NCBI RefSeq assembly: GCF_002914525.1
Contig: NZ_LODW01000082.1
Span: 1 to 64,000, forward strand
Direction: 5' to 3'
Source: Rhizobium hidalgonense
GTDB taxonomy: Bacteria; Pseudomonadota; Alphaproteobacteria; Rhizobiales; Rhizobiaceae
Length of the DNA: 64,000 nucleotides
Every line of letters begins with the position of its first letter. Within the stretch, counting starts at the first letter, position 1. The notes beneath the pieces were generated by a model, which saw only the letters and a program-made list of their open reading frames with translations, was not told where the DNA came from and made no database searches. Both the position numbers and the translations under genes were made by a program. Shown one piece after another: positions 1 to 64,000 of the stretch.

Positions 1-109
1 GCGGGCTCAGCTCCATCACCGCAAGCGCTAGCTAGGCTGCCGGCGGATGGCGTCAAGTTACAAGGGGGTTATCACACGGCACGCCCCTGCTTCCATATTC
101 CAGACAAGC

Positions 110-146
110 AAAAAGGCCGGAAGGGATCTACCCGTCCGGCCTTTAT
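110..146. terminator. bidirectional hairpin terminator after ndvA
   Basis: A 10-bp perfect stem (arms 112-121 and 135-144) is flanked by A-rich and T-rich sequence on either side, so it can end transcription in both directions. It lies 18 bases beyond the stop of the minus-strand ndvA. Bases 1-109 hold no gene I can support. Confidence 0.75.
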
Positions 147-163
147 TTGGAAATCCGAACCGA

Positions 164-1927
164 TCAGGCGGCTTCGGTGGTATGGGCCCTGCGGACCTCT
201 TCGTCCGTCAGGATGCCGCTGGCGCGCAGCAGGGCGGCGAAGCGGCCGTTGCTGTGGCTGAGATCGTCGAAGCTGCCCTGTTCGACGACGCGGCCGTCAT
301 CCAGGAAGAGCACCATATCGGCTTCGCGGACCGTCGACAGGCGGTGGGCGATGATGAAGGTGGTGCGATTCTCCCGCAGATTGTCGATCGCGGCCTTGAC
401 GCGGTTTTCGGTCTCGACGTCGAGCGCCGAGGTCGCCTCGTCGAGCACCAGGATCGGCGCGTCCTTGAGGATGGCGCGGGCAATCGCGATACGCTGGCGC
501 TCGCCGCCGGAGAGCTTGTTGCCGCGCTCGCCGACATGGGTATCGTAGCGATCCTCACGGGTCTCGATAAAGTCTGCGGCGGCGGCGGCCTCGGCCGCAC
601 GGCGCATTTCCTCTTCGCTGGCGCCCTCGCGGCCAAGGCGGATGTTTTCGCTGATCGAGCGGTTCAGCAGGCCCGCATCCTGGAAAACGGTGGCGATGTG
701 GCGACGCAGCGACTTGCGGGTCACCTTGGTAATATCGGTGCCGTCGACGAGGATCTGGCCGCCCTGGGGGTCGTAGACACGCTGCAGCAGGTTGACGAGC
801 GTCGTCTTGCCGGCGCCGGTCGGGCCGACGATCGCAACCGTCTGGCCTGCCTTCACCGAGAAGGAGACATTGTGCAGGCCCTGCGAGCTGTTGCCGAAGC
901 CGAAGGAGACGTCGCGGAACTCGATCGCACCCTTGACGTCCTTGATCTCGCCATTGCCGGCCGGTTCTTCGCGTTCGCGCACCGAATCTTCGAGCGCATA
1001 GAATTCCTCGAGCTTGGAACGGGCTTCGAAAATCTGCGTGGCGAACTGGCGCATCAGGTCGAGGCGGCCAATCAGCAGGTTGGCAAAGCCGATGAAGGCG
1101 ATGACGTCGCCGACGCGCAGCTGGCCGGCCTGGACGAGCATGGTGCCGATGATCAGGACCACCATCATGGCAATGGTCGACGCCATACGGTTCAGCGCGC
1201 TGGCGATCGCCCACCAGTCGAGCACCGGATACTGGGCTTCGAGCAGGCGGTCGGCGAATGATTTCAGCGCCCGGGTTTCAGCCTCGATGCGGTTGTAGCT
1301 GTGCAGGACCGAAACGTTGCTGATCGAGTCGCTGACATGCGAGAAGACGGTGTGATAATGGTTTTCGACCGAAGCCTGGCCGTCTTTGGTGCGGCTCATG
1401 ACGACGCGGCCGATCAGCCAGTAAGCGACGGCGAGCACCATGAGGACAGCGGAAAGGCGCATGTCCATCGACATTGCGGTCGGGATCAGAAGAGCAAGCG
1501 CGATGACCGTCGACAGGTGGTTACGCATGAATTCCAGCCAGAGGCCGAACAGCGTTTCGCAGGCGCGCAGCAATGTATGCAGCGCGTTGGAGGTGCCGCG
1601 CTGGTGGTGCCAGCCAAGCGGCATGGAAATGATCCGGCCAAAGGCTTCCGTCAGCAGCGTCGCCCGCCGGCCATGGGCCAGCCGGTCAGCCTCGCGGGCG
1701 ACTAGGACAAAGGCAATCGTGTTGAAAACGGCGAACGTCGCCCACATGAAAAGGATAGGTTTGACCTCGCCCTTGCCGGAAATCGCATCGATAATGCGAC
1801 CGAACAGGATCGGCTCCGCGATGGTGATCGTCGCCAGAACGATGTTTGCCACCACGACCAGGGATACGCGCAGCTTGTAGGCGCTGAGATAGCGCAGAGC
1901 TCTTGCATAGACCTTGAATAGTGTCAC
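164..1927 (-). CDS. ndvA: cyclic beta-1,2-glucan ABC exporter NdvA
   Basis: This is an inner-membrane half-transporter (permease fused to ATPase) that exports cyclic beta-1,2-glucan to the periplasm, where it serves in osmoadaptation and nodule invasion. The N-terminal ~320 residues are six-helix ABC membrane domain. The C-terminal ATPase carries Walker [10 protein letters not shown], signature LSGGERQR and Walker [13 protein letters not shown]. The sequence matches rhizobial NdvA closely from memory along its length (587 aa). I chose GTG at 1927 because AGAGG lies 8 bases upstream and the product then starts [14 protein letters not shown], as in family members; an ATG six codons upstream (1945) is the alternative. 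It is divergent from expR, the same arrangement as in Sinorhizobium meliloti. Confidence 0.93.
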
Positions 1928-2252
1928 GTCGAACCTCTTGTGCATCTGCGAAAACGGGATGATGCGATGCTACAAAAGGCTACCTGAACCGGCGATTAAC
2001 GGCGTATGCAGGGGTTCAATTTCAATCGACGATTAACCCAATCGTACTATCGCAGGATGCGACGGATTGGCCATGGCAACCGAATTGCTGCGCGGTTATA
2101 TCCCGCAACAATTTGCGCTTGCATTTTAATAAAAATTTAGCGCAGCATTGAAATTAGAGACTGCATTTTTTGAAGAAGACCGTTTCGCGACCTATCTGAC
2201 AAGCCGCCGACGGCCTCGATGCGGGCATCACGTCCGGGCAAGGGGCATTTTT
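1928..2252. other. ndvA-expR divergent intergenic region
   Basis: About 325 bases separate the divergent ndvA and expR starts. The half nearest expR is AT-rich (2100-2160, several A/T runs), as expected of a promoter. A TTG-initiated extension of expR from 2148 is possible but has no Shine-Dalgarno sequence. I see no RNA gene or clear operator. Confidence 0.4.
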
Positions 2253-3008
2253 GTGAATATTAATGTGCTGATTCAGTTGCTTATCATTCTGGAAGAAACA
2301 CCACATGCTCGGGCCGTGGTCAGCGAGTTGGAGCAGGTAATCGAGAATTGCGGCTTCGAATATTACGACCTGCTTCGTCATCTGCCGCGAAATCCGGCGC
2401 AGCGGAATCCGGAGCCCCGGGCGGCGGCGCTAGCCGGCCGCTGGCCGGAACAATGGCCGCAAATCTATACTGCGAAAAAATATGCTCTGATCGATCCGAT
2501 GGTGCGTTACCTCGCTCATGCGCAGCGGCCTTTCCGCTGGCGGGAAAGTCTCGCAGCCTTCGGCAAGGATGCGCAGCAGCGCCGCATGGAGCAGATGATG
2601 GTCGACGCCTTCGGTCATGGGCTGGAAGACGGCTATATCTTTCCCATCCACGGACGGAACGGCATTCTTGGCAGCCTCAGTCTCGCCGGCAAACCTGTCG
2701 AGCTGTCGCCGGTGGAGATTGCCCTGTTTGAGGCGGTGGCGCGCAAGAGCTTCTGGCGATTGCTCGAGCTGAAAGACGAGGCGCAGGCGCTGGAAACCGT
2801 GCTGCCGGCCGACACACCGCTGACGCGGCGCGAAATGGAGATCCTGCATTATCTCGCCGAAGGCATGACTTCGATGGAAATCAGCAAGATGCTGAAGATC
2901 TCGAACCACACCGTCGACTGGTATATGAACGGCTTGCAGAACAAACTGAAGGCGAAAAACCGGCAGCAGGCGGTGGCGCTTGCCTTCCGTCACCGCCTAA
3001 TTAGCTAA
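2253..3008 (+). CDS. expR: LuxR-family quorum-sensing regulator ExpR
   Basis: This is a transcription factor with an N-terminal acyl-homoserine-lactone-binding domain (about residues 20-165) and a C-terminal GerE/LuxR helix-turn-helix (about 185-245, TPLTRREMEILHYLAEGMTS...). Ligand-pocket signatures are visible: W..Y......DP in the AQWP/IDPM region, a downstream W in FRWRE, and the conserved G in NGILGSLS. GTG at 2253 was chosen because AAGGGG lies just upstream, giving 251 aa, about the length of S. meliloti ExpR (~245). The position between ndvA and pyc matches expR in S. meliloti. No luxI-type synthase lies nearby, so it acts as a 'solo' that would sense signals made elsewhere in the genome. 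In relatives ExpR controls exopolysaccharide and motility genes. Confidence 0.85.
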   Translation: MNINVLIQLLIILEETPHARAVVSELEQVIENCGFEYYDLLRHLPRNPAQRNPEPRAAALAGRWPEQWPQIYTAKKYALIDPMVRYLAHAQRPFRWRESLAAFGKDAQQRRMEQMMVDAFGHGLEDGYIFPIHGRNGILGSLSLAGKPVELSPVEIALFEAVARKSFWRLLELKDEAQALETVLPADTPLTRREMEILHYLAEGMTSMEISKMLKISNHTVDWYMNGLQNKLKAKNRQQAVALAFRHRLIS

Positions 3009-3069
3009 AGCATGCGAATATACCCGATTTTCATGCCGTTTCTTTGATTTCGAAAGGGATTTAGATTTA

Positions 3070-3176
3070 ACACGCTTTGGCGCGTCGCATCGAATTTCAA
3101 CGATGCGACGCGCTTAAGCCTCTGTTTTTGCATGTCGTTCTGTCGGGACCACGGCACACTGCGGGGCGACATGCAG
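3070..3176 (+). repeat. RIME-like dispersed repeat, degenerate copy
   Basis: The segment contains two imperfect inverted repeats: a left one built on GCGTCGCAT...ATGCGACGC (3081-3112) and a right one on GCATGTCG...CGACATGC. Its order of parts matches the clean copies at 13222-13329 and 56252-56359. It lies between expR and pyc. The RIME assignment is from memory of the rhizobium-specific 108-bp intergenic mosaic element. Confidence 0.55.
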
Positions 3177-3296
3177 GAGAATGGCGAGAAATTGCATTTC
3201 GCAGTCGCAAGAGAAATTGAACTTCCTGTGACAAGAAGTTAAGAATTTCCTTCGCGGGTGCAGCATGCCCGCGTCTGAACGTCTGAGGAGACCGTT

Positions 3297-6200
3297 TTGC
3301 CCATTTCCAAGATTCTCGTTGCCAATCGCTCCGAAATTGCCATTCGCGTGTTCCGCGCGGCCAACGAGCTTGGAATAAAAACCGTGGCGATCTGGGCCGA
3401 AGAGGACAAGCTGGCGCTGCACCGCTTCAAGGCGGACGAAAGCTATCAGGTCGGCCGCGGCCCGCATCTTGCGCGCGATCTCGGGCCGATCGAAAGCTAT
3501 CTGTCGATCGAGGAGGTGATCCGCGTCGCCAAGCTTTCGGGCGCCGACGCCATTCACCCGGGTTATGGCCTGCTGTCGGAAAGCCCCGAATTCGTCGATG
3601 CCTGCAACGAGGCCGGCATCATCTTCATCGGCCCGAAGGGCGACACGATGCGCCAGCTCGGCAACAAGGTCGCGGCCCGCAATCTGGCGATCTCGGTCGG
3701 CGTGCCAGTCGTGCCGGCGACCGAGCCGCTGCCTGACGATATGGCCGTGGTGGCGAAGATGGCGAATGATATCGGTTACCCCGTCATGCTGAAGGCCTCC
3801 TGGGGCGGCGGCGGCCGCGGCATGCGCGCCATCCGTGATCCGAAGGATCTCGCCCGCGAGGTGACCGAGGCCAAGCGCGAGGCGATGGCCGCCTTCGGCA
3901 AGGACGAGGTCTATCTGGAAAAGCTCGTCGAGCGCGCCCGCCACGTCGAAAGCCAGGTTCTCGGCGATACGCATGGAAATGTCGTGCATCTGTTCGAGCG
4001 TGACTGCTCGATCCAGCGCCGCAACCAGAAGGTCGTCGAGCGCGCGCCAGCCCCCTATCTCTCGGAAGCGCAGCGCCAGGAACTCGCCGCCTATTCGCTA
4101 AAGATCGCGGCGGCGACCAACTATATCGGCGCCGGCACCGTCGAATATCTGATGGATGCCGATACCGGCAAATTCTACTTCATCGAGGTCAATCCGCGCA
4201 TCCAGGTCGAGCATACGGTGACCGAAGTCGTCACCGGCATCGACATCGTCAAGGCGCAGATCCATATCCTCGACGGCTTTGCGATCGGTACGCCGGAATC
4301 CGGCGTCCCCGCTCAGGCCGACATCCGCCTCAACGGCCATGCGCTGCAGTGCCGTATCACCACCGAAGATCCGGAGCACAACTTCATTCCGGATTACGGC
4401 CGCATCACCGCCTATCGCTCGGCTTCCGGTTTCGGCATCCGGCTTGACGGCGGCACCTCCTATTCGGGCGCGATCATCACCCGCTACTACGATCCGCTGC
4501 TCGTCAAGGTCACGGCGTGGGCGCCGAACCCCTCCGAAGCCATCAGCCGCATGGACCGGGCGCTGCGCGAATTCCGCATCCGTGGTGTCGCCACCAACCT
4601 GACCTTCCTCGAAGCGATCATCGGCCATCCGAAATTCCGTGATAACAGCTACACCACGCGCTTCATCGACACGACGCCGGAACTGTTCCAGCAGGTCAAG
4701 CGCCAGGACCGCGCGACGAAGCTGCTCACCTATCTCGCCGACGTCACCGTCAATGGCCATCCCGAGGCCAAGGACCGGCCGCGGCCATTGGAAAACGCCG
4801 CGCAGCCGGTAGTGCCCTATGCCAACGGCAATGGCGTCAAGGACGGCACCAAGCAGCTTCTCGACACGCTCGGCCCGAAGAAATTCGGCGAATGGATGCG
4901 CAACGAGAAGCGCGTGCTTCTGACCGACACGACGATGCGCGACGGCCATCAGTCGCTGCTCGCCACCCGCATGCGCACCTATGACATTGCCCGCATCGCT
5001 GGCACCTATGCGCATGCGCTGCCGAACCTCTTGTCGCTGGAATGCTGGGGCGGCGCCACCTTCGACGTGTCGATGCGCTTCCTGACGGAAGATCCATGGG
5101 AACGTCTGGCGCTGATCCGCGAGGGCGCGCCAAACCTGCTGCTGCAGATGCTGCTGCGCGGCGCCAACGGTGTCGGCTACACCAACTATCCCGACAATGT
5201 GGTCAAATATTTCGTCCGCCAGGCGGCCCGCGGCGGCATCGATCTCTTCCGCGTCTTCGACTGCCTGAACTGGGTCGAGAACATGCGGGTGTCGATGGAT
5301 GCGATTGCCGAGGAAAACAAGCTCTGCGAGGCGGCGATCTGCTATACAGGCGATATTCTGAACTCGGCCCGCCCGAAATACGATCTGAAATATTATACCG
5401 ACCTTGCCGTCGAGCTGGAAAAAGCCGGCGCCCATATCATTGCGCTCAAGGATATGGCCGGCCTGCTCAAGCCTGCGGCGGCGAAGGTGCTGTTCAAGGC
5501 GTTGCGCGAAGCGACCAGCCTGCCGATCCATTTCCACACGCATGACACGTCGGGGATCGCGGCGGCGACCGTGCTTGCCGCGGTCGACGCGGGCGTAGAT
5601 GCCGTCGATGCGGCGATGGATGCGCTGTCCGGTAATACTTCGCAGCCCTGTCTCGGCTCGATCGTCGAGGCGCTGCGCGGTACCGAGCGCGATCCTGGCC
5701 TCGATCCGGAATGGATCCGCCGCGTCTCCTTCTATTGGGAAGCGGTGCGCAACCAGTATGCCGCCTTCGAAAGCGATCTGAAGGGTCCGGCATCGGAAGT
5801 CTATCTGCATGAAATGCCGGGCGGTCAGTTCACCAATCTCAAGGAACAGGCCCGCTCACTGGGTCTGGAGACCCGCTGGCATCGGGTGGCGCAGGCCTAT
5901 GCCGACGCCAACCAGATGTTCGGCGATATCGTCAAGGTAACGCCGTCCTCCAAGGTGGTCGGCGACATGGCGCTGATGATGGTCTCCCAGGACCTGACGG
6001 TTGCCGATGTCGTCAGCCCCGACCGCGAAGTCTCCTTCCCGGAATCGGTGGTGTCGATGCTGAAGGGCGATCTCGGTCAGCCGCCATCGGGATGGCCGGA
6101 AGCGCTGCAGAAGAAGGCGCTGAAGGGCGACAAGCCCTATACCGTGCGTCCCGGTTCGCTGCTGAAGGAAGCCGATCTCGATGCCGAGCGTAAGGTCATC

Positions 6201-6761
6201 GAGACCAAGCTGGAACGTGAGATCAGCGATTTCGAATTCGCCTCCTATCTGATGTACCCGAAGGTCTTCACCGACTTCGCGCTGGCCTCCGATACCTACG
6301 GCCCGGTTTCGGTGCTGCCGACGCCTGCCTATTTCTACGGGCTTGGGGATGGCGAGGAGCTGTTTGCCGATATCGAACGCGGCAAGACGCTGGTTATCGT
6401 CAACCAGGCGATGAGTGCGACCGACAGCCAGGGCATGGTCACCATCTTCTTCGAGCTCAACGGCCAGCCGCGCCGCATCAAGGTGCCGGACCGCGCCCAT
6501 GGGGCAACGGGCGCCGCCGTCCGCCGCAAAGCCGAACCCGGCAACGCCGTCCATGTCGGTGCGCCGATGCCGGGCGTCATCTCCCGCGTCTTCGTCTCTC
6601 CAGGCCAGGCCGTCAGTGCCGGCGACGTGCTCGTTTCGATCGAGGCGATGAAGATGGAAACGGCGCTGCACGCGGAAAAGGACGGCACCATCGCCGAAGT
6701 GTTGGTCAAGGCGGGCGATCAGATCGACGCCAAGGACCTGCTCGTCGTCTATGGCGGTTGA
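3297..6761 (+). CDS. pyc: pyruvate carboxylase
   Basis: This biotin enzyme carboxylates pyruvate to oxaloacetate for anaplerosis and gluconeogenesis in the cytoplasm. At 1154 aa it is the normal full-length single-chain form. The order is biotin carboxylase (about 1-460, with the glycine-rich GGGGRG loop and EVNPRIQVEHTVTE), carboxyltransferase (about 535-810, starting LLTDTTMRDGHQSL with metal-site HFHTHD), and C-terminal biotinyl domain with EAMKMET (about 1120). The start is TTG at 3297, giving MPISKILVANRSEIA as in relatives. It follows expR by 288 bases containing a repeat, so it is probably transcribed alone, and a strong terminator follows. Confidence 0.97.
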   Translation: MPISKILVANRSEIAIRVFRAANELGIKTVAIWAEEDKLALHRFKADESYQVGRGPHLARDLGPIESYLSIEEVIRVAKLSGADAIHPGYGLLSESPEFVDACNEAGIIFIGPKGDTMRQLGNKVAARNLAISVGVPVVPATEPLPDDMAVVAKMANDIGYPVMLKASWGGGGRGMRAIRDPKDLAREVTEAKREAMAAFGKDEVYLEKLVERARHVESQVLGDTHGNVVHLFERDCSIQRRNQKVVERAPAPYLSEAQRQELAAYSLKIAAATNYIGAGTVEYLMDADTGKFYFIEVNPRIQVEHTVTEVVTGIDIVKAQIHILDGFAIGTPESGVPAQADIRLNGHALQCRITTEDPEHNFIPDYGRITAYRSASGFGIRLDGGTSYSGAIITRYYDPLLVKVTAWAPNPSEAISRMDRALREFRIRGVATNLTFLEAIIGHPKFRDNSYTTRFIDTTPELFQQVKRQDRATKLLTYLADVTVNGHPEAKDRPRPLENAAQPVVPYANGNGVKDGTKQLLDTLGPKKFGEWMRNEKRVLLTDTTMRDGHQSLLATRMRTYDIARIAGTYAHALPNLLSLECWGGATFDVSMRFLTEDPWERLALIREGAPNLLLQMLLRGANGVGYTNYPDNVVKYFVRQAARGGIDLFRVFDCLNWVENMRVSMDAIAEENKLCEAAICYTGDILNSARPKYDLKYYTDLAVELEKAGAHIIALKDMAGLLKPAAAKVLFKALREATSLPIHFHTHDTSGIAAATVLAAVDAGVDAVDAAMDALSGNTSQPCLGSIVEALRGTERDPGLDPEWIRRVSFYWEAVRNQYAAFESDLKGPASEVYLHEMPGGQFTNLKEQARSLGLETRWHRVAQAYADANQMFGDIVKVTPSSKVVGDMALMMVSQDLTVADVVSPDREVSFPESVVSMLKGDLGQPPSGWPEALQKKALKGDKPYTVRPGSLLKEADLDAERKVIETKLEREISDFEFASYLMYPKVFTDFALASDTYGPVSVLPTPAYFYGLGDGEELFADIERGKTLVIVNQAMSATDSQGMVTIFFELNGQPRRIKVPDRAHGATGAAVRRKAEPGNAVHVGAPMPGVISRVFVSPGQAVSAGDVLVSIEAMKMETALHAEKDGTIAEVLVKAGDQIDAKDLLVVYGG

Positions 6762-6859
6762 GCAATCGGCGGCTGTTCTGCTGCCGCCGATCTGCCAGCC
6801 AATCACCCGATTGTGTATGATCGGGCTGCCAAAAAGCTGATTTTTTCGGAGCTTTTGCC

Positions 6860-6890
6860 GCCTCCTCGCCTTGCCCAGCGAGGAGGCTTT
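6860..6890 (+). terminator. rho-independent terminator of pyc
   Basis: A perfect 10-bp GC-rich stem (GCCTCCTCGC at 6860-6869 with its complement at 6878-6887) is followed by TTTCTC. It lies about 100 bases after the pyc stop. Confidence 0.8.
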
Positions 6891-6947
6891 CTCATAGACT
6901 TGTGATCCCACCACCCGCCCCCCAAGACCAATCAGGATATCATCTCC

Positions 6948-7520
6948 ATGACCAAGCTGAAGATTGCCGTCATTGTCGGCAGCACGCGTATTGGCCGTTT
7001 TGCCGAACATCCGGCCAAGTGGATCGCCGAACTGGTCGGCCAGCGCCCCGATCTGGACGTCGAGATTCTCGATCTTCTCGACTATCCCATGCATTTCTTC
7101 GGCGAAGCGCGCGCCACGACGGCGGAAAGCGACTCCGCTGAGCGCTGGAAAAAGAAGCTGCGCGAATTCGACGGCTTCATATTCACTGTCGCCGAGTACA
7201 ACCATGCGCCGACGGCTGTTTTGAAGAACGCCATCGATCTCGGCGAATTCATCCAGAAGCCGGTCGGTTTCGTCGGTTACGGCGGCGTCGGCGGCGCCCG
7301 TGCAGTCGAGCAGCTGCGCCTGATCTTCGTGGAAATGAATGCTGCTTCCGTCAAGACCGGCGTCCACATCGCATTCAGCGAATATCTTGCCGTTCTCAAG
7401 GAGGGCAAGAGCCTTGGCGACTACGCCCATCTCAACGAGGCTGCGAAGAACCTGCTCGATCAGATCACCTGGTGGGGCAATGCGCTGAAGGCTGCGCGCT
7501 CCGTCGTCACCTCGGCCTGA
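6948..7520 (+). CDS. NADPH-dependent FMN reductase family protein
   Basis: A 190-aa flavodoxin-fold quinone/FMN reductase of the NADPH-dependent FMN_red family. It opens with the phosphate-binding IVGSTRIGRFAEHPA segment. A second flavin-contact region, TVAEYNHAPTAVLKNAIDL (about 85-103), is typical of the family (P.YN...P..LKN.ID). Likely roles are flavin, quinone or xenobiotic reduction with NAD(P)H in the cytosol; the exact substrate cannot be read. The ATG at 6948 follows pyc's terminator, and a perfect inverted repeat lies after the stop, so it looks monocistronic. Confidence 0.85.
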   Translation: MTKLKIAVIVGSTRIGRFAEHPAKWIAELVGQRPDLDVEILDLLDYPMHFFGEARATTAESDSAERWKKKLREFDGFIFTVAEYNHAPTAVLKNAIDLGEFIQKPVGFVGYGGVGGARAVEQLRLIFVEMNAASVKTGVHIAFSEYLAVLKEGKSLGDYAHLNEAAKNLLDQITWWGNALKAARSVVTSA

Positions 7521-7544
7521 GGAAGGGCGCTTAGACGCAAAAGG

Positions 7545-7574
7545 GTCTCACGTGAATCACGATTCACGTGAGAC
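7545..7574. terminator. perfect 14-bp palindromic hairpin, convergent-gene terminator
   Basis: The arms GTCTCACGTGAATC (7545-7558) and its exact complement (7561-7574) leave a two-base loop. It sits between the stops of the FMN reductase (+) and the ABC ATPase (-), whose stop is almost adjacent. It lacks a long T-run, so factor-assisted or bidirectional termination is an inference. Confidence 0.55.
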
Positions 7575-7576
7575 AT

Positions 7577-8338
7577 TCAGATGTCGTAGGTATGGGCGGC
7601 GTTGATCGTCGAGATGAAGCGCTTGGTGCGTTCGCGCTCCGGCGCAGTGAAGATCGCCCTGGCGCTGCCCGTTTCCACCACGCTTCCGGCTTCCAGGAAG
7701 ACGACGTCATTGGCGATCTTCGACGCAAGCCTGAGATCGTGGGTCGCCATCACCATCGTCGTCCCTTCACGGGCAAGCTGGCCGAGCACATCGACCACTT
7801 CGGCCGAAAGTTCCGGATCGAGCGCCGAAGTCGGCTCGTCGCAGAGCAACACGCGCGGCGACGGCGCCAAGGCGCGAGCGATCGCCACACGCTGCTGCTG
7901 ACCGCCTGAGAGCGTCGACGGCCAAGCGTCGGCCTTATGGGTCATGCCGACCTTGGTCAAGAGCTCCATGGCGCGTGCACGCGCCTTTTCCCGCGGCCAT
8001 CTCAGCACCGTCACCAGGCCTTCCATGACATTCTCGATCGCGGTTTGATGCGGGAAAAGCTGAAAATTCTGGAAGACCATGCCGGTCTGGCGGCGGATCT
8101 TCTGGATCGCCTGCCAGCTCGTTCGTTGACCCGGTGCAAAGGACAGCGTTTCCTCTCCGAGGCGGATTGCCCCGGCGGTGGGGATTTCGAGCAGGTTGAT
8201 GCAGCGTAGCAGCGTGCTCTTGCCGCCGCCGGACGGTCCGACCAGCGCGGTGACGCTGCCTTCGGGAATCCGGATGCTGATATCCTTGAGGATGACGGCG
8301 TCGCCGAAGCGCTTTTCGATGTTGGAAAGCTCGATCAT
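7577..8338 (-). CDS. polar amino-acid ABC transporter, ATP-binding protein (cystine-type)
   Basis: A cytoplasmic ATPase of the PAAT (polar amino-acid) ABC uptake family, 253 aa. Walker A is GPSGGGKSTLL (about 33-43), the Q-loop is in VFQNFQLFPHQT, the signature is LSGGQQQRVAIARAL, and Walker B is LLCDEPTSALDPE, all intact. Its start overlaps the permease stop by 4 bases, indicating translational coupling. The partner binding protein most resembles cystine-binding proteins, so L-cystine is the likely substrate, but other polar amino acids cannot be excluded. Confidence 0.88.
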   Translation of the reverse strand: MIELSNIEKRFGDAVILKDISIRIPEGSVTALVGPSGGGKSTLLRCINLLEIPTAGAIRLGEETLSFAPGQRTSWQAIQKIRRQTGMVFQNFQLFPHQTAIENVMEGLVTVLRWPREKARARAMELLTKVGMTHKADAWPSTLSGGQQQRVAIARALAPSPRVLLCDEPTSALDPELSAEVVDVLGQLAREGTTMVMATHDLRLASKIANDVVFLEAGSVVETGSARAIFTAPERERTKRFISTINAAHTYDI

Positions 8339-8994
8339 GCATTGGCCTCCAGCATGCCGCCGTAGCGCGCGAAGCGGCGCTCCAGCCGCACTTGCAGCTG
8401 CGAGAGAACGGAGCTCAGCACAAGATAGAGCAGCGCCGCCTCGATATAGAGGATCAGCGGTTCATAGGTGGTGGCGACGATGCGCTGCGCTGCCTGAAAG
8501 AGCTCCGGCACGGTGATGGCGGCAGCAAGCGAAGTATCCTTGACCAGCGAGATGAAGGTGTTTGACAGCGGCGGTACGGCGACGCGGGCGGCCTGCGGCA
8601 GGATGGTGCGGCTCATCGCCTGGCGCCAGCTCATGCCGATCGAATAGGCGGCCTCCCACTGGCCCTTCGGCACCGAGGAGATGACGGCGCGGATGATCTC
8701 GGAGCTGTAGGCGCCGATATTCAGGGTAAAGCCGATGAGGGCGGCGGGAAAGGCATCGAGCAGGATGCCGATGCTTGGCAGGCCGTAGAAAATCACGAAG
8801 AGCTGGACGAGCAGCGGTGTGCCGCGGATCACCCAGACATAAAAGCGGGCAATAGCCGCGACCGGCGCGGGGCCGAACAGTCGGGCAATCGCGGTAATCA
8901 GCCCGAGGAGCAATCCGAATACGAAGGAAAGCAGCGTGAGGGGGATGGTGAAGATCAGTCCCGCCCAGAGGAGTGAGGGGAGCGATTCCGCCAT
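8335..8994 (-). CDS. polar amino-acid ABC transporter, permease (cystine-type)
   Basis: An inner-membrane permease of the HisM/GlnP family, 219 aa with about five hydrophobic helices. The EAA loop is recognisable around the GQWEAAYSIGMSWRQAMSRTILPQA region. I chose ATG at 8994 (MAESLPSLLWAG) because the family begins there. An ATG at 9066 in the same frame would add 24 unrelated residues overlapping the hairpin before it. The gene lies between the binding protein and the ATPase in one operon. Confidence 0.88.
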   Translation of the reverse strand: MAESLPSLLWAGLIFTIPLTLLSFVFGLLLGLITAIARLFGPAPVAAIARFYVWVIRGTPLLVQLFVIFYGLPSIGILLDAFPAALIGFTLNIGAYSSEIIRAVISSVPKGQWEAAYSIGMSWRQAMSRTILPQAARVAVPPLSNTFISLVKDTSLAAAITVPELFQAAQRIVATTYEPLILYIEAALLYLVLSSVLSQLQVRLERRFARYGGMLEANA

Positions 8995-9055
8995 CAGTTG
9001 GAGCCAGTGCGGCAAGGGGTATTCCCTCTCGGTTGGATCGTCGTATCTCGGAATA

Positions 9056-9085
9056 CCCCTCCCCAACCCCTGGGTTGGGGAGGGG
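9056..9085 (-). other. intercistronic hairpin in the amino-acid transporter operon
   Basis: A perfect 14-bp inverted repeat (arms 9056-9069 and 9072-9085) with a two-base loop. It lies 18 bases after the binding-protein stop and before the permease start. In transporter operons such stems usually stabilise the upstream mRNA or attenuate downstream expression, so binding protein is made in excess; that role is inferred here. Confidence 0.6.
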
Positions 9086-9102
9086 ACTTCTTTGACAGGA
9101 AC

Positions 9103-9876
9103 TTACTTCGAAACGTCCTGGCCGAAATACTTGTCGGCGATCTTCTTGTAAGTACCGTCGGCCTTGATGTCGGCAAGCGCCTTATTGATTTCGGCAAGAA
9201 GCTCCGGCTCGTTCTTGCGGATGATGATGCCGGAATAATCGGCATTTTCCTGCTCGGCGGCGATCTTCACCGGCGCGTCCGGCTTGTGCTTCTTGAAATC
9301 GAGGAAGGAGAGACTGTCGTTGATCGTCGCGTCGGCGCGCTTGGTCAGCACCAGCTGGATCGACTGGTCGAAACCGTCGGTGCCGACGAGCTCGGCGCCG
9401 GCTTCGGTTGCGATCTTGCCGAAGTTGCTGGTCAGCGACTGGGCGGATTTCTTGCCCTTGAGGTCGGCGAAAGTCTTGATGCTGTCGTCGCCGTCGCGGA
9501 CGATCAGTACGGCCTTGGAAGCGATATAGGGCTCGGAGAAATCGTATTTCTGCTTGCGGGCTTCGGTGATGCCAACCTGGTTGATGACGGTGTCGTAGCG
9601 CTTGGCGTCGAGGCCGGCGATCAGGCCATCCCACTTGCCCTCGACGAACTCGGCCTTGACGCCGAGTTTGGCGGCGATCGCTTCGCCGATCTCGACGTCG
9701 AATCCGACGAGCTTGCCGCTTTCGTCATGATAGGTGAAGGGCGCGTAGGTGCCTTCGGTGCCGATCTTGAAGACGCCGGCCGATTTGATGGTGGCGAGGT
9801 TTTCGCCGGCATGGGCCGGCAGGAGGGCTGCAGCCTGAATGAGGGCGGCGGCGGCGACGGTTTTCAACCAGTTCAT
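9103..9876 (-). CDS. amino-acid ABC transporter, periplasmic binding protein (cystine-type)
   Basis: A solute-binding protein of family 3 (SBP_bac_3). It has a Sec signal peptide (MNWLKTVAAAALIQAAALLP, cleaved near AHA-GEN), then the two-lobed ligand domain. Features include FKIGTEGTYAPFTYHD, LVGFDVEIGEAIAAKLG and DTVINQVGITEARKQKYDFS, the last very like the cystine-binding TcyA/FliY group. The start is ATG 9876; an ATG four codons upstream (9888) is possible but leaves the AAGG motif directly abutting the start. It is the first gene of a three-gene minus-strand operon. Confidence 0.88.
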   Translation of the reverse strand: MNWLKTVAAAALIQAAALLPAHAGENLATIKSAGVFKIGTEGTYAPFTYHDESGKLVGFDVEIGEAIAAKLGVKAEFVEGKWDGLIAGLDAKRYDTVINQVGITEARKQKYDFSEPYIASKAVLIVRDGDDSIKTFADLKGKKSAQSLTSNFGKIATEAGAELVGTDGFDQSIQLVLTKRADATINDSLSFLDFKKHKPDAPVKIAAEQENADYSGIIIRKNEPELLAEINKALADIKADGTYKKIADKYFGQDVSK

Positions 9877-10030
9877 AGTTTTATCCATCCTTGGGAGGTT
9901 GTGATCGGATGAGAGATAGTTCGCAGAAACCTAGGGCGCCGGAAGCGTAAAAAACTGCGAATAAAAGCGGCAACTGCAAATATTTTTCTCAAGCGGCCGG
10001 TTGAACCGGTAATGCCTTGGAAAATACGCA

Positions 10031-10899
10031 TCACACGGCGATAGGGCGACGCAACCTTTCGCTGACGATGATGATCAGCCCGGCGCCGAGGATCATGCAT
10101 GCGCCGGCGATGACGTTTAGCGTCGGGATATCGGCCCAGATCAGATAGCCGAGGAGGAAGGCCCAGACGAGCGAGGTATATTCGAATGGCGCAAGCACGG
10201 AGACGGGTGCACGGCGCATGCCTTCGAAGAGGGCGAACTGCGCCGAGCCGGCAACGACGCCGGTGGCGATGAGAAGTGCCAGCTGCGTCATGTCAGGGGT
10301 GCGCCAGGTATAGAGGACGGAACACCTGTCATAATAAGGAAGAAGACGTTGGAAACGGCGAGCTGGACGGTGGTCTTCTCATGCAGCGAGGTCTTGCGCA
10401 GCAGCACCATGGCGGAGGCCCAGAGGACGGCTGCCTGCAGCGCCAGATAGACCGGCCAGGAAATGGCAAGACCGATTGGGTTGCAAGCAATGAGCACCCC
10501 GACGAACCCGACGCCGACGGCGAGCCAGCGCGCAGGCGTGACCTCCTCCTTGAGGATGAGCCATGCAAGCAGGGTGCCGACGACGGGGGCGGCGTAATAA
10601 AGCGTGGTCACCTCGGCCAGCTGCAGGTGGCTTGCGGCGGAATAATAGGAAAGCCATGCTGAGAGAAGAAGGATGCTGCGGGCGATCATCGGCTTGATGA
10701 TCGGCGATGCCATCGTCTGGCGGACGAGCTTGCCGCGGCCAAAGGCGAGACAACCGAGCAGGATCGTCAGACTGCGGAAAAACAGGATCTGCCAGACCGG
10801 GATGCTTGAAGTCAGGATCTTGATCATCGCGTCATGGAAGGTGAACGCCATATAGGCGGCGCTCGTGAGCAGAATGCCCAGGCTGACGGAGTTTTTCAC
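10031..10899 (-). pseudogene. DMT-family (EamA) transporter split by a frameshift
   Basis: Two adjacent reading frames make up one EamA/RhaT-type ten-helix transporter. An N-terminal part (10288-10899, 203 aa, about seven helices, with the AEVTTLYYAAPVVGTLLAWLILKE core) loses frame after NVFFLIMTGV and ends at a TGA near 10288. The C-terminal part (10031-10291, 86 aa, APVSVLAPFEYTSLVWAFLLGYLIW...) follows in another frame. Reading back in the second frame gives an uninterrupted ...VLYTWRTPDMTQLALL, so one missing base near 10305-10315 explains the break; together the pieces reach the usual ~290 aa. The first stop overlaps the second ATG (ATGA), so coupled translation of two pieces is formally possible. 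A sequencing error cannot be excluded. Confidence 0.7.
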
Positions 10900-11112
10900 G
10901 GGAGATGCACCAGATGGCGGGTTGCCGGCGGGGAATCGAGAATATCCGATCGATATTCTCAGGCCACGAACCGGTCAATAGGCCATATTTCGATCTGGTG
11001 GCGGAGCTTTGTTTCATAACGTCAGAAAACGTGTGAACATGCATATTGCCTGCACGATCATCAGCGTTTATGCACGTTTTCCAATTATCTGAGGTGTCGA
11101 ACCGGTAAGAAC

Positions 11113-11889
11113 ATGCAGGATTTTTTGTTGCGGGAGCGCCAGGGTGTGATTTCGGAAAGGCTGCGGTTGAACGGCCGCGTGCTGGCGGCGGAACTCGCGC
11201 TCGAATTCGGCGTCTCCGAGGATACAGTGCGGCGCGACCTGCGTGAAATGGCAAAAGCGGGCCTTTGCGAGCGAGTTTATGGCGGCGCTTTGCCGGTTTC
11301 GCCGGCGCATGAAAGCTTGGCGCAGCGCATCGGTTTTGCCGCTGATCGCAAGCAGGCCTTAGCGCAGGCTGCGGCGAAGCAGATCGCTGCCGGTTCGTGC
11401 GTGTTTTTCGATGCCGGCAGCACCAACCTGGCAATTGCAAATGCATTGCCGGCCGAACTCGAACTGACGGCTGCAACGAATGCGCCGGCGATCGCCGTAG
11501 CGCTGATCGACAAGCCCGCCGTCAACGTCATCCTGATCGGTGGAATGGTGGATCGGCAGACCGGCGGCGCGCTCGGTGCCAAGGCATTGCGGGATATGGA
11601 GCAGATTTCGCCCGATCTCTGCATCCTCGGCGCTTGCGGCATCGATCTCGAGGCCGGCATTACGGTGTTCGGCTTCGAGGATGCGGAGTTCAAACGGTTT
11701 GCGGCATCGAGAAGCAAGAAGGTACTCGCGGCGGTAACCTCGGAGAAATTCAGCACCGCTGCTCCCCACAGCATCCTCCCGGTTGCGCATTGCGAGTGCC
11801 TCGTCGTCGAGCACAATGCCGATCCCGCAATTCTTGCGGGTTACCGCGAGCGTGGGTGCAGGACCGTCATCGCTGAAAAAACGAACTGA
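11113..11889 (+). CDS. DeoR-family transcriptional regulator
   Basis: A 258-aa sugar-metabolism-type repressor. The N-terminal DeoR winged helix (about 5-60, with RVLAAELALEFGVSEDTVRRDLREM) is followed by the C-terminal DeoR sensor domain (about 75-230, with FFDAGSTNLAIANAL and a ...GAKALRDM segment), which binds phosphorylated sugars in the family. It lies 63 bases upstream of an MFS transporter on the same strand, so the two may be co-transcribed and the transporter its target. The effector is unknown. Confidence 0.88.
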   Translation: MQDFLLRERQGVISERLRLNGRVLAAELALEFGVSEDTVRRDLREMAKAGLCERVYGGALPVSPAHESLAQRIGFAADRKQALAQAAAKQIAAGSCVFFDAGSTNLAIANALPAELELTAATNAPAIAVALIDKPAVNVILIGGMVDRQTGGALGAKALRDMEQISPDLCILGACGIDLEAGITVFGFEDAEFKRFAASRSKKVLAAVTSEKFSTAAPHSILPVAHCECLVVEHNADPAILAGYRERGCRTVIAEKTN

Positions 11890-11952
11890 GCCGCCACTTT
11901 AGAGTTAAGAAAAAACGGGCGCTCCCAAGCCCGAGAACGAGGAAAGACCGAA

Positions 11953-13146
11953 ATGGATAGCCATGTGAATGCGCCGCCGGCAGCTCGAAGCGGCTTCGTT
12001 ACCAGAAGCCGGGCGGCGGTTTCGCTGCTCTTTCTCATGAACGGTTTCGTCGTCGGCTGCTGGGCTCCGAAGATCCCGGATTTTGCTGAACGTCTGGCGC
12101 TCTCCAAGTTCGAGCTTGGGCTGATGATCCTCGTCTTCGGCGTCGGCTCGCTGGTGATGATGCCGATCGCGGGCGCCCAGATCGCCAAACACGGCTCGCG
12201 TATCGTCGTTCAGGTGTTGGCTGTCTGTGTGTTGCCCCTGCTCCTGGCCTTGACGCTGGCGCCGAACGTGATCACCGGGGCAATCTCGCTCTTCCTGTTC
12301 GGCGGTTTCATCGGCGCCATGGATGTGGCGATGAATGCCAATGCGGTGTCGGTCGAAAAATCCATGCGCCGCTCCATCATGTCGTCCTGCCACGCTTTCT
12401 GGAGCCTCGGCGGGTTGATCGGCTCGGGTCTCGGCGGCATCGTGATTTCCAAGCTCGGCATTCTCGGCCATGCCGAGCTGGCGACGGTGCTGGCGGCGAT
12501 CTTCCTTGCTCTGGCATGGCCGATGATCCTGGCCGATCCGCCGCATCCCGACACCAAGAAAGAAAAGACCAGGCTGCCGATGGTGCCGCTGCCGTGGCTG
12601 CTCGGATTGATGGCCTTGTTTTCCATGGTGCCGGAAGGCGCGGTGCTCGACTGGGGCGCGCTCTATCTTCGCCAGGAAATGGATGCGTCCGTGGCGCTGT
12701 CCGGTCTCGGTTTTGCAGCCTTTTCGGCGACGATGGCAATCATGCGTTTTGCCGGCGATCTGGTGCGCGATCGTCTGGGTGGCGTCAAGACGCTGCGGAT
12801 CTGCACGCTTTTTGCCATTGTCGGCATGCTGCTTGCAGGCTTGGCCCCCAATGCCGAGCTCGCCATTCTGGGCTTTGCTTTTTGCGGTATCGGCATTTCC
12901 AACATGGTGCCGATCGCTTTCTCGGCGGCGGGCAATATTCCCGGACTTAAGCCCGGCATCGGCATCTCGGTGGTCACCACCATGGGCTATTCCGGCATGC
13001 TGGTTGCGCCGTCCCTGATCGGCTTCGTCGCCGAGCATGTCGGCTTCGCGGCGGTCTTCATGGCGCTGCCGGTGCTGCTGTTGGTCGTTCTGCTGTTCTC
13101 CAAACTGGCCCATTATGCCGACGGAGTTTCCGGGGGCGGCCACTGA
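11953..13146 (+). CDS. MFS transporter, YbjJ-like
   Basis: A 397-aa major facilitator protein with twelve predicted hydrophobic helices. The central loop follows WPMILADPPHPDTKKEKTRLPM. The conserved N-terminal helix (FLMNGFVVGCWAPKIPDFAERL) and MDVAMNANAVSVEKSM in helix 4 resemble the YbjJ/fucose-permease-like branch. Substrate and direction are not readable. It is immediately downstream of the DeoR regulator, which hints at sugar or sugar-derivative transport. A RIME-like repeat follows the stop. Confidence 0.82.
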   Translation: MDSHVNAPPAARSGFVTRSRAAVSLLFLMNGFVVGCWAPKIPDFAERLALSKFELGLMILVFGVGSLVMMPIAGAQIAKHGSRIVVQVLAVCVLPLLLALTLAPNVITGAISLFLFGGFIGAMDVAMNANAVSVEKSMRRSIMSSCHAFWSLGGLIGSGLGGIVISKLGILGHAELATVLAAIFLALAWPMILADPPHPDTKKEKTRLPMVPLPWLLGLMALFSMVPEGAVLDWGALYLRQEMDASVALSGLGFAAFSATMAIMRFAGDLVRDRLGGVKTLRICTLFAIVGMLLAGLAPNAELAILGFAFCGIGISNMVPIAFSAAGNIPGLKPGIGISVVTTMGYSGMLVAPSLIGFVAEHVGFAAVFMALPVLLLVVLLFSKLAHYADGVSGGGH

Positions 13147-13221
13147 GGCGCCTCCCGACAAAAGTGATATCAGGAGCGGTTGACAAGGAAGCAGTCATGA
13201 TCCACCTGAAAGACACTGTTT

Positions 13222-13329
13222 CTAAAGCGCGTCGCAATCTTTCAGATTGGGTCCTCGCGCTTTAGGTCTTTGTTTGACGCATGTCGTTATCGCAAAACCG
13301 CTCACACACTTTTGCGCGACATGCTTTAG
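13222..13329 (+). repeat. RIME-like dispersed repeat, ~108 bp
   Basis: Two palindromic blocks run from AAAGCGCGTCGC to GCGCGACATGCTTTAG. The same sequence occurs in inverse orientation at 56252-56359, and a worn copy lies at 3070-3176. It lies between the MFS transporter and ispG and supplies in-frame codons upstream of ispG, which is why the longest ispG frame is misleading. Confidence 0.75.
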
Positions 13330-13346
13330 GGGTGCAAGAACTCTTC

Positions 13347-14597
13347 ATGTCTTCAGCCGCCGATTTTGATCCGAAACCGCGCCGCGCTTCCGTTGCCGTC
13401 GATGTCGGCGGCGTCATCGTCGGCGGCGGGGCGCCGGTCGTCGTGCAATCGATGACGAATACCGATACGGCCGATATCGATTCGACCGTCGCCCAGGTCG
13501 CGGCCCTCCACCGGGCGGGCTCGGAGCTAGTGCGCATCACCGTCGACCGCGATGAGAGTGCGGCCGCCGTGCCGAAGATCCGCGAGCGGCTGCTACGGCT
13601 CGGAATGGACGTGCCGCTAATCGGCGACTTTCATTATATCGGACACAAGCTGCTTGCCGATCATCCCGATTGTGCCGCAGCGCTGGCGAAATATCGCATC
13701 AACCCCGGCAATGTCGGCTTCAAGGACAAGAAGGACAAGCAGTTCGCCGAGATCATCGAGATGGCGATCCGCTATGACAAGCCGGTGCGCATCGGCGTCA
13801 ACTGGGGTTCGCTCGATCAGGATCTGCTGACGGCGCTGATGGACCAGAATGCCGCGGCCGGCTCGCCGCTTTCCGCCCGGCAGGTGACGCGCGAGGCGAT
13901 CGTGCAGTCGGCTCTGCTTTCGGCAGCCCTTGCTGAAGAGATCGGCCTGCCGCGCAACCGCATCATCCTGTCGGCCAAAGTCAGCCAAGTGCAGGACCTG
14001 ATCGCCGTCAATTCGATGCTCGCCGAGCGCTCCAATCATGCCTTGCACCTCGGTCTGACAGAGGCCGGCATGGGCACTAAGGGCATCGTCGCCTCGTCGG
14101 CGGCGATGGGCTTCGTGCTTCAGCACGGCATCGGCGATACGATCCGCGTGTCGCTGACACCGGAGCCGAACGGCGACCGCACGCGCGAAGTCCAGGTGGC
14201 GCAGGAAATCCTGCAGGTCATGGGCTTCCGCCAGTTCATCCCTGTCGTTGCCGCCTGTCCCGGCTGTGGGCGCACGACGTCGACAGTCTTCCAGGAACTG
14301 GCCCAGAACATCCAGAACGACATCCGCAAGAATATGCCGATCTGGCGCGAGAAATATCCCGGCGTCGAGGCGCTGAACGTCGCCGTGATGGGCTGCATCG
14401 TCAACGGACCAGGCGAAAGCAAACATGCCGATATCGGCATTTCGCTTCCCGGCACCGGCGAGACACCGGCAGCCCCTGTGTTCATCGACGGCAAGAAGGC
14501 GCTGACGCTGCGCGGCCCCAATATCGCCGCCGACTTCGAGGTGCTTGTCGTCGATTATATCGAGAAGCGTTTCAGCCAGCGGACGGCGGCGGAATGA
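13347..14597 (+). CDS. ispG: 4-hydroxy-3-methylbut-2-en-1-yl diphosphate synthase (IspG)
   Basis: This is the penultimate enzyme of the MEP isoprenoid pathway: it reduces and opens methylerythritol cyclodiphosphate to HMBPP with a [4Fe-4S] cluster. The TIM-barrel part starts near [13 protein letters not shown]. The cluster cysteines are in [10 protein letters not shown] and [16 protein letters not shown], both intact. I chose ATG 13347 (416 aa). The frame is open from 13281, but those extra residues come from the repeat. hisC begins 17 bases after the stop, suggesting co-transcription. Confidence 0.95.
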
Positions 14598-14613
14598 AGG
14601 TCAGCGAATTCGA

Positions 14614-15675
14614 ATGAGCCGGTACTGGTCTGATATCGTCAGCAGGCTCCAGCCCTATGTCGCCGGGGAGCAACCGCGTATTCCCGGCCTGGTCAAGCTC
14701 AACACCAACGAGAACCCCTACGGGCCTTCGCCGAAGGCGCTGGAGGCGATCAGGCAAGCAGCGGACGATCGTCTGCGGCTCTATCCCGACCCGGCGGCGA
14801 CGGAATTGCGCGAGACGATCGCGGCTCGTCACGGTCTGACGGCGGGCGAAGTTTTTGTCGGCAACGGCTCGGACGAGGTCCTTGCCCATACTTTTCAGGC
14901 ACTGTTGAAACACGAGCGGCCGCTTCTCTATCCCGATGTCACCTATAGCTTCTATCCGACTTATAGCCTGCTATACGACATCGAGGCGATCGAGATTCCT
15001 GTCGATGACGGGTTCCAGATCCGGCTGGCGGATTACGACAGGCCATGCGGCGCCATCATCATCCCCAATCCGAACGCACCGACCGGCATCGGCCTGCCGC
15101 TCGCCGACATAGAGGCGCTTGTCGCCGCCCATCCGGGTGCGGTCGTGGTGATCGACGAGGCCTATGTCGATTTCGGCGGTGACAGCGCTGTCCCGCTTAT
15201 TCCCAAATATCCCAATCTGCTTGTCATTCAGACCCTGTCGAAATCCCGCTCCTTTGCGGGCCTACGCGTCGGTTTTGCGCTGGGCCAGCGGGACCTGATC
15301 GAGGCGCTGGTGCGCGTCAAGGACAGCTTCAATTCCTATCCGCTCGATCGCCTGGCGCAGGTCGCCGCGACGGCGGCGATCGAGGACGAAGCATGGTTCG
15401 AGACATGCCGGAAGAAGCTCATCGCCAGCCGGGACGGCCTGGTGCGAGAGCTCGAAGCGCTGGCTTTTCAAGTGCTGCCGTCCCAGGCGAATTTCGTGTT
15501 TGCAAGGCATGACAGCCGGTCGAGCGCAACACTTTTAGCGGCTCTCAGGAAGCGTGGCGTTCTCGTCCGCCAATTTGCCAAGCCGCGTATTTCGGATTTC
15601 CTGCGCATCAGCATCGGCACCGACGAGGAATGCGCCCGTCTGATTGCCGCTCTCAAAGAGATATTGGCAGCCTGA
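14614..15675 (+). CDS. hisC: histidinol-phosphate aminotransferase
   Basis: A PLP-dependent class I/II aminotransferase of histidine biosynthesis (imidazole-acetol phosphate plus glutamate to histidinol phosphate), 353 aa. Visible signatures are [12 protein letters not shown] near the N-terminus, the PNPNAPTG segment, DEAYVDFG, and the Schiff-base lysine in [19 protein letters not shown] 14614 gives the family N-terminus MSRYWSDIV; the frame is open into ispG but upstream starts are not credible. Rhizobia often carry several hisC-like genes, so a role in aromatic amino acids is possible. Confidence 0.9.
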
Positions 15676-15684
15676 GCTGCCGGT

Positions 15685-16599
15685 TCAGCTCTTCCGGTCG
15701 GCGATGAACTGCGCTGCGGCGATGAGGGTTGAGGCGCGGGCGCGGTAGGGGGCAAGCAGAGCCTCGGCGTCGCGGACATGCCGGCGAAGCTCGCTCTCGG
15801 CCCATTCGATGCCGTGCAGGGCAACAAGCGTTCCCTTGCCGCGGGCCGCATCCTTGCCGGTTGCCTTGCCCATGGTCGCAGCATCCGAGGTCAGGTCCAG
15901 AATGTCGTCGGCGAGCTGGAAGGCAAGGCCGATTTTTTCGCCGAATGCGCGCAAGCGGCGGCGATCCTCCGGCGAGCCTGCCGAGATGATGGCGCCGGCT
16001 TCGCAGGCGAAGCGGATCAGTGCGCCGGTTTTCATCGCCTGCAGGCGGATGATGCCGGCCTCGTCGGGGGCCTGTCTTTCCGCCGCGAGATCGAGCGCCT
16101 GGCCGCCGGCCATGCCGCCGAGACCGGCAGCGCGGGCAAGAGCCAGCACCAGTGCCGCCTTGCTGGTGTCGGGAAGGGTGGTTTCCGGCGCGGCGACGAT
16201 GTCGAAGGCGTAGGTCAGCAGGCTGTCGCCTGCGAGGATCGCAGTGGCTTCATCGAATTTGATGTGGACCGTCGGTTTGCCGCGGCGCAGATCATCGTCG
16301 TCCATGGCCGGCAGATCGTCATGCACGAGCGAATAACAATGGACGCATTCGAGTGCTGCGCCGACGCGAAGGGCCGCCTCGGCGTCGCCGCCGAGAAGGG
16401 CAGCGCTTTCGACGACCAGGAACGGGCGCAGCCGCTTGCCGCCGTTCAGCACGGCATAGTGCATGGCGCTGCGCAAGGTTTCTGGCCTGCCAATTTCGTC
16501 GGAGAGGGGGTTCGGTAAAAGCAATGCGTCGAGCAGCGCCTCGATCTCGCGGGCGTTGTTCTTCAGCCTCGTCTCGAAAGTGTCCAGGTTCGCTTCCAT
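15685..16599 (-). CDS. ispA: farnesyl/geranyl diphosphate synthase (polyprenyl synthetase)
   Basis: A short-chain trans-isoprenyl diphosphate synthase, 304 aa. The first aspartate-rich motif is in HDDLPAMDDDDLRRGKPT and the second in LADDILD; GGKRLRPFLV is the substrate-binding lysine/arginine segment. It condenses IPP with DMAPP/GPP to give precursors for quinones, undecaprenyl carriers and hopanoids. ATG 16599 (MEANLDTFE) was chosen; the longer frame to 16734 has no family similarity. It is convergent with hisC (9 bases between stops). Confidence 0.9.
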   Translation of the reverse strand: MEANLDTFETRLKNNAREIEALLDALLLPNPLSDEIGRPETLRSAMHYAVLNGGKRLRPFLVVESAALLGGDAEAALRVGAALECVHCYSLVHDDLPAMDDDDLRRGKPTVHIKFDEATAILAGDSLLTYAFDIVAAPETTLPDTSKAALVLALARAAGLGGMAGGQALDLAAERQAPDEAGIIRLQAMKTGALIRFACEAGAIISAGSPEDRRRLRAFGEKIGLAFQLADDILDLTSDAATMGKATGKDAARGKGTLVALHGIEWAESELRRHVRDAEALLAPYRARASTLIAAAQFIADRKS

Positions 16600-16733
16600 G
16601 GGCGCTGTTTGGCATGAGCGCCCCCGGGCTTGCAACGGAATTGTCGATGGCGCAGCAAGATTTGCCGCGCACTCTGGCATAAGCGGCCCACAGGCGTTAT
16701 GAGAACGACAGGAGCGAAATCGGGCTGGGGACA

Positions 16734-17471
16734 TTGGATATAGCGCCAGAGATAGAGGACAGCGTCGACGCGCCGGCCCAGCGGCGATGGTTTGGAGACC
16801 AGCGCGTGTTGAAACGCATTGTCCTTGCCGTGCTGGCCCTGCTGATCCTTCCCTATGGTCTGATCTTCTTCTACCTGCTGCCCTTTATCCACCCGGTCTC
16901 GACGCTGATGCTGCGCGATCTCGTGCTGTTGCGCGGCTATGACCGCCGATGGGTGTCGCTCGATGACATTGCCCCGGTTCTGGTGCAATCGGTGATGATG
17001 TCCGAAGACGGGCAATATTGCTTCCACGGCGGCGTCGACTGGGCCGAGATGCGCATGCTGGTCGAGGATACGCTGAAAGGCCAGGCGACCCGCGGCGGCA
17101 GCACCATACCGATGCAGACGGCAAAGAACCTGTTTCTCTGGAACGGCCGCTCCTTCGTGCGCAAGGCGATGGAGCTTCCGCTTGCTGTTTCCACGGATTT
17201 CGTTCTGTCGAAGCGGCGGCTGATGGAAATCTATCTCAACATCGCCGAATGGGGTCCGGGCATCTACGGCATCGAGGCGGCGGCCCAGCATCATTTCAAG
17301 GTGCCGGCCTCGAGGCTGACGCGGCGCCAGGCATCGCTGCTCGCGGTCTCGCTGCCGAACCCGATCGATCGCAATGCCGGCAAACCGGGCCGCGGCCTTC
17401 GCCGGCTTGCCGGCGTCATCGAGCGGCGGGCACAGGGTTCCGGCGATTACATCAAATGCATCTATGACTGA
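16734..17471 (+). CDS. mtgA: monofunctional peptidoglycan transglycosylase MtgA
   Basis: A GT51 glycosyltransferase that polymerises lipid II glycan strands at the outer face of the inner membrane. It has one N-terminal membrane anchor (about residues 25-50), then catalytic motifs [17 protein letters not shown] (catalytic Glu), [17 protein letters not shown] and [15 protein letters not shown]. At 245 aa it is full length. The start appears to be TTG 16734; an in-frame ATG is lacking near the N-terminus. It is divergent from ispA. Confidence 0.92.
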
Positions 17472-17566
17472 GATCAGAACTTGTCGTTGGTAGCCGCAAG
17501 CGTCATCTGACATTCTTGATTCTGCCATATGGGCGGTGCAGTCCAATCGGAGCCCCTCAGTCGCCC

Positions 17567-18289
17567 ATGACCGCTACGACGTTTTCTCCCGAGCTTCTTT
17601 TCTATTCGAAGACGCACAATCCGACCCCGCCCGCCCATCTCGGCAGCCGCTATCGCAAGGTCGGCGGCTTCCTGCCGGAAGCAGGCAATACCATCGTCTG
17701 CCATGTCGAGAAGGGATCGCGGACGCAGGCGGTGCTGATCGAGGCGCGGGAGACATATCTGGCAATGCCCGAAGCTCCGCAGTTCGTCTTCACGCCGATA
17801 ACAAGTCTTCACATGACGCTCTTCGAAGGTCTCATCGACACCCGACGCCGGTGGGATTGCTGGCCGGGCGATCTTCCGCTCGAGACGCCGATCGACGACA
17901 TCACCGAGCTGATGGCGGCGCGGCTCGAAGGGTTCTCGATGGCCGCCCCCTTCAAGGTCGCCGTCGTCGAAGCTCGCCCGTCGGGTCTGCTGCTCGATGG
18001 GGCGACGCAGAATGACCGGAGGGTCATGCGCGCCTGGCGCAACGCCTTTGCCGATCTCCTCGGCTATCGCCAGCCGAACCACGAGGATTACAGGTTCCAC
18101 ATGACCTTCGCCTATCCGGTCGAATGGCTTGAGGACGAAGCCCTGCCGCGCTGGCAGGCGATGCTCGATGACGTTGCCGAGGATATCCGCCGCAAGGCCC
18201 CTGTTTTCGAGCTGACGCCGCCGGCATTCTGCGTCTTCGAGGATATGAATCATTTCCACGAATTGCTGATTTTCGATTTCGACGCCTGA
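17567..18289 (+). CDS. 2H-phosphoesterase-like protein (DUF1868 type)
   Basis: A 240-aa protein resembling the 2H phosphoesterase / RNA-ligase-like fold. Two H-x-T motifs, SLHMTLFEG (about 85) and RFHMTFAYP (about 179), are spaced as in cyclic phosphodiesterases. Similarity to the DUF1868 family is from memory. No substrate is known to me; RNA 2',3'-cyclic phosphate or ADP-ribose-type cyclic phosphates are the usual family targets. ATG 17567 starts MTATTFSPELL. It is followed 13 bases later by a glutathione transferase, so the two are probably co-transcribed. Confidence 0.7.
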   Translation: MTATTFSPELLFYSKTHNPTPPAHLGSRYRKVGGFLPEAGNTIVCHVEKGSRTQAVLIEARETYLAMPEAPQFVFTPITSLHMTLFEGLIDTRRRWDCWPGDLPLETPIDDITELMAARLEGFSMAAPFKVAVVEARPSGLLLDGATQNDRRVMRAWRNAFADLLGYRQPNHEDYRFHMTFAYPVEWLEDEALPRWQAMLDDVAEDIRRKAPVFELTPPAFCVFEDMNHFHELLIFDFDA

Positions 18290-18302
18290 AGGGGAGAGAC
18301 CG

Positions 18303-18950
18303 ATGGACAGACCGACGCTCTATATCGCCAACAAGAACTATTCCTCCTGGTCGTTCCGGCCCTGGATGGCGCTGACGGGCCTGGGCATCGATTTCGAAGA
18401 GGTGTTGATCCCCTTCGACGACGCAGCCGGCAATCCGAATATCAAGGCCGTATCTCCGACCGGGCGAGTGCCGCTCCTGCAGCATGGCACATTGAAGATC
18501 TGGGAATCGCTGGCGATCATCGAATATGCCGCCGAGCTGTATCCCGACGCCGGCCTTCTGCCTGCTGATCGTGCCCAGCGGTCGCTTGCCCGCTCGGTTT
18601 CGATGGAAATGCTGTCGAGCTTCCGGGCTCTGCGCAGCGCCTGCCCGATGAATATGCGCCGGCCGAAGGCCAGGATCGCATTGCCGGATGGCGTCGATAC
18701 CGATGTCGGCCGCATCGAGACGATCTGGCGGGATCTGCTGCAGCAATCCGGCGGGCCGTTTCTCTTCGGCGCGTTCAGCGGGGCGGATGCGATGTTTGCG
18801 CCCGTCGTCAACCGGTTCGAGATCTATGACCTCGTCAATCGACGTGATACGCTCACCTACATGCAGACCATGAAGGCGCATCCGGCCTGGCGGAAATGGG
18901 AAGAGGCGGCGCGCGCCGAGCCCTGGATCGTGCCGGAAGACGAAGTCTGA
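18303..18950 (+). CDS. glutathione S-transferase family protein
   Basis: A 215-aa soluble GST. The N-terminal thioredoxin-like domain (1-80) has the putative catalytic serine in NYSSWSFRPW and the cis-Pro/glutathione motif GRVPLLQHG...IWESLAIIEY. The C-terminal helical domain follows. It conjugates or reduces electrophiles with glutathione; the substrate is unknown. GAGAG precedes the ATG. It is coupled to the 2H-phosphoesterase gene upstream. Confidence 0.9.
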   Translation: MDRPTLYIANKNYSSWSFRPWMALTGLGIDFEEVLIPFDDAAGNPNIKAVSPTGRVPLLQHGTLKIWESLAIIEYAAELYPDAGLLPADRAQRSLARSVSMEMLSSFRALRSACPMNMRRPKARIALPDGVDTDVGRIETIWRDLLQQSGGPFLFGAFSGADAMFAPVVNRFEIYDLVNRRDTLTYMQTMKAHPAWRKWEEAARAEPWIVPEDEV

Positions 18951-19106
18951 ACGGGAAATCATCGGCTTCTCAAAAAATATGCATGGGGACTGGTCAAGGC
19001 CGCCCCTTGCATGTATAAGCGCGCAAAATTTCCGAAATCGCGACATGTCCGTTTCGGCCGCCAGTCTGGCCGTGGGAATGTTTTGCCCGCAAGTGGAGTA
19101 AGAGAA

Positions 19107-19292
19107 ATGGCTGTACCGAAGAGAAAAACAAGCCCGTCCAAGCGCGGTATGCGCCGTTCGGCTGACGCGCTGAAGGCTCCGACCTATGTCGAAGACAAGA
19201 ACTCCGGCGAACTGCGCCGCCCGCATCATATCGACCTGAAGACCGGCATGTATCGCGGCCGCCAGGTTCTGACGCCGAAGGAAAGCGCATAA
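19107..19292 (+). CDS. rpmF: 50S ribosomal protein L32
   Basis: The 61-aa product, starting [18 protein letters not shown], is bacterial L32 of the cysteine-free type found in alphaproteobacteria. GGAG lies 9 bases before the ATG. It is a large-subunit ribosomal protein near the peptidyl-transferase region. The frame is open upstream to 19011, but the L32 N-terminus fixes the start. It is followed by a terminator. Confidence 0.97.
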
Positions 19293-19325
19293 TTTCCGAT
19301 TTCGGCTGGTCCGATCGAAGGTTTC

Positions 19326-19350
19326 AAGGCCGGCGTCACGCCGGCCTTTT
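19326..19350 (+). terminator. rpmF terminator
   Basis: A 10-bp perfect stem (AAGGCCGGCG at 19326-19335 with its complement at 19339-19348) and a TCA loop are followed by TTTT, about 35 bases after the rpmF stop. Confidence 0.85.
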
Positions 19351-19436
19351 CATATTCAGCGATATAATATTTGCAACGACTTGCAGTGGGGCAATGCTTT
19401 GCGGCAGTATTCTTGCAGCCGCCAAGGAGATTGCCG

Positions 19437-19844
19437 ATGATAGCCGCAATGCCGCTGATGATTATTCCCTTCGTTCTCTACAATCTGGCGATGCTCGGCC
19501 TGATGGGCGATGGCGGTATTCCGGCGCTGCAGCATGATGTCATCGTATTGTCGATGATCTCAGGCGCGATCTGGAGCATGGCGCTCGGCGATCTTTTCAT
19601 CGTCATAGCGCTTGTCGTGCTGTTCTTCGAAATCCTGAAAGCGACCAGAACGGGTCCCGGCAACCTCATCAACCACATCTTGTCGATGCTGGTTTTCATC
19701 GCCTTCCTGGTCGAGTTTCTGCTCGTCCGGGATGCTGCGACGCAGGTCTTCTTCATTTTGATGACGATCGCTCTGATCGATGTGATCGGCGGCTTTGCCG
19801 TCTCGATCCGGAGCGCCGGGCGGGATGTCTCGATCGGATTATAG
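19437..19844 (+). CDS. small four-helix inner-membrane protein, unknown function
   Basis: The product is 135 aa with about four hydrophobic helices (IAAMPLMIIPFVLYNLAML; a GAIWSMALGDLFIVIALVVLFFEIL segment; the ILSMLVFIAFLVEFLL segment; a VFFILMTIALIDVIGGFAV segment). AAGGAG stands 8 bases before ATG 19437, fixing the start. I do not recognise a named family. It overlaps the 3' end of phaR on the other strand by 6 bases. Confidence 0.65.
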   Translation: MIAAMPLMIIPFVLYNLAMLGLMGDGGIPALQHDVIVLSMISGAIWSMALGDLFIVIALVVLFFEILKATRTGPGNLINHILSMLVFIAFLVEFLLVRDAATQVFFILMTIALIDVIGGFAVSIRSAGRDVSIGL

Positions 19845-20411
19845 GTTGTCGAGTTTATTCTGAAGGGCGCGAAGCTGTTCCTTCAGCTCATCGATATCCT
19901 TGGCCTCGGCCTTGCGGCTTTCCTTTGCAGGCGGCGTCATGAAGGGCGAGAACATCTGCATCGCCTGCTGAAACAGCTCGGTATTGCGGCGAACCTGGTC
20001 CTCGACCATCTGCATCGGCAGCTGCAGGTTCTTGCCGAGCGGTGTTTCGCCGAAGGCGCGGTTCACCTGCTCGCGCATCTGGGACTGCTGTTCGGTAAAG
20101 GCGCGCATCGAATGTTCGAGAAAGCTCGGCACGACCATCTGCATCTGGTCGCCGTAATAGGTGATGAGCTGACGCAGGAAGGAGATCGGGAGCAAAGTGT
20201 TGCCGGTCTTCGATTCCTGCTCGAAGATGATCTGGGTCAGCACCGAATGCGTGATGTCATCTCCGCTTTTTGCATCCTGGACGGTAAATTCTTCGCCCTT
20301 CTTCACCATCTCCGCCAGGTCTTCCAGCGTGACGTAGGTGCTGGTGCCTGTATTGTATAGCCGGCGATTGGCGTATTTCTTGATGACAATCTGACCCTCA
20401 TGCTTCGCCAT
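19839..20411 (-). CDS. phaR: polyhydroxyalkanoate synthesis repressor PhaR
   Basis: A DNA-binding regulator of PHB storage, 190 aa. The N-terminal PHB/PHA accumulation regulator DNA-binding domain (about 8-68, IVIKKYANRRLYNTGTSTYV) is followed by the PHB-binding domain and a coiled C-terminal tail (DIDELKEQLRALQNKL). In the family it represses phasin and PHB genes and is released by binding PHB granules. It is divergent from phaA-phaB with a 239-base intergenic region, so autoregulation and control of phaAB are likely. Confidence 0.93.
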   Translation of the reverse strand: MAKHEGQIVIKKYANRRLYNTGTSTYVTLEDLAEMVKKGEEFTVQDAKSGDDITHSVLTQIIFEQESKTGNTLLPISFLRQLITYYGDQMQMVVPSFLEHSMRAFTEQQSQMREQVNRAFGETPLGKNLQLPMQMVEDQVRRNTELFQQAMQMFSPFMTPPAKESRKAEAKDIDELKEQLRALQNKLDNL

Positions 20412-20650
20412 ATCAGTCTCCTGGACCCCCGTCTGAATTATGGATATTCCTCCACTTCAGACTGTAAACGCAAAAGAAGGCCGGTGACAATCTCTTTGTG
20501 CGATGCGGCAAACCTTTCACAGAGCAGATGAATCGGGCTTTCGCGGGCTCGTGCCGAAAAATGACGGCGGCCGGTCTTCGCGTTTGACTTGCGCTCCAAG
20601 CTTTGCCAGTTTCCTCTTATGTAAGTGAGACGAAAACGAGGAGCGTCCCC

Positions 20651-21832
20651 ATGAGCAATTCATCCATCGTCATCGCCAGCGCAGGTCGAACAGCCGTAGG
20701 CTCGTTCAACGGCGCATTCGCAACGGTCCCCGCCCATGAACTCGGCGCGGCCGTCATCAAGGGGGCGCTCGCTCGCGCCGGCGTCGATGCCGGCGAAGTG
20801 GATGAGGTGATCCTCGGCCAGGTGCTTGCTGCCGGCGAGGGCCAGAACCCGGCCCGCCAGGCGGCGATCAAGGCCGGTATTCCGAAGGAGGCGACCGCCT
20901 GGGGCGTCAACCAGCTCTGCGGTTCGGGTCTGCGTGCCGTCGCGCTCGGCATGCAGCAGATCGCGACTGGCGACGCCAAGATCATCGTTGCCGGCGGCCA
21001 GGAATCCATGTCGATGGCGCCGCATGCCGCGCATTTGCGCGGCGGCACCAAGATGGGCGATATGAAGATGGTCGACACGATGATCAAGGATGGCCTGACC
21101 GACGCCTTCCACGGTTATCACATGGGCGTCACCGCCGAGAACATCGCGCGCCAGTGGCAGCTTTCGCGCGACGACCAGGACCAGTTCGCCGTCGCCTCGC
21201 AGAACAAGGCTGAAGCGGCGCAGAAGGCCGGCCGGTTTGCCGACGAGATCATCCCTTACGTCATCCAGACGCGTAAGGGCGACGTTACCGTCGATGCCGA
21301 CGAATATATCCGCCACGGCGCCACGCTGGAGGCGATGGGCAAACTGCGCCCGGCCTTCGACAAGGAGGGCACGGTCACGGCCGCGAATGCATCCGGCCTC
21401 AATGACGGTGCGGCCGCAGCCGTGCTGATGAGTGAAGCCGAAGCCGTCCGCCGTGGCATCCAGCCGCTCGCCCGCATCGTCTCCTGGGCAACGGCGGGCG
21501 TCGATCCTTCGATCATGGGCACCGGCCCGATCCCGGCGTCGCGCAAGGCGCTGGAGAAGGCCGGCTGGACGGTCGGCGATCTTGATCTCGTCGAAGCCAA
21601 TGAAGCCTTTGCGGCGCAGGCCTGCGCCGTCACCAAGGATCTCGGCTGGGATCCATCGATCGTCAACGTCAACGGCGGGGCGATCGCCATCGGCCATCCG
21701 ATCGGCGCTTCCGGCGCGCGCGTTCTCAACACGCTGCTGTTCGAAATGAAGCGCCGCGGCGCCAAGAAGGGCCTGGCCACGCTGTGCATCGGCGGCGGCA
21801 TGGGTGTCGCCATGTGCTTCGAAGCACTTTAA
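20651..21832 (+). CDS. phaA: acetyl-CoA C-acetyltransferase (PHB beta-ketothiolase)
   Basis: Condenses two acetyl-CoA to acetoacetyl-CoA, the first step of PHB synthesis; 393 aa. The nucleophilic Cys is in [11 protein letters not shown] (about residue 89). The second active-site segments [12 protein letters not shown] and [11 protein letters not shown] are intact. ATG 20651 was chosen, with GAGG upstream; the frame is open from 20603 without a good start. phaB follows 65 bases later. Confidence 0.95.
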
Positions 21833-21897
21833 ACAGCATGCGATCCGTCATTGATTGAAATCCTGCCACGGCGGGCGAAAACAAAAGGGAGCGGAAC

Positions 21898-22623
21898 ATG
21901 AGCAGAGTGGCTTTGGTCACCGGGGGTACACGCGGCATCGGCGCGGCAATATCTGTGGCGTTGAAAAACGCCGGATATAGGGTTGCCGCCAATTATGCCG
22001 GCAACGACGAGAAGGCCAATGCCTTCCACGACGCCACCGGCATCGCGGTGTTCAAATGGGATGTTTCGGATTACGCTGCCTGCGGCGAGGGGATCGCCAA
22101 GATCGAAAGCGAGATCGGGCCGGTCGAAGTGCTGGTCAACAATGCCGGCATCACCCGCGACGCGATGTTCCACAAGATGACGCCGCAGCAGTGGCACGAG
22201 GTGATCAATACCAACCTCACCGGCCTGTTCAACATGACGCATCAGGTCTGGACCGGCATGCGCGACCGCAGTTTCGGCCGCATTGTCAATATCTCGTCGA
22301 TCAATGGCCAGAAGGGCCAGATGGGTCAGGCGAACTATTCGGCGGCCAAAGCGGGTGATCTCGGTTTCACCAAGGCGCTGGCCCAGGAAGGGGCAGCCAA
22401 GAACATCACCGTCAACGCCATCTGCCCCGGTTACATCGGAACCGAGATGGTGCTTGCCGTGCCGGAGAAGGTGCTGAACGAACGCATCATTCCGCAGATT
22501 CCCGTCGGCCGTCTCGGCGAGCCTGAGGAAATCGCGCGCTGCGTCACCTTCCTCGCCTCCGACGATGCCGGCTTCATCACCGGTTCGACGCTGACGGCCA
22601 ATGGCGGGCAGTTCTTCGTCTAG
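21898..22623 (+). CDS. phaB: acetoacetyl-CoA reductase
   Basis: An NADPH-dependent short-chain dehydrogenase reducing acetoacetyl-CoA to (R)-3-hydroxybutyryl-CoA for PHB; 241 aa. The TGGTRGIG cofactor loop, NNAG, the catalytic Ser in ISSINGQKGQ and YSAAK (Tyr, Lys) are all present. Position directly after phaA supports PhaB over fatty-acid FabG. Confidence 0.94.
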   Translation: MSRVALVTGGTRGIGAAISVALKNAGYRVAANYAGNDEKANAFHDATGIAVFKWDVSDYAACGEGIAKIESEIGPVEVLVNNAGITRDAMFHKMTPQQWHEVINTNLTGLFNMTHQVWTGMRDRSFGRIVNISSINGQKGQMGQANYSAAKAGDLGFTKALAQEGAAKNITVNAICPGYIGTEMVLAVPEKVLNERIIPQIPVGRLGEPEEIARCVTFLASDDAGFITGSTLTANGGQFFV

Positions 22624-22650
22624 TCCCGCAAGGCTCATGAATGAATTGCA

Positions 22651-22686
22651 GCAAGGGCGCGTCCGTTTGGACGCGTCCTTGCTTAT
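22651..22686 (+). terminator. phaAB operon terminator
   Basis: A 14-bp stem with one G-T pair (arms 22651-22664 and 22669-22682) and a GTTT loop are followed by TTA. Confidence 0.75.
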
Positions 22687-22719
22687 TCATGCGTCGGTCC
22701 ATGACGGAGTAGGCAGCAA

Positions 22720-22746
22720 GAAAAACGGGCGCCGAAGCGCCCGTTG
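22720..22746 (-). terminator. terminator of the glycine-zipper/DUF3309 genes
   Basis: Stem AACGGGCGC (22724-22732), loop CGAA, and complement (22737-22745). Read on the minus strand it ends in a run of T, placing it 25 bases after the lipoprotein stop. Confidence 0.8.
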
Positions 22747-22770
22747 GGAAGTCCGATATGCTTTTGCCGA

Positions 22771-23031
22771 TCAGTAGCGGCAACGGGCCTCGTAGCGGCG
22801 GCCGTAGCGGTCGCGATAGACGCAGTAGCCGCGGCGTTCGACCGACTGGCCGATGAGAGCGCCGGTCAGACCGCCGGCAACGGCGCCGACGGCGGCACCA
22901 CCCCAGCTGTTGGTGACGGCACCACCGATAACAGCACCGGTGCCGGCGCCGATCGCCGTGCCTTGCTCGGTCGCTGTGCAGGATGCCAGGGCGCCCACGA
23001 GCGCACCAATAAGAACAATCTTCTTCATCAT
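22771..23031 (-). CDS. small glycine-zipper lipoprotein
   Basis: An 86-aa product with a lipoprotein signal (lipobox LASC, Cys ~18). A glycine-zipper segment follows (GAGTGAVIGGAVTNSWGG, then AAVGAVAGGLTGALIG), and the C-terminus is Tyr/Arg-rich (YCVYRDRYGRRYEARCRY). Glycine-zipper lipoproteins sit in the outer membrane and are frequent in stress-induced envelope sets; no reaction is known. It lies 27 bases after the DUF3309 gene, probably in the same transcript. Confidence 0.75.
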   Translation of the reverse strand: MMKKIVLIGALVGALASCTATEQGTAIGAGTGAVIGGAVTNSWGGAAVGAVAGGLTGALIGQSVERRGYCVYRDRYGRRYEARCRY

Positions 23032-23058
23032 GTCGTAACTCCCCAGGTTTGTTGGCCT

Positions 23059-23214
23059 TTAGATGCGGCCCATGAGTACAAGGATAATGATAATCACGAG
23101 AACTAGCCCCAAACCGCCAGAAGGTCCATAGCCCCAGCCACGGCTATAACCCCAATTCGGCAAGGCTCCGATCAAGAGCAGAATGAGGATAACAAGAAGT
23201 ATTGTGCCAAGCAT
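23059..23214 (-). CDS. DUF3309-type 51-aa membrane miniprotein
   Basis: This frame is short but well supported. The ATG at 23214 has AAGGAAA 7 bases upstream. The product (MLGTILLVILILLLIGALPN, then WGYSRGWGYGPSGG, then a second hydrophobic helix LGLVLVIIIILVLMGRI) is the two-helix, WGYS-centred pattern I associate with DUF3309. It probably sits in the inner membrane; function unknown. It heads a two-gene transcript with the glycine-zipper lipoprotein. Confidence 0.75.
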   Translation of the reverse strand: MLGTILLVILILLLIGALPNWGYSRGWGYGPSGGLGLVLVIIIILVLMGRI

Positions 23215-23257
23215 GGTGTGTTTCCTTCATTTCATCGGCAATTTGAATGGACGAGAA

Positions 23258-23281
23258 ACACGCATTGGCGATTTTTGTTCC
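23258..23281 (-). promoter_or_regulatory. possible ECF (RpoE2/EcfG-type) promoter for the DUF3309 gene
   Basis: Read on the minus strand, GGAAC (23281-23277) is followed after 18 bases by TT, fitting the S. meliloti RpoE2 pattern GGAAC-N18/19-TT but with TGTT rather than CGTT. It lies about 45 bases before the start codon. It is weaker than the site at 29207. Confidence 0.35.
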
Positions 23282-23309
23282 CGGTTAAGCGTGGAAATGT
23301 GACGCGTCC

Positions 23310-23870
23310 GAACCCTGGCCCAATCCGAAACATGCTCGTATGGTAAAAAAATCGTTCAAATACAATATGTTGCGGTGAACAAAGCGAGAAGATCCCGATG
23401 TCGCCGATTCGTCAGCGATTCGTTCCGTTTTTGATCGGTGCGCCGCCAGCGACCATCCCGGCTTAACGGCATATGAATCCGGCTTCCGAAAGATTAATGC
23501 CGATGGGACAGGGCCGAACGGGGAGCCGGATCGGCGATCCGCATCTAGCACATGGACTGAATTTCGCCACCAGATATGGCCGTGAACGAAAGGCGAAAAC
23601 AATAGGGTCAGTGATTCGTCGCCGATTCGTTCCGGCTTTGGTCGAGAGGTTAATTTCGGGCGCAATTTTTGATTGTTCGCAGGCGGACGGAATCGCTGAT
23701 GGCGGCGACGAAAATGCCAAGCGGAGGGATTCCGGCGATTCAGCATCTAGTGGGGAAAAGTGATTCAAAATCAATACTTAGCCGTGAACAAAAACTGAAT
23801 CATCGGGAGTCAGCGATTCGTCTCTGATTCGTTCTCACGCTGTTCCGAATCGGTGACGCCGGCATTCCGA
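23310..23870. repeat. three imperfect tandem copies of a ~205-bp repeat
   Basis: Landmark GTGAAC recurs at 23375, 23582 and 23784. The double motif of two GATTCGT-type elements just after it recurs with the second GATTCGTTC at about 23417, 23624 and 23826. Spacing is thus 207 and 202 bases. Each unit also shares a GATcCGCATCTAG-like block about 70 bases before GTGAAC in the second and third copies. Translated on the minus strand, all three units give an ERI.DES.T....FVH peptide, but frames shift and stops interrupt. The rest of 23215-24009 shows no gene. Confidence 0.65.
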
Positions 23871-24009
23871 ATGACTCGCAAAGGTCGTAATCCCGGAAGC
23901 ATTTTGAAATCTGCCCTTGCGTTTGCGGCGGCGGCTGTCCATGTGTTCTCTGGCTTCCATTAGCGAAGCATTCTTTTCCTTGGGGCTGCCTGCCTCATTT
24001 GCATGGACC

Positions 24010-27000
24010 ATGACTCTGACTTCGCAGCCGATGATACTGAGCGGGCGCGGTGTGACCGCGGTGCTTGGGCCAACCAATACCGGTAAGACCCATTATGCGA
24101 TCGAGCGCATGGTCGCGCACGGGACCGGCGTGATCGGCCTGCCGCTCAGGCTGCTGGCGCGCGAGGTCTATACGCGGGTGGTGGAGAAGGTCGGCGCGCA
24201 GAATGTGGCGCTGGTCACCGGCGAGGAAAAGATTTCGCCGCCCAATGCGCGTTTTTCGGTCTGCACCGTCGAGGCGATGCCGCGTGAGACCAAGGCCGCT
24301 TTCGTCGCAATTGACGAGGTGCAGCTCGCCGGCGATCTCGAGCGCGGCCATATCTTCACCGACCGAATCCTGCATCTTCGCGGCCGCGAGGAAACGCTGC
24401 TGCTCGGTGCAGGGACGATGCAGCCGATCCTGCAGCAGCTCCTGCCCGGCATCACTGTCGTCGAGCGGCCGCGGCTTTCGCATCTTTTCTATGCCGGGCA
24501 GAAGAAGATCACCCGGCTGCCGCAGCGCTCGGCTATCGTCGCTTTCTCGGCCGATGAGGTTTATGCCATCGCCGAGCTCATCCGCCGGCAGCGCGGCGGC
24601 GCGGCTGTGGTGCTCGGCGCGCTCAGCCCGCGCACCCGCAATGCGCAGGTGGCGCTTTATCAGGCTGGCGACGTCGAATATCTGGTGGCGACCGATGCGA
24701 TCGGCATGGGCCTCAACCTCGATGTCGACCACGTCGCCTTCGCCCAGGATCGGAAATTCGACGGCTACCAGTTCCGCAATCTCAATCCGGGCGAACTCGG
24801 CCAGATCGCCGGGCGCGCCGGGCGGCACGTGCGTGACGGTACCTTCGGCGTCACCGGACAGGTTTCCCCCTTCGACGAGGAGCTGGTGCAGCGCATCGAG
24901 GGGCACGAATTCGACAACGTCAAGGTTTTGCAGTGGCGCACCACCGAGATGGACTTCTCATCGATCCCATCGCTGCGCGCCAGCCTCGAGGCGGGACCGC
25001 GCGTGCCGGGGCTGACGCGGGCGCTGCCTGCGGTCGACCAGCAGGCGCTGGAACAGCTTTCGCGTTATCCCGAGGTCATCCACCTTGCCGACAGGCCGGC
25101 CCGCGTCGAAAAACTCTGGGAGGCTTGCGCGCTTCCCGACTATCGGCGTATCACCCCGGCACAACATGCCGATCTTATCTCGACCCTCTTTTCCGATCTC
25201 GTCCGCTATGGCACGGTGAACGAGCAGTTTCTCGCGGAACAGGTTCACCGCTCCGATCGGACAGATGGGGAAATTGACACGCTTTCGGCGCGAATCGCGC
25301 AGATAAGAACCTGGACCTACGTTTCGAATCGTCCCGGCTGGCTGGCCGATCCGACACATTGGCAGGAAAAGACGCGGGAAATCGAAGATCGATTGTCCGA
25401 TGCGTTACATGAGAGGTTGACGAAACGCTTTGTTGATCGCAGGACATCTGTGCTCATGAAGCGCCTGAGAGAGAATGCGATGCTGGAAGCTGAAATCAGT
25501 GTGAATGGCGATGTCTTCGTTGAAGGACATCATGTAGGGCAATTGAGCGGATTCCGCTTCACGCCGGTGGCGGGAACGGACGGACCGGATGCCAAGGCGG
25601 TTCAGGCTGCGTCGCAGAAAGCGCTCGCGCTCGAATTCGAGGCCCGCGCGGCTCGCATCCATGCCGCCGGCAACAGCGACCTGGCGATCGGTTCGGATGG
25701 GTTGATCCGTTGGATCGGCGACCCGGTGGCGCGGCTTTCGGGCAGCGATCACATCATGCGTCCGCGCGTGATTCTGCTGGCCGACGAGCAGTTGACGGGC
25801 AATGCCCGCGATCATGTCGCCGCCCGTGTCGAACGCTTCGTCAATCATCATATCAGCACGGTGCTGAAGCCACTCGATGATCTTTCGCGCGCCGAGGACC
25901 TGCAGGGTCTCGCCAAGGGGCTGGCCTTCCAGCTCGTCGAGAATCTCGGTGTGCTGTTCCGCCGCGACGTGACCGAGGAAGTCAAGTCGCTCGACCAGGA
26001 GGCTCGCGCCTCGATGCGCCGCTACGGCGTGCGTTTCGGCGCTTATCATATTTTCGTTCCGGCCCTTCTGAAGCCGGCGCCGGCCGAGCTCATCACGCTG
26101 CTCTGGGCGCTGAAGAACGACGGTTTGGATAAGCCGGGCTACGGCGATCTGATTCCGGTGCTCGCCGCCGGCCGCACCTCCGTCGTCACCGATCCGAGCT
26201 ATGAGCGGATGTTCTACAAGCTCGCCGGCTTCCGTTTCCTCGGCAAGCGTGCCGTGCGCATCGACATCCTCGAACGGCTTGCCGATATCATCCGGCCGCT
26301 GCTGCAGTGGAAGCCCGGCCAGAACAATCGTCCGGAGGGCGCCTATGACGGCCGCCGCTTCACGACGACGACGGCGATGCTGTCGATCCTCGGAGCGACG
26401 CTCGAAGACATGGAAGAGATCCTCAAGGGTCTCGGCTATCGCGCCGATGCCGTGAAGGCGGAAGAGGCATCGGCACATCTTGCGACGCAGGATGCGGTTT
26501 CGGCGCCGGCTGCCGCTACGGAAACGCCTGCGGACGAGACAACCGAAAAGGCCGATCACGACGACGCCGACGGTGCAGCGGAAGAGACCGTCGAGCCAGC
26601 CACGACCGAGGCGGCTTCTGATGCCGTCGACACGGCTGTGACGGAAGCGGTGGAAACCCCCGCTTCGGCCGAAGCATCGGCTGTCCCGGAGGCTGCAACC
26701 GCTTCTGAGGAAACCGTGTCGGCATCTAGGGAAGCAGAGCCTGCTTCTGGGGAAGCCGGCGAGCCGGTGGAACCGAAGCCGGTTCTTCTGTGGCGCCTTG
26801 GCGGCCGCAACGACAATCAGCGCCAGGCGCGCGGCGGCCATGGCGAACGCCGTGGCGGCCAGGGCCAGGAGCGCGGTCAGAACCAGGAACGCGGCGACCG
26901 CAATCGCCGGCCGGGCGGCGGTGAAGGCGGCGAAGGCAATCGTGGCGGCGAAGGCCGCGACAATAATCGTCACAACCGCGGCAAGGACGGCGGCAATCGC

Positions 27001-27246
27001 GATGGCGGCCGGCCGCAGCAGGCAAGAGGCGACCGCAACAACCAGCCACGGGGCGATCAGCCGCGCGGTGACCGGCAGGACCGCGGCGATCGCAAGGATC
27101 GGGGTGAGCGCAACGATCGCAACAACAACCGTGGCGCTTCGCAGCCGCTGCGCTTCGAGGCCAAGCCACCGCGTAAGGAGAAGCCGATCGATCCGGATTC
27201 ACCTTTCGCCAAGCTCGCGGCTCTCAAGGAGCAGATGAAGAAGTAA
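24010..27246 (+). CDS. Suv3-like superfamily II RNA/DNA helicase with long charged tail
   Basis: A ~1078-aa ATP-dependent helicase of the mitochondrial Suv3/YpaA-like branch. Walker A is GPTNTGKTHYA (about 19-29), the DEAH-position motif is AIDEVQLAGD, and the C-terminal helicase motifs include ATDAIGMGLNLDVD and QIAGRAGRHVRDG. After about residue 810 comes an Ala/Glu-rich acidic segment, then from about 930 a low-complexity Gly/Arg/Asn/Asp-rich tail (REx-GDRN-type repeats), typical of RNA-binding disordered regions. ATG 24010 begins directly before the ATPase core; an upstream ATG (23941) is possible. It is followed 2 bases later by an S4-domain gene, suggesting an RNA-metabolism pair. Confidence 0.88.
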   Translation: MTLTSQPMILSGRGVTAVLGPTNTGKTHYAIERMVAHGTGVIGLPLRLLAREVYTRVVEKVGAQNVALVTGEEKISPPNARFSVCTVEAMPRETKAAFVAIDEVQLAGDLERGHIFTDRILHLRGREETLLLGAGTMQPILQQLLPGITVVERPRLSHLFYAGQKKITRLPQRSAIVAFSADEVYAIAELIRRQRGGAAVVLGALSPRTRNAQVALYQAGDVEYLVATDAIGMGLNLDVDHVAFAQDRKFDGYQFRNLNPGELGQIAGRAGRHVRDGTFGVTGQVSPFDEELVQRIEGHEFDNVKVLQWRTTEMDFSSIPSLRASLEAGPRVPGLTRALPAVDQQALEQLSRYPEVIHLADRPARVEKLWEACALPDYRRITPAQHADLISTLFSDLVRYGTVNEQFLAEQVHRSDRTDGEIDTLSARIAQIRTWTYVSNRPGWLADPTHWQEKTREIEDRLSDALHERLTKRFVDRRTSVLMKRLRENAMLEAEISVNGDVFVEGHHVGQLSGFRFTPVAGTDGPDAKAVQAASQKALALEFEARAARIHAAGNSDLAIGSDGLIRWIGDPVARLSGSDHIMRPRVILLADEQLTGNARDHVAARVERFVNHHISTVLKPLDDLSRAEDLQGLAKGLAFQLVENLGVLFRRDVTEEVKSLDQEARASMRRYGVRFGAYHIFVPALLKPAPAELITLLWALKNDGLDKPGYGDLIPVLAAGRTSVVTDPSYERMFYKLAGFRFLGKRAVRIDILERLADIIRPLLQWKPGQNNRPEGAYDGRRFTTTTAMLSILGATLEDMEEILKGLGYRADAVKAEEASAHLATQDAVSAPAAATETPADETTEKADHDDADGAAEETVEPATTEAASDAVDTAVTEAVETPASAEASAVPEAATASEETVSASREAEPASGEAGEPVEPKPVLLWRLGGRNDNQRQARGGHGERRGGQGQERGQNQERGDRNRRPGGGEGGEGNRGGEGRDNNRHNRGKDGGNRDGGRPQQARGDRNNQPRGDQPRGDRQDRGDRKDRGERNDRNNNRGASQPLRFEAKPPRKEKPIDPDSPFAKLAALKEQMKK

Positions 27247-27248
27247 TC

Positions 27249-27653
27249 ATGGGCGGGGAGACACAGCCGACAAGCGGTTCGCGCCAGCGCATCGACAAAT
27301 GGCTGTTCTTCGCGCGCATGGTGAAGTCGCGCTCGTTGGCGCAGAGCCATGTCCAATCGGGCCATGTGCGCATCAACGGCGAGCGCTGCAATCATCCGAG
27401 CCAGATGGTCAAGCCGGGCGACCGTATCGAGCTGACGCTGGAGCGGCGCGATGTCGTTCTCGTCATGCGCCTCGCCGGCGAGCGGCGGGGGCCTTATGAG
27501 GAGGCCCGCCTGCTCTACGAGGACCTGTCGCCGCCGCCCGATGAGGCAAAACGCCTCACCCCCTACGAGCAGGCGATCCGGGCGACCGGCACCGGCCGTC
27601 CGACGAAAAAGGAACGGCGCGCAATCGACAGGCTGATGTCGGACGAGGATTAG
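27249..27653 (+). CDS. S4-domain RNA-binding protein (HslR-like)
   Basis: A 134-aa protein with an N-terminal S4 RNA-binding domain (about 12-70: RIDKWLFFARMVKSRSLAQS...VRING...PGDRIEL), as in Hsp15/HslR, which recycles stalled 50S subunits carrying peptidyl-tRNA. The basic C-terminus (GRPTKKERRAIDRL) fits the family. It starts 2 bases after the helicase stop, so the two are translated from one mRNA. Confidence 0.85.
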   Translation: MGGETQPTSGSRQRIDKWLFFARMVKSRSLAQSHVQSGHVRINGERCNHPSQMVKPGDRIELTLERRDVVLVMRLAGERRGPYEEARLLYEDLSPPPDEAKRLTPYEQAIRATGTGRPTKKERRAIDRLMSDED

Positions 27654-27846
27654 AAAACTCTGCCCGCGCCGGCGGCTTTTGCAGATCGTTTATCCTTGAA
27701 ATCCGGCGTTAAAGCCGATACGTCACTGACAACCTGCCGGAAGCGTGCTTGCCTCCCAAGCCTGCCCACGCTTTTCCTCCGGCACGGGGATAGGCGCGAC
27801 GTTCCAGGTTGCCCGGCCCCATCTGCATGGAATCCTGGAGTTCTTC

Positions 27847-28185
27847 ATGACCTATGTCGTGACCGACAATTGCATCAAGTGCAAATACACCGATTGCGTG
27901 GAAGTCTGCCCCGTCGACTGTTTCTACGAAGGCGAGAATTTCCTCGTCATCCATCCCGACGAATGCATCGATTGCGGCGTCTGCGAGCCTGAATGTCCCG
28001 CCGAGGCGATCAAGCCCGATACCGAGCCGGGCCTCGACAAATGGCTGAAGATCAACACCGAATACGCCACCATCTGGCCGAACATCACGGTCAAGAAGGA
28101 CCCGTTGCCCGAGGCCAAGGAAATGGATGGCGAGACCGGAAAGTTCGAGAAATATTTCTCCGAGAAACCCGGTTCCGGCGATTGA
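27847..28185 (+). CDS. fdxA: 7Fe-8S ferredoxin FdxA
   Basis: A 112-aa ferredoxin with an N-terminal cluster-binding region: C..C....C...CP in [19 protein letters not shown] for the [3Fe-4S] plus part of the [4Fe-4S] site, and [12 protein letters not shown] for the second site. The C-terminal extension is the usual FdxA type (the [12 protein letters not shown] segment). It carries electrons in the cytosol; the partner is unknown. ATG 27847 matches the family N-terminus [10 protein letters not shown]. Confidence 0.95.
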
Positions 28186-28579
28186 GACGGCGGCCATATT
28201 CGGTCGCCGGATTCGGGAGGCCGCGGGGCGAAACGTTTTAAAAGCTGCGTGAGAAATATGGGTGACATGTGTTGCCCGCATGACTCAAGCGAAGCAAATT
28301 ATTGATTTCCTCATATTTTTATGATAGGTTTCGCGTACTGTTCCATTTGTGGCATGACGCATGCCCAAAACCATCACGAAAGCAAAACCAATCCGTACGC
28401 GGTTTCCGTGACATATCAACGCTTTGAGCGCCGGGTCCCAAGATCGTGCGCGAGAAGTTCTTTGCTTTTGCCCGATGGGACCAGAGTGAAGTCACCCGAC
28501 GGATACTACCGTCTCACCCGGGCCTGACTGACCCGGCTCCGGCCGCCGCCGGAAGCGTAACAGGGAGTTTTTGAATAGA
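28186..28579 (+). other. fdxA-carD intergenic region
   Basis: About 390 bases lie between fdxA and carD. An AT-rich stretch (28290-28335) probably holds the carD promoter. GC-rich inverted elements (28529-28556, CCGG-rich) precede the carD ribosome-binding site. A 68-codon frame at 28321-28527 has no ribosome-binding site and no recognisable similarity. Confidence 0.35.
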
Positions 28580-29152
28580 ATGACGACTCAGCAGAAAAAG
28601 CCTTCCACAGCACGCCATGGCTTCAAGACCGGTGAATCGATCGTCTACCCCGCTCACGGCGTCGGTACCATCACCGCTATCGAAGAGCAAGAAGTTGCCG
28701 GCATGAAGCTCGAACTTTTCGTTATCGATTTCGAAAAGGACAAGATGCGGCTGAAGGTTCCGGTCGCGAAGGCGATGAGCATCGGCATGCGCAAACTTTC
28801 GGAAACGGATTTCGTCGAGCGTGCATTGAAGGTCGTGCAGGGCAAGGCCCGCGTCAAGCGCACCATGTGGTCGCGCCGCGCCCAGGAATATGATGCCAAG
28901 ATCAATTCCGGCGACCTGATTTCCATCGCTGAAGTCGTGCGCGATCTCTATCGTGCCGAGAACCAGCCGGAACAGTCCTATTCCGAGCGTCAGCTTTATG
29001 AAGCTGCGCTCGACCGCATGGCGCGCGAAATTGCCGCCGTCAACAAGATGTCGGAAACCGAAGCGGTCCGCCTCGTCGAGACCAATCTCAACAAGGGGCC
29101 GAAGCGCGGCAAGGCGATTGAAGAAGACGATTCGCAGGACGAAGCCGCCTAA
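28580..29152 (+). CDS. CarD-family transcriptional regulator
   Basis: A 190-aa protein with an N-terminal CarD/TRCF RNA-polymerase-interaction domain (about 15-75: KTGESIVYPAHGVGTITAIEEQEV..., beta-barrel) and a C-terminal helical DNA-binding part (MWSRRAQEYDAKINSGD...LYEAALDRMAREIAAV). In the family it binds the polymerase beta subunit and stabilises open complexes, including at rRNA promoters. GGGAG precedes the start; ATG 28580 is preferred over TTG 28571. It is followed by its own terminator and then the rpoH2 region. Confidence 0.9.
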   Translation: MTTQQKKPSTARHGFKTGESIVYPAHGVGTITAIEEQEVAGMKLELFVIDFEKDKMRLKVPVAKAMSIGMRKLSETDFVERALKVVQGKARVKRTMWSRRAQEYDAKINSGDLISIAEVVRDLYRAENQPEQSYSERQLYEAALDRMAREIAAVNKMSETEAVRLVETNLNKGPKRGKAIEEDDSQDEAA

Positions 29153-29177
29153 GGCGACCCTGTTTTTCCCGATCAAA

Positions 29178-29205
29178 AAAACCCGGCGCAAGCCGGGTTT
29201 TTTAT
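29178..29205 (+). terminator. carD terminator
   Basis: Stem AAACCCGGC (29179-29187), loop GCAA, and complement (29192-29200) are followed by T-rich sequence. Confidence 0.9.
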
Positions 29206-29206
29206 T

Positions 29207-29231
29207 GGAACTTTTTCCCGACTGCCGCGTT
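29207..29231 (+). promoter_or_regulatory. ECF-sigma (RpoE2/EcfG-type) promoter upstream of rpoH2
   Basis: GGAAC at 29207-29211, exactly 16 bases, then CGTT at 29228-29231. This is the consensus of the alphaproteobacterial general-stress ECF sigma factor. Transcription would begin near 29238. In S. meliloti and R. etli rpoH2 is known to depend on such a factor, which supports the call. The ECF gene itself is not in this window. Confidence 0.75.
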
Positions 29232-29317
29232 TAACACACGTAATTGCGGACTGCTCGCCGGCAATATGCCTCGACGGGCGAACTGCTATTCCGTCAATGT
29301 TCGATGAGGAGCGGATC

Positions 29318-29389
29318 ATGCCTTTTCAATATTGCCCATCCGGCAACGTGAAGAAACAGGTCCAGCCCGGCCGTCTTAACGGCCCATGA
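29318..29389 (+). CDS. candidate 23-aa small ORF between ECF promoter and rpoH2
   Basis: The ATG at 29318 follows GAGGAG by 7 bases, one of the better ribosome-binding sites in the region. It encodes MPFQYCPSGNVKKQVQPGRL plus NGP before TGA. It lies downstream of the ECF-type promoter and 11 bases before a hairpin terminator, so a short stress-induced mRNA of about 190 bases is possible. No similarity is known to me; it may instead be a leader ORF for rpoH2. Confidence 0.35.
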   Translation: MPFQYCPSGNVKKQVQPGRLNGP

Positions 29390-29400
29390 TGAGAATTAGG

Positions 29401-29434
29401 GCCTCCCCCTGAAAAGTCCAGGGGCGAGGCTTTT
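29401..29434 (+). terminator. hairpin terminator/attenuator before rpoH2
   Basis: GCCTC and CCCCTG pair with CAGGGG and GAGGC (29401-29411 with 29419-29430, one bulged C), loop AAAAGTC, followed by TTTT. It stands about 100 bases before the rpoH2 start and downstream of the ECF promoter, so it could limit read-through into rpoH2. Confidence 0.7.
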
Positions 29435-29530
29435 ATGCATTCAGAACCCTCATTCAGTCCGGACAGCGATGTTCCGGAAGGTGCGTTTTATTGTTCATTT
29501 AGGGCGAGAGGCCTGTTTCAGGAGATCGAA

Positions 29531-30394
29531 ATGAAGAACATGTCTGCAGACCGGCGCATGATCAAGATCGCGATGGCCGCCCCCTATCTCGCCCGTCAGG
29601 AAGAGCACGATCTCGCCATCCGCTGGAAGGATCATGATGATCGCGGTGCGCGCAACCAGATTGCCATGGCCCATATGCGGCTCGTCATCTCCATGGCGGG
29701 CAAGTTCCGCAATTTCGGCCTGCCGATGAGCGATCTCGTGCAGGAGGGCTATGTCGGCCTGCTGGAGGCCGCCGCCCGCTTCGAGCCGGAACGCGACGTG
29801 CGTTTTTCCACTTACGCCAGCTGGTGGATCAGGGCTTCGATTCAGGACTATATCCTGCGCAACTGGTCTATCGTGCGCGGCGGCACGAGTTCGGCGCAGA
29901 AGGCGCTGTTCTTCAATCTGCGCCGTCTGCGCGCCAAGCTCGCCAAGGGTGATACGCAGTTGACGCTGCAATCCATTCACCAGGAAATCGCCGCCGCACT
30001 CGGCGTCAGCCTCGCCGACGTGCAGACCATGGATGCCAGGCTTTCCGGCAACGACGCCTCGCTGCAGGCGCCTTCGGTCTCCGGCGATGCCGAGAGTGCG
30101 GAGAAGATGGACTTCCTCGTCAGCGACGATCCGCTGCCCGACGAGCAGGTTTCCAACATGATCGACGGCGAGCGCCGCCGAATCTGGCTTGCGTCGGCGC
30201 TGAAACATCTCAACGAACGCGAGATGAAAATCATCAGCGCCCGGCGCCTGGCCGAAGACGGCGCCACGCTTGAAGAACTCGGCGCCGATCTCGGCATTTC
30301 CAAGGAACGTGTGCGACAGATCGAAAGCCGGGCGATGGAGAAGCTGCGCAGCGCGTTGGTAAGCGCCGATCCGCATATGGCGGCCTACGCCTGA
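29531..30394 (+). CDS. rpoH2: heat-shock-type sigma factor RpoH2
   Basis: A sigma-32-family factor, 287 aa. Region 2 is NQIAMAHMRLVISMAGKF...DLVQEGYVGLLEAA...RFSTYASWWIRASIQDYILRN. The RpoH box is in SSAQKALFFNLRRLR. Region 4 helix-turn-helix is GATLEELGADLGISKERVRQIE. ATG 29531 has GGAG 6 bases upstream; the frame is open to 29435 but begins inside the terminator. The naming as the second rhizobial RpoH rests on the general resemblance and the ECF-type promoter upstream. It directs stress genes together with core polymerase. Confidence 0.85.
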   Translation: MKNMSADRRMIKIAMAAPYLARQEEHDLAIRWKDHDDRGARNQIAMAHMRLVISMAGKFRNFGLPMSDLVQEGYVGLLEAAARFEPERDVRFSTYASWWIRASIQDYILRNWSIVRGGTSSAQKALFFNLRRLRAKLAKGDTQLTLQSIHQEIAAALGVSLADVQTMDARLSGNDASLQAPSVSGDAESAEKMDFLVSDDPLPDEQVSNMIDGERRRIWLASALKHLNEREMKIISARRLAEDGATLEELGADLGISKERVRQIESRAMEKLRSALVSADPHMAAYA

Positions 30395-30420
30395 ATATTA
30401 TTTCCCTCCAGCAGCACAGC

Positions 30421-30447
30421 TGCCCGGCGCGAGCCGGGCCTTTTTTT
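30421..30447. terminator. terminator shared by rpoH2 and the M48 protease gene
   Basis: GCCCGGC (30422-30428), GCGA loop, GCCGGGC (30433-30439), then seven T. It lies between convergent genes, with the T-run serving rpoH2. Confidence 0.85.
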
Positions 30448-31990
30448 ACTCGGCGATGATCTTGACGCGATCGCCGGGTGAGACGGCTGCACCCGTGGGC
30501 AGGGCATTGATCAATTTGAAGAGATCGAGCTTACGGTCGGTGCCCATCATGCGGGCGGCAAGCGTCGAGATGTTTTCACCCGGCCGGACGGTGACGACAC
30601 GGATACGCAGCGGCTTCAGCGAGGCAGCTTCGGCCGGCGTCATGCGCCGGAAACTCGCGCGCAGGACATTGGCCGTCGGCTCGAGCGCGTCGCTGCCCTT
30701 CGGCACGGCGGTCAGGAAACGGAAGATCTGCGAATTGTTGCGGATCACCGTGACATCGAAATCCCAGCGGTCGGCGCTGGCGCGCGCTGTTGCTGCTTCC
30801 ATGCCGTTGATGGTGACCGGCTGGATAGTCGAGGGGTCGAGGCCGGTCACCCAGCCGCTGGAAATATAGTTGGTGAGGCTCTGGTTCTGATTGTCGGCGA
30901 CGCCGTCGAAGCGGACGGCGATGTCGTTCGGGCCGGTGGCCATCACCGCTTCGACCTTGTTGTCGATATGGAAATCCGGCGGGACGTCGAAGCGGATGCC
31001 GAGGCCGCCATGCAGGAAGGTCTGCCCGCGCACATAGCCTTCTTCCGGGCTGTCGCCGTAGAGCAGGCCGTCTATGCCGTCGAGATAATAATCGCGGCCC
31101 TTGTCGCCGACCGAACCTTCCTGACCGAAGGCGCGGGCATGGGTGCGGGCAAGCTCGATGCGCTGGGCGGAATTCGGATGACTCGACAGGAAGTCGAGGC
31201 TTTGGTCGGCCTCAGGATCGACCGACATGAAGCGGCTGTATGCCGCCATCGAATCGAGGAAACGGGCAGCAGCATAGGGATCGTAACCAGCTTCGCCGAG
31301 CATGCGCACGCCGATGACGTCGGCCTGCAGTTCCTGCTGGCGCGAGAAGGCGGCCAACCGCAGCTTGCCGCGGGCCAGCGCCTGCTTGCCGGCGATATCG
31401 CTGGAAAGCACCTCGGCGACGACGCGGCTGGCGATGACTTCCGCCTCTTCACGCTTCTGCCGCTCGATGCCGTGATTGGCCGTCACATGGCCCATTTCGT
31501 GCGACAGCACGGCTGCGACCTCCGAGGCGTCATTAGCGAGCGCCAGCAAGCCGCGGGTGACGTAGAGATAACCGCCCGGCAGCGCAAAGGCGTTGATCGC
31601 CGGTGAATTCAAGATGGTGATGCGGTAGGACTGGCTCGGATTTTCCGACACCGCCGTCAGCGCGCCGGCAATGCGGGCGACGAGGCGCTCGGTCCTGGCG
31701 TCCTTGTATTCGCCGCCGTAACTTGCGACGATGCGCGGATGTTCGCGGGCACCCATCGCCGCGCGCGGATCGTTCTTCTGCACCTCGTCGACGATCTGCG
31801 GATTGGAAGAGGGCGAGACGCTCGGCTGATAGGATTGCTCCATCAGCGTTTGACAGCCATTCAGCGCCATTGCCACGGCCGAAAGCAGCATCAGGCGACG
31901 CGCGAGGCGCCACGGCGCGAACAAGGCATCACTGGAAAGCGCGGGCGATTTCCACGTCGTCAAGCTGTCCAGTCTGGTTCTCCGCATCAT
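30446..31990 (-). CDS. M48-family lipoprotein metalloprotease (BepA/LoiP-like)
   Basis: About 514 aa. The hydrophobic N-terminus ends in a lipobox (LNGC), then the M48 peptidase domain (about 70-270) with zinc motif HEMGHVTANHG and distal Glu in QQELQADVIGVRM. A middle region follows (about 300-430). The C-terminus resembles LysM (VRPGENISTLAARMMG...ISPGD-like). M48 lipoproteins act on misfolded outer-membrane proteins in the periplasm. ATG 31990 was chosen because the frame upstream (to 32092) lacks protein-like character. It lies convergent to rpoH2. Confidence 0.85.
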   Translation of the reverse strand: MMRRTRLDSLTTWKSPALSSDALFAPWRLARRLMLLSAVAMALNGCQTLMEQSYQPSVSPSSNPQIVDEVQKNDPRAAMGAREHPRIVASYGGEYKDARTERLVARIAGALTAVSENPSQSYRITILNSPAINAFALPGGYLYVTRGLLALANDASEVAAVLSHEMGHVTANHGIERQKREEAEVIASRVVAEVLSSDIAGKQALARGKLRLAAFSRQQELQADVIGVRMLGEAGYDPYAAARFLDSMAAYSRFMSVDPEADQSLDFLSSHPNSAQRIELARTHARAFGQEGSVGDKGRDYYLDGIDGLLYGDSPEEGYVRGQTFLHGGLGIRFDVPPDFHIDNKVEAVMATGPNDIAVRFDGVADNQNQSLTNYISSGWVTGLDPSTIQPVTINGMEAATARASADRWDFDVTVIRNNSQIFRFLTAVPKGSDALEPTANVLRASFRRMTPAEAASLKPLRIRVVTVRPGENISTLAARMMGTDRKLDLFKLINALPTGAAVSPGDRVKIIAE

Positions 31991-32373
31991 GTCGCTGTTT
32001 TGCCGGTTTGCCGCAGATAGGCACCGACCGTGGCAAGGAAAATTCAACAGGTGCGCACCCCTGTTGTCGCACTGCACAATCGGCCGATACAAGTCCTTGC
32101 TGTAGCTGATTTACGCATCGGTTGCATAGCGAGACTCTGTTTAAATGTGGCGCCGTTGCATTTTGGCAAGCCTTGGGCGTTGAGGCCTCCCTTCGCTCGG
32201 ATGAAATTATGGCGAAAGTTCCGTCAGAAAGCGGAGATTCGTCGGCGACGCAGAAAAAGAACGGCCCGATTGAAGCAACCGAGCCAATAGCCGCAGTCAG
32301 CCGAAAAAATTGCAATCCATGATAGGCTTCCATCAGAAGAAACGCCTTCTGCTGAGGTATCCGCCGCGATCCG
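31991..32373. other. intergenic region between M48 protease and MFS genes
   Basis: About 380 bases, moderately AT-rich near 32100-32160, presumably containing the minus-strand protease promoter. Short frames on both strands (for example 32209-32322 +, 37 aa) have no ribosome-binding site or recognisable product. The minus strand reads VADESPLS near 32240, faintly like the ADES peptide of the 23.3-23.9 kb repeats, but this may be chance. Confidence 0.3.
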
Positions 32374-33912
32374 TTATTTCGCGGCTTCCGCCGCGGGCAG
32401 TTGCTGCATCTTCGCCTCACCGGCTCGGGGTAGTTGTACCGGCTTCAGCAGGATAGCAGCCACAAGGCCGATCAGCGCGATGGCAGAGGCGGTCATGAAT
32501 AGCGGCGAGAAGGCGGCGGCATAGATATCGGCGACGGCCTGGCGGCTTGCTTCGGGAAGGGAAGCCATCATTTTCGGCGTCAGCTGCTCGATATCGGCGA
32601 CACCGGGAATGGAGACGCCGACCTTGTTAAGCTCGGAGGCGATGATCGCGCCGTAGATGGAAATGGCGATCGACGCGCCTCCCATGCGCGACAACGTCAC
32701 CGAGCCGGTGGCGGCGCCGACGTCGCGGGCGGGCGCTGCATTCTGGACGCCAATGACGGGAACCTGCTGGGCAAGACCGATGCCGATGCCATGCAGCATC
32801 ATGATCGCGCCAATGAAAGCGATCGGCGTTCCCGCATGGATCTGTGACATCAGTGCGAAGGCAATGGCGCTGCAGGTCAGACTTGCAATGGCGAAGGGCT
32901 TGTAGCGGCCCGTCTTGGAGATGATGCGGCCAGCGGAAAGCGATCCGCAGACGAGGCCGCCCGTCAGAAGGATGAAAAGGAGGCCGGCGGCAGAAGGCGA
33001 AAGGCCGGTGGTGGTTTGCAGGAAGAGGGCGAGGTAATTGACCATGCCGATGGCGATGGCGCCGCCCATGATCGAGATCACCAGCAGCAGGCTGAAGGTC
33101 GAATTGCGAAAGAGCTCCAGAGGCACGATCGGCTCCGGCGCGCGGCGCTCGACGAATACCCAGGTGACGGCGCAGACGACGCCGAAGGCGACGATGCCGA
33201 TACTCTGCGGCGAGATCAATGCGCCGAACAGTTCGCTGCTGTCGGTGGCGAGCACGATACTGGTCGTCGTCAGCGCGAGCAGCAGCGCACCGGCATAATC
33301 GATCCTCGGGCGGCGATGCGGCTTGCGATAGGGCAGCATGAAGGCGAGACCGGTGAGCACGATGAAGCCGATCGGCACGTTGACGAGGAAGATCGAGCGC
33401 CAGCCGAAAAGATCGCTCATCGTGCCGCCGAGCACCGGACCGATCGCGCCCGACGCCATCAGCACCAGGCTGGAATAGCTCTGGTAGCGCGCCCGCTCGC
33501 GCGGCTCGAACAAATCGGCGTTGACGGCGAAGATCGACACCATGATGCCGCCGCCGCCAAGACCCTGCAGCACGCGGGCGGCGATCAGCGTATTCATCGA
33601 GACTGCAAGGCCGCAGACCGCCGAGCCGACGGTGAAGATCATGATCGCCGTCATCATCACGTATTTGCGGCCGAAGAGATCGCCGAGCTTGCCATAGAGC
33701 GGCATGACGGCACTGAGCGAAAGGAGATAGGCCGAGCCGATCCAGCCGAAACGCTCGAGATGGCCGAATTCGCCGACGATGGTCGGCAGCGCCGTGGATA
33801 CGATCTGATTATCCAGCGTCGCCATGAACATGGCCGTCATCAGGAAGAAAAACAGAATGAGCCGGCGACGAGGATCCGTCACGAGCGGCGCAGGCGCGAG
33901 TTGCATGTCCAT
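32374..33912 (-). CDS. DHA2-family (EmrB/QacA) MFS drug exporter
   Basis: A ~512-aa, 14-helix major facilitator. Motif A is GKLGDLFGRKYVM, motif C-like glycine/proline sequence is GPVLGGTMSDLFGWRSIFLVNVPIG, and the DHA2 D-N in helix 1 is in TLDNQIVSTALPTIV. It is a likely proton-driven multidrug efflux pump. The ATG at 33912 (MDMQLAPAP) is preferred because the palindromic operator and promoter lie at 33963-33984; ATG 33957 would leave almost no leader. It is divergent from a MarR regulator. Confidence 0.85.
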   Translation of the reverse strand: MDMQLAPAPLVTDPRRRLILFFFLMTAMFMATLDNQIVSTALPTIVGEFGHLERFGWIGSAYLLSLSAVMPLYGKLGDLFGRKYVMMTAIMIFTVGSAVCGLAVSMNTLIAARVLQGLGGGGIMVSIFAVNADLFEPRERARYQSYSSLVLMASGAIGPVLGGTMSDLFGWRSIFLVNVPIGFIVLTGLAFMLPYRKPHRRPRIDYAGALLLALTTTSIVLATDSSELFGALISPQSIGIVAFGVVCAVTWVFVERRAPEPIVPLELFRNSTFSLLLVISIMGGAIAIGMVNYLALFLQTTTGLSPSAAGLLFILLTGGLVCGSLSAGRIISKTGRYKPFAIASLTCSAIAFALMSQIHAGTPIAFIGAIMMLHGIGIGLAQQVPVIGVQNAAPARDVGAATGSVTLSRMGGASIAISIYGAIIASELNKVGVSIPGVADIEQLTPKMMASLPEASRQAVADIYAAAFSPLFMTASAIALIGLVAAILLKPVQLPRAGEAKMQQLPAAEAAK

Positions 33913-33962
33913 GGGGGCGTCATTCCGGTTGGATGGCTTTTTATGTGCTGTTGGCATATAAT

Positions 33963-33984
33963 TGTCAATGACACATGATTGACA
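33963..33984. promoter_or_regulatory. putative MarR operator
   Basis: A 22-bp inverted repeat, TGTCAAT (33963-33969) and ATTGACA (33978-33984) with eight bases between. It sits midway between the divergent MFS exporter and MarR gene. MarR repressors usually bind such near-palindromes in divergent promoters. Confidence 0.6.
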
Positions 33985-34027
33985 TCGGCATATTCAATTT
34001 GCGATTCCGCTCTGTTATGGTGCTGTC

Positions 34028-34555
34028 ATGAATGAAGCCCTGAACAGGATCCTCTCCAAGAACCCGGCCGAGCCGGACGACGAAAGCGTGCCTCGCATCG
34101 GCCGCAGCATGGGGCGCATGCGACTGATGACCGGGCGGCGGTTGATCGGCCGGCTGGCGATCCAGAGTGCTGCACCGGGCCTTGAACTTTCGCATCTCGA
34201 TGTGCTCGATGCCGTGCGCAGGGCACAGCCTGACAGCGAAGTCACGGTCGGCATGATCGCCGAGATGCTGCGCATCGATCCGTCACGGGCAAGCCGGGTG
34301 GTGGCCGACATGGTCGGGCGTAACGTGCTGCGCCGCGAGGCTTCGCAGGCCGATGCGCGGCGGATTGTCGTCGTCATCACCGAGGTCGGCCAGGGTCTGC
34401 TTGCCGAGATCGTCGCGCAGAAACTCGCGATCATCTCCGAGATCGTCTCCGACTGGCCTGAGGAGGATGTCGATCGCTTCGCTATATTGTTCGAGCGTTT
34501 CATCGGCGGGTACGAGGCGGTCTTCCAATCGCGTGACAAGGACACGCCGGGCTAG
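34028..34555 (+). CDS. MarR-family transcriptional regulator
   Basis: A 175-aa winged-helix repressor. The DNA-binding core is VTVGMIAEMLRIDPSRASRVVADMVGRNVLRREASQADARRIVVVITEVG (about 70-120), including the wing with D.R. It probably represses its own gene and the divergent drug exporter, releasing on binding of a phenolic or toxic ligand. Confidence 0.88.
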   Translation: MNEALNRILSKNPAEPDDESVPRIGRSMGRMRLMTGRRLIGRLAIQSAAPGLELSHLDVLDAVRRAQPDSEVTVGMIAEMLRIDPSRASRVVADMVGRNVLRREASQADARRIVVVITEVGQGLLAEIVAQKLAIISEIVSDWPEEDVDRFAILFERFIGGYEAVFQSRDKDTPG

Positions 34556-34681
34556 CCCCGTTTTCACCTGAGCGAGCGCTCTGGGCGCATCCTGTTGGAT
34601 GCGCTGCGCTCGATGGCAAATGGGGCCGATCCAGCCGCGCCCCTTCCCCTCGACCCCTCGTTTGCGCTAAGGGCAATGCCC

Positions 34682-35332
34682 ATGAGCCAATCCACCTGCA
34701 CCATTCTCCTTGGCGGCGAACTCAGCCTGACCGAGCGCCTGCGCCAAGCCGTCGACGGCAGCCGTTTCATCGCGGCCGATGGCGGCATGCGGCATGCGCC
34801 GGCACTCGGTATTACGCCGGAGCTCTGGGTCGGCGATTTCGATTCGACCCCGGCCGATCTCGAAGGCGCCTTTCCCGATGTGCCGAAACAGCCCTACCCG
34901 GCAGCAAAGGCGGCGACGGACGGCGAAATCGCCGTGTCGGAAGCGATCGCGCGGGGTGCGCGGCGGCTGATCCTCGCCGGTGCGCTTGGCGGCGAGCGCT
35001 CGGACCACGCGCTTCAGCATCTGCTGTCGGCCGTCGGTCTGGCGGAAGAGGGTTTCGATCTGCTGCTGACCTCGGGCAAGGAGGAAGCAGTGCCACTGCT
35101 TGCCGGTACGATCGAGCTGGATCTTCCCAAGGGCAGCCTGTTTTCCGTGCTCGGGTTCAGCGATCTCATCGGGCTTTGCATCGACAATGCGCGTTATCCG
35201 CTGGCCGATTTCCATCTGCCTTTCGGCTCGTCGCGCACCATTTCCAATGTCGCGGAAGGCAAGGTTCGCTTTTCGCTGGCCAGCGGCCGAGCGATCGTGC
35301 TCGCCCGGCCCTATGATCTTTCCGGAGTCTGA
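34682..35332 (+). CDS. thiN: thiamine pyrophosphokinase
   Basis: Converts thiamine plus ATP to thiamine diphosphate in the cytosol; 216 aa. The catalytic N-terminal domain has ADGGMRHAPALGITPELWVGDFDST and the diphosphate-binding KAATDGEIAVSEA and LAGALGGERSDHALQHL. The C-terminal thiamine-binding sandwich (about 140-215) contains SVLGFSD...NVAEGKVRFSL. AAGGG stands 8 bases before ATG 34682. The next gene starts 3 bases after the stop. Confidence 0.9.
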   Translation: MSQSTCTILLGGELSLTERLRQAVDGSRFIAADGGMRHAPALGITPELWVGDFDSTPADLEGAFPDVPKQPYPAAKAATDGEIAVSEAIARGARRLILAGALGGERSDHALQHLLSAVGLAEEGFDLLLTSGKEEAVPLLAGTIELDLPKGSLFSVLGFSDLIGLCIDNARYPLADFHLPFGSSRTISNVAEGKVRFSLASGRAIVLARPYDLSGV

Positions 35333-35335
35333 TTT

Positions 35336-37156
35336 TTGGCCCCTCCCATCCTGAAACTCGACGATATCTTTCTGAGCTTCGGCGGCGCACCGCTTCTGGC
35401 GGGCGCCAGCCTGCAGATCGAGCCCGGTGACAAAATCTGTCTCGTCGGGCGCAACGGCTCGGGAAAATCGACGCTCTTGAAGATCGCTGCCGGCCTGGTC
35501 GAGGCGCAGTCCGGCGAGGTCTTCCGTCATCCGTCCTCGACGGTGCGTTATCTCGAACAGGCGCCGGATTTTGCCGGCTTCAACACCGTCCAGGCCTATG
35601 CCGAGGCCGGTCTCGGGCCGGGCGACGATCCCTATCGCGTCAGCTATCTGCTCTCCCATCTCGGACTGACCGGCGAGGAGGATCCGAGGATGCTGTCCGG
35701 CGGCGAATCGCGCCGGGCCGCGCTTGCCCGCGTGCTGGCGCCGGAGCCCGACATTCTCCTTCTCGACGAGCCGACCAACCATCTCGACCTTCCCACCATC
35801 GAATGGCTGGAAGGCGAGTTGCAGAAGACGCGCAGCGCCCTGGTGCTGATCTCGCACGACCGGCGCTTCCTCGAAAAGGTCTCGACGGCAACAGTCTGGC
35901 TCGACCGCGGCACCTCGCGCCGGCTCGACAGGGGCTTTTCGCATTTCGAGGCCTGGCGCGACCAAGTGCTGGAGGCCGAAGAACTGGAACAGCACAAACT
36001 CGGCAAGGCGATCGAGCGCGAGGAGCACTGGCTGCGCTACGGCGTCACGGCGCGGCGCAAGCGCAACATGCGCCGCCTCGGCGAGCTGCAGACGATGCGC
36101 TCGCAATATCGCGGTCACAAGGGACCGCAAGGCACGGTGCAGGCGACGGCTGCGGACGCGCAGGAATCCGGCAAGCTGGTGATCGAAGCCGACAAGATCA
36201 CCAAGAGCTTCGGCGAGAGGGCCATCGTCACACCGTTTTCGATCCGTGTGCATCGCGGCGACTGCATCGGTCTGGTCGGACCGAACGGCGCCGGCAAGAC
36301 GACGCTGTTGAAAATGTTGACCGGGCAGCTTTCGCCGGATAGCGGCACGATCAAGCTCGGCACCAATCTGGAGATCGCAACACTCGACCAGAAGCGCGAG
36401 GATCTCGATCCCGAGGATACGCTCGCCAATTATCTGACGGATGGGCGCGGCGAAAACCTGCTCGTCAACGGTGAACAGCGCCATGTCACCGGCTACATGA
36501 AGGAGTTCCTGTTTCAGCCGGAACAGGCGCGCACGCCGATCAGAAGCCTCTCCGGCGGCGAGCGCGCCCGGCTGATGCTGGCGCGTATTCTTTCCCGTCC
36601 GACCAACCTGTTGATCCTCGATGAACCCACAAACGATCTCGATATCGAGACGCTCGACCTGCTGCAGGAAATCGTCGCCGGTTTTCCCGGCACCGTCATT
36701 CTCGTCAGCCACGACCGCGATTTCCTCGACCGCACCGTGACCTCGACGATCGCGCCCGCCACGCCGGATGCACCTGACGGACGCTGGATCGAATATGCCG
36801 GCGGCTACTCCGATATGTTGGCGCAGCGCAAGGGCGCGCTCGAGGAGCGCAAGAGAGCCGAGAAAGCGGCGGAGAAGCCGAAGGCCCAAGAGGCAGCACC
36901 TTCCGGGACAAGCTCGAAGAGCAAGCTCTCCTTCAAGCAGAAATTCGCGTTGGATAATCTGCCGAAGGAAATGGCAAAAGCCGAAGCCGAGATCGCCAAA
37001 CGGGAACAGCTGATGGCGGATCCCAATCTTTTTACGCGCGATCCCGCCGCCTTTAACCGGCTTGCCAGCGAGATGGAGAAGCTGCGCGCCAGCCTGACCA
37101 AGATGGAAGAGGAGTGGCTGGAGCTCGAAATGCTGCGGGAAGCGTTGGAAGGCTGA
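35336..37156 (+). CDS. ABC-F family ATPase (Uup-like)
   Basis: A 606-aa soluble protein with two ABC ATPase domains and no membrane part. The first has GRNGSGKSTLL and LSGGESRRAALARVLAPEPDILLLDEPTNHLD; the second has GPNGAGKTTLL and LSGGERARLMLARILSRPTNLLILDEPTNDLD. Between them is a charged linker (about 220-290), and a C-terminal coiled coil (about 530-606) follows, as in Uup, which binds DNA or ribosomes. Start is TTG 35336 with GGAG upstream. It is co-transcribed with the thiamine kinase. Confidence 0.92.
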   Translation: MAPPILKLDDIFLSFGGAPLLAGASLQIEPGDKICLVGRNGSGKSTLLKIAAGLVEAQSGEVFRHPSSTVRYLEQAPDFAGFNTVQAYAEAGLGPGDDPYRVSYLLSHLGLTGEEDPRMLSGGESRRAALARVLAPEPDILLLDEPTNHLDLPTIEWLEGELQKTRSALVLISHDRRFLEKVSTATVWLDRGTSRRLDRGFSHFEAWRDQVLEAEELEQHKLGKAIEREEHWLRYGVTARRKRNMRRLGELQTMRSQYRGHKGPQGTVQATAADAQESGKLVIEADKITKSFGERAIVTPFSIRVHRGDCIGLVGPNGAGKTTLLKMLTGQLSPDSGTIKLGTNLEIATLDQKREDLDPEDTLANYLTDGRGENLLVNGEQRHVTGYMKEFLFQPEQARTPIRSLSGGERARLMLARILSRPTNLLILDEPTNDLDIETLDLLQEIVAGFPGTVILVSHDRDFLDRTVTSTIAPATPDAPDGRWIEYAGGYSDMLAQRKGALEERKRAEKAAEKPKAQEAAPSGTSSKSKLSFKQKFALDNLPKEMAKAEAEIAKREQLMADPNLFTRDPAAFNRLASEMEKLRASLTKMEEEWLELEMLREALEG

Positions 37157-37242
37157 GGCTTCCCAACTTGTCGCCTCACCTTTCCTTGATTCGCCAGTGT
37201 ATCGCCGCGCGGCATAGGGTGTCGTCCGGCAGCAAATCCAAG

Positions 37243-37287
37243 TGTTACAGCGTCCTTTGCGCGTCTGAAAAGACGCGCGGCGCTGTA
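37243..37287 (+). repeat. intergenic palindromic hairpin (possible dispersed rhizobial element)
   Basis: Nested complementary blocks TACAGCG...CGCTGTA and GCGCGTCT GAAA AGACGCGC form a strong stem-loop between the ABC-F gene and the next gene. I associate this GC-rich hairpin with intergenic regions of other Rhizobium genomes, from memory only. Confidence 0.5.
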
Positions 37288-37326
37288 GGGATATTGCCGA
37301 CCGCAATGGCGACAAGGAAAAGTCAT

Positions 37327-37956
37327 ATGTCTCGCAAGTCTCATTCCAGAATTCTCACGGCAATTGCCGCCGGCGGCCTTGTTGCGCTTGCCCTATCGCA
37401 GACCGCAGAGGCGCAGGATGGGAACCGCATTCGGGTTCGCGGCGCCATCGAGAGCCTCAGCGGCGATCAACTCGTCGTCAAAACACGCGAAGGCAGCGAT
37501 GCGACGATCACGTTAAAAGCCGGCTGGAAGGTCGGCGGCATCAAGAAAGCCTTGGTCGAGGATATCAAGCCGGGCGATTTCGTCGGCGTCGCTTCGCTCC
37601 CGAAAGGCACCGGTCCGGATGGCGCGATCGAGGTGCTGATCTTTCCGGCGTCGATGAAGGGGACCGGCGAGGGCAACCGCCCCTGGGATGCGCAGCCGAA
37701 TAGCCAGATGACCAACGCCACCGTCAGCAATGCCGTCAAATCCGTCAACGGCCACACGATCACTTTGACCTATCAGGGCAAGGAAAAGACCATCACCATC
37801 GCCGATGCGACCCCGATTGTGACCTTGGCGCCGGCGACCAAGGATGATCTGAAGTCCGGCGCCGGCGTCATCGTCACCGGCGAGAAGGCGGCGGACGGCA
37901 GCATCACGGCCAGCCAGGTGGCCGTCGGCCTCGACGGCATTGTGCCGCCTATGTAA
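37327..37956 (+). CDS. exported DUF5666-like periplasmic protein
   Basis: A 209-aa secreted protein. The signal peptide covers about residues 1-30 (cut after TAEAQD-type AxA site), then two similar beta-rich repeats. One is RIRVRGAIESLSGDQLVVKTREGSDATITL, the other NAVKSVNGHTITLTYQGKEKTITIADATPI, each followed by a '...LKAG/.DDLKSGAGVIVTG' turn. It resembles DUF5666 from memory; function unknown. ATG 37327 has AAGGAAA upstream. It is convergent with the degenerate ABC transporter, 5 bases between stops. Confidence 0.7.
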   Translation: MSRKSHSRILTAIAAGGLVALALSQTAEAQDGNRIRVRGAIESLSGDQLVVKTREGSDATITLKAGWKVGGIKKALVEDIKPGDFVGVASLPKGTGPDGAIEVLIFPASMKGTGEGNRPWDAQPNSQMTNATVSNAVKSVNGHTITLTYQGKEKTITIADATPIVTLAPATKDDLKSGAGVIVTGEKAADGSITASQVAVGLDGIVPPM

Positions 37957-37961
37957 TTGGC

Positions 37962-39827
37962 TTAGAGCGCCGGCGTGGGCACGGCGGCAGTGCCCGTACC
38001 GGCACTGACGCCGGTCTGGGCGACTTGTTGCTGCTGCTGCGGCTCCTCGGATTTTGACGGCAGCGCCTGCAGATGCAGCACACGTGGATGCAGCGCCTCA
38101 AGATAGGCCTCGGAGCGGCCGATATAGATCATGCCGGCTTCGGGCATGGTGGTCAGAAGTTTGGCCATCGTTTCCTGCCATTCCGGCTCCATGCCTTCCA
38201 GCACTTCGTCGAAGACGATCCAGCGCGGACGCACGAGGAGCAGGCGGGCAAAGCCGATCGCCTTCTGTTCATCACTGTCGAGCAGCTTGTCCCAGCGGGC
38301 GCGGGTATCGAGCCGTGCGATCAGTGAATGCAGGCCGGCCTTCTCGAGGGCTGCCTCGACGGCCGCCTTCCCATAGGCGTCGGGGCTTTCGGGAAAGGCC
38401 AGGGCCTCGCGCAGCGAGCCGCCGGGGACATAGGCTACCTGTGGAACGAACAGCATGTCGTCGATCGGCGGCAGGCCCATCGTGCCGCTGCCGCACGGCC
38501 AGAGGCCGGCCATCGCCTGGAACAGCAGCTTGCGGTTGACGCTATGATCGCCGTTGATCATGATCTTTTCGCCGGCCTTGATCACGACATCGGTTTCGCG
38601 CAGGCGGAATCCGCCGCATTCGTCGATCTCTTCACCGATCTTGGCGACGATGACGATATCTTTCAGCGTCAGCGTGTCCGGCGCGGTGGCTTCGTAGGCA
38701 ATACTGTCCTTGAGGTCGTAATCCTCCTCCATGTCGACCAGCGCCTGGCGGAAATCGGTGACGCGCATCAGCGTGGCGCGCCATTCGGCGATCGGGCCGA
38801 AATTGGCAACGTACCAGCGCAGCGCCGTATTGACCTGGTTGAAGGCGCCGACCGACATCATCAGCTGACCGAGGGTGAGGCCGCCGGAGAAATAGGCCGG
38901 CGCGGCGACGATGATCGGAATGACGATCACTAGCCAGCCGTAGCCGGCCGAAACCCAGGTGAGGTTGGTGTTGGCCATGGCGAGCCGCTTGACGACCCTC
39001 AGCACCGAGCTGATGTCGGTGTTGATGCGCCGGCGCTCGTTTTCCTCGCCGCGGGCAACGGTGATCGCCGGCATGTTCTCGTTGGCGTGCATCAGGGTGA
39101 AGCGAAGCTCGGCCTCCTTCGAAAAGCGGTCGGCGTTGAGCTTCACCAGTTTGCGGCCGACGACCTGGCTCAGCACCGAGGCGGAGGCGGCGTAGAACAT
39201 CGCCGCCCAGACCATATAGCCTGGAATGGAGAAGCTGTGGCCGCTGATGTGGAAGATGAAGCCGCTGGAAAGCTCCCAGAGCACGCCGATGAAGCTTACG
39301 AGAAGAATGGTCGCCTGCAACAGGCCGAGAACGAGCCCTGTCGTGCTTTCGGCAAGGTTGCGGGAATCCTCGTGCAGGCGCTGGTCCGGATTGACGCCGA
39401 TCAGGCCGCTGGAGGCGAGCCGTAGCGCCCGTTTGCGCTTCAGCCACTGATCGACGAGATCGCGCGACAGGCCTTCACGCATATAAAGCGCCGTCATCTG
39501 GTTCAGCCAAGCCTGCAGCACGTTGAGCAGCAGCAGCGTACCGGCGATCATCGCGAAGATTTCAAGCTGATGGAAGAATTCACCGAGGTCGCGGCGCTCC
39601 AGCGAATCGTAGAAGGGGGCGTTCCACTCGTTGAGGATGACCTGGCCATAAGCCGTCGCCAGGATGACTACGATCAGCACGGTCGCCAGAAACAGCACCT
39701 TGCCACGCACGTCCGAATTCCAGAATGCTGAGAACATCACTCCGAGGCGATAAGTCAGGCTGAGATCATACCCTACTCCATCCTGCCTTCGGATGCCCGG
39801 CCTCCCCTCGGTCTTATCTGCCATCAC
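37962..39827 (-). CDS. SbmA/BacA-related ABC transporter with degenerate ATPase
   Basis: A 621-aa fusion of a six-helix SbmA/BacA-like membrane domain (about 30-330) and an ABC ATPase (about 385-590), as in the YddA/ABCD family. The ATPase looks inactive: in the Walker A position (residues 426-433, GDHSVNRK) the invariant Lys is Arg 432 and the following Ser/Thr is Lys. The signature reads LDSDEQKA instead of LSxGEQ. Walker B WIVFDEVLEGME keeps the Asp-Glu. The C-terminus adds a Gln-rich tail. It may transport peptides or vitamin-like molecules without ATP hydrolysis, as SbmA does, using proton drive; that is inference. It is divergent from the metA riboswitch. Confidence 0.78.
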   Translation of the reverse strand: MMADKTEGRPGIRRQDGVGYDLSLTYRLGVMFSAFWNSDVRGKVLFLATVLIVVILATAYGQVILNEWNAPFYDSLERRDLGEFFHQLEIFAMIAGTLLLLNVLQAWLNQMTALYMREGLSRDLVDQWLKRKRALRLASSGLIGVNPDQRLHEDSRNLAESTTGLVLGLLQATILLVSFIGVLWELSSGFIFHISGHSFSIPGYMVWAAMFYAASASVLSQVVGRKLVKLNADRFSKEAELRFTLMHANENMPAITVARGEENERRRINTDISSVLRVVKRLAMANTNLTWVSAGYGWLVIVIPIIVAAPAYFSGGLTLGQLMMSVGAFNQVNTALRWYVANFGPIAEWRATLMRVTDFRQALVDMEEDYDLKDSIAYEATAPDTLTLKDIVIVAKIGEEIDECGGFRLRETDVVIKAGEKIMINGDHSVNRKLLFQAMAGLWPCGSGTMGLPPIDDMLFVPQVAYVPGGSLREALAFPESPDAYGKAAVEAALEKAGLHSLIARLDTRARWDKLLDSDEQKAIGFARLLLVRPRWIVFDEVLEGMEPEWQETMAKLLTTMPEAGMIYIGRSEAYLEALHPRVLHLQALPSKSEEPQQQQQVAQTGVSAGTGTAAVPTPAL

Positions 39828-39984
39828 GCTTTTCCAACATCGCCCATGCTTACCATTATTAACATGGTGGCGTTACCGGTCTATCAACAGATTCTATCAG
39901 TCATTAAACTGTGATGATGCTTGCATGGGACGCTACCGCATGCATTCGGCAGTTGATTCGCGGCTCGACTGGGTCTAATGAAGC

Positions 39985-40045
39985 GTTTCGTGGTGATTTG
40001 GCCGGCCGGCTTGCAGCCACGTTAAAAAAGTTGCTAAAGGGCCGC
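39985..40045 (+). ncRNA. SAM-II riboswitch upstream of metA
   Basis: The SAM-II class (metA motif of alphaproteobacteria) is recognisable. Stem CGTGG (39989-39993) pairs with CCACG (40017-40021) and encloses the loop TGATTTGGCC. The A-rich TTAAAAAAG and GCTAAAG (40021-40037) form the pseudoknot and SAM pocket. It precedes metA by about 60 bases with a hairpin and T-run between. It senses S-adenosylmethionine and lowers metA expression. Confidence 0.88.
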
Positions 40046-40047
40046 GT

Positions 40048-40092
40048 GCGGACCGGTAGCGATTTTTTTCGCCGCCGGTTTTTTGCTTTTTT
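40048..40092 (+). terminator. hairpin and T-runs between SAM-II riboswitch and metA
   Basis: The imperfect stem ACCGGTAGCG...CGCCGCCGGT is followed by TTTTTTGCTTTTTTG. This could be the expression platform (transcription termination when SAM is bound). SAM-II elements more often control translation, so both are possible. Confidence 0.5.
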
Positions 40093-40107
40093 GATCGAGT
40101 GACCGCA

Positions 40108-41031
40108 ATGCCCATCAAGATCCCCGATACGCTGCCCGCCTTTGAAACTCTCGTTCAAGAGGGTGTGCGGGTAATGACCGAGACGCTGGCGATCCGTCAG
40201 GATATCCGTCCGCTGCAGATCGGGCTGCTCAACTTGATGCCGAACAAGATCAAGACCGAATTGCAGATGGCCCGCCTCGTCGGCGCCTCGCCGCTGCAGG
40301 TCGAGCTGTCGCTGATCCGCATCGGCGGCCACAAGGCGAAGAACACCTCCGAGGATCACCTTCTTGCCTTCTACCAGACCTGGGAGGAGGTGAAGCATCG
40401 CAAATTCGACGGCTTCATCATCACCGGGGCGCCGATCGAGCTTTTGCCCTATGAGGACGTTACCTATTGGCCGGAGATGCGGGAGATTCTCGACTGGACG
40501 GAAACGAATGTGCATTCGACGATGAACGTCTGCTGGGGCGCGATGGCGGCGATCTATCATTTCCACGGCGTTCCGAAATACGAGCTGAAAGAGAAGGCCT
40601 TCGGCGTTTACCGCCACCGCAACCTGAAACCTTCCTCCATCTATCTCAACGGCTTTTCCGACAATTTCGAGGTGCCGGTGTCGCGCTGGACCGAGGTGCG
40701 CCGCGCCGATATCGAGAAATCCGGCAGCCTGGAAATCCTGATGGAATCCAGCGAGATGGGCGTCTGCCTCGTGCACGAGAAGCGGGGCCGGCGGCTCTAT
40801 ATGTTCAACCACGTCGAATATGATTCCACCTCGCTGTCCGACGAATATTTCCGCGACGTCAATACCGGCGTGCCGATCAAGATGCCGCACAACTATTTCC
40901 CGCATAATGATCCGGCGCTTGCGCCGCAGAACCGCTGGCGCAGCCACGCGCATCTTTTGTTCGGCAACTGGATCAACGAAATCTATCAGACGACGCCCTT
41001 TGATGTGGAGGAGATCGGCACGGATCTCTGA
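40108..41031 (+). CDS. metA: homoserine O-acyltransferase MetA (acetyl-CoA type)
   Basis: Activates homoserine for methionine synthesis, 307 aa. The nucleophilic Cys is in NVCWGAMAA (about 142); the His in YRHRN and the MFNHVEYDS segment are also present. The specificity residue that is Gly in succinyl-CoA enzymes (GAPLG) is Glu here ([18 protein letters not shown]), so acetyl-CoA is the likely donor despite the common 'succinyltransferase' name. ATG 40108 matches the family N-terminus [15 protein letters not shown] 40099 is less likely. Expression is controlled by the SAM-II riboswitch. Confidence 0.93.
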
Positions 41032-41157
41032 ACGTGACCGAGCGAATGCCGCGGCATCGCCGCTGCGGCATTTCTTTCTCCTCCGACCGGTTGCGGTTTG
41101 GAACAAATGCGGGCAGGTTCCCGGTCGGAATCCTAGATATCAAACGGACGGTCGATC

Positions 41158-42180
41158 ATGTCGGATAAGTTGGAGCGGGAAGTTTTCGGGCAGACGAAGG
41201 CGGGCGAGACCGTCTATCGTGTCGTCATCAAGGGCGGCGGGCTGACAACCAAGATCATCACCTGGGGCGCGGTCATCCAGGATTTGCGCCTGGAAGGGCA
41301 TGAGGCGCCGCTGCAGCTCGGCTTTGAGGATTTCGACAGCTACCCGCTCTATTCGGCCTATTTCGGCGCGACGCCCGGCCGCTGCGCCAACCGCGTCGGT
41401 GGCGGCAAATTCACGCTCGACGGCAAGGACTACCAGCTGGAGCCGAACGAAAATGGCGTCACGCATCTCCATGGCGGCAGCGATAATATCGCCAAACGCA
41501 ACTGGACGGTCGTCGAGCATGATGTCGACCGCGTGGTGCTGAAGATCGTCGATCCCGATGGCCGCGCCGGCTATCCCGGCAATTGCACCATCCAGGCAAC
41601 GTTTTGGGTGCACGGCAACGGCGAACTGTCGGTGACCTATGAATCGACCAGTGACCAGCCGACCCTCGCCAATGTCTGCCAGCACGCCTATTTCAATCTC
41701 GACGGCCGCGAAGATGCGCTTGGCCACGACATCATGATTGCTGCCGACCACTATCTGCCGACCGATGAAAGGCAGGTGCCGACCGGCGAGATCCGTTCCG
41801 TCGCCGGCACGGAATTCGATTTCCGCGAAATGGCGCCGATGAAGCGTTTCGTCGGCAGCGAACAAGCCTTGTACGACCATAATTTCTGCCTGTCGCCCGA
41901 GCGCACTGCCAAGCGCAGCGTGGCGCTCGCCCGCAGCCTCTATTCCGGTGTGTCGCTGGAGGTGCGCAGCACCGAGCCGGGCGTGCAGTTCTATGCCGGC
42001 TTCAAACTCAATACCGGCGCACCCGGCCTCGGCGGGCGCAAATACGGCCCCTTCGCCGGCTTCTGCCTGGAGACGCAGGTCTGGCCGGATGCCATCAATC
42101 ACGAAGGTTTCCCGAATGCTGTGCTGCGGCCCGGCGAGGTGCTGCGCCAGGAGACGGACTATATCTTCACAAAGAGCTGA
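41158..42180 (+). CDS. galM: aldose 1-epimerase (GalM-like)
   Basis: A 340-aa mutarotase interconverting alpha and beta anomers of sugars. The galactose-mutarotase fold carries the His in GVTHLHGGS, the NVCQHAYFNLDG segment with the second His, and the catalytic Glu near FAGFCLETQVWPDAI. No signal peptide, so cytosolic. It lies upstream of the amino-sugar operon but is separated by a terminator. Confidence 0.9.
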   Translation: MSDKLEREVFGQTKAGETVYRVVIKGGGLTTKIITWGAVIQDLRLEGHEAPLQLGFEDFDSYPLYSAYFGATPGRCANRVGGGKFTLDGKDYQLEPNENGVTHLHGGSDNIAKRNWTVVEHDVDRVVLKIVDPDGRAGYPGNCTIQATFWVHGNGELSVTYESTSDQPTLANVCQHAYFNLDGREDALGHDIMIAADHYLPTDERQVPTGEIRSVAGTEFDFREMAPMKRFVGSEQALYDHNFCLSPERTAKRSVALARSLYSGVSLEVRSTEPGVQFYAGFKLNTGAPGLGGRKYGPFAGFCLETQVWPDAINHEGFPNAVLRPGEVLRQETDYIFTKS

Positions 42181-42221
42181 CGTCTTTTCAGACGCACGCC
42201 TGTCAAATTTAGTCGCTATTG

Positions 42222-42250
42222 AACCTCTCCGGTCCGCGGGGAGGTTTTTT
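42222..42250 (+). terminator. galM terminator
   Basis: AACCTCTCC (42222-42230) pairs with GGGGAGGTT (42238-42246) with one G-T pair, then a run of T. Confidence 0.85.
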
Positions 42251-42281
42251 CTTACCAGTGCGCGATTTCGCCTTGCCGATT

Positions 42282-42321
42282 GGTTCTAGATAGGTTCTAT
42301 TGTGTGCCGATGGATAGAACC
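42282..42321 (+). promoter_or_regulatory. putative operator of the amino-sugar GntR regulator
   Basis: GGTTCTA occurs twice in direct order, 11 bases apart (42282-42288 and 42293-42299). Its inverse, TAGAACC, lies at 42315-42321 just inside the gntR coding start. The flanking TGGTTCTAGA resembles the NagR/DasR-type TGGTCTAGACCA operators, so autorepression of the operon is likely. Confidence 0.55.
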
Positions 42322-43083
42322 AGTCTGATAGCGGAGCTGAGCAGCCGCGGCCTGCGTGACGAGGCGTTGACCGGCCCGCTTTACAAGCGGCTGGCGCAGG
42401 CGTTGACCGGCCTCATCCAGGAAGGCCTGCTGAAGCCCGGCACGGCGCTGCCGGGAGAACGCGACCTCGCCGAGGCTCTGAAGCTCGGCCGTGTTACCGT
42501 GCGCACCGCCTACCGCGATCTGATGGCGTCGGGTGCGCTGGAATCGCGCCATGGAAGCGGTACTTTCGTATCGAGCAGGGTGGAGCGCATGGAGCAGTCG
42601 CTCTGGCGGCTCTCCTCCTTCTCCGCCGACATGCGCTCGCGCGGGCGCCTGCCGGCTGCACGGATATTGTCGCGGGCGGTCAATACCCCGTCACCGGAGG
42701 AATCCTTCCTGCTCGGCCTCGGGGGCGACGAACCGGTGCTCAGGCTCGACCGGTTGCGCCTCGCCGATGGCCTGCCGCTGGCGATCGAACGCGCCGTGGT
42801 GCCGATCAAGTTCTTGGGCGATGATGCCGGTGGCGAGGGATCGCTCTATGATGCGCTGACGGCCAGCGGCCACCGGCCGGTGCGCGCGCTACAGCGGCTT
42901 ACGGCGGTCACGCTGGACCCGTCCTCGGCGGCGATCCTAAACGTTACATCGGGTGCGCCGGCGCTGCTGATCGAGCGCGTCTCGCGCCTGGAAGACCAGC
43001 GCGTCGTCGAATACACCCGCTCGCACTATCGAGGCGATGCCTATGATTTCGTTGCAGAATTGAGAATCGGAGATGACCTATGA
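42310..43083 (+). CDS. GntR/HutC-family regulator of amino-sugar genes
   Basis: A 257-aa repressor. The GntR winged helix is at about 15-85 (LYKRLAQALTGLIQEGLLKPGTALPGERDLAEALKLGRVTVRTAYRDLMASG). The UTRA effector domain is at about 100-245, as in NagR/DasR, which bind GlcN-6-P or GlcNAc-6-P. ATG 42310 was chosen; the operator-like sequence overlaps it. The next gene starts within its stop codon (43080-43083, ATGA). Confidence 0.88.
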   Translation: MDRTSLIAELSSRGLRDEALTGPLYKRLAQALTGLIQEGLLKPGTALPGERDLAEALKLGRVTVRTAYRDLMASGALESRHGSGTFVSSRVERMEQSLWRLSSFSADMRSRGRLPAARILSRAVNTPSPEESFLLGLGGDEPVLRLDRLRLADGLPLAIERAVVPIKFLGDDAGGEGSLYDALTASGHRPVRALQRLTAVTLDPSSAAILNVTSGAPALLIERVSRLEDQRVVEYTRSHYRGDAYDFVAELRIGDDL

Positions 43084-44111
43084 GTGAGAACCAGTCGCTG
43101 ATGCTGCAGGAAGCCGGCCAATCGGCGGAGGTGGTGGCCACCCTTCTCGAAAAGGAAGAACCGGTCTTCGCCGAGATCGCTCGGCTGTTTTCATCCTCCC
43201 GCCCGAACGTGGTGACGACGGCGGCGCGCGGCTCCTCAGACCATGCCGCCACCTTCTTCAAATATCTCTTCGAGATCACCTGCGGCGTTCCGGTCGCATC
43301 GGTCGGTCCGTCGATTGCTTCCGTCTACGGTGCCACGCTGCATCTGAAGGGCGGCGTGCATTTCACCGTCTCTCAATCGGGCGCCAGCCCAGATATCGTC
43401 GCACTGCAGGATGCCGCGAAGAAGGGCGGGGCGACGACGATCGCCGTCGTCAACGTCACCGACAGCCCGCTGGCAAAACAGGCCGATATCGTTCTCGGTC
43501 TGAATGCCGGCGCGGAAAAAAGCGTGGCGGCGACGAAATCCTTCATTGCCTCGGTCGCCGCCCTTTCCGGGGTCACGGCTGCGATCGGCGGCGCATCCGA
43601 CCTGCAGGCGGCACTCGGCAATCTGCCGGAGGCACTGTCGGCAACCGCGGGGATCGATACGGCGGCGGCCGAAGAGGTGCTCTTCAACGCGACCTCGCTC
43701 TATACGGGCGGCCGCGGCCCGGCTTTTGCAATCGCGCTCGAAGCGGCGCTGAAGGCCAAGGAAACCTCCGGCCTGCATGCCGAAGCCTTCTCGTTGGCGG
43801 AATTGATGCATGGTCCGATGCGCCTGGTGCAGCCGGGCTTTCCGATCGTCGCCTTTGCGCCCGACGATGCAGCCTTCGCCAACAACCGCCAGGCGCTGGA
43901 GCGTCTGCAGAAGCTCGGCGCCACTACCGTCGGCTTCTCGGCACAGCCGCTTTCCGGCGTCAATCTGCGCGTGCCGACGACGGGCAACGGCCTTATCGAT
44001 CCGCTGGTATCGCTGCTCGTCTATTACCGGCTGATCGAGTCGGTGACGCGCCGCAAGGGCTTCGATCCGGACAAGCCGGCCAACCTGCTCAAGGTGACGG
44101 AGACGGTCTGA
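43080..44111 (+). CDS. SIS-domain glucosamine-6-phosphate deaminase-type enzyme (NagB-II-like)
   Basis: A 343-aa protein with two SIS domains (about 45-165 and 195-330). First domain: TTAARGSSDHAATFFKYLFE and SQSGASPDIV; second: TGGRGPAFAIALEAALKAKETSGLHAEAFSLAELMHGP, as in the isomerase part of GlmS. It lacks the glutaminase domain, so it is the NagB-II/AgaS type that deaminates glucosamine-6-phosphate to fructose-6-phosphate. It is coupled on both sides (4-base overlap with gntR, 1-base with nagA). Confidence 0.85.
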   Translation: MSENQSLMLQEAGQSAEVVATLLEKEEPVFAEIARLFSSSRPNVVTTAARGSSDHAATFFKYLFEITCGVPVASVGPSIASVYGATLHLKGGVHFTVSQSGASPDIVALQDAAKKGGATTIAVVNVTDSPLAKQADIVLGLNAGAEKSVAATKSFIASVAALSGVTAAIGGASDLQAALGNLPEALSATAGIDTAAAEEVLFNATSLYTGGRGPAFAIALEAALKAKETSGLHAEAFSLAELMHGPMRLVQPGFPIVAFAPDDAAFANNRQALERLQKLGATTVGFSAQPLSGVNLRVPTTGNGLIDPLVSLLVYYRLIESVTRRKGFDPDKPANLLKVTETV

Positions 44112-45262
44112 TGGCCCGCAAGATCTTCGTCGGCGCCCGCATCTTCGACGGCGGGCGCTTCCATGACGACAAGGCGCTTCTCGTTGCCGATGGCCGTGTC
44201 GAAGCGATCGTTGGGAGAAACGATCTGCCGGATGGCGAGACGGTGACGTTTGCCGGCGGCGTTCTGTCGGCCGGATTCATCGATGCGCAGGTCAATGGCG
44301 GCGGCGGGCGGATGCTGAACGACGAACCATCAGCCGCTTCGATGGAGATCATTGCCGACGGGCACCGGCCCTATGGCACGACGTCGCTGCTGCCGACGCT
44401 GATTACCGATACGTCAGAGGCATCCATGGCCGCGATCGAAGCGGCGAAGGAGGCCGTCACGGCAAACCGCGGCGTCGCCGGCCTGCATCTCGAAGGCCCG
44501 CACCTGGCGCCCGCCCGCAAGGGCGCGCATCTGGCCGAATTGATGAGACCGGTTGAGGATAGCGACGTCAAAGCCTTCATCCGGGCGCGTGAAGCAATCG
44601 GCACACTGCTTGTCACCATGGCCGCCGAGCAGGTGACGGTTGCCCAGGTGCGTGAGCTTGCAGAGGCTGGTGTCACGATCAGCATCGGCCATTCCGATTG
44701 TTCGAGCGAGGCGGCGGAAGAACGTTTCGATGCCGGCGCACGGGGCGTCACGCATCTCTTCAACGCCATGAGCCAGCTTGGACACCGGGCGCCCGGTCTC
44801 GTCGGCGCGGCGATCGACCATCCCTCGGTCTGGTGCGGAATCATTGCCGACGGTCATCACGTCGATCCGAAAGCCTTGCGCACGGCGCTGCGCGCCAAGC
44901 GCGGCGAAGGCAAGCTGTTCTTCGTTACCGATGCAATGTCGCTCGTCGGGTCTGAGAAGGACTCGTTCACGCTGAACGGGCGCACCGTCCGGCGCGAAAA
45001 GGGCGGGTTCTGCTCGAAGCTGGTGCTGTCCGACGGGACGCTCGCCGGTTCCGACGTCGATATGATCTCGACGATCCGATACGGCGTGACCTATCTGGAG
45101 CTGACGCTCGCCGAAGCCTTGCGCATGGCGACGCTTTATCCCGCCCGGTTCCTCGGGCTTGGCGACCGCGGCCATCTCTCGCCGGGCGCGCGCGCCGATC
45201 TGGTGCATCTCACCGATGCCCTCACAGTTACCGCCGCCTGGCTCGGCGGCGAGGCGGCCTGA
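44111..45262 (+). CDS. nagA: N-acetylglucosamine-6-phosphate deacetylase
   Basis: A 383-aa amidohydrolase removing acetate from GlcNAc-6-P. Features in order: [12 protein letters not shown] near residue 58, [49 protein letters not shown] with the metal His residues, and the catalytic Asp in [11 protein letters not shown]. It lies in the operon between the deaminase and a second SIS protein, starting on the deaminase stop codon. Confidence 0.94.
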
Positions 45263-45278
45263 CATCAAGGAGAGTGGG

Positions 45279-46007
45279 ATGACTGATATCACGGATGCCT
45301 ACTTCGCCAATCTGATCGGCCGGCTGGAGACGCTGAAGAGCGCGCTTGCCGAGCCGATGGCGCAAGCAGCTGATGTCATTCTCGATGCTGCCCGCGGCGA
45401 CAAGCGCGTTTATGTCTTCGGCACCGGCCATTCGCATATGCTGGCGGAAGAGGTTCACTATCGCGCCGGCGGGCTCGCCTTCACCGTGCCGGTGCTGGTC
45501 GGCTCGGCGATGCTGCATGAGGGGGCGGTCATCAGCTCGGTCTATGAGCGCACACAGGGTCTGGTGCGGCCGATGCTGGAGCGTTACGGCATGCAGCCGG
45601 GCGATGTCATTATCATTGCCTCCAATTCGGGCGTGAACGCCGCGCCGATCGAGGCCGCCGACTATGCGCGCGAGATCGGCGCAAAGGTGATCGCCATCAC
45701 TTCAATTGCCTATTCCTCGGCGATCGCCAACGGGCGCCGACGGCTCGCCGACGTCGCCGACGTGGTGCTCGATAACGGACTGCCGCCGGGGGATGCCGTT
45801 CTCGATCTCGAAGGTACGGGATTTCGGGTCGGGCCGGTCTCGACGGCGGTCGGGGTGACGGTCATCAATGCGATCTTTGCCGAAGTCGCCTCGGAACTTG
45901 CGAAGGCCGGCGATCCGCCGATCTATCTCAGCGCCAACATGCCGGGCGCCGCCGAGATCAACCAGAAGCTCGTGCGGAAATATCGGCCGCGCAATCCGCA
46001 TTTGTGA
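45279..46007 (+). CDS. SIS-domain sugar-phosphate-binding protein (UPF0309-like)
   Basis: A 242-aa single-SIS-domain protein ([20 protein letters not shown]...[32 protein letters not shown]). Such proteins bind or isomerise phosphosugars; the exact reaction is unknown to me. ATG 45279 has AAGGAG 8 bases upstream. As the last gene of the nag operon it may process a second amino sugar or a 6-phospho-intermediate. Confidence 0.8.
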
Positions 46008-46023
46008 GATTTGCGGACACAAA

Positions 46024-46044
46024 AAAGGCCGGCGTGGGCCGGCC
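46024..46044. terminator. terminator between the nag operon and efp
   Basis: GGCCGGC and GCCGGCC with a four-base loop, flanked by A6 on the left and TCTTC on the right, between converging genes. Confidence 0.75.
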
Positions 46045-46068
46045 TCTTCGATAGGCCGAAACCAGGGA

Positions 46069-46638
46069 TCAATCCTTGGCGCGCTCGACGTAGGAATTGT
46101 CTTCCGTCGCGATGACGACGCGGGTGCCGGCATTGATGTGCGGCGGCACCATGGTGCGCACGCCATTCGACAGCATGGCCGGCTTGTAGGAAGACGATGC
46201 CGTCTGCCCCTTGACGACCGGTTCGGTCTCGGTGATCTCAAGCGTGACGTGGCGCGGCAGTTGGAGCGCCAGCGCAATACCTTCATGCATCGAAAGGATG
46301 CAGGACATTCCTTCCTGCAGATAAGCCTTGTCGTCACCCATCGTGTCGACATCGACGACGACCTGATCGTAGCTCGCCGGGTTCATGAAGTGGAAGCCTT
46401 CGCCGTCTTCATAGAGAAACTGGAAGGAGACGTCTTCGACGAAGGCGCGCTCGACCTGTTCGGTGGTGCGCCAGCGCTCGGAAACCTTCACGCCGTCGAC
46501 GATGCGGCGCATGTCGACCTGGGTGACCGGCGTGCCCTTGCCCGGGTGAAAGTTCTGGGCGGTGAGAACGACGTAGAGCTTGCCGTCCACGTCGAGAACG
46601 TTGCCCTTGCGGACCGAAGAGGCGATAACCTTGACCAT
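46069..46638 (-). CDS. efp: elongation factor P
   Basis: EF-P rescues ribosomes stalled at polyproline; 189 aa, three beta-barrel domains. The modification loop FHPGKGTP has Lys 34, the residue beta-lysylated by EpmA/EpmB, whose genes lie divergently next door. ATG 46638 gives the standard N-terminus [12 protein letters not shown]; a longer frame begins at 46692. Confidence 0.97.
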
Positions 46639-46782
46639 AAGACTTCCTTGTAACTCGGCTTTCACCGTCGTAGAGGACTGTCGAACCTCCAAGACGGAAA
46701 TATTTTTCTTTGGGGCGCAACTAACCTAAAATCCGGGAAATAGCCATCCCCATACCGACTTCTCCGGCGAAGAAAGCTTGGA

Positions 46783-47844
46783 ATGAACTCTTCGGCCAAA
46801 GCGTCCCCCTGGTGGACCCCGTCCGTGCATGCCGATCGCCGTCCGTTCTTGATTGGGCGCAATGCGATCCAGGCGGCGTTGCGCGGGTTTTTCGCGGGCG
46901 AGGATTTCATCGAGGTCGATACGGCGGCGCTGCAGATCTCCCCCGGCAACGAGGCGCATCTGCATGCCTTCGCCACGGAAGCGCTGACGACGGATGGGCA
47001 AAGGGCGCCGTTCTACCTGCACACCTCGCCGGAATTCGCCTGCAAGAAGCTGCTTGCGGCCGGCGAGGAACGCATCTCTTGTTTTGCCCATGTCTATCGC
47101 AATCGCGAACGCGGGCCGCTGCACCATCCCGAATTCACCATGCTCGAATGGTATCGCGCCGACGAAAGCTACGAGAGCCTGATGATGGATTGCGTGCGGA
47201 TCCTGGCGCTGGCGGCGGAAACAGCAAAGACCGAGAAGCTTGCCTATCGCGGCGGCGAGAGCGATCCCTTCGCCGGGCCGGAGCGGATCAGCGTTGCCGT
47301 AGCCTTCGAACGTCATGCCGGCATCGACCTTCTTGCTTCCGTTGCCGCCGACGGTTCGACCGATCGCGATCATCTGGCCGCCGAGCTCCGGCGCGTCGGC
47401 ATGCGTGTCGCCGAGGACGATGGCTGGGCCGATCTGTTCAGCCGGGTGCTGGTCGAAATGATCGAGCCGCATCTCGGCTTCGGCCGTATCACCATTCTCG
47501 ACGAATATCCGGTCTCGGAGGCCGCCCTTGCGCGTCCTTCGGCACGCGACCCCCGGGTTGCCGAACGTTTCGAGCTCTATGCCTGCGGCGTCGAGCTTGC
47601 CAATGGCTTCGGCGAGCTGACCAATGCTGGCGAACAGCGGCGGCGCTTCGAGATCGAGATGGCCGAGAAGGCGCGGGTCTACGGTGAGACCTATCCACTC
47701 GACGAGGATTTCCTCGCCGCACTGTCGCTGATGCCCGAGGCCAGCGGCATCGCGCTCGGCTTCGACCGGCTGGTGATGCTGGCGACGGGGGCATCGCGTA
47801 TCGACCAAGTGCTGTGGGCGCCGGTCGCGGAGTATGGAAGATGA
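46783..47844 (+). CDS. epmA: EF-P lysyltransferase EpmA (GenX)
   Basis: A class II lysyl-tRNA-synthetase-like enzyme without the anticodon-binding domain, 353 aa. Motif 2 is CFAHVYRNRERGPLHHPEFTMLEWYRA and motif 3 is GIALGFDRLVML. It transfers (R)-beta-lysine to EF-P Lys 34. It is divergent from efp, and its stop overlaps the epmB start (ATGA at 47841-47844), so the module is co-expressed. Confidence 0.95.
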   Translation: MNSSAKASPWWTPSVHADRRPFLIGRNAIQAALRGFFAGEDFIEVDTAALQISPGNEAHLHAFATEALTTDGQRAPFYLHTSPEFACKKLLAAGEERISCFAHVYRNRERGPLHHPEFTMLEWYRADESYESLMMDCVRILALAAETAKTEKLAYRGGESDPFAGPERISVAVAFERHAGIDLLASVAADGSTDRDHLAAELRRVGMRVAEDDGWADLFSRVLVEMIEPHLGFGRITILDEYPVSEAALARPSARDPRVAERFELYACGVELANGFGELTNAGEQRRRFEIEMAEKARVYGETYPLDEDFLAALSLMPEASGIALGFDRLVMLATGASRIDQVLWAPVAEYGR

Positions 47845-48893
47845 ATGCCGTCAAGCCGATCAAGAGTATCGACGATCTGGTCATGGCAGGGCTGGTGGCG
47901 CCGGCCGATCGCATAGCGCTGGAGGCGGTTGCCGCGCGTTACGCGATTGCCCTGACGCCAGTTATGACCGGGCTGATCGACCGCGCCGATCCCGATGATC
48001 CGATCGCACGGCAATTCGTGCCGGATGCCGCCGAACTGACGGTCGCCCTAGAAGAACGCGCCGATCCGATCGGCGATCAAGCCCACAGCCCGGTCGAAGG
48101 CATCGTTCATCGTTATCCCGATCGTGTGCTGCTGAAGGCTGTGCATGTCTGCCCGGTCTATTGCCGCTTCTGCTTCCGGCGCGAAATGGTCGGGCCGCAG
48201 GGTCTCGGCACGCTCGATGCGGTGGCGATGCAGGCGGCCTTCGACTATATCAAAGGTCATGGAGAGATCTGGGAGGTGATCCTCACCGGCGGCGATCCGC
48301 TGGTGCTCTCTCCGCGCCGGCTCCGCGACATCATGGAGGCGCTGGCGGAATTCGCCCATGTGAAGATCGTGCGGTTCCACACGCGTGTTCCCGTCGTCGA
48401 GCCTGAGAGGATCGATGCGGCGTTGATCGCCGCGCTGAAGGCGAGCGGCAAGACGGTCTATGTGGCGCTGCACGCCAACCATGTCAGGGAATTGACGGCG
48501 GAAGCGCGCGCGGCCTGTGCCCGTCTCGTCGATGCCGGCATCGCCATGGTCAGTCAGTCGGTGCTGCTCAAAGGCGTCAACGACGATCCCGACGTGCTTG
48601 CGGAACTGATGAAGGCTTTCGTCGAGATCCGCGTCAAACCCTATTACCTGCATCACCCGGATCTGGCGCCCGGCACCGGCCATTTCAGATTGACGATTGA
48701 GGAGGGACAGAGGATCGTCGCGGCGTTGCACGGGCGGATCTCCGGACTGTGTCAGCCGACCTACATCCTTGATATTCCGGGTGGTCACGGCAAGGCCGTT
48801 GTCAGCGGCAGCACCGTTCGGGCTAGGGGTGAGGGATGTTATTCCGTCTCGGATTACCGCGGCAACGAGCATTCCTATCCGCCCGTTGATTGA
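47841..48893 (+). CDS. epmB: EF-P beta-lysylation protein EpmB (lysine 2,3-aminomutase)
   Basis: A radical-SAM enzyme of the KamA family, 350 aa, converting (S)-lysine to (R)-beta-lysine for EpmA. The CxxxCxxC cluster motif is in CPVYCRFCFRREMVG, and the SAM/PLP-adjacent TGGDPL and the C-terminal lysine-binding region follow. Placement next to epmA and efp distinguishes it from catabolic KamA. Confidence 0.94.
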   Translation: MNAVKPIKSIDDLVMAGLVAPADRIALEAVAARYAIALTPVMTGLIDRADPDDPIARQFVPDAAELTVALEERADPIGDQAHSPVEGIVHRYPDRVLLKAVHVCPVYCRFCFRREMVGPQGLGTLDAVAMQAAFDYIKGHGEIWEVILTGGDPLVLSPRRLRDIMEALAEFAHVKIVRFHTRVPVVEPERIDAALIAALKASGKTVYVALHANHVRELTAEARAACARLVDAGIAMVSQSVLLKGVNDDPDVLAELMKAFVEIRVKPYYLHHPDLAPGTGHFRLTIEEGQRIVAALHGRISGLCQPTYILDIPGGHGKAVVSGSTVRARGEGCYSVSDYRGNEHSYPPVD

Positions 48894-49066
48894 CGCAAAG
48901 CGGTGCGTTTCGTGTCATTTCTGTACTCGCCGCGGCGAAAATTGGGTCGAATTCCATCGTCGAGACAGGCGTAAGTCGTTGATTAATAGCCGATATTATA
49001 GCTCAAGCCGCGGCAATCGCTAAAATCCTAACTGTGAGCCTCAATCATATTTAACGCTATAAATTA

Positions 49067-49087
49067 GCGGAATATTCTGTTTTCCGC
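49067..49087 (+). promoter_or_regulatory. possible operator before the carrier-protein operon
   Basis: GCGGAA (49067-49072), nine bases, TTCCGC (49082-49087), within an AT-rich 260-base region upstream of the acyl-carrier-like gene. It may bind a regulator; none is adjacent. The rest of 48894-49155 shows no gene. Confidence 0.35.
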
Positions 49088-49155
49088 ACTAAAAGAACGC
49101 TCATGACAAGGCGATGAACGCCGGATCGGGATCATGAGAATCTTGGAGTGATGGG

Positions 49156-49407
49156 ATGAATAAGACAATCCGCGACCTCGTAGCCAAATTCGGCAAACTT
49201 CCTGTCGCAATCGACCAGGTCGCCGACGATGCCGATCTTTATGCGGCGGGTCTGACCTCCTTTGCTTCGGTGCAGCTGATGCTTGGCATCGAAGAAGCGT
49301 TCGACATCGAATTTCCCGATAATCTCCTGAATCGCAAATCCTTCGCGAGCATCTCGGCGATCGCCAAAACGGTCGATAGTATCCAGGACAGCCGGAAGGT
49401 CGCCTGA
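49156..49407 (+). CDS. dedicated acyl/amino-acyl carrier protein
   Basis: An 83-aa phosphopantetheine carrier protein. The attachment serine is Ser 35 in AAGLTSFASVQLM (DSL-like site written L-T-S), followed by the usual IEEAFDIEFPDNLLNRKSF second helix. It is less acidic than housekeeping ACP. It opens an operon with an acyl-CoA dehydrogenase (start overlapping the stop) and an aaRS-like ligase. In Bradyrhizobium and Agrobacterium such carrier proteins are aminoacylated by the adjacent ligase. Confidence 0.88.
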   Translation: MNKTIRDLVAKFGKLPVAIDQVADDADLYAAGLTSFASVQLMLGIEEAFDIEFPDNLLNRKSFASISAIAKTVDSIQDSRKVA

Positions 49408-50588
49408 TGAACTTCCCCGTCAAGATCACGCAGGACGGTCTTGCCGCAAGGGTCGCTCGTGTCGCCGAAATCGCGGCGAAACACGCCGATACCGTCGATG
49501 CCGAGGGCCGCTTTCCCCGGGAAGCCGTGGATGCGATGAAGGCCGAAAGGCTGCTCGGCATCCAGGTGCCGCGCCATTTCGGCGGTGAATCCGCCTCGAT
49601 CACCGAGATTGCCGAATTGTGCTCGATGCTTGGCCAGGCCTGCGCGGCCAGCGCCATGGTTTTCGCCATGCACCATATCAAGCTGTCGAGTCTCGTCGAA
49701 CACGGCGCCGACAGCGAATGGCATTGCGACTTCATGCGCTGCATTGCTGCCGACCAGCTGCTGATCGCTTCGGCCACCACCGAGGGCGGTATCGGCGGAA
49801 ACCTGCGCAACAGCATTTGCGCGGTCGAAGTCGATGGCGATCTCTGCCGCCTCGAAAAGGATGCGACCGTCATTTCCTACGGTTCGCATGCCGATGCCAT
49901 TCTCATCACCTCGCGTGCCCATGCGCAGGCGGCTTCCTCCGATCAGGTGCTGACGGCCTTCCTCAAGGACCAGTATACGCTCGAGAAGACCCATGCCTGG
50001 AACACGCTCGGCATGCGTGGCACCTGCTCCGACGGCTTCCTGTTCAAGGGACAGGCGCCGGCGCGTCAGATCCTGCCGAAGCCTTTCGCGGAGATCGCGG
50101 CGCAATCGATGCTCGCCTCCTCGCACCTGCTCTGGAGCGGCGTCTGGTACGGTATCGCGGTCGACGCCGTAGCGCGCGCCCAGGCTTTCGTGCGCGCCGC
50201 CGCCCGCAAGGCACCCGATACTCAGCCGCCGGGCGCGCTGCGCCTCGCCGAGGTTTCGAACCTGTTGCAGATGGTCAAATCCAACGTGGTTGCCGGCCTC
50301 AAGGCCTATGAGGATGCCAAATCTAATCATGACAGGCTGTCCTCGATGGGCTTTGCCGTGGCGATGAACAACGTCAAGATCGCCTCGTCCGAGACGATCC
50401 TGGAGATCGTCAACCATGCCATGCTGATCTGCGGCATCATGGGCTACAAGAACGGCACGCCTTTCAGCCTCGGACGCCATCTGCGCGATGCGCATTCCGC
50501 GCAGCTGATGATTTCGAACGACCGAATCCTCGGCAATACGTCGAGCATGCTTCTCGTCCACAAGCAGGACACTAGCCTTCTGGGGTAA
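49407..50588 (+). CDS. acyl-CoA dehydrogenase-like flavoprotein
   Basis: A 393-aa acyl-CoA dehydrogenase fold. The N-terminal helical domain is at about 1-115, the middle beta domain has [20 protein letters not shown] and [10 protein letters not shown], and the C-terminal helices carry the flavin contacts. It starts on the carrier-protein stop, so its substrate may be carrier-bound rather than CoA-bound; the ligase neighbour supports an aminoacyl- or acyl-carrier oxidation. No family-standard catalytic Glu could be assigned with certainty. Confidence 0.8.
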
Positions 50589-50592
50589 AGCC

Positions 50593-51501
50593 ATGGATAT
50601 GCAGACCTCGTTTCTCGACCGGCTCTTCGAGTCCGGCCTGCTGATCGATACCGGCGTTGATGGTCTCTATGGCCGCAGCGGCCAGTTCGAAGACGTCATT
50701 ACTGCTTTCGAACGGCTGATCGACACGTTCGGCGGCGCCGACGGCGCCGAGGCGATGCGTTTCCCGCCCGGCATGAACCGAGCGCTCTTCGAAAAAAGCG
50801 GTTACATGAAGAGCTTCCCGCAGCTGGCCGGTACGGTGCACAGTTTCTGCGGCAGCGATCTCGACCATATGAGCCTGCTGCAGTGCATGGAAGTCGGCGA
50901 CGACTGGACCAAGGACCAGAAGGCAACCGATATCGTGCTGACGCCGGCTGCCTGCTACCCGCTCTATCCGACGGTCGCCAAACGCGGCAACCTGCCGGCC
51001 AAGGGCGGTCTCTTCGATCTTCAGTCCTATTGCTTCCGCCATGAGCCTTCGAAGGATCCTGCCCGCCAGCAGTTGTTTCGCATGCGTGAATATGTGTGCA
51101 TGGGCACGGAGCAGCACGTCACCGATTTTCGTCAGACATGGATGGATCGCGGTGTCGAGATGATGAAGCACCTCGGCCTCGATGTGACCATCGACGTTGC
51201 CAACGACCCGTTCTTCGGGCGTGCCGGCAAGATGATGGTCAACAACCAGCGCGACCAGAACCTGAAGTTCGAATTGCTGATCCCGATCACGTCGACGGCA
51301 AATCCGACTGCCTGCATGAGCTTCAACTACCACCAGGATTCCTTCGGCCTGAAGTGGGGTCTGAACCTCGAAGACGGCAGCGTCGCACACACGGCCTGCG
51401 TCGGTTTCGGGTTAGAACGCATCGCGCTTGCCCTCTTCCACCATCACGGGCTCGACGTAAAGCAATGGCCGGCCAGCGTGCGGAAAACGCTGTGGGGCTG
51501 A
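50593..51501 (+). CDS. amino acid:[carrier protein] ligase (SerRS-like)
   Basis: A 302-aa relative of the catalytic core of atypical seryl-tRNA synthetase, lacking the tRNA-binding arm. Motif 2-like [20 protein letters not shown] and motif 3-like [12 protein letters not shown] are intact. Cys 121, Glu 166 and Cys 269 match the zinc-ligand pattern Cys-Glu-Cys of the characterised Bradyrhizobium enzymes (spacing identical to memory of those positions minus ten). Those enzymes activate glycine or alanine and attach it to the phosphopantetheine of the neighbouring carrier protein, not to tRNA. It is co-transcribed with the carrier protein and the acyl-CoA dehydrogenase. Confidence 0.9.
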
Positions 51502-51509
51502 GCCGGTCG

Positions 51510-52472
51510 ATGACATCGGTATTTTCGGGGATCGACCCGGAAACTTATCGTCAGCACGCGCTGCATTCCGGCGAGCGCGCCTGGCCGGAAACCAATTGCT
51601 ACGTCGATCTCTGGATCGAGGTGCTGGCGACCTCGGGCGTTGCGCCTGAGGCGATGCTGGGTTTCACCCTGGCGCAGGATTTCGAAGGCGACCAGTTCAC
51701 CTTCTTCAAGGTGCCGCTCGAAGATCTCGAAGCGCTCTACGACATTCGCGCCACCGAGCTTGCCATCTATGACCGTGTCGAACGGCATGTGGAAGTGCAG
51801 ATTGCGCGGGGCCGTCTCTGCCTGATCGAGATGGATTCCTTCTACATGCCGGACACGCGCGGCACCGCCTACCGGCAGGAGCACGGCAAGACGACAGTTG
51901 CCATCAACCGGCTTGATGTTGTGGCCAAACGCGTCGAGTATTTTCACAATGCCGGCTATTTCAAGCTTGACGGCGAGGATTTCGACGGGTTGTTCCAGCT
52001 GAAGTTGACGGAAAACGACCCGCCGTTCCTGCCCTATACGGAATTTGCGCGGTTCCCGGAAAAGCCCGCGGATGAAGCGCATCTGCGCGCTACCGCGCGG
52101 CGCCTTGCCGGGTTTCATTTCACCAGGCGTCCTCGCGAAAATCCGATCCGCGCATTCGCGGAGGTCTTCCCGCAGCAGGTCGAAGCGGTGGCGGAACGGC
52201 CCTTCGGCTTCTTCCACAAATATGCCTTCAATACGCTTCGCCAGGTCGGCGCCAATTTCGAGCTGGCGGCCGATCATCTGGCCTGGCTTTCCCCCGATGA
52301 ATTCGCGGCGGCCGCCGAGCATGCGCGGCGCATTTCGGATGCGGCGAAATCGGTGCAGTTCCAGCTTGCCCGCGCCATCGCCCGCCGGAAGTTCGAGCCG
52401 CTGCAGACAGCCCTTGATCCGGCCGCCGATGCATGGGATTCCATGATGGCATCGCTTGTGGAGCGAATCTGA
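51510..52472 (+). CDS. DUF1839-family protein
   Basis: A 320-aa protein of unknown function. It matches DUF1839 in my memory by the segments AWPETNCYVDLWIEVLATSG, LEMDSFYMPDTRGTAYRQEH-like and FHNAGYFKLDGEDF. It has no signal or membrane segment. ATG 51510 starts 8 bases after the ligase stop. DUF1839 genes accompany aaRS-like ligases in other genomes; a role in transferring the activated amino acid is plausible but unproven. Confidence 0.78.
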   Translation: MTSVFSGIDPETYRQHALHSGERAWPETNCYVDLWIEVLATSGVAPEAMLGFTLAQDFEGDQFTFFKVPLEDLEALYDIRATELAIYDRVERHVEVQIARGRLCLIEMDSFYMPDTRGTAYRQEHGKTTVAINRLDVVAKRVEYFHNAGYFKLDGEDFDGLFQLKLTENDPPFLPYTEFARFPEKPADEAHLRATARRLAGFHFTRRPRENPIRAFAEVFPQQVEAVAERPFGFFHKYAFNTLRQVGANFELAADHLAWLSPDEFAAAAEHARRISDAAKSVQFQLARAIARRKFEPLQTALDPAADAWDSMMASLVERI

Positions 52473-52488
52473 GGCCGGAGATCTGACC

Positions 52489-54969
52489 ATGCGGGGGCGT
52501 TTGGCAAGCATCGGTGCCGAGGAAAGTCTGCTTTCCGAAGGCTGGAATCTGATCCTGACGGAGCCGGGCGCCTGCGCCGTACCGCACGACATTCATCTCT
52601 CCGCGCAGTTCATTCCGGCGCCCGTTCCCGGCACCGTTGCGTCAGCCCTCGAAAAAGCCGGGCTCTTCGACCGGGAAAATCCCGAGCCGCTGAACATCAA
52701 AGACGCCTGGTATCTCTGTCGGCTCTTCGATGCCGAGCCCGGAGAAGCGATCCTGCGGTTTGCAGGACTTGCGACGCTTTGCCATGTCTTCCTGAATGGC
52801 CAGGAAATCCTCTTTTCCGAAAGCATGTTCACGGCGCACGAAATCCCGGTAACACTTACGGGCGGCGACGAGCTGGCGCTGTGTTTTCGGGCGCTCGGCC
52901 CCCGCCTGTCGGAGCCTGGTCCGCGCGCACGCTGGCGGCCGCAGATGATCACGCCGGCGGGGCTGAAGAATTTCCGCACGACGCTGCTCGGCCATATGCC
53001 GGGCTGGTGCCCCGATATCCATGCGATCGGGCCGTGGCGGCCTATTTCACTGGTGCGGCGCAATCCGGTCTCAATCGACAATGTCTACATCCGCGCCGTG
53101 CTGGAGGAGAACGGCGTCGGCCGTCTCAGCGTTTCCCTGCACAGCAATGCCGAGAAGCCGGCAATGCTGCTGCGTTGCGGTGGCATGGAACAGCCCTTCG
53201 AGAAGGTCGCCGACAGCCATTATTCGGCGATCCTCAAGCTTTCCGACATCGAGCCTTGGTGGCCACATACGCATGGCGAGCCCCGTCTCTACGATTTAGC
53301 GCTGGTTTCCGACGGCGTGGAATATCTGCTCGGCACGACCGGCTTCCGGCGGATCGACGTCGACCGTGGCGCCGACGGCAACGACTTCGCCCTCACCGTC
53401 AACGGTGAACGCATCTTCTGCCGCGGCGCGGTGTGGACGACGGCCGATATTGTACGGCTGCCGGGCGGGCGGGGCGATTATGAACCGTTCCTGCGGCTTG
53501 CGGCGCAGGCCGGCATGAACATGATCCGCATCGGCGGCACCATGGCCTATGAGACGCCCGATTTATTCGCGCTTTGCGACGAACTCGGCCTGCTGGTCTG
53601 GCAGGATTTCATGTTTGCCAATTTCGACTATCCCCGTAACGACAAGGCGTTTCTCGGCCACGTGCATGCCGAGGTCGAGGAATTCCTGCACGGCGTCCAG
53701 GCGTCGCCATCCCTTGCGGTGCTCTGCGGCGGCAGCGAAATCCATCAACAGGCGGCGATGCTCGGCCTGCCGATGGAATTCTGGAGCGGGCCTGTCACGG
53801 ATGAAATCATCCCGGCCATTGCCGCGCGCAAGCGTCCCGACGTGCCCTATGTCCCGAACTCGCCCTATGGCGGGGCGATGCCATTTTCGCCGAATGCCGG
53901 TATCGCCCATTATTACGGCGTCGGCGCCTATATGCGGCCGATGGCGGATGCGCGCCGCGCCGATGTGCGTTTTGCCTCCGAAAGCCTCGCCTTCGCGCAT
54001 GTGCCGCAGCAACGGACGCTGCAGCGCCATCTCGACGTGCCGGCCGTTCATAGTCCGCTCTGGAAGGCCCGCGTGCCGCGCGACCGCAGCGCATCGTGGG
54101 ACTTCGAGGACGTTCGCGACTTCTATCTGCAGCTTCTCTATGGCCTCGATCCGGCCCAGCTTCGCCGCGAGGATCCGGAACATTATCTCGATTTCTCCCG
54201 CGCGGTCACCTGCGAGGTGATCGAGGAGACCTTTGCCGAATGGCGGCACAAGGGCTCCGCCTGCAACGGCGCGCTCGTCTGGACGCTGCAGGACTTGCTG
54301 CCCGGCCCCGGTTGGGGCGTGATCGATTCCACCGGAGAGCCGAAGCCGGTCTGGTACGCGATGCGCCGCGCATTCCGGCCGGTTCAGATGGTTTTCACCG
54401 ACGAGGGAACCAACGGTCTCGATGTGCACATCATCAACGAAACGGATGCCGCACTCGACGTGGAACTCGAAGTCGTCTGCCTGCGCGACGGAAGACAGCA
54501 GGTTGTCAGCGGCAGCAGGGCCTTCAAGCTGGCGGCAAGAGACACGGAGCGGCTTGCCGCTACCGCGCTGTTCGGCGCCTTCTTCGATACCACCTATGCC
54601 TTTCGTTTCGGCCCGCCGTCGCATAATGCGAGCGTCGCGCGCCTGCGCTCGCTGGCGGACGGCGCCGTTCTCGCGGAAAGCTTTCACTTCCCCTGCGGAC
54701 GGGCAAAGGCGCTGCATGATGCGGGCATCGAGGCCTCGCTCGGCAGAGACGGCGACGACTGGTTCGTCGATCTCAGGACCGACCGGCTGGCGCAATCGGT
54801 GCATATCGACATCGAAGGCTATCGGGCCGACGACGACTGGTTCCATCTCGCTCCCGGCGCATTGCGGCGTGTGAAGCTTCACGCGCTGTCTGGCGCGGAG
54901 GGCGATATTCCGCCTGCGGGCGAAATCAGAAGTCTCGGCAGTTCACATCGCGTCGGGCTCGCGGGCTGA
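52489..54969 (+). CDS. glycoside hydrolase family 2 (beta-mannosidase-like) protein
   Basis: An 826-aa cytosolic-looking protein with the GH2 plan: N-terminal sugar-binding domain (about 20-180), immunoglobulin-like domain (about 200-300), TIM barrel (about 310-640), and further beta domains to the C-terminus. The acid/base Glu is probably Glu 417 (VLCGGSEIH) and the nucleophile Glu 498 (FASESLAFAH). No signal peptide is visible, so it acts inside the cell or is a non-catalytic homologue. It lies in the operon before a glycosyltransferase, suggesting trimming or remodelling of the same glycan. ATG 52489 has GGAG 9 bases upstream. Confidence 0.82.
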   Translation: MRGRLASIGAEESLLSEGWNLILTEPGACAVPHDIHLSAQFIPAPVPGTVASALEKAGLFDRENPEPLNIKDAWYLCRLFDAEPGEAILRFAGLATLCHVFLNGQEILFSESMFTAHEIPVTLTGGDELALCFRALGPRLSEPGPRARWRPQMITPAGLKNFRTTLLGHMPGWCPDIHAIGPWRPISLVRRNPVSIDNVYIRAVLEENGVGRLSVSLHSNAEKPAMLLRCGGMEQPFEKVADSHYSAILKLSDIEPWWPHTHGEPRLYDLALVSDGVEYLLGTTGFRRIDVDRGADGNDFALTVNGERIFCRGAVWTTADIVRLPGGRGDYEPFLRLAAQAGMNMIRIGGTMAYETPDLFALCDELGLLVWQDFMFANFDYPRNDKAFLGHVHAEVEEFLHGVQASPSLAVLCGGSEIHQQAAMLGLPMEFWSGPVTDEIIPAIAARKRPDVPYVPNSPYGGAMPFSPNAGIAHYYGVGAYMRPMADARRADVRFASESLAFAHVPQQRTLQRHLDVPAVHSPLWKARVPRDRSASWDFEDVRDFYLQLLYGLDPAQLRREDPEHYLDFSRAVTCEVIEETFAEWRHKGSACNGALVWTLQDLLPGPGWGVIDSTGEPKPVWYAMRRAFRPVQMVFTDEGTNGLDVHIINETDAALDVELEVVCLRDGRQQVVSGSRAFKLAARDTERLAATALFGAFFDTTYAFRFGPPSHNASVARLRSLADGAVLAESFHFPCGRAKALHDAGIEASLGRDGDDWFVDLRTDRLAQSVHIDIEGYRADDDWFHLAPGALRRVKLHALSGAEGDIPPAGEIRSLGSSHRVGLAG

Positions 54970-54984
54970 GGCTCGCTGGGAATA

Positions 54985-56190
54985 ATGCAAATCCACCGGA
55001 AAGATCGTGACTTGAGAAAGACATACCGGCTTCTACGCGCCCACGTTCTGCAACGGCTGATCCCGCGGTCGCGTGTCGCTTTCAATCCGCGCAAGCCGGT
55101 GGAAGTGGTCGGCTATCTGTCGATGGCGGTCGGCGTCGGTGAATCGGCGCGGCTCTGCGCCGGAGCGCTTTCGGAGGCGGGACGGACGATATCGCTCTCC
55201 GACGTCAGCACGCATCCCGACGCGAATTCCTTTCCCGGATGGGCGCCGCCGCGCGCCCCCAGCGAGCCGCCGGGAAGCCGGATCTGGCACCTCAATCCGC
55301 CGATGCTGCCGCGTGCCATCCTCAAGAAGGGTGTCACGAATTTCACCCGCGCCTTCAATATCGGCTATTTCGCCTGGGAACTGGAAGTCGTGCCGGCCGA
55401 ATGGCGCAATGCCATGCATTATATGAACGCCGTCTTCGTGCCGTCGGAATTCACCCGGCGGACGATTGCGCCGCTCACCAAAGCGCCGGTCATCGTCGTT
55501 CCGCATCCGGTGACCGAGGCGGCGGCGACGGAAGGCATGCGGGAGAAGTTCGGCATCGAGAGGGATGCCTTTCTTGTCAGCTTTATCTTTAGCGCCGGCT
55601 CCTCGATCAACCGGAAAAATCCGCGGGCGGTCATCGAGGCTTTCAGGATATTTGCCGCCGAAGCCCCAAGCGCCTTCCTGCTGATGAAGGCAAGTGGCGA
55701 TGTGAACAAGGATGAAGCCTTGCGTGCGCTGGTCGCCTCGGTCGCGGGCGACGCCCGGATCAGGATCGTCACCGACAGGCTGTCGAACGCCGATGTCAAC
55801 GGCCTCATTCGCTCCTCCCAAGCCTATCTTTCGCTGCATCGTTCCGAGGGTTTTGGGCTGACGGTTGCCGAGGCGATCATGCAGCGCACGCCGGTTATTT
55901 CCACTTCCTGGTCGGGCACGGCGGATTTCTGCGACCCCGACAATTCATGGCTGGTCGCCTCTCCTCTCATTCCCGTCGTCGATACTCATCCGGAATTTGC
56001 CGGGCTCGACGGTGCGGTCTGGGCGGATCCCTCTCCTCAAGCCGCAGCCGCGCATCTCAGCGAGATTTATCGCGCGCCCGAGCTGGCGCGGGAGAAGGCC
56101 GAGAAGGCGCGGGCGTTCCTGCTGCGCTACCTCGCCGAGAATAGCTATGAGAAGGCGCTTCAGACGCTGGCGGCGATGCAATCCAGCTAA
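54985..56190 (+). CDS. GT4-family glycosyltransferase
   Basis: A 401-aa retaining glycosyltransferase (GT-B). The acceptor domain is N-terminal (VGYLSMAVGVGESARL). The donor domain has FSAGSSINRKNP and the E-x7-E motif in SEGFGLTVAEAI. It probably adds a sugar to a lipid-linked or carrier-linked acceptor in the cytosol. It is the sixth gene of the carrier-protein operon, 15 bases after the GH2 gene. Confidence 0.85.
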   Translation: MQIHRKDRDLRKTYRLLRAHVLQRLIPRSRVAFNPRKPVEVVGYLSMAVGVGESARLCAGALSEAGRTISLSDVSTHPDANSFPGWAPPRAPSEPPGSRIWHLNPPMLPRAILKKGVTNFTRAFNIGYFAWELEVVPAEWRNAMHYMNAVFVPSEFTRRTIAPLTKAPVIVVPHPVTEAAATEGMREKFGIERDAFLVSFIFSAGSSINRKNPRAVIEAFRIFAAEAPSAFLLMKASGDVNKDEALRALVASVAGDARIRIVTDRLSNADVNGLIRSSQAYLSLHRSEGFGLTVAEAIMQRTPVISTSWSGTADFCDPDNSWLVASPLIPVVDTHPEFAGLDGAVWADPSPQAAAAHLSEIYRAPELAREKAEKARAFLLRYLAENSYEKALQTLAAMQSS

Positions 56191-56251
56191 GGTGAGGTCG
56201 TCACTCCGCTTTATTTTAATATTTTCGCATTAGAGATGACGGCTATGCGGC

Positions 56252-56359
56252 TTTAGAGCATGTCGCGCAAAAGTGTGCAGCAGTTTTGCGATAACGGCAT
56301 GCGTAAAAACAAAACCTGAATCGCGAGGAGCGAATCTGAAAGATCGCGACGCGCTTTAG
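56252..56359 (-). repeat. RIME-like dispersed repeat, ~108 bp, inverted
   Basis: Inverse complement of the copy at 13222-13329, with only scattered differences, from GCATGTCGCGCAAAAGTG to GATCGCGACGCGCTTTAG. It separates the glycosyltransferase from the flippase fusion and could carry a transcription or processing signal. Confidence 0.75.
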
Positions 56360-56381
56360 GCCGATGCTGGCGGATGGACAG

Positions 56382-59300
56382 ATGTCGAAAGGTATTATCG
56401 CTAACTCGGTGATGAATGCGGCAGCAGGCATGCTGCTGCTGCTGACGGGCTTCGTCTCGTCGATCATCACCGCACGGCTGCTCGGGCCGGAGGCCAATGG
56501 TATCGTCGCCTTCTCGCTCTGGCTGGTGGTCACGGGCGCCTCGATTGCCGAGCTCGGCTCCAGCATCACGCTCCTGAAGACTCTGCCGCAGTTGTCGGTC
56601 GAAGGTTACGATGCGCGCCGCCGGCGGGGATTTGCCGCCATCCTCGTCAGCTTCATGATGTTTTCGACCGTCGTGCTGCTGGCGCTCTACGCGCTGTTCT
56701 TCCTGACCTCCGAAAAGATGCACTGGGCGGAGACCGCGCCATCCGTCGCACTGGTCACGGCTGCGCTGTTCTTCGTCCAGGCGATCGGATCCTTCGTCAA
56801 ATTCTACCTGATCGGCGAAAAGAAGCTCGGCGCCTTCTTCAAGCTGACGGTCGCTGTCTCGATCGTGCAGCTTGCCGGCGTTGCCGCCGGCGCCGTTTTC
56901 TACGGTGTCGAGGGTGTTCTCGTCGGTTACGCGTTCGGCCAACTCGTCTTGTTTTTCGCCACGCTGCCGATCCTGCTTGCGCGGCGCGATTGGTGTGGGG
57001 TCTCGCTGAAATATCTCGCCTCCTCCTCCGTCATCCTGTCGATCCAGTTCATCATCGATTCGATTTTCCTCAACCGGCTCGAGCTGCTCTTTTTGCAGCA
57101 GTTCTGGTCTGTGGAGATGGTCGGCTATTATGCCGTCGGCCTGTCGATCGCCAATATCGCGCTGCAACTGCCGATCCAGATGACCGGCAGCCTGCTGCCC
57201 TATTATTCCGAGCGGCGCCATAATAGCGACGATTCCACCTTGCCGGTCGAGGTCTTCGCCGCCGTCACCCGCAGCATGGCCTATATCGTACTGCCGATGA
57301 GCCTCGGGCTTGCCGCGATCTCCAGCGAGTTGGTGCTGGTGGTGTTCGGCGAAGCGTTCCGCCGCAGCGGAACGGTGGTGGCGCTGCTTGCGCTCGTCGC
57401 GCCGGCCTATACCTTCATGCAGATCCTCAGCCTCTATCTGTTGTCGATGGACAGGGCCCGCTCCCGCCTCAAGATCAGTGTGATAGGTGGCCTTCTGATG
57501 GTAGTCGGTTGTTTACTGATCATACCTAGGCTTGCGGCCGAGGGTGCTGCACTCGTGCGCATCCTCGTCTTCGTTGCAATGTCGGTGATGATGATCAGAC
57601 AGACAGGATTCGGATCCCAGCTTTCAAGCCTCTACACAAGCCTGACAAAGGTGACGCTCGCCTCCGTGCTCTGTGCTTGTGGCGCGATCTCCGTGCTGGA
57701 ATTCGTCCAGGGTCCGATCGGCCTCGTCGCCGCGATCATTGCCGGCACATTCTGCTATTTCGCGGCGCTTCGCGTGCTGCGCGCCGTGCCAGCCGAGGAT
57801 GTCGAGGTCATGCGGTCCATTCTCGACAAAATGCCGCCCATGCTGCGGCGGCCTGTGGGACGCGCGATCAATTTCATTGCGCCGCGGCTTCCGGGCGACC
57901 CCGACCGCGCCAAGGTGGCGCCGGGTGAATTTTCGCTCGAACCGGCCGAGGGTGCGGGACGCGGTGCTGCCCTGCCTGTCGTCTTCGACGGCACGATCGG
58001 CCTGTTCATGCCTGAAAATCCCACGGTCAAGAAGCGGTCGGCCGCCGTGCTCTTCGTCAGCCCCTGGGGTTTCGAGGAAATGTGCAGCCGCAAATTCTTC
58101 CGGGTCGCCGCCGAGCATTTTTCCGATATCGGCGTGCCGAGCCTGCGCTTCGATTATCGCGGCACCGGCGATGCGCTCGATTTCGACGCGCTGCCGGCAA
58201 GGCTGGAAACCTGGGAAAATTCGATCCGCGCAGCCGCCGCCAAGCTGAAATCGCTCTCCGGCTGCGACCGGGTCATTCTTATCGGACAGGGCCTCGGCGC
58301 AACGCTTGCCCATCGCATCGGCGCCTCGATCGACGGCGTCGACAGCCTCGTCATGCTGGCGCCAGTGCTGAGCGGTCGCGCCTATCTGCGCGAACTCAAC
58401 ATGTGGTCGAAGATCATCGACGCCGATCTCGGCCTCGGCAAGGAGCATGTCCAGACCGCGAAGGTGCAGATCGCCGGGCTCGCCATGCCAGACGAGATCG
58501 CCGCCGAGCTCGGCAAACTCAATATCGCTTCGCCGCAGGGGCTGGCAGCATCGCGCTATCTGATCCTCGAACGTCCGGCCAAGGCCGACGATACCGGCTT
58601 TGCCGATGGGCTGAAGGCGCTTGGTGCCGATGTCGAGCAGACGGTTTTCGAAGGTTATGACGAGCTCGCCACCAATCCGCTGTTTGCCAAGACGCCGACA
58701 GCCGTCGTCGAGCGGTTGAGAACTTGGCTGGAGGCGACGACGACAGAGACATCCGCCGCCCACTCACCTGACGTGATCGAGAACCCGCCGCTTGCCGGCG
58801 AGGGTTTTGTCGAAGCGCCAGTGCGTTTCGGCAGCCACGATCATCTGGTCGGCGTCGTCAGCCGGCCGCTCGGCGAGATCCAAGGCAATGCCGTTCTCTT
58901 CCTGTCGACGGCCTATGACCGGCATGCCGGCTGGGGACGCACCACGGTGGATATGGCGCGCGAACTCGCGCGCCAGGGCGTCGTGTCGCTGCGCTTCGAT
59001 TCGGCCAACGTCGGAGACAGCCCGCCGCGGCCGGATGCGCCGGAGCAGGTGCTTTATTCCAGTACACAGACCGAGGACGCGGTTGCCGCGCTCGATTTGC
59101 TCGAAAGCGTCGTTGCGGGTCCGATCATGGTGGCCGGCCGATGCAGCGGCGGTTATGTCGCCTTCCGCGCCGGTGTTGCCGACGAGCGATTGAAGGCGGT
59201 CGTCTCGATCAATCCCTTCGTCTACTACTGGGATCCGGAGATACCGGTGCGCAAGGAGCATGTCGTCTCCGTTCCTCGCAGCCTCGATGATTACGGTCAG

Positions 59301-59693
59301 CGGCTGGCGCGAATGGATACGCTGAAGAGGCTCATCAGCGGTCAGGTGGATGTGGTATCGGCGCTGCAGAATATCGTCATCGCCGGCGGCCGGCGTCTGT
59401 CGCCCTGGATCGCGCCGCTGCTCGAGCTGCTTCCCGACCGGCGCCATATCGCCCGCGAAGTCCGGCATTCCTTCGCGCAGTTCGGCAAGCGCAAGGTGCC
59501 GCTGACGCTGATCTACAGCGAAGGCGACGTCGGGCTCGACCACGTCTATTTCCATTTCGGGCCGCGCGGCGCCAAGCTTTCCCGCTATCCGAACGTGCGG
59601 CTGCTGATGCTGCCGGATGCCGACCACAATCTGACGCCGCCGCAATCGCGCAAATTCGTGCTCGACGAAATTATCCGCCTGGCGAGAGCCTGA
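56382..59693 (+). CDS. Wzx-type flippase fused to two alpha/beta-hydrolase domains
   Basis: A 1103-aa protein, far longer than normal flippases (~450-500 aa). Residues about 1-480 form a polysaccharide-biosynthesis (MATE-like) flippase of about 12-14 helices. About 530-760 is an alpha/beta-hydrolase whose nucleophile elbow reads G-Q-G-L-G, with Gly 637 where Ser is expected, so it is probably non-catalytic. About 800-1100 is a second alpha/beta-hydrolase with elbow G-R-C-S-G, i.e. a Cys 921 nucleophile like dienelactone hydrolase, with the Asp and His in YSEGDVGLD and DADHNLTPP. ATG 56382 was chosen over 56364. It may flip a glycan and modify or release it; the second domain could cleave a carrier-linked ester or thioester. 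I recall no characterised protein of this layout. Confidence 0.8.
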   Translation: MSKGIIANSVMNAAAGMLLLLTGFVSSIITARLLGPEANGIVAFSLWLVVTGASIAELGSSITLLKTLPQLSVEGYDARRRRGFAAILVSFMMFSTVVLLALYALFFLTSEKMHWAETAPSVALVTAALFFVQAIGSFVKFYLIGEKKLGAFFKLTVAVSIVQLAGVAAGAVFYGVEGVLVGYAFGQLVLFFATLPILLARRDWCGVSLKYLASSSVILSIQFIIDSIFLNRLELLFLQQFWSVEMVGYYAVGLSIANIALQLPIQMTGSLLPYYSERRHNSDDSTLPVEVFAAVTRSMAYIVLPMSLGLAAISSELVLVVFGEAFRRSGTVVALLALVAPAYTFMQILSLYLLSMDRARSRLKISVIGGLLMVVGCLLIIPRLAAEGAALVRILVFVAMSVMMIRQTGFGSQLSSLYTSLTKVTLASVLCACGAISVLEFVQGPIGLVAAIIAGTFCYFAALRVLRAVPAEDVEVMRSILDKMPPMLRRPVGRAINFIAPRLPGDPDRAKVAPGEFSLEPAEGAGRGAALPVVFDGTIGLFMPENPTVKKRSAAVLFVSPWGFEEMCSRKFFRVAAEHFSDIGVPSLRFDYRGTGDALDFDALPARLETWENSIRAAAAKLKSLSGCDRVILIGQGLGATLAHRIGASIDGVDSLVMLAPVLSGRAYLRELNMWSKIIDADLGLGKEHVQTAKVQIAGLAMPDEIAAELGKLNIASPQGLAASRYLILERPAKADDTGFADGLKALGADVEQTVFEGYDELATNPLFAKTPTAVVERLRTWLEATTTETSAAHSPDVIENPPLAGEGFVEAPVRFGSHDHLVGVVSRPLGEIQGNAVLFLSTAYDRHAGWGRTTVDMARELARQGVVSLRFDSANVGDSPPRPDAPEQVLYSSTQTEDAVAALDLLESVVAGPIMVAGRCSGGYVAFRAGVADERLKAVVSINPFVYYWDPEIPVRKEHVVSVPRSLDDYGQRLARMDTLKRLISGQVDVVSALQNIVIAGGRRLSPWIAPLLELLPDRRHIAREVRHSFAQFGKRKVPLTLIYSEGDVGLDHVYFHFGPRGAKLSRYPNVRLLMLPDADHNLTPPQSRKFVLDEIIRLARA

Positions 59694-59713
59694 CGGATTT
59701 CAGGCGGGCAGGA

Positions 59714-60892
59714 TCAGGTCCGGTCGGCGGTGACGACGTTCAGTGACCGATAGAGATCGATGTAACGCCCGGCGACGATGTTCCAGGAATAACCGCGGGC
59801 AGCGTCGAGAAGGCCGGCACGAACGGCGTCCGGTTGGCGTGAAAGAGCGTCATACGCGGCTTCAATCACTGTTGCGGCGGTCTCGGGATTGGTGAAATCG
59901 GCCAGCGTGATGACCGGATGCCGGCCGGCAAGCGTTGTAAAGGCGTCGTTTGCGTTCAGCACCGGCAGCAGGCCGGCGCTCATCGCCTCCAGCGCCACCA
60001 GGCCGAAACCTTCATATTCCGAGGCGGAGGCAAAGAGCGAGGCCTCGGCGATGATGCGCCGGATGGCGCCGTTGTCGGGTGAAACATGCAGGGTGATGCG
60101 GCCGGAAAGGTTGCGGCCCACGATCGCGGCTTCGACATCGGCTCGGTTCAGATCGGATTCGGCCCCGACGATGTCGAGATGCCATTCCGGGTCGCGAGCC
60201 TTCAGTACGGCCATCGCATCGAGCAGATGGTCCAGCCGCTTGTTCACCGAGAACCGGCCGATGGTGATGATGCGGCGCTTTGCCCGGCGCGAAGCGGTAT
60301 CGGCGAACTTGCCGATATCGGCGCCGTTTTCGATCAGCAGGCTGTCCGGCACGATCTCGGAAAATTGCTTGAGGTCGGAGGCGCTGCAGCACACGACGCG
60401 CCGGTAGGCGAGCGCCGAAGCGCGGGTCAGCGTGCGGAACCAGATCTTCTTGATCGCGGCGTATTTCCGCGTGTGGAAAAAGCCGCCATGGGTGGTGACG
60501 ATCATCGGCTTGCCATGCAGCAGCCGGCCCCAGGCGAGCGCGTCGAAGAAGAAGTCGATGGCATGGACATGCACGAGATCGGCATCGGCGAGATGGCGGA
60601 AAACTTGAGGCGCCAGCGGATAACGGCTGCTGCCGGACCAGGGAATGCGCACCACCTCGATACCGTCGATATTTTCGCGCGGCGGCAGTTTGTTCTGAGG
60701 TTCGGTAAACAGCGAATCGAGGGTGACGACGCGAACGCGATAACCGCGGCGAACGGTCTGGCGGCCAAGATTGGCGACGACGTCTTCCAGGCCGCCACGG
60801 TTCGGCAGGAATTGGCGCACGACATGGACGATCAGCGGCGCCGTTTCCGGCTGCGGCTTCTCGCGCACCCTGTCTGCCTCGACGATCGCCAT
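59714..60892 (-). CDS. GT4-family glycosyltransferase
   Basis: A 392-aa retaining glycosyltransferase with GT-B fold. The N-terminus VVRQFLPNRGGLEDVV is the family loop. The donor site has TIGRFSVNKRLDHLL, and E-x7-E occurs in SEYEGFGLVALEA. It is convergent with the flippase fusion (20 bases between stops), so it may belong to the same glycan pathway but is transcribed separately. Confidence 0.85.
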   Translation of the reverse strand: MAIVEADRVREKPQPETAPLIVHVVRQFLPNRGGLEDVVANLGRQTVRRGYRVRVVTLDSLFTEPQNKLPPRENIDGIEVVRIPWSGSSRYPLAPQVFRHLADADLVHVHAIDFFFDALAWGRLLHGKPMIVTTHGGFFHTRKYAAIKKIWFRTLTRASALAYRRVVCCSASDLKQFSEIVPDSLLIENGADIGKFADTASRRAKRRIITIGRFSVNKRLDHLLDAMAVLKARDPEWHLDIVGAESDLNRADVEAAIVGRNLSGRITLHVSPDNGAIRRIIAEASLFASASEYEGFGLVALEAMSAGLLPVLNANDAFTTLAGRHPVITLADFTNPETAATVIEAAYDALSRQPDAVRAGLLDAARGYSWNIVAGRYIDLYRSLNVVTADRT

Positions 60893-61037
60893 GTTCCACC
60901 TATCGCTGCGCGCCGCTTCGAGCCGACGCGGAACTCTTATAGCAACGACCAGCTATCCCGGGTGTTAAGCCGCGGTTTAAGCGACGTCATGCAAGGCAAT
61001 TCTTCGCGAAGAGGGTTAACCGTATCTGAGAAGGAAT

Positions 61038-61274
61038 TCAGAAAGCCTTGAAGGTCAGCGTCGTCAGCGAGCGGACGATGCCGGGAATATTGGCGATGTT
61101 GTCGTTGATGAATTTGCCGATATCCTGGCCTTCCTCGATATAGACCTTCAGCAGCAGGTCGTAGTCGCCGCTTGTGGAGTAGAGCTCCGAGACCAGTTCG
61201 GTCTGGTAGATGGCGTCGGCGACCTCATAGGTCTTGCCGGGGGCGCATTGGAGCTGGACGAAGATCGGCTTCAT
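61038..61274 (-). CDS. stand-alone Lrp/AsnC ligand-binding (RAM) domain
   Basis: A 78-aa product (MKPIFVQLQCAPGKTYEVAD...GDYDLLLKVYIEEGQDIGKF...TTLTFKAF) matching only the C-terminal ligand-binding domain of Lrp/AsnC proteins, with no helix-turn-helix. Such proteins form decamers binding amino acids and may modulate other Lrp members. ATG 61274 has AGGGGATT-like purines upstream. It lies downstream of the LysR gene on the same strand (69-base gap). Confidence 0.85.
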   Translation of the reverse strand: MKPIFVQLQCAPGKTYEVADAIYQTELVSELYSTSGDYDLLLKVYIEEGQDIGKFINDNIANIPGIVRSLTTLTFKAF

Positions 61275-61343
61275 GGGGATTTCCTGCAGATGTTGTTTGG
61301 CTGATATAATGGTCGAAAGCGCCATGCCGATGCAAGCTGTTCG

Positions 61344-62252
61344 TCATGCGGCCGGGTTGGCGGCCGCTTCGGCGACGATCCAATCGCGGAAGGCAGCAAG
61401 CGGCGCATAGTCGGCGCGCTCGGGCGGAAAGGCGAGATAGTAGCGCTCGCGGCTTTCCATTTCACGGTCGATGGCGGCGACGAGGTCGCCGCGCCTGAGT
61501 TCCTCCTGCATCAGGAATGTCGGCAACAAGGCGATGCCGAGGCCGGCGATTGCTGCCTGCGCGGCGGTGGCGAACTGGTCGAAGAGCATGCCGTGCACGT
61601 TTTCGAAGGACACGCCGTTGCCGGCAAACCATTGCTCCCAGGCATCCGGACGCGTCGTCAGGTGCAGCAGCGGAGCGGCAAGCAGATCCTGCGGCCCGGA
61701 GATCGCGTATCGCTTCAGAAAATCCGGGCTGCAGGCCGGCACCGTGCGCTCGGACATCAGAAAGGCGAGTTCGGCGCCCGGCCAGTGCGGATGGCCGAAA
61801 TGGATGGCGGCGTCGATCGAATCGAGGCGGAAATCGAACGGCGAAAGCCGGGTCACCAGATTGATCGTCACACCGGGATTGGCGGCGAGGAAGCGTCCGA
61901 GGCGCGGCGCCAACCAGCGCGTGCCGAAGGTCGGCAGGATGGCGAGATTGAGCGTGCCGCCATGTGGATTGGCGCGCAAGTTCAGCGAGGCGCTCGATAT
62001 TCGCCGCAGCGCCTCGCGAATTTCGCGGGCATAACTGTCGCCGGCCAGCGTCAGCCGCATGGTCTGGCGTTCGCGCAGGAAGAGTTCGACGCCGAGCTGC
62101 TCCTCCAGCGCTCTCACCTGGCGGCTGACGGCGCTCTGCGTCAGATCGAGCTCGCGCGCGGCCGCCGTGACGCTGCCGGTGCGGGCAACTGCCTCGAAGG
62201 CGGCGAGGTGCGAAATCGACGGTAGAAAACGCCTTGAAGCGAACATGTTCAT
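61344..62252 (-). CDS. LysR-family regulator (GcvA-like)
   Basis: A 302-aa LysR protein. The N-terminal helix-turn-helix is in AFEAVARTGSVTAAARELDLTQSAVSRQVRALEEQLGVELFLRE (about 19-62). The effector domain (about 95-295) follows the GcvA/AmpR type (LNLAILPTFGTRWLAPRLGRFL). It is divergent from the 2-oxoadipate dioxygenase gene, its likely target; the effector may be a lysine-pathway intermediate. Confidence 0.88.
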   Translation of the reverse strand: MNMFASRRFLPSISHLAAFEAVARTGSVTAAARELDLTQSAVSRQVRALEEQLGVELFLRERQTMRLTLAGDSYAREIREALRRISSASLNLRANPHGGTLNLAILPTFGTRWLAPRLGRFLAANPGVTINLVTRLSPFDFRLDSIDAAIHFGHPHWPGAELAFLMSERTVPACSPDFLKRYAISGPQDLLAAPLLHLTTRPDAWEQWFAGNGVSFENVHGMLFDQFATAAQAAIAGLGIALLPTFLMQEELRRGDLVAAIDREMESRERYYLAFPPERADYAPLAAFRDWIVAEAAANPAA

Positions 62253-62355
62253 TCCATTTCAGAATGAGCTATTTCCAAAATGTCGATATTTCCGCCTTTG
62301 TGGCTGAAGTAAAGAGGCTGATCCTGCAAAAACGGAATGAGCCGGAGTTTCTCAG

Positions 62356-63768
62356 ATGCCGCAAGCCTTCGTTTCCCCAGACCGTATCCGCTCGCAGTTC
62401 ACCGAGGCGATGTCGCAAATGTACCGGGCGGAGGTGCCGCAATATGGCACGCTGATCGAACTGGTGGCGGATGTGAATGCCGGCTGCCTCGAAAACAATC
62501 CCGATCTGCGCGAGCGGCTCGCCCGCGCCGGCGAGCTTGATCGCATCGACGTCGAGCGTCACGGCGCCATCCGGCTCGGCACGGCGGACGAGCTCTTCAC
62601 CATCCGCCGCCTGTTTGCGGTCATGGGCATGCAGGCGGTCGGCTATTACGATCTCTCGGTCGCCGGCGTGCCGGTTCATTCCACCAGCTTCCGGCCGGTC
62701 GACGAGGCAGCGCTCAACATCAACCCCTTCCGCGTCTTCACCTCGCTGCTGAGATTGGAGCTGATCGAGGACGAGGGGCTGCGCGCTGAAGCCGAAGCCA
62801 TTCTGGCCGCACGGCGCATCTATACGCCGCGCGCCGTTGCGCTGATCGAGCGTCACGAGCAAAACGGCGGCCTGACGGAGGCTGAGGCAACGGAATTCGT
62901 CGCCGAGGCGCTCGAAACCTTCCGCTGGCACGGCGAGGCGACGGTCAGCGGCGAAACCTATAAACGCCTGCACGATGCGCACCGGCTGATCGCCGACGTC
63001 GTCAGCTTCAAGGGGCCGCATATCAACCATCTGACCCCACGCACGCTCGATATCGACGCGGTGCAGGCCCGCATGCCGGAACGCGGCATCACGCCGAAAG
63101 CCGTCATCGAAGGGCCGCCGCGCCGTCATTGCGATATCCTGCTGCGGCAGACGAGCTTTAAGGCGCTGGAGGAAACGATCATCTTTTCCGGTGACGAGGA
63201 TGCGGTTCAAGGGACGCATACCGCCCGGTTCGGCGAGATCGAACAGCGCGGCGTGGCACTGACGGCCAAGGGCCGGACGCTCTACGACCGGCTGCTCACT
63301 TCCGTTCGCGGTGAGGTGCAGGTCGGCGCCGGCGGCGCCAAGGCCGGCGCCTACGACCAGGAACTCGCCGAGCGCTTCAAGGCGCTGCCAGATAGCTGGG
63401 ACGAGCTGCGCAGGCAAGGTCTGGCCTTTTTCCGCTATTCGCCGACGCCTGCCGGCATTGCTGCGGCTGGGGGCACCTCGCTGCCCGGTGATCCGGAAAC
63501 GCTGATTGCCAAGGGTTACCTCGCCTTCGCACCGATCGTCTACGAGGACTTCCTGCCCGTCAGCGCGGCCGGCATCTTCCAGTCGAACCTCGGCACCGAC
63601 CAGCAGCAGAATTATGCGACGCATTCTAACCGCGACGCCTTCGAGGCAGCACTCGGCGCCGCCGTTCAGGACGAGCAGGCGCTTTATGCCGAGCGCCAAG
63701 ACGCTTCGTTGAATGCGGCGATGGAGGTGCTCGGCCTTGCGGACCTGCAGCTGAAGACTGTGGCGTGA
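62356..63768 (+). CDS. 2-oxoadipate dioxygenase/decarboxylase HglS-type (DUF1338)
   Basis: A 470-aa VOC-fold Fe(II) enzyme of the DUF1338/YdcJ family. Pseudomonas HglS converts 2-oxoadipate to D-2-hydroxyglutarate in D-lysine catabolism. The metal ligands seem present: His in VAGVPVHSTSF, His in KGPHINHLTPR, and Glu in ARFGEIEQRG. Substrate arginines near the VOC core fit but are not decisive. It is divergent from the LysR gene and followed by an FAD oxidoreductase, which fits amino-acid catabolism. Confidence 0.85.
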   Translation: MPQAFVSPDRIRSQFTEAMSQMYRAEVPQYGTLIELVADVNAGCLENNPDLRERLARAGELDRIDVERHGAIRLGTADELFTIRRLFAVMGMQAVGYYDLSVAGVPVHSTSFRPVDEAALNINPFRVFTSLLRLELIEDEGLRAEAEAILAARRIYTPRAVALIERHEQNGGLTEAEATEFVAEALETFRWHGEATVSGETYKRLHDAHRLIADVVSFKGPHINHLTPRTLDIDAVQARMPERGITPKAVIEGPPRRHCDILLRQTSFKALEETIIFSGDEDAVQGTHTARFGEIEQRGVALTAKGRTLYDRLLTSVRGEVQVGAGGAKAGAYDQELAERFKALPDSWDELRRQGLAFFRYSPTPAGIAAAGGTSLPGDPETLIAKGYLAFAPIVYEDFLPVSAAGIFQSNLGTDQQQNYATHSNRDAFEAALGAAVQDEQALYAERQDASLNAAMEVLGLADLQLKTVA

Positions 63769-63835
63769 AATGCCGGCTTCAACACGTGGCTTTCTGGGTT
63801 AGAGTAGCGCAATTTCGATCCGATCGGACCAAACC

Positions 63836-64000
63836 ATGCTGAATGATCCGCGCTCCCACGGTCTCTGGGAAAAGACCGCCGGCGAACCGCCGGCCACCGC
63901 ACCTCTCCAAGGTGCGGTATCGGCCGATGTCGTCATCGTCGGCGGCGGTTATACCGGTCTCTCCTCCGCACTGCACCTTGCCGAAGCCGGGTCGAAGGTG
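63836..64000 (+). CDS. FAD-dependent amine/amino-acid oxidoreductase, N-terminal part
   Basis: The frame from ATG 63836 runs off the window end, giving 55 residues. They include the Rossmann dinucleotide motif VVIVGGGYTGLSSALHLAEAG, typical of the DAO family (glycine/D-amino-acid oxidases, gamma-glutamylputrescine oxidase). The N-terminal WEKTAGEPPATAPL supports the PuuB-like branch. It lies 67 bases after the DUF1338 gene. Confidence 0.8.
   Translation, partial: MLNDPRSHGLWEKTAGEPPATAPLQGAVSADVVIVGGGYTGLSSALHLAEAGSKV

Follow-up and report, generated by a model that had tools for sequence, protein, structure and literature searches.

Since 2010 it has been known that some aaRS-like ligases charge carrier proteins. 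Loading in vitro has been shown for homologues of the enzyme described here; to our knowledge, no role is known for carrier-charging ligases of this kind. Bll0957 takes Gly, and Atu2573 takes Ala. The carrier-charging reaction is described in a review (PMC9437257), and a transcriptome study names Atu2573 as a hub of one co-expression module (PMC11941606), a status that says nothing on its role. A note added in proof to a 2010 article (PMC2922099) lists the gene neighbourhood and predicts that Atu2574 ligates an amino acid to the amine of a cell-surface sugar. Two described enzymes work on comparable donors: CcbD, which has a Cys nucleophile, joins carrier-bound proline to a thiooctose (PMC12945683), and the papain-like enzyme BtrH of the butirosin pathway moves an ACP-bound acyl group onto an aminosugar (PMC10318531).

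The locus presented here lies in a window of 64,000 nt from Rhizobium hidalgonense, that is, the whole stretch of DNA that was analysed. Gene calling, profile searches and the sequence itself bear out the seven consecutive plus-strand genes claimed by the initial annotation at 49156-59693, which follow one another with a 1-bp overlap and then gaps of 4, 8, 16, 15 and 173 bp. From this spacing six genes are tightly packed (gaps of at most 16 bp), one more than the five described initially. The 262 bp before the ACP gene (48894..49155, plus strand) are likely the site of a putative operon promoter. At the distal end there is a convergent gene (59714..60892, minus strand) whose translation is a GT4-type glycosyltransferase (418 bits to the GT4 profile); this gene is a frequent neighbour of the cassette in Rhizobium. 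Antisense frames from gene calling (clusters 6 and 46) were disregarded.

The order sample comprised 199 genomes with 36 over-cut-off ligases, and in 25 of 25 loci with a DUF1839-type ligase the genes for a dedicated ACP, the ACAD-fold flavoprotein, the ligase, DUF1839 and GH2 occur in this fixed order. The five-gene core is also intact in 78 of the 80 named loci, which are the best 80 of 578 confirmed, all close kin, and which overlap the other locus set (L130 and L136 lie on the same contigs as G023 and G429); the exceptions are L171, cut by a contig end, and L145, a degraded copy in which the ligase is halved, GH2 is reduced to a fragment, and ACAD and ACP are missing. The core order was found as well in Azospirillum and Burkholderiales, and plasmid units of five or six genes are present in Rhizobium leguminosarum, Azospirillum, Mycetohabitans and Caballeronia. 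Because the identical order recurs in distant genomes, it is not due to chance. Pairwise distances of the five core genes correlate with r 0.72-0.89, values that shared species history also raises. In one locus, L095, the first four genes are present, but the 9.5 kb downstream contain no GH2. Several kb from the cassette, the Mycetohabitans plasmid locus carries ArnT-like and LTA-synthase-like genes, and that of Caballeronia carries pelG.

The first gene (49156..49407, plus strand) encodes a stand-alone ACP of 83 aa (PF00550, 35 bits; NF005480, 126.8 bits, cut-off 72), with the phosphopantetheine Ser, read by eye, in the motif GLTSFASVQ. It lies two genes 5' of the ligase gene (50593..51501, plus strand), whose product of 302 aa belongs to the curated family NF005479, amino acid--[acyl-carrier-protein] ligase (525 bits, cut-off 357). 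This protein is related to the catalytic core of atypical SerRS, and its residues 16-300 align with residues 47-330 of Bll0957 (structures 3mey and 4h2w, E 1.4e-93 and 2.5e-98). As with Bll0957 and Atu2573, the family is the same over cut-off, and ACP and ACAD genes adjoin the ligase gene of the window. In the ligase tree the DUF1839-linked enzymes, the window's included, are set apart from the others by a branch with supports of 82/92 and 84% in 200 bootstrap trees; these values are moderate and fall short of the star level set by the tool, which also flags long branches. The sister branch holds 10 of the 36 over-cut-off ligases of the order and presumably Bll0957; in the order sample its loci keep the flavoprotein and mostly the ACP, divergently placed in 8 of 10, and have neither DUF1839 nor GH2.

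The flavoprotein of 393 aa (49407..50588, plus strand; PF02771 and PF00441 over cut-off) has the ACAD fold in an AF2 model with pLDDT 91.1. Among the 50 matches listed, it reaches Z 39.7-42.3 with dehydrogenases and monooxygenases alike. The two kinds tie at Z 40-42, so that the fold search does not separate them; the matches include the carrier-tethered cysteine dehydrogenase ColB1 (Z list) and two aminosugar nitrososynthases, KijD3 (Foldseek and Z lists) and DnmZ (Foldseek list). The usual catalytic Glu, in the MCAD type that of the YEGT motif, is absent, with Ile369 of LMIxNDR in its place (alignment with 7p98; alignment A2, n=27), and by eye there is no Glu at the IVD-type position either. 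In a protein that lacks this residue, desaturation would be no more likely than monooxygenation.

The DUF1839 protein (51510..52472, plus strand; 320 aa; PF08893, 446 bits, cut-off 22.5) gave no match up to E 1 when the PDB was searched by sequence. Its model (pLDDT 93.7; best Foldseek E 1.0e-6) matches over the full length CcbD, CtaG and a chain of the AziU2-U3 complex, with Z 17.1-18.6, rmsd 3.6-4.3 and 11-14% identity; 272-290 of the 320 residues are covered in 14 entries, after which the next row falls to Z 7.8. Of 34 DUF1839 sequences, 32 retain Cys30, and the genome of each of the two that lack it contains a second copy with the Cys; His146 is found in 34/34 and Thr/Ser128 in 33/34 (Thr128 in the window). 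On the basis of the fold, the conserved Cys and the partner ACP, we infer transfer of an acyl group to an amine and propose that DUF1839 may be a papain-like, carrier-dependent amide synthase of the CcbD/CtaG fold; fold similarity by itself does not establish function.

The lincosamide enzymes CcbD and LmbD, CtaG and AziU2-U3 have in common with DUF1839 the full-length fold and a conserved Cys, and CcbD in addition uses a carrier-bound amino acid as substrate and Cys19 as nucleophile, against the candidate nucleophile Cys30 here. In contrast with CcbD-type systems, which sit in an antibiotic pathway, the donor of the cassette would be loaded by an aaRS-like ligase, and the cassette includes a beta-mannosidase and often a flippase. 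The products of the CtaG and AziU2-U3 pathways are not known to be surface glycans, and the AziU pair probably closes an aziridine, not an amide. The acyl group moved by BtrH is an altered amino acid; this enzyme belongs to a different Pfam family, PF14399, and it was not found among the DUF1839 fold matches listed, which is no argument either way. The triad proposed in print for DUF1839, C-T/S-H (PMC10318531), is unlike the Cys-His-Glu of CcbD (PMC12945683).

The fifth gene (52489..54969, plus strand; PF22666; start ATG 52489 by inspection) encodes a GH2 protein of beta-mannosidase type (5n6u beta-mannosidase, E 1.5e-47). E413 and E494 (counted from 52501), the Glu pair that would supply its acid/base and nucleophile, align with 5n6u and are invariant in alignment A3 (n=21). 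This type of GH2 was found in 25/25 order loci, 12/14 of the further set, 80/80 named loci (best 80 of 578) and 4/4 plasmid loci. A simple hydropathy scan detected no hydrophobic N-terminus in GH2 or DUF1839, and GH2 is probably cytosolic. The GT4 glycosyltransferase that follows (54985..56190, plus strand; PF00534, 44.9 bits) has a strong match in 26/80 named loci (best 80 of 578) and, in the loci looked at, a close counterpart only in near Rhizobium. The last gene (56364..59693, plus strand; PF13440 and PF12146) encodes a fusion of 1109 aa that comprises a Wzx-type flippase at about aa 1-490 (PF13440, 43.4 bits, cut-off 23; 12 hydrophobic segments in aa 16-466) and two alpha/beta hydrolases, hydr2-like at aa 553-732 and hydr1-like at aa 826-1100. 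A Wzx profile match lies near 8/25 order loci and 45/80 named loci (best 80 of 578); the flippase and GT4 are thus lineage add-ons outside the core. The bis-hydrolase occurs near 19/25 order loci, 8/14 of the further set, 54/80 named (best 80 of 578) and 2/4 plasmid loci, and in 39 of those 54 it is fused to Wzx; no hydrolase was seen near the other 6/25, 6/14, 26/80 (best 80 of 578) and 2/4.

Judged by their scores against TIGR03101 (70.2 bits, cut-off 202.75) and TIGR03100 (75.4 bits, cut-off 168.45), the fused hydrolases are relatives, not members, of these families. The hydr1-like half has a Cys at the nucleophile elbow (GRCSGG), a GxCxG elbow reminiscent of PHA synthase. As a phylum-wide probe TIGR03101 was too loose, with matches in 176/299 genomes at E 0.001 and 4 over cut-off; for this reason the comparison was limited to these four loci, L124-L127, and L128 and L129 were left out. 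An ACP (in L124 with 20.5 bits against the Pfam cut-off of 20.8) and a PLP decarboxylase are present in 4/4, and a TIGR03098 ligase in the 3/3 scanned (L124-L126). The cassette therefore resembles the exosortase A-associated clusters (TIGR03098/03100/03101) in the order hydr2-hydr1, the Cys elbow of hydr1, the nearby ACP and an adenylating ligase, and differs from them in that their ligase is of the acyl-CoA-ligase type, a PLP decarboxylase is present and the hydrolases are unfused. We considered, but do not claim, a pure exosortase system, the hydrolase scores being below the cut-offs.

Taken as a carrier-dependent aminoacylation of a sugar, which is the probable reading, the cassette would make and deliver a carrier-bound aminoacyl group that DUF1839 passes to an amine, likely of an aminosugar; we give this a probability of about 60%. 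In its favour are the fold match of DUF1839, the retention of Cys30, the fixed gene order, the ligase branch, the correlated distances and the hydrolase pair; against it stand the pathways of CtaG and AziU2-U3, the triad proposed for DUF1839, the plasmid loci with no Wzx or GT4 match, the tie in the fold search with the flavoprotein, the loci near which no hydrolase was seen, and L095. The ligase and ATP would activate a small amino acid and charge the ACP with it at the phosphopantetheine, by analogy with the homologues studied in vitro, and the flavoprotein may then oxidise the aminoacyl thioester on the carrier. The acyl group would move to Cys30 of DUF1839 and from there to an amine, most likely one on an aminosugar, in the manner of CcbD. 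In what is the weakest step, GH2 and the hydr2-hydr1 pair might trim the sugar product or add further acyl groups to it; in Rhizobium, as a lineage-specific step, the hydrolase-fused Wzx may export a lipid-linked glycan.

Alternatively, the product could be a small molecule that is soluble and secreted, either an aminoacyl-sugar or a dipeptide-like metabolite with modifications, as in the lincosamide, closthioamide and azinomycin pathways; the Wzx and GT neighbours of Rhizobium would then be incidental or later recruits. No Wzx or GT4 profile match was found near the four plasmid loci, whose gene tables are incomplete, and because these copies appear without flippase and GT4 nearby a soluble aminoacyl-sugar is conceivable; moreover, one such plasmid was typed conjugative, and the structural relatives of DUF1839 belong to natural-product pathways. 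Nonetheless, we regard it as rather unlikely, given the beta-mannosidase-type GH2 at nearly all loci, the occurrence of hydr2-hydr1 relatives in exosortase-associated clusters and the Wzx-hydrolase fusion in 39/80 named loci (best 80 of 578).

It is improbable that DUF1839 and the alpha/beta hydrolases are editing peptidases or thioesterases, with the task of clearing aminoacyl-ACP or trimming the cell wall. Most proteins with papain-like or alpha/beta-hydrolase folds are hydrolases, but the closest full-length folds of DUF1839 are biosynthetic enzymes, neither DUF1839 nor GH2 has the hydrophobic N-terminus mentioned above, and the hydr1 elbow is reminiscent of PHA synthase. A guess in PMC10318531 places the action of DUF1839 on glycans at the cell wall, which would suit such editors.

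That an amino-acid carrier module lies by accident beside unrelated glycan genes is very improbable: the 10/36 ligases without DUF1839 and GH2 form a separate branch, and the five genes stay together in 25/25 order loci, in other classes and on plasmids, so that co-conservation and the ligase tree largely refute it for DUF1839 and GH2, and it stands only for GT4 and, outside Rhizobium, Wzx. Ligase loci without glycan genes, one half of what the initial annotation took as the sign of such an accident, exist, but in another branch, and the co-conservation that it asked about holds for GH2 and not for Wzx and GT4. Its suggestion that the amino acid ends on an exported saccharide agrees with the ligase and glycan-type genes belonging together and with the DUF1839 fold, but the export genes are outside the core.

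The initial annotation knew of no pathway with such a gene content, but the passage in PMC2922099 has the same neighbourhood and forecasts the same outcome; that passage is without the fold, the family split and the hydrolase-flippase link, and it calls the redox enzyme Rossmann-fold. Sugar aminoacylation by DUF1839 is thus already forecast in print, and what is new here is the DUF1839 fold match and the likeness of the hydrolases to those of exosortase-associated clusters. The fold link between DUF1839 and CcbD makes the 2010 guess testable with purified proteins, and the cassette would give a role to carrier-charging enzymes of unclear purpose. If the proposal is true, an aminoacylated sugar is produced by many rhizobia, agrobacteria, azospirilla and symbionts among the Burkholderiales, and its presence at the cell surface or in the medium could influence their associations with plants, insects or fungi.

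More tentatively, and with the odds against it, Proteobacteria might possess a general ACP-based attachment of altered amino acids to exported sugars, with two interchangeable loading modules: the aaRS-like ligase plus flavoprotein of this cassette, and the acyl-CoA-ligase-type enzyme plus PLP decarboxylase of exosortase-associated clusters. Both would work with the Cys-elbow hydr2-hydr1 pair, and here the CcbD-like DUF1839 would make the amide. If true, this would be a third route beside Dlt D-alanylation and tRNA-dependent aminoacylation.

Epm genes (EF-P modification), which lie upstream of the cassette in 63/80 named loci (best 80 of 578), were considered as partners and dropped because they are absent before it in 17/80 (best 80 of 578) and in the four plasmid tables; the named loci without preceding Epm genes include Shinella and Agrobacterium.

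The seven genes proposed in the initial annotation are all present in the window, according to the sequence, the ORF calls and the family matches, and all lie on the plus strand: those for the ACP (49156-49407), the ACAD-fold flavoprotein (49407-50588), the aaRS-like ligase (50593-51501), DUF1839 (51510-52472), GH2 (52489-54969), GT4 (54985-56190) and the flippase-hydrolase (56364-59693). The source genome (7.27 Mb) has one DUF1839 match, and the closest named relatives of this protein, among the best 80 of 578 matches, are from Rhizobium (94% identity). Ahead of the cassette, positions 46069-48893 carry genes for elongation factor P (minus strand), EpmA and a lysine-2,3-aminomutase-like protein; EpmA and the aminomutase precede the cassette in 63 of the 80 named loci (best 80 of 578). 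Amino-sugar breakdown genes are located 3-7 kb upstream (42304-46007), encoding a GntR-type regulator, a NagB-II-like protein whose match is below the cut-off, NagA and a sugar-isomerase-domain protein.

In an order-level sample of 199 genomes, 40 contain members of the ligase family, 36 of them above the cut-off, including that of the window; neighborhoods of up to 20 kb were taken around the 35 other over-cut-off ligases and three of the four weak ones. The order ACP-ACAD-ligase-DUF1839-GH2 is unbroken in 25 of the 35 over-cut-off loci. The remaining 10 have ACAD and the ligase and lack both DUF1839 and GH2; their ACP is a weak match on the opposite strand in eight and gives no match in two. 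DUF1839 is scarce, being present in 16/398 phylum-level and 5/385 class-level genomes (the window included in both), and absent from all 14 control genomes searched. Among 14 further DUF1839 loci from 13 genomes, the ligase is present in 13 and GH2 in 12; L091 is a second DUF1839 copy with no ligase upstream, and its contig breaks off on the GH2 side; L095 lacks GH2. In the named loci (best 80 of 578), the ligase and GH2 are at least partially present in 80/80, ACAD in 79 and ACP in 78, L145 being degraded and L171 cut. The decayed cassette of L145 (R. leguminosarum Vaf-46) retains half a ligase, DUF1839 and a GH2 fragment, without ACAD and ACP. In another locus (L040:7893-11327) the GH2 frame was called as 1144 aa and overlaps, out of frame, the DUF1839 gene; this probably reflects a misassigned start site and not a fusion.

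Of GH2, GT4 and the flippase, GH2 is conserved together with the ligase, being present in 25/25 DUF1839-type order loci, and the other two are not. In stretches of mostly 20-30 kb, so that absence near a locus is not absence from the genome, Wzx (own profile) was detected near 8/25 order, 3/14 further, 45/80 named (best 80 of 578) and 0/4 plasmid loci, and GT4 (profile) near 10/25, 5/14, 45/80 and 0/4, respectively. The export genes are therefore a frequent partner of the cassette and not part of its core. Locus L038 has GT4, Wzx and GH5 as neighbors, and the same gene clusters occur in several of its kin; on a Mycetohabitans plasmid, genes for an acyltransferase and for ArnT-like and LTA-synthase-like proteins lie within 9 kb of the cassette, and a Caballeronia plasmid has pelG at approximately 11.5 kb.

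In a tree of 51 ligases, all 39 DUF1839-linked rows fall on a single side of a branch with support 82/92, which recurs in 84% of 200 bootstrap trees; the 10 ligases without DUF1839 likewise fall on a single side of another (84/92; 86%). Support for the split is moderate. The arrangement that would make the link accidental, with the ligase, ACP and ACAD at loci devoid of glycan genes, thus applies to the DUF1839-less branch and not to the branch of the window. Near ligases of the DUF1839-less branch there is a conserved protein of 270-294 aa (L058:10541-11413, L055, L057, and also L061, L062, L064) that, judged by eye, resembles GNAT proteins; the single copy scanned (L058) matched no Pfam family. 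L062 additionally encodes an AMP-ligase, an SDR and a protein with a weak PP-binding match. In L067:5392-10797 and L068:5692-8725, a more distant ligase has an MBOAT protein on one side and an ACP-like gene (weak PF00550) on the other, and GGDEF/EAL genes are close by; in this Dlt-like set the aaRS-like ligase would replace DltA.

The AF2 model of DUF1839 (34 sequences) has a pLDDT of 93.7. Foldseek returned 18 matches at E < 0.001, every one the AziU2-U3 complex, CtaG or CcbD; with VIA-align, 14 such entries gave Z 17.1-18.6 over 272-290 residues (rmsd 3.6-4.3, identity 11-14%), and the next row only Z 7.8. As described for CcbD, a Cys accepts carrier-tethered proline, which is then transferred to a thiooctose amino group (PMC12945683). 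The entry for DUF1839 in a 2023 survey gives a papain-like fold with a C-T/S-H triad, and suggests that the protein processes glycans at the cell wall in an acyl-CoA-dependent manner (PMC10318531). In the 34 sequences, Cys30 is conserved in 32, Thr/Ser128 in 33 and His146 in all. Cys30 is absent from the in-operon copies L092:9435-10418 (genome G431) and L094:7401-8378 (G503); each genome has a second, Cys-bearing copy 4-5 kb from a bis-hydrolase, possibly forming a pseudoenzyme-enzyme pair.

The flavoprotein lacks the MCAD-type catalytic Glu: at this position, which lies in the motif YEGT in MCAD-type enzymes, the alignment has Ile or Val, surrounded by invariant Met368, Asn371, Asp372 and Arg373. 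Fold comparison did not tell dehydrogenases and monooxygenases apart, and the 2010 note also considers monooxygenation (PMC2922099).

GH2 resembles β-mannosidases (best E 1.5e-47), with both Glu residues retained; since a simple hydropathy scan revealed no N-terminal hydrophobic stretch, it is probably cytosolic. In 18 of the 19 order loci with a bis-hydrolase, this protein has a gene of its own and is 568-621 aa long; fusion to Wzx occurs in the window, one order locus and 39 of the 54 bis-hydrolase-bearing named loci (best 80 of 578). The nucleophile elbow of its second half reads G-x-C-x-G in 33/33 sequences picked from 84 hydrolase-match loci; in 31 the Cys aligns with that of 4/4 exosortase-type hydr1 proteins, and the remaining two are truncated or misplaced in the alignment. 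The four over-cut-off TIGR03101 loci have an ACP-type gene within approximately 2.5 kb, immediately 5' of hydr2 in three (that of L124 is 0.3 bits short of the Pfam cut-off), together with an Orn/Arg-type PLP decarboxylase; the TIGR03098 ligase is present in all three of these loci that were scanned.

Aminoacyl loading has been demonstrated for homologues of the ligase. The cassette would use an amino acid as substrate, an oxidation step may be included, and the acceptor would be a sugar; GH2 and the hydrolases may participate, and the product could be exported. The initial annotation knew of no described pathway of this content; the idea is, however, 16 years old, given that a 2010 note added in proof lists these neighboring genes and predicts that Atu2574 joins an amino acid to the amine of a cell-surface sugar (PMC2922099); we infer from gene order that Atu2574 is a DUF1839 protein. 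No experimental follow-up was found in searches of open-licence papers.

DUF1839 also occurs on 59 plasmid records, from Rhizobium (18), Azospirillum (11), Mycetohabitans (9), Caballeronia (7), Cupriavidus (4), Burkholderia (4), Shinella (3), Methylobacterium (2) and Phyllobacterium (1), and the five core genes are together in the 4/4 plasmids inspected. One of these plasmids (L210, NZ_CP018235.1), which is typed as conjugative, carries the five core genes by themselves, flanked on both sides by transposase and thioredoxin genes.
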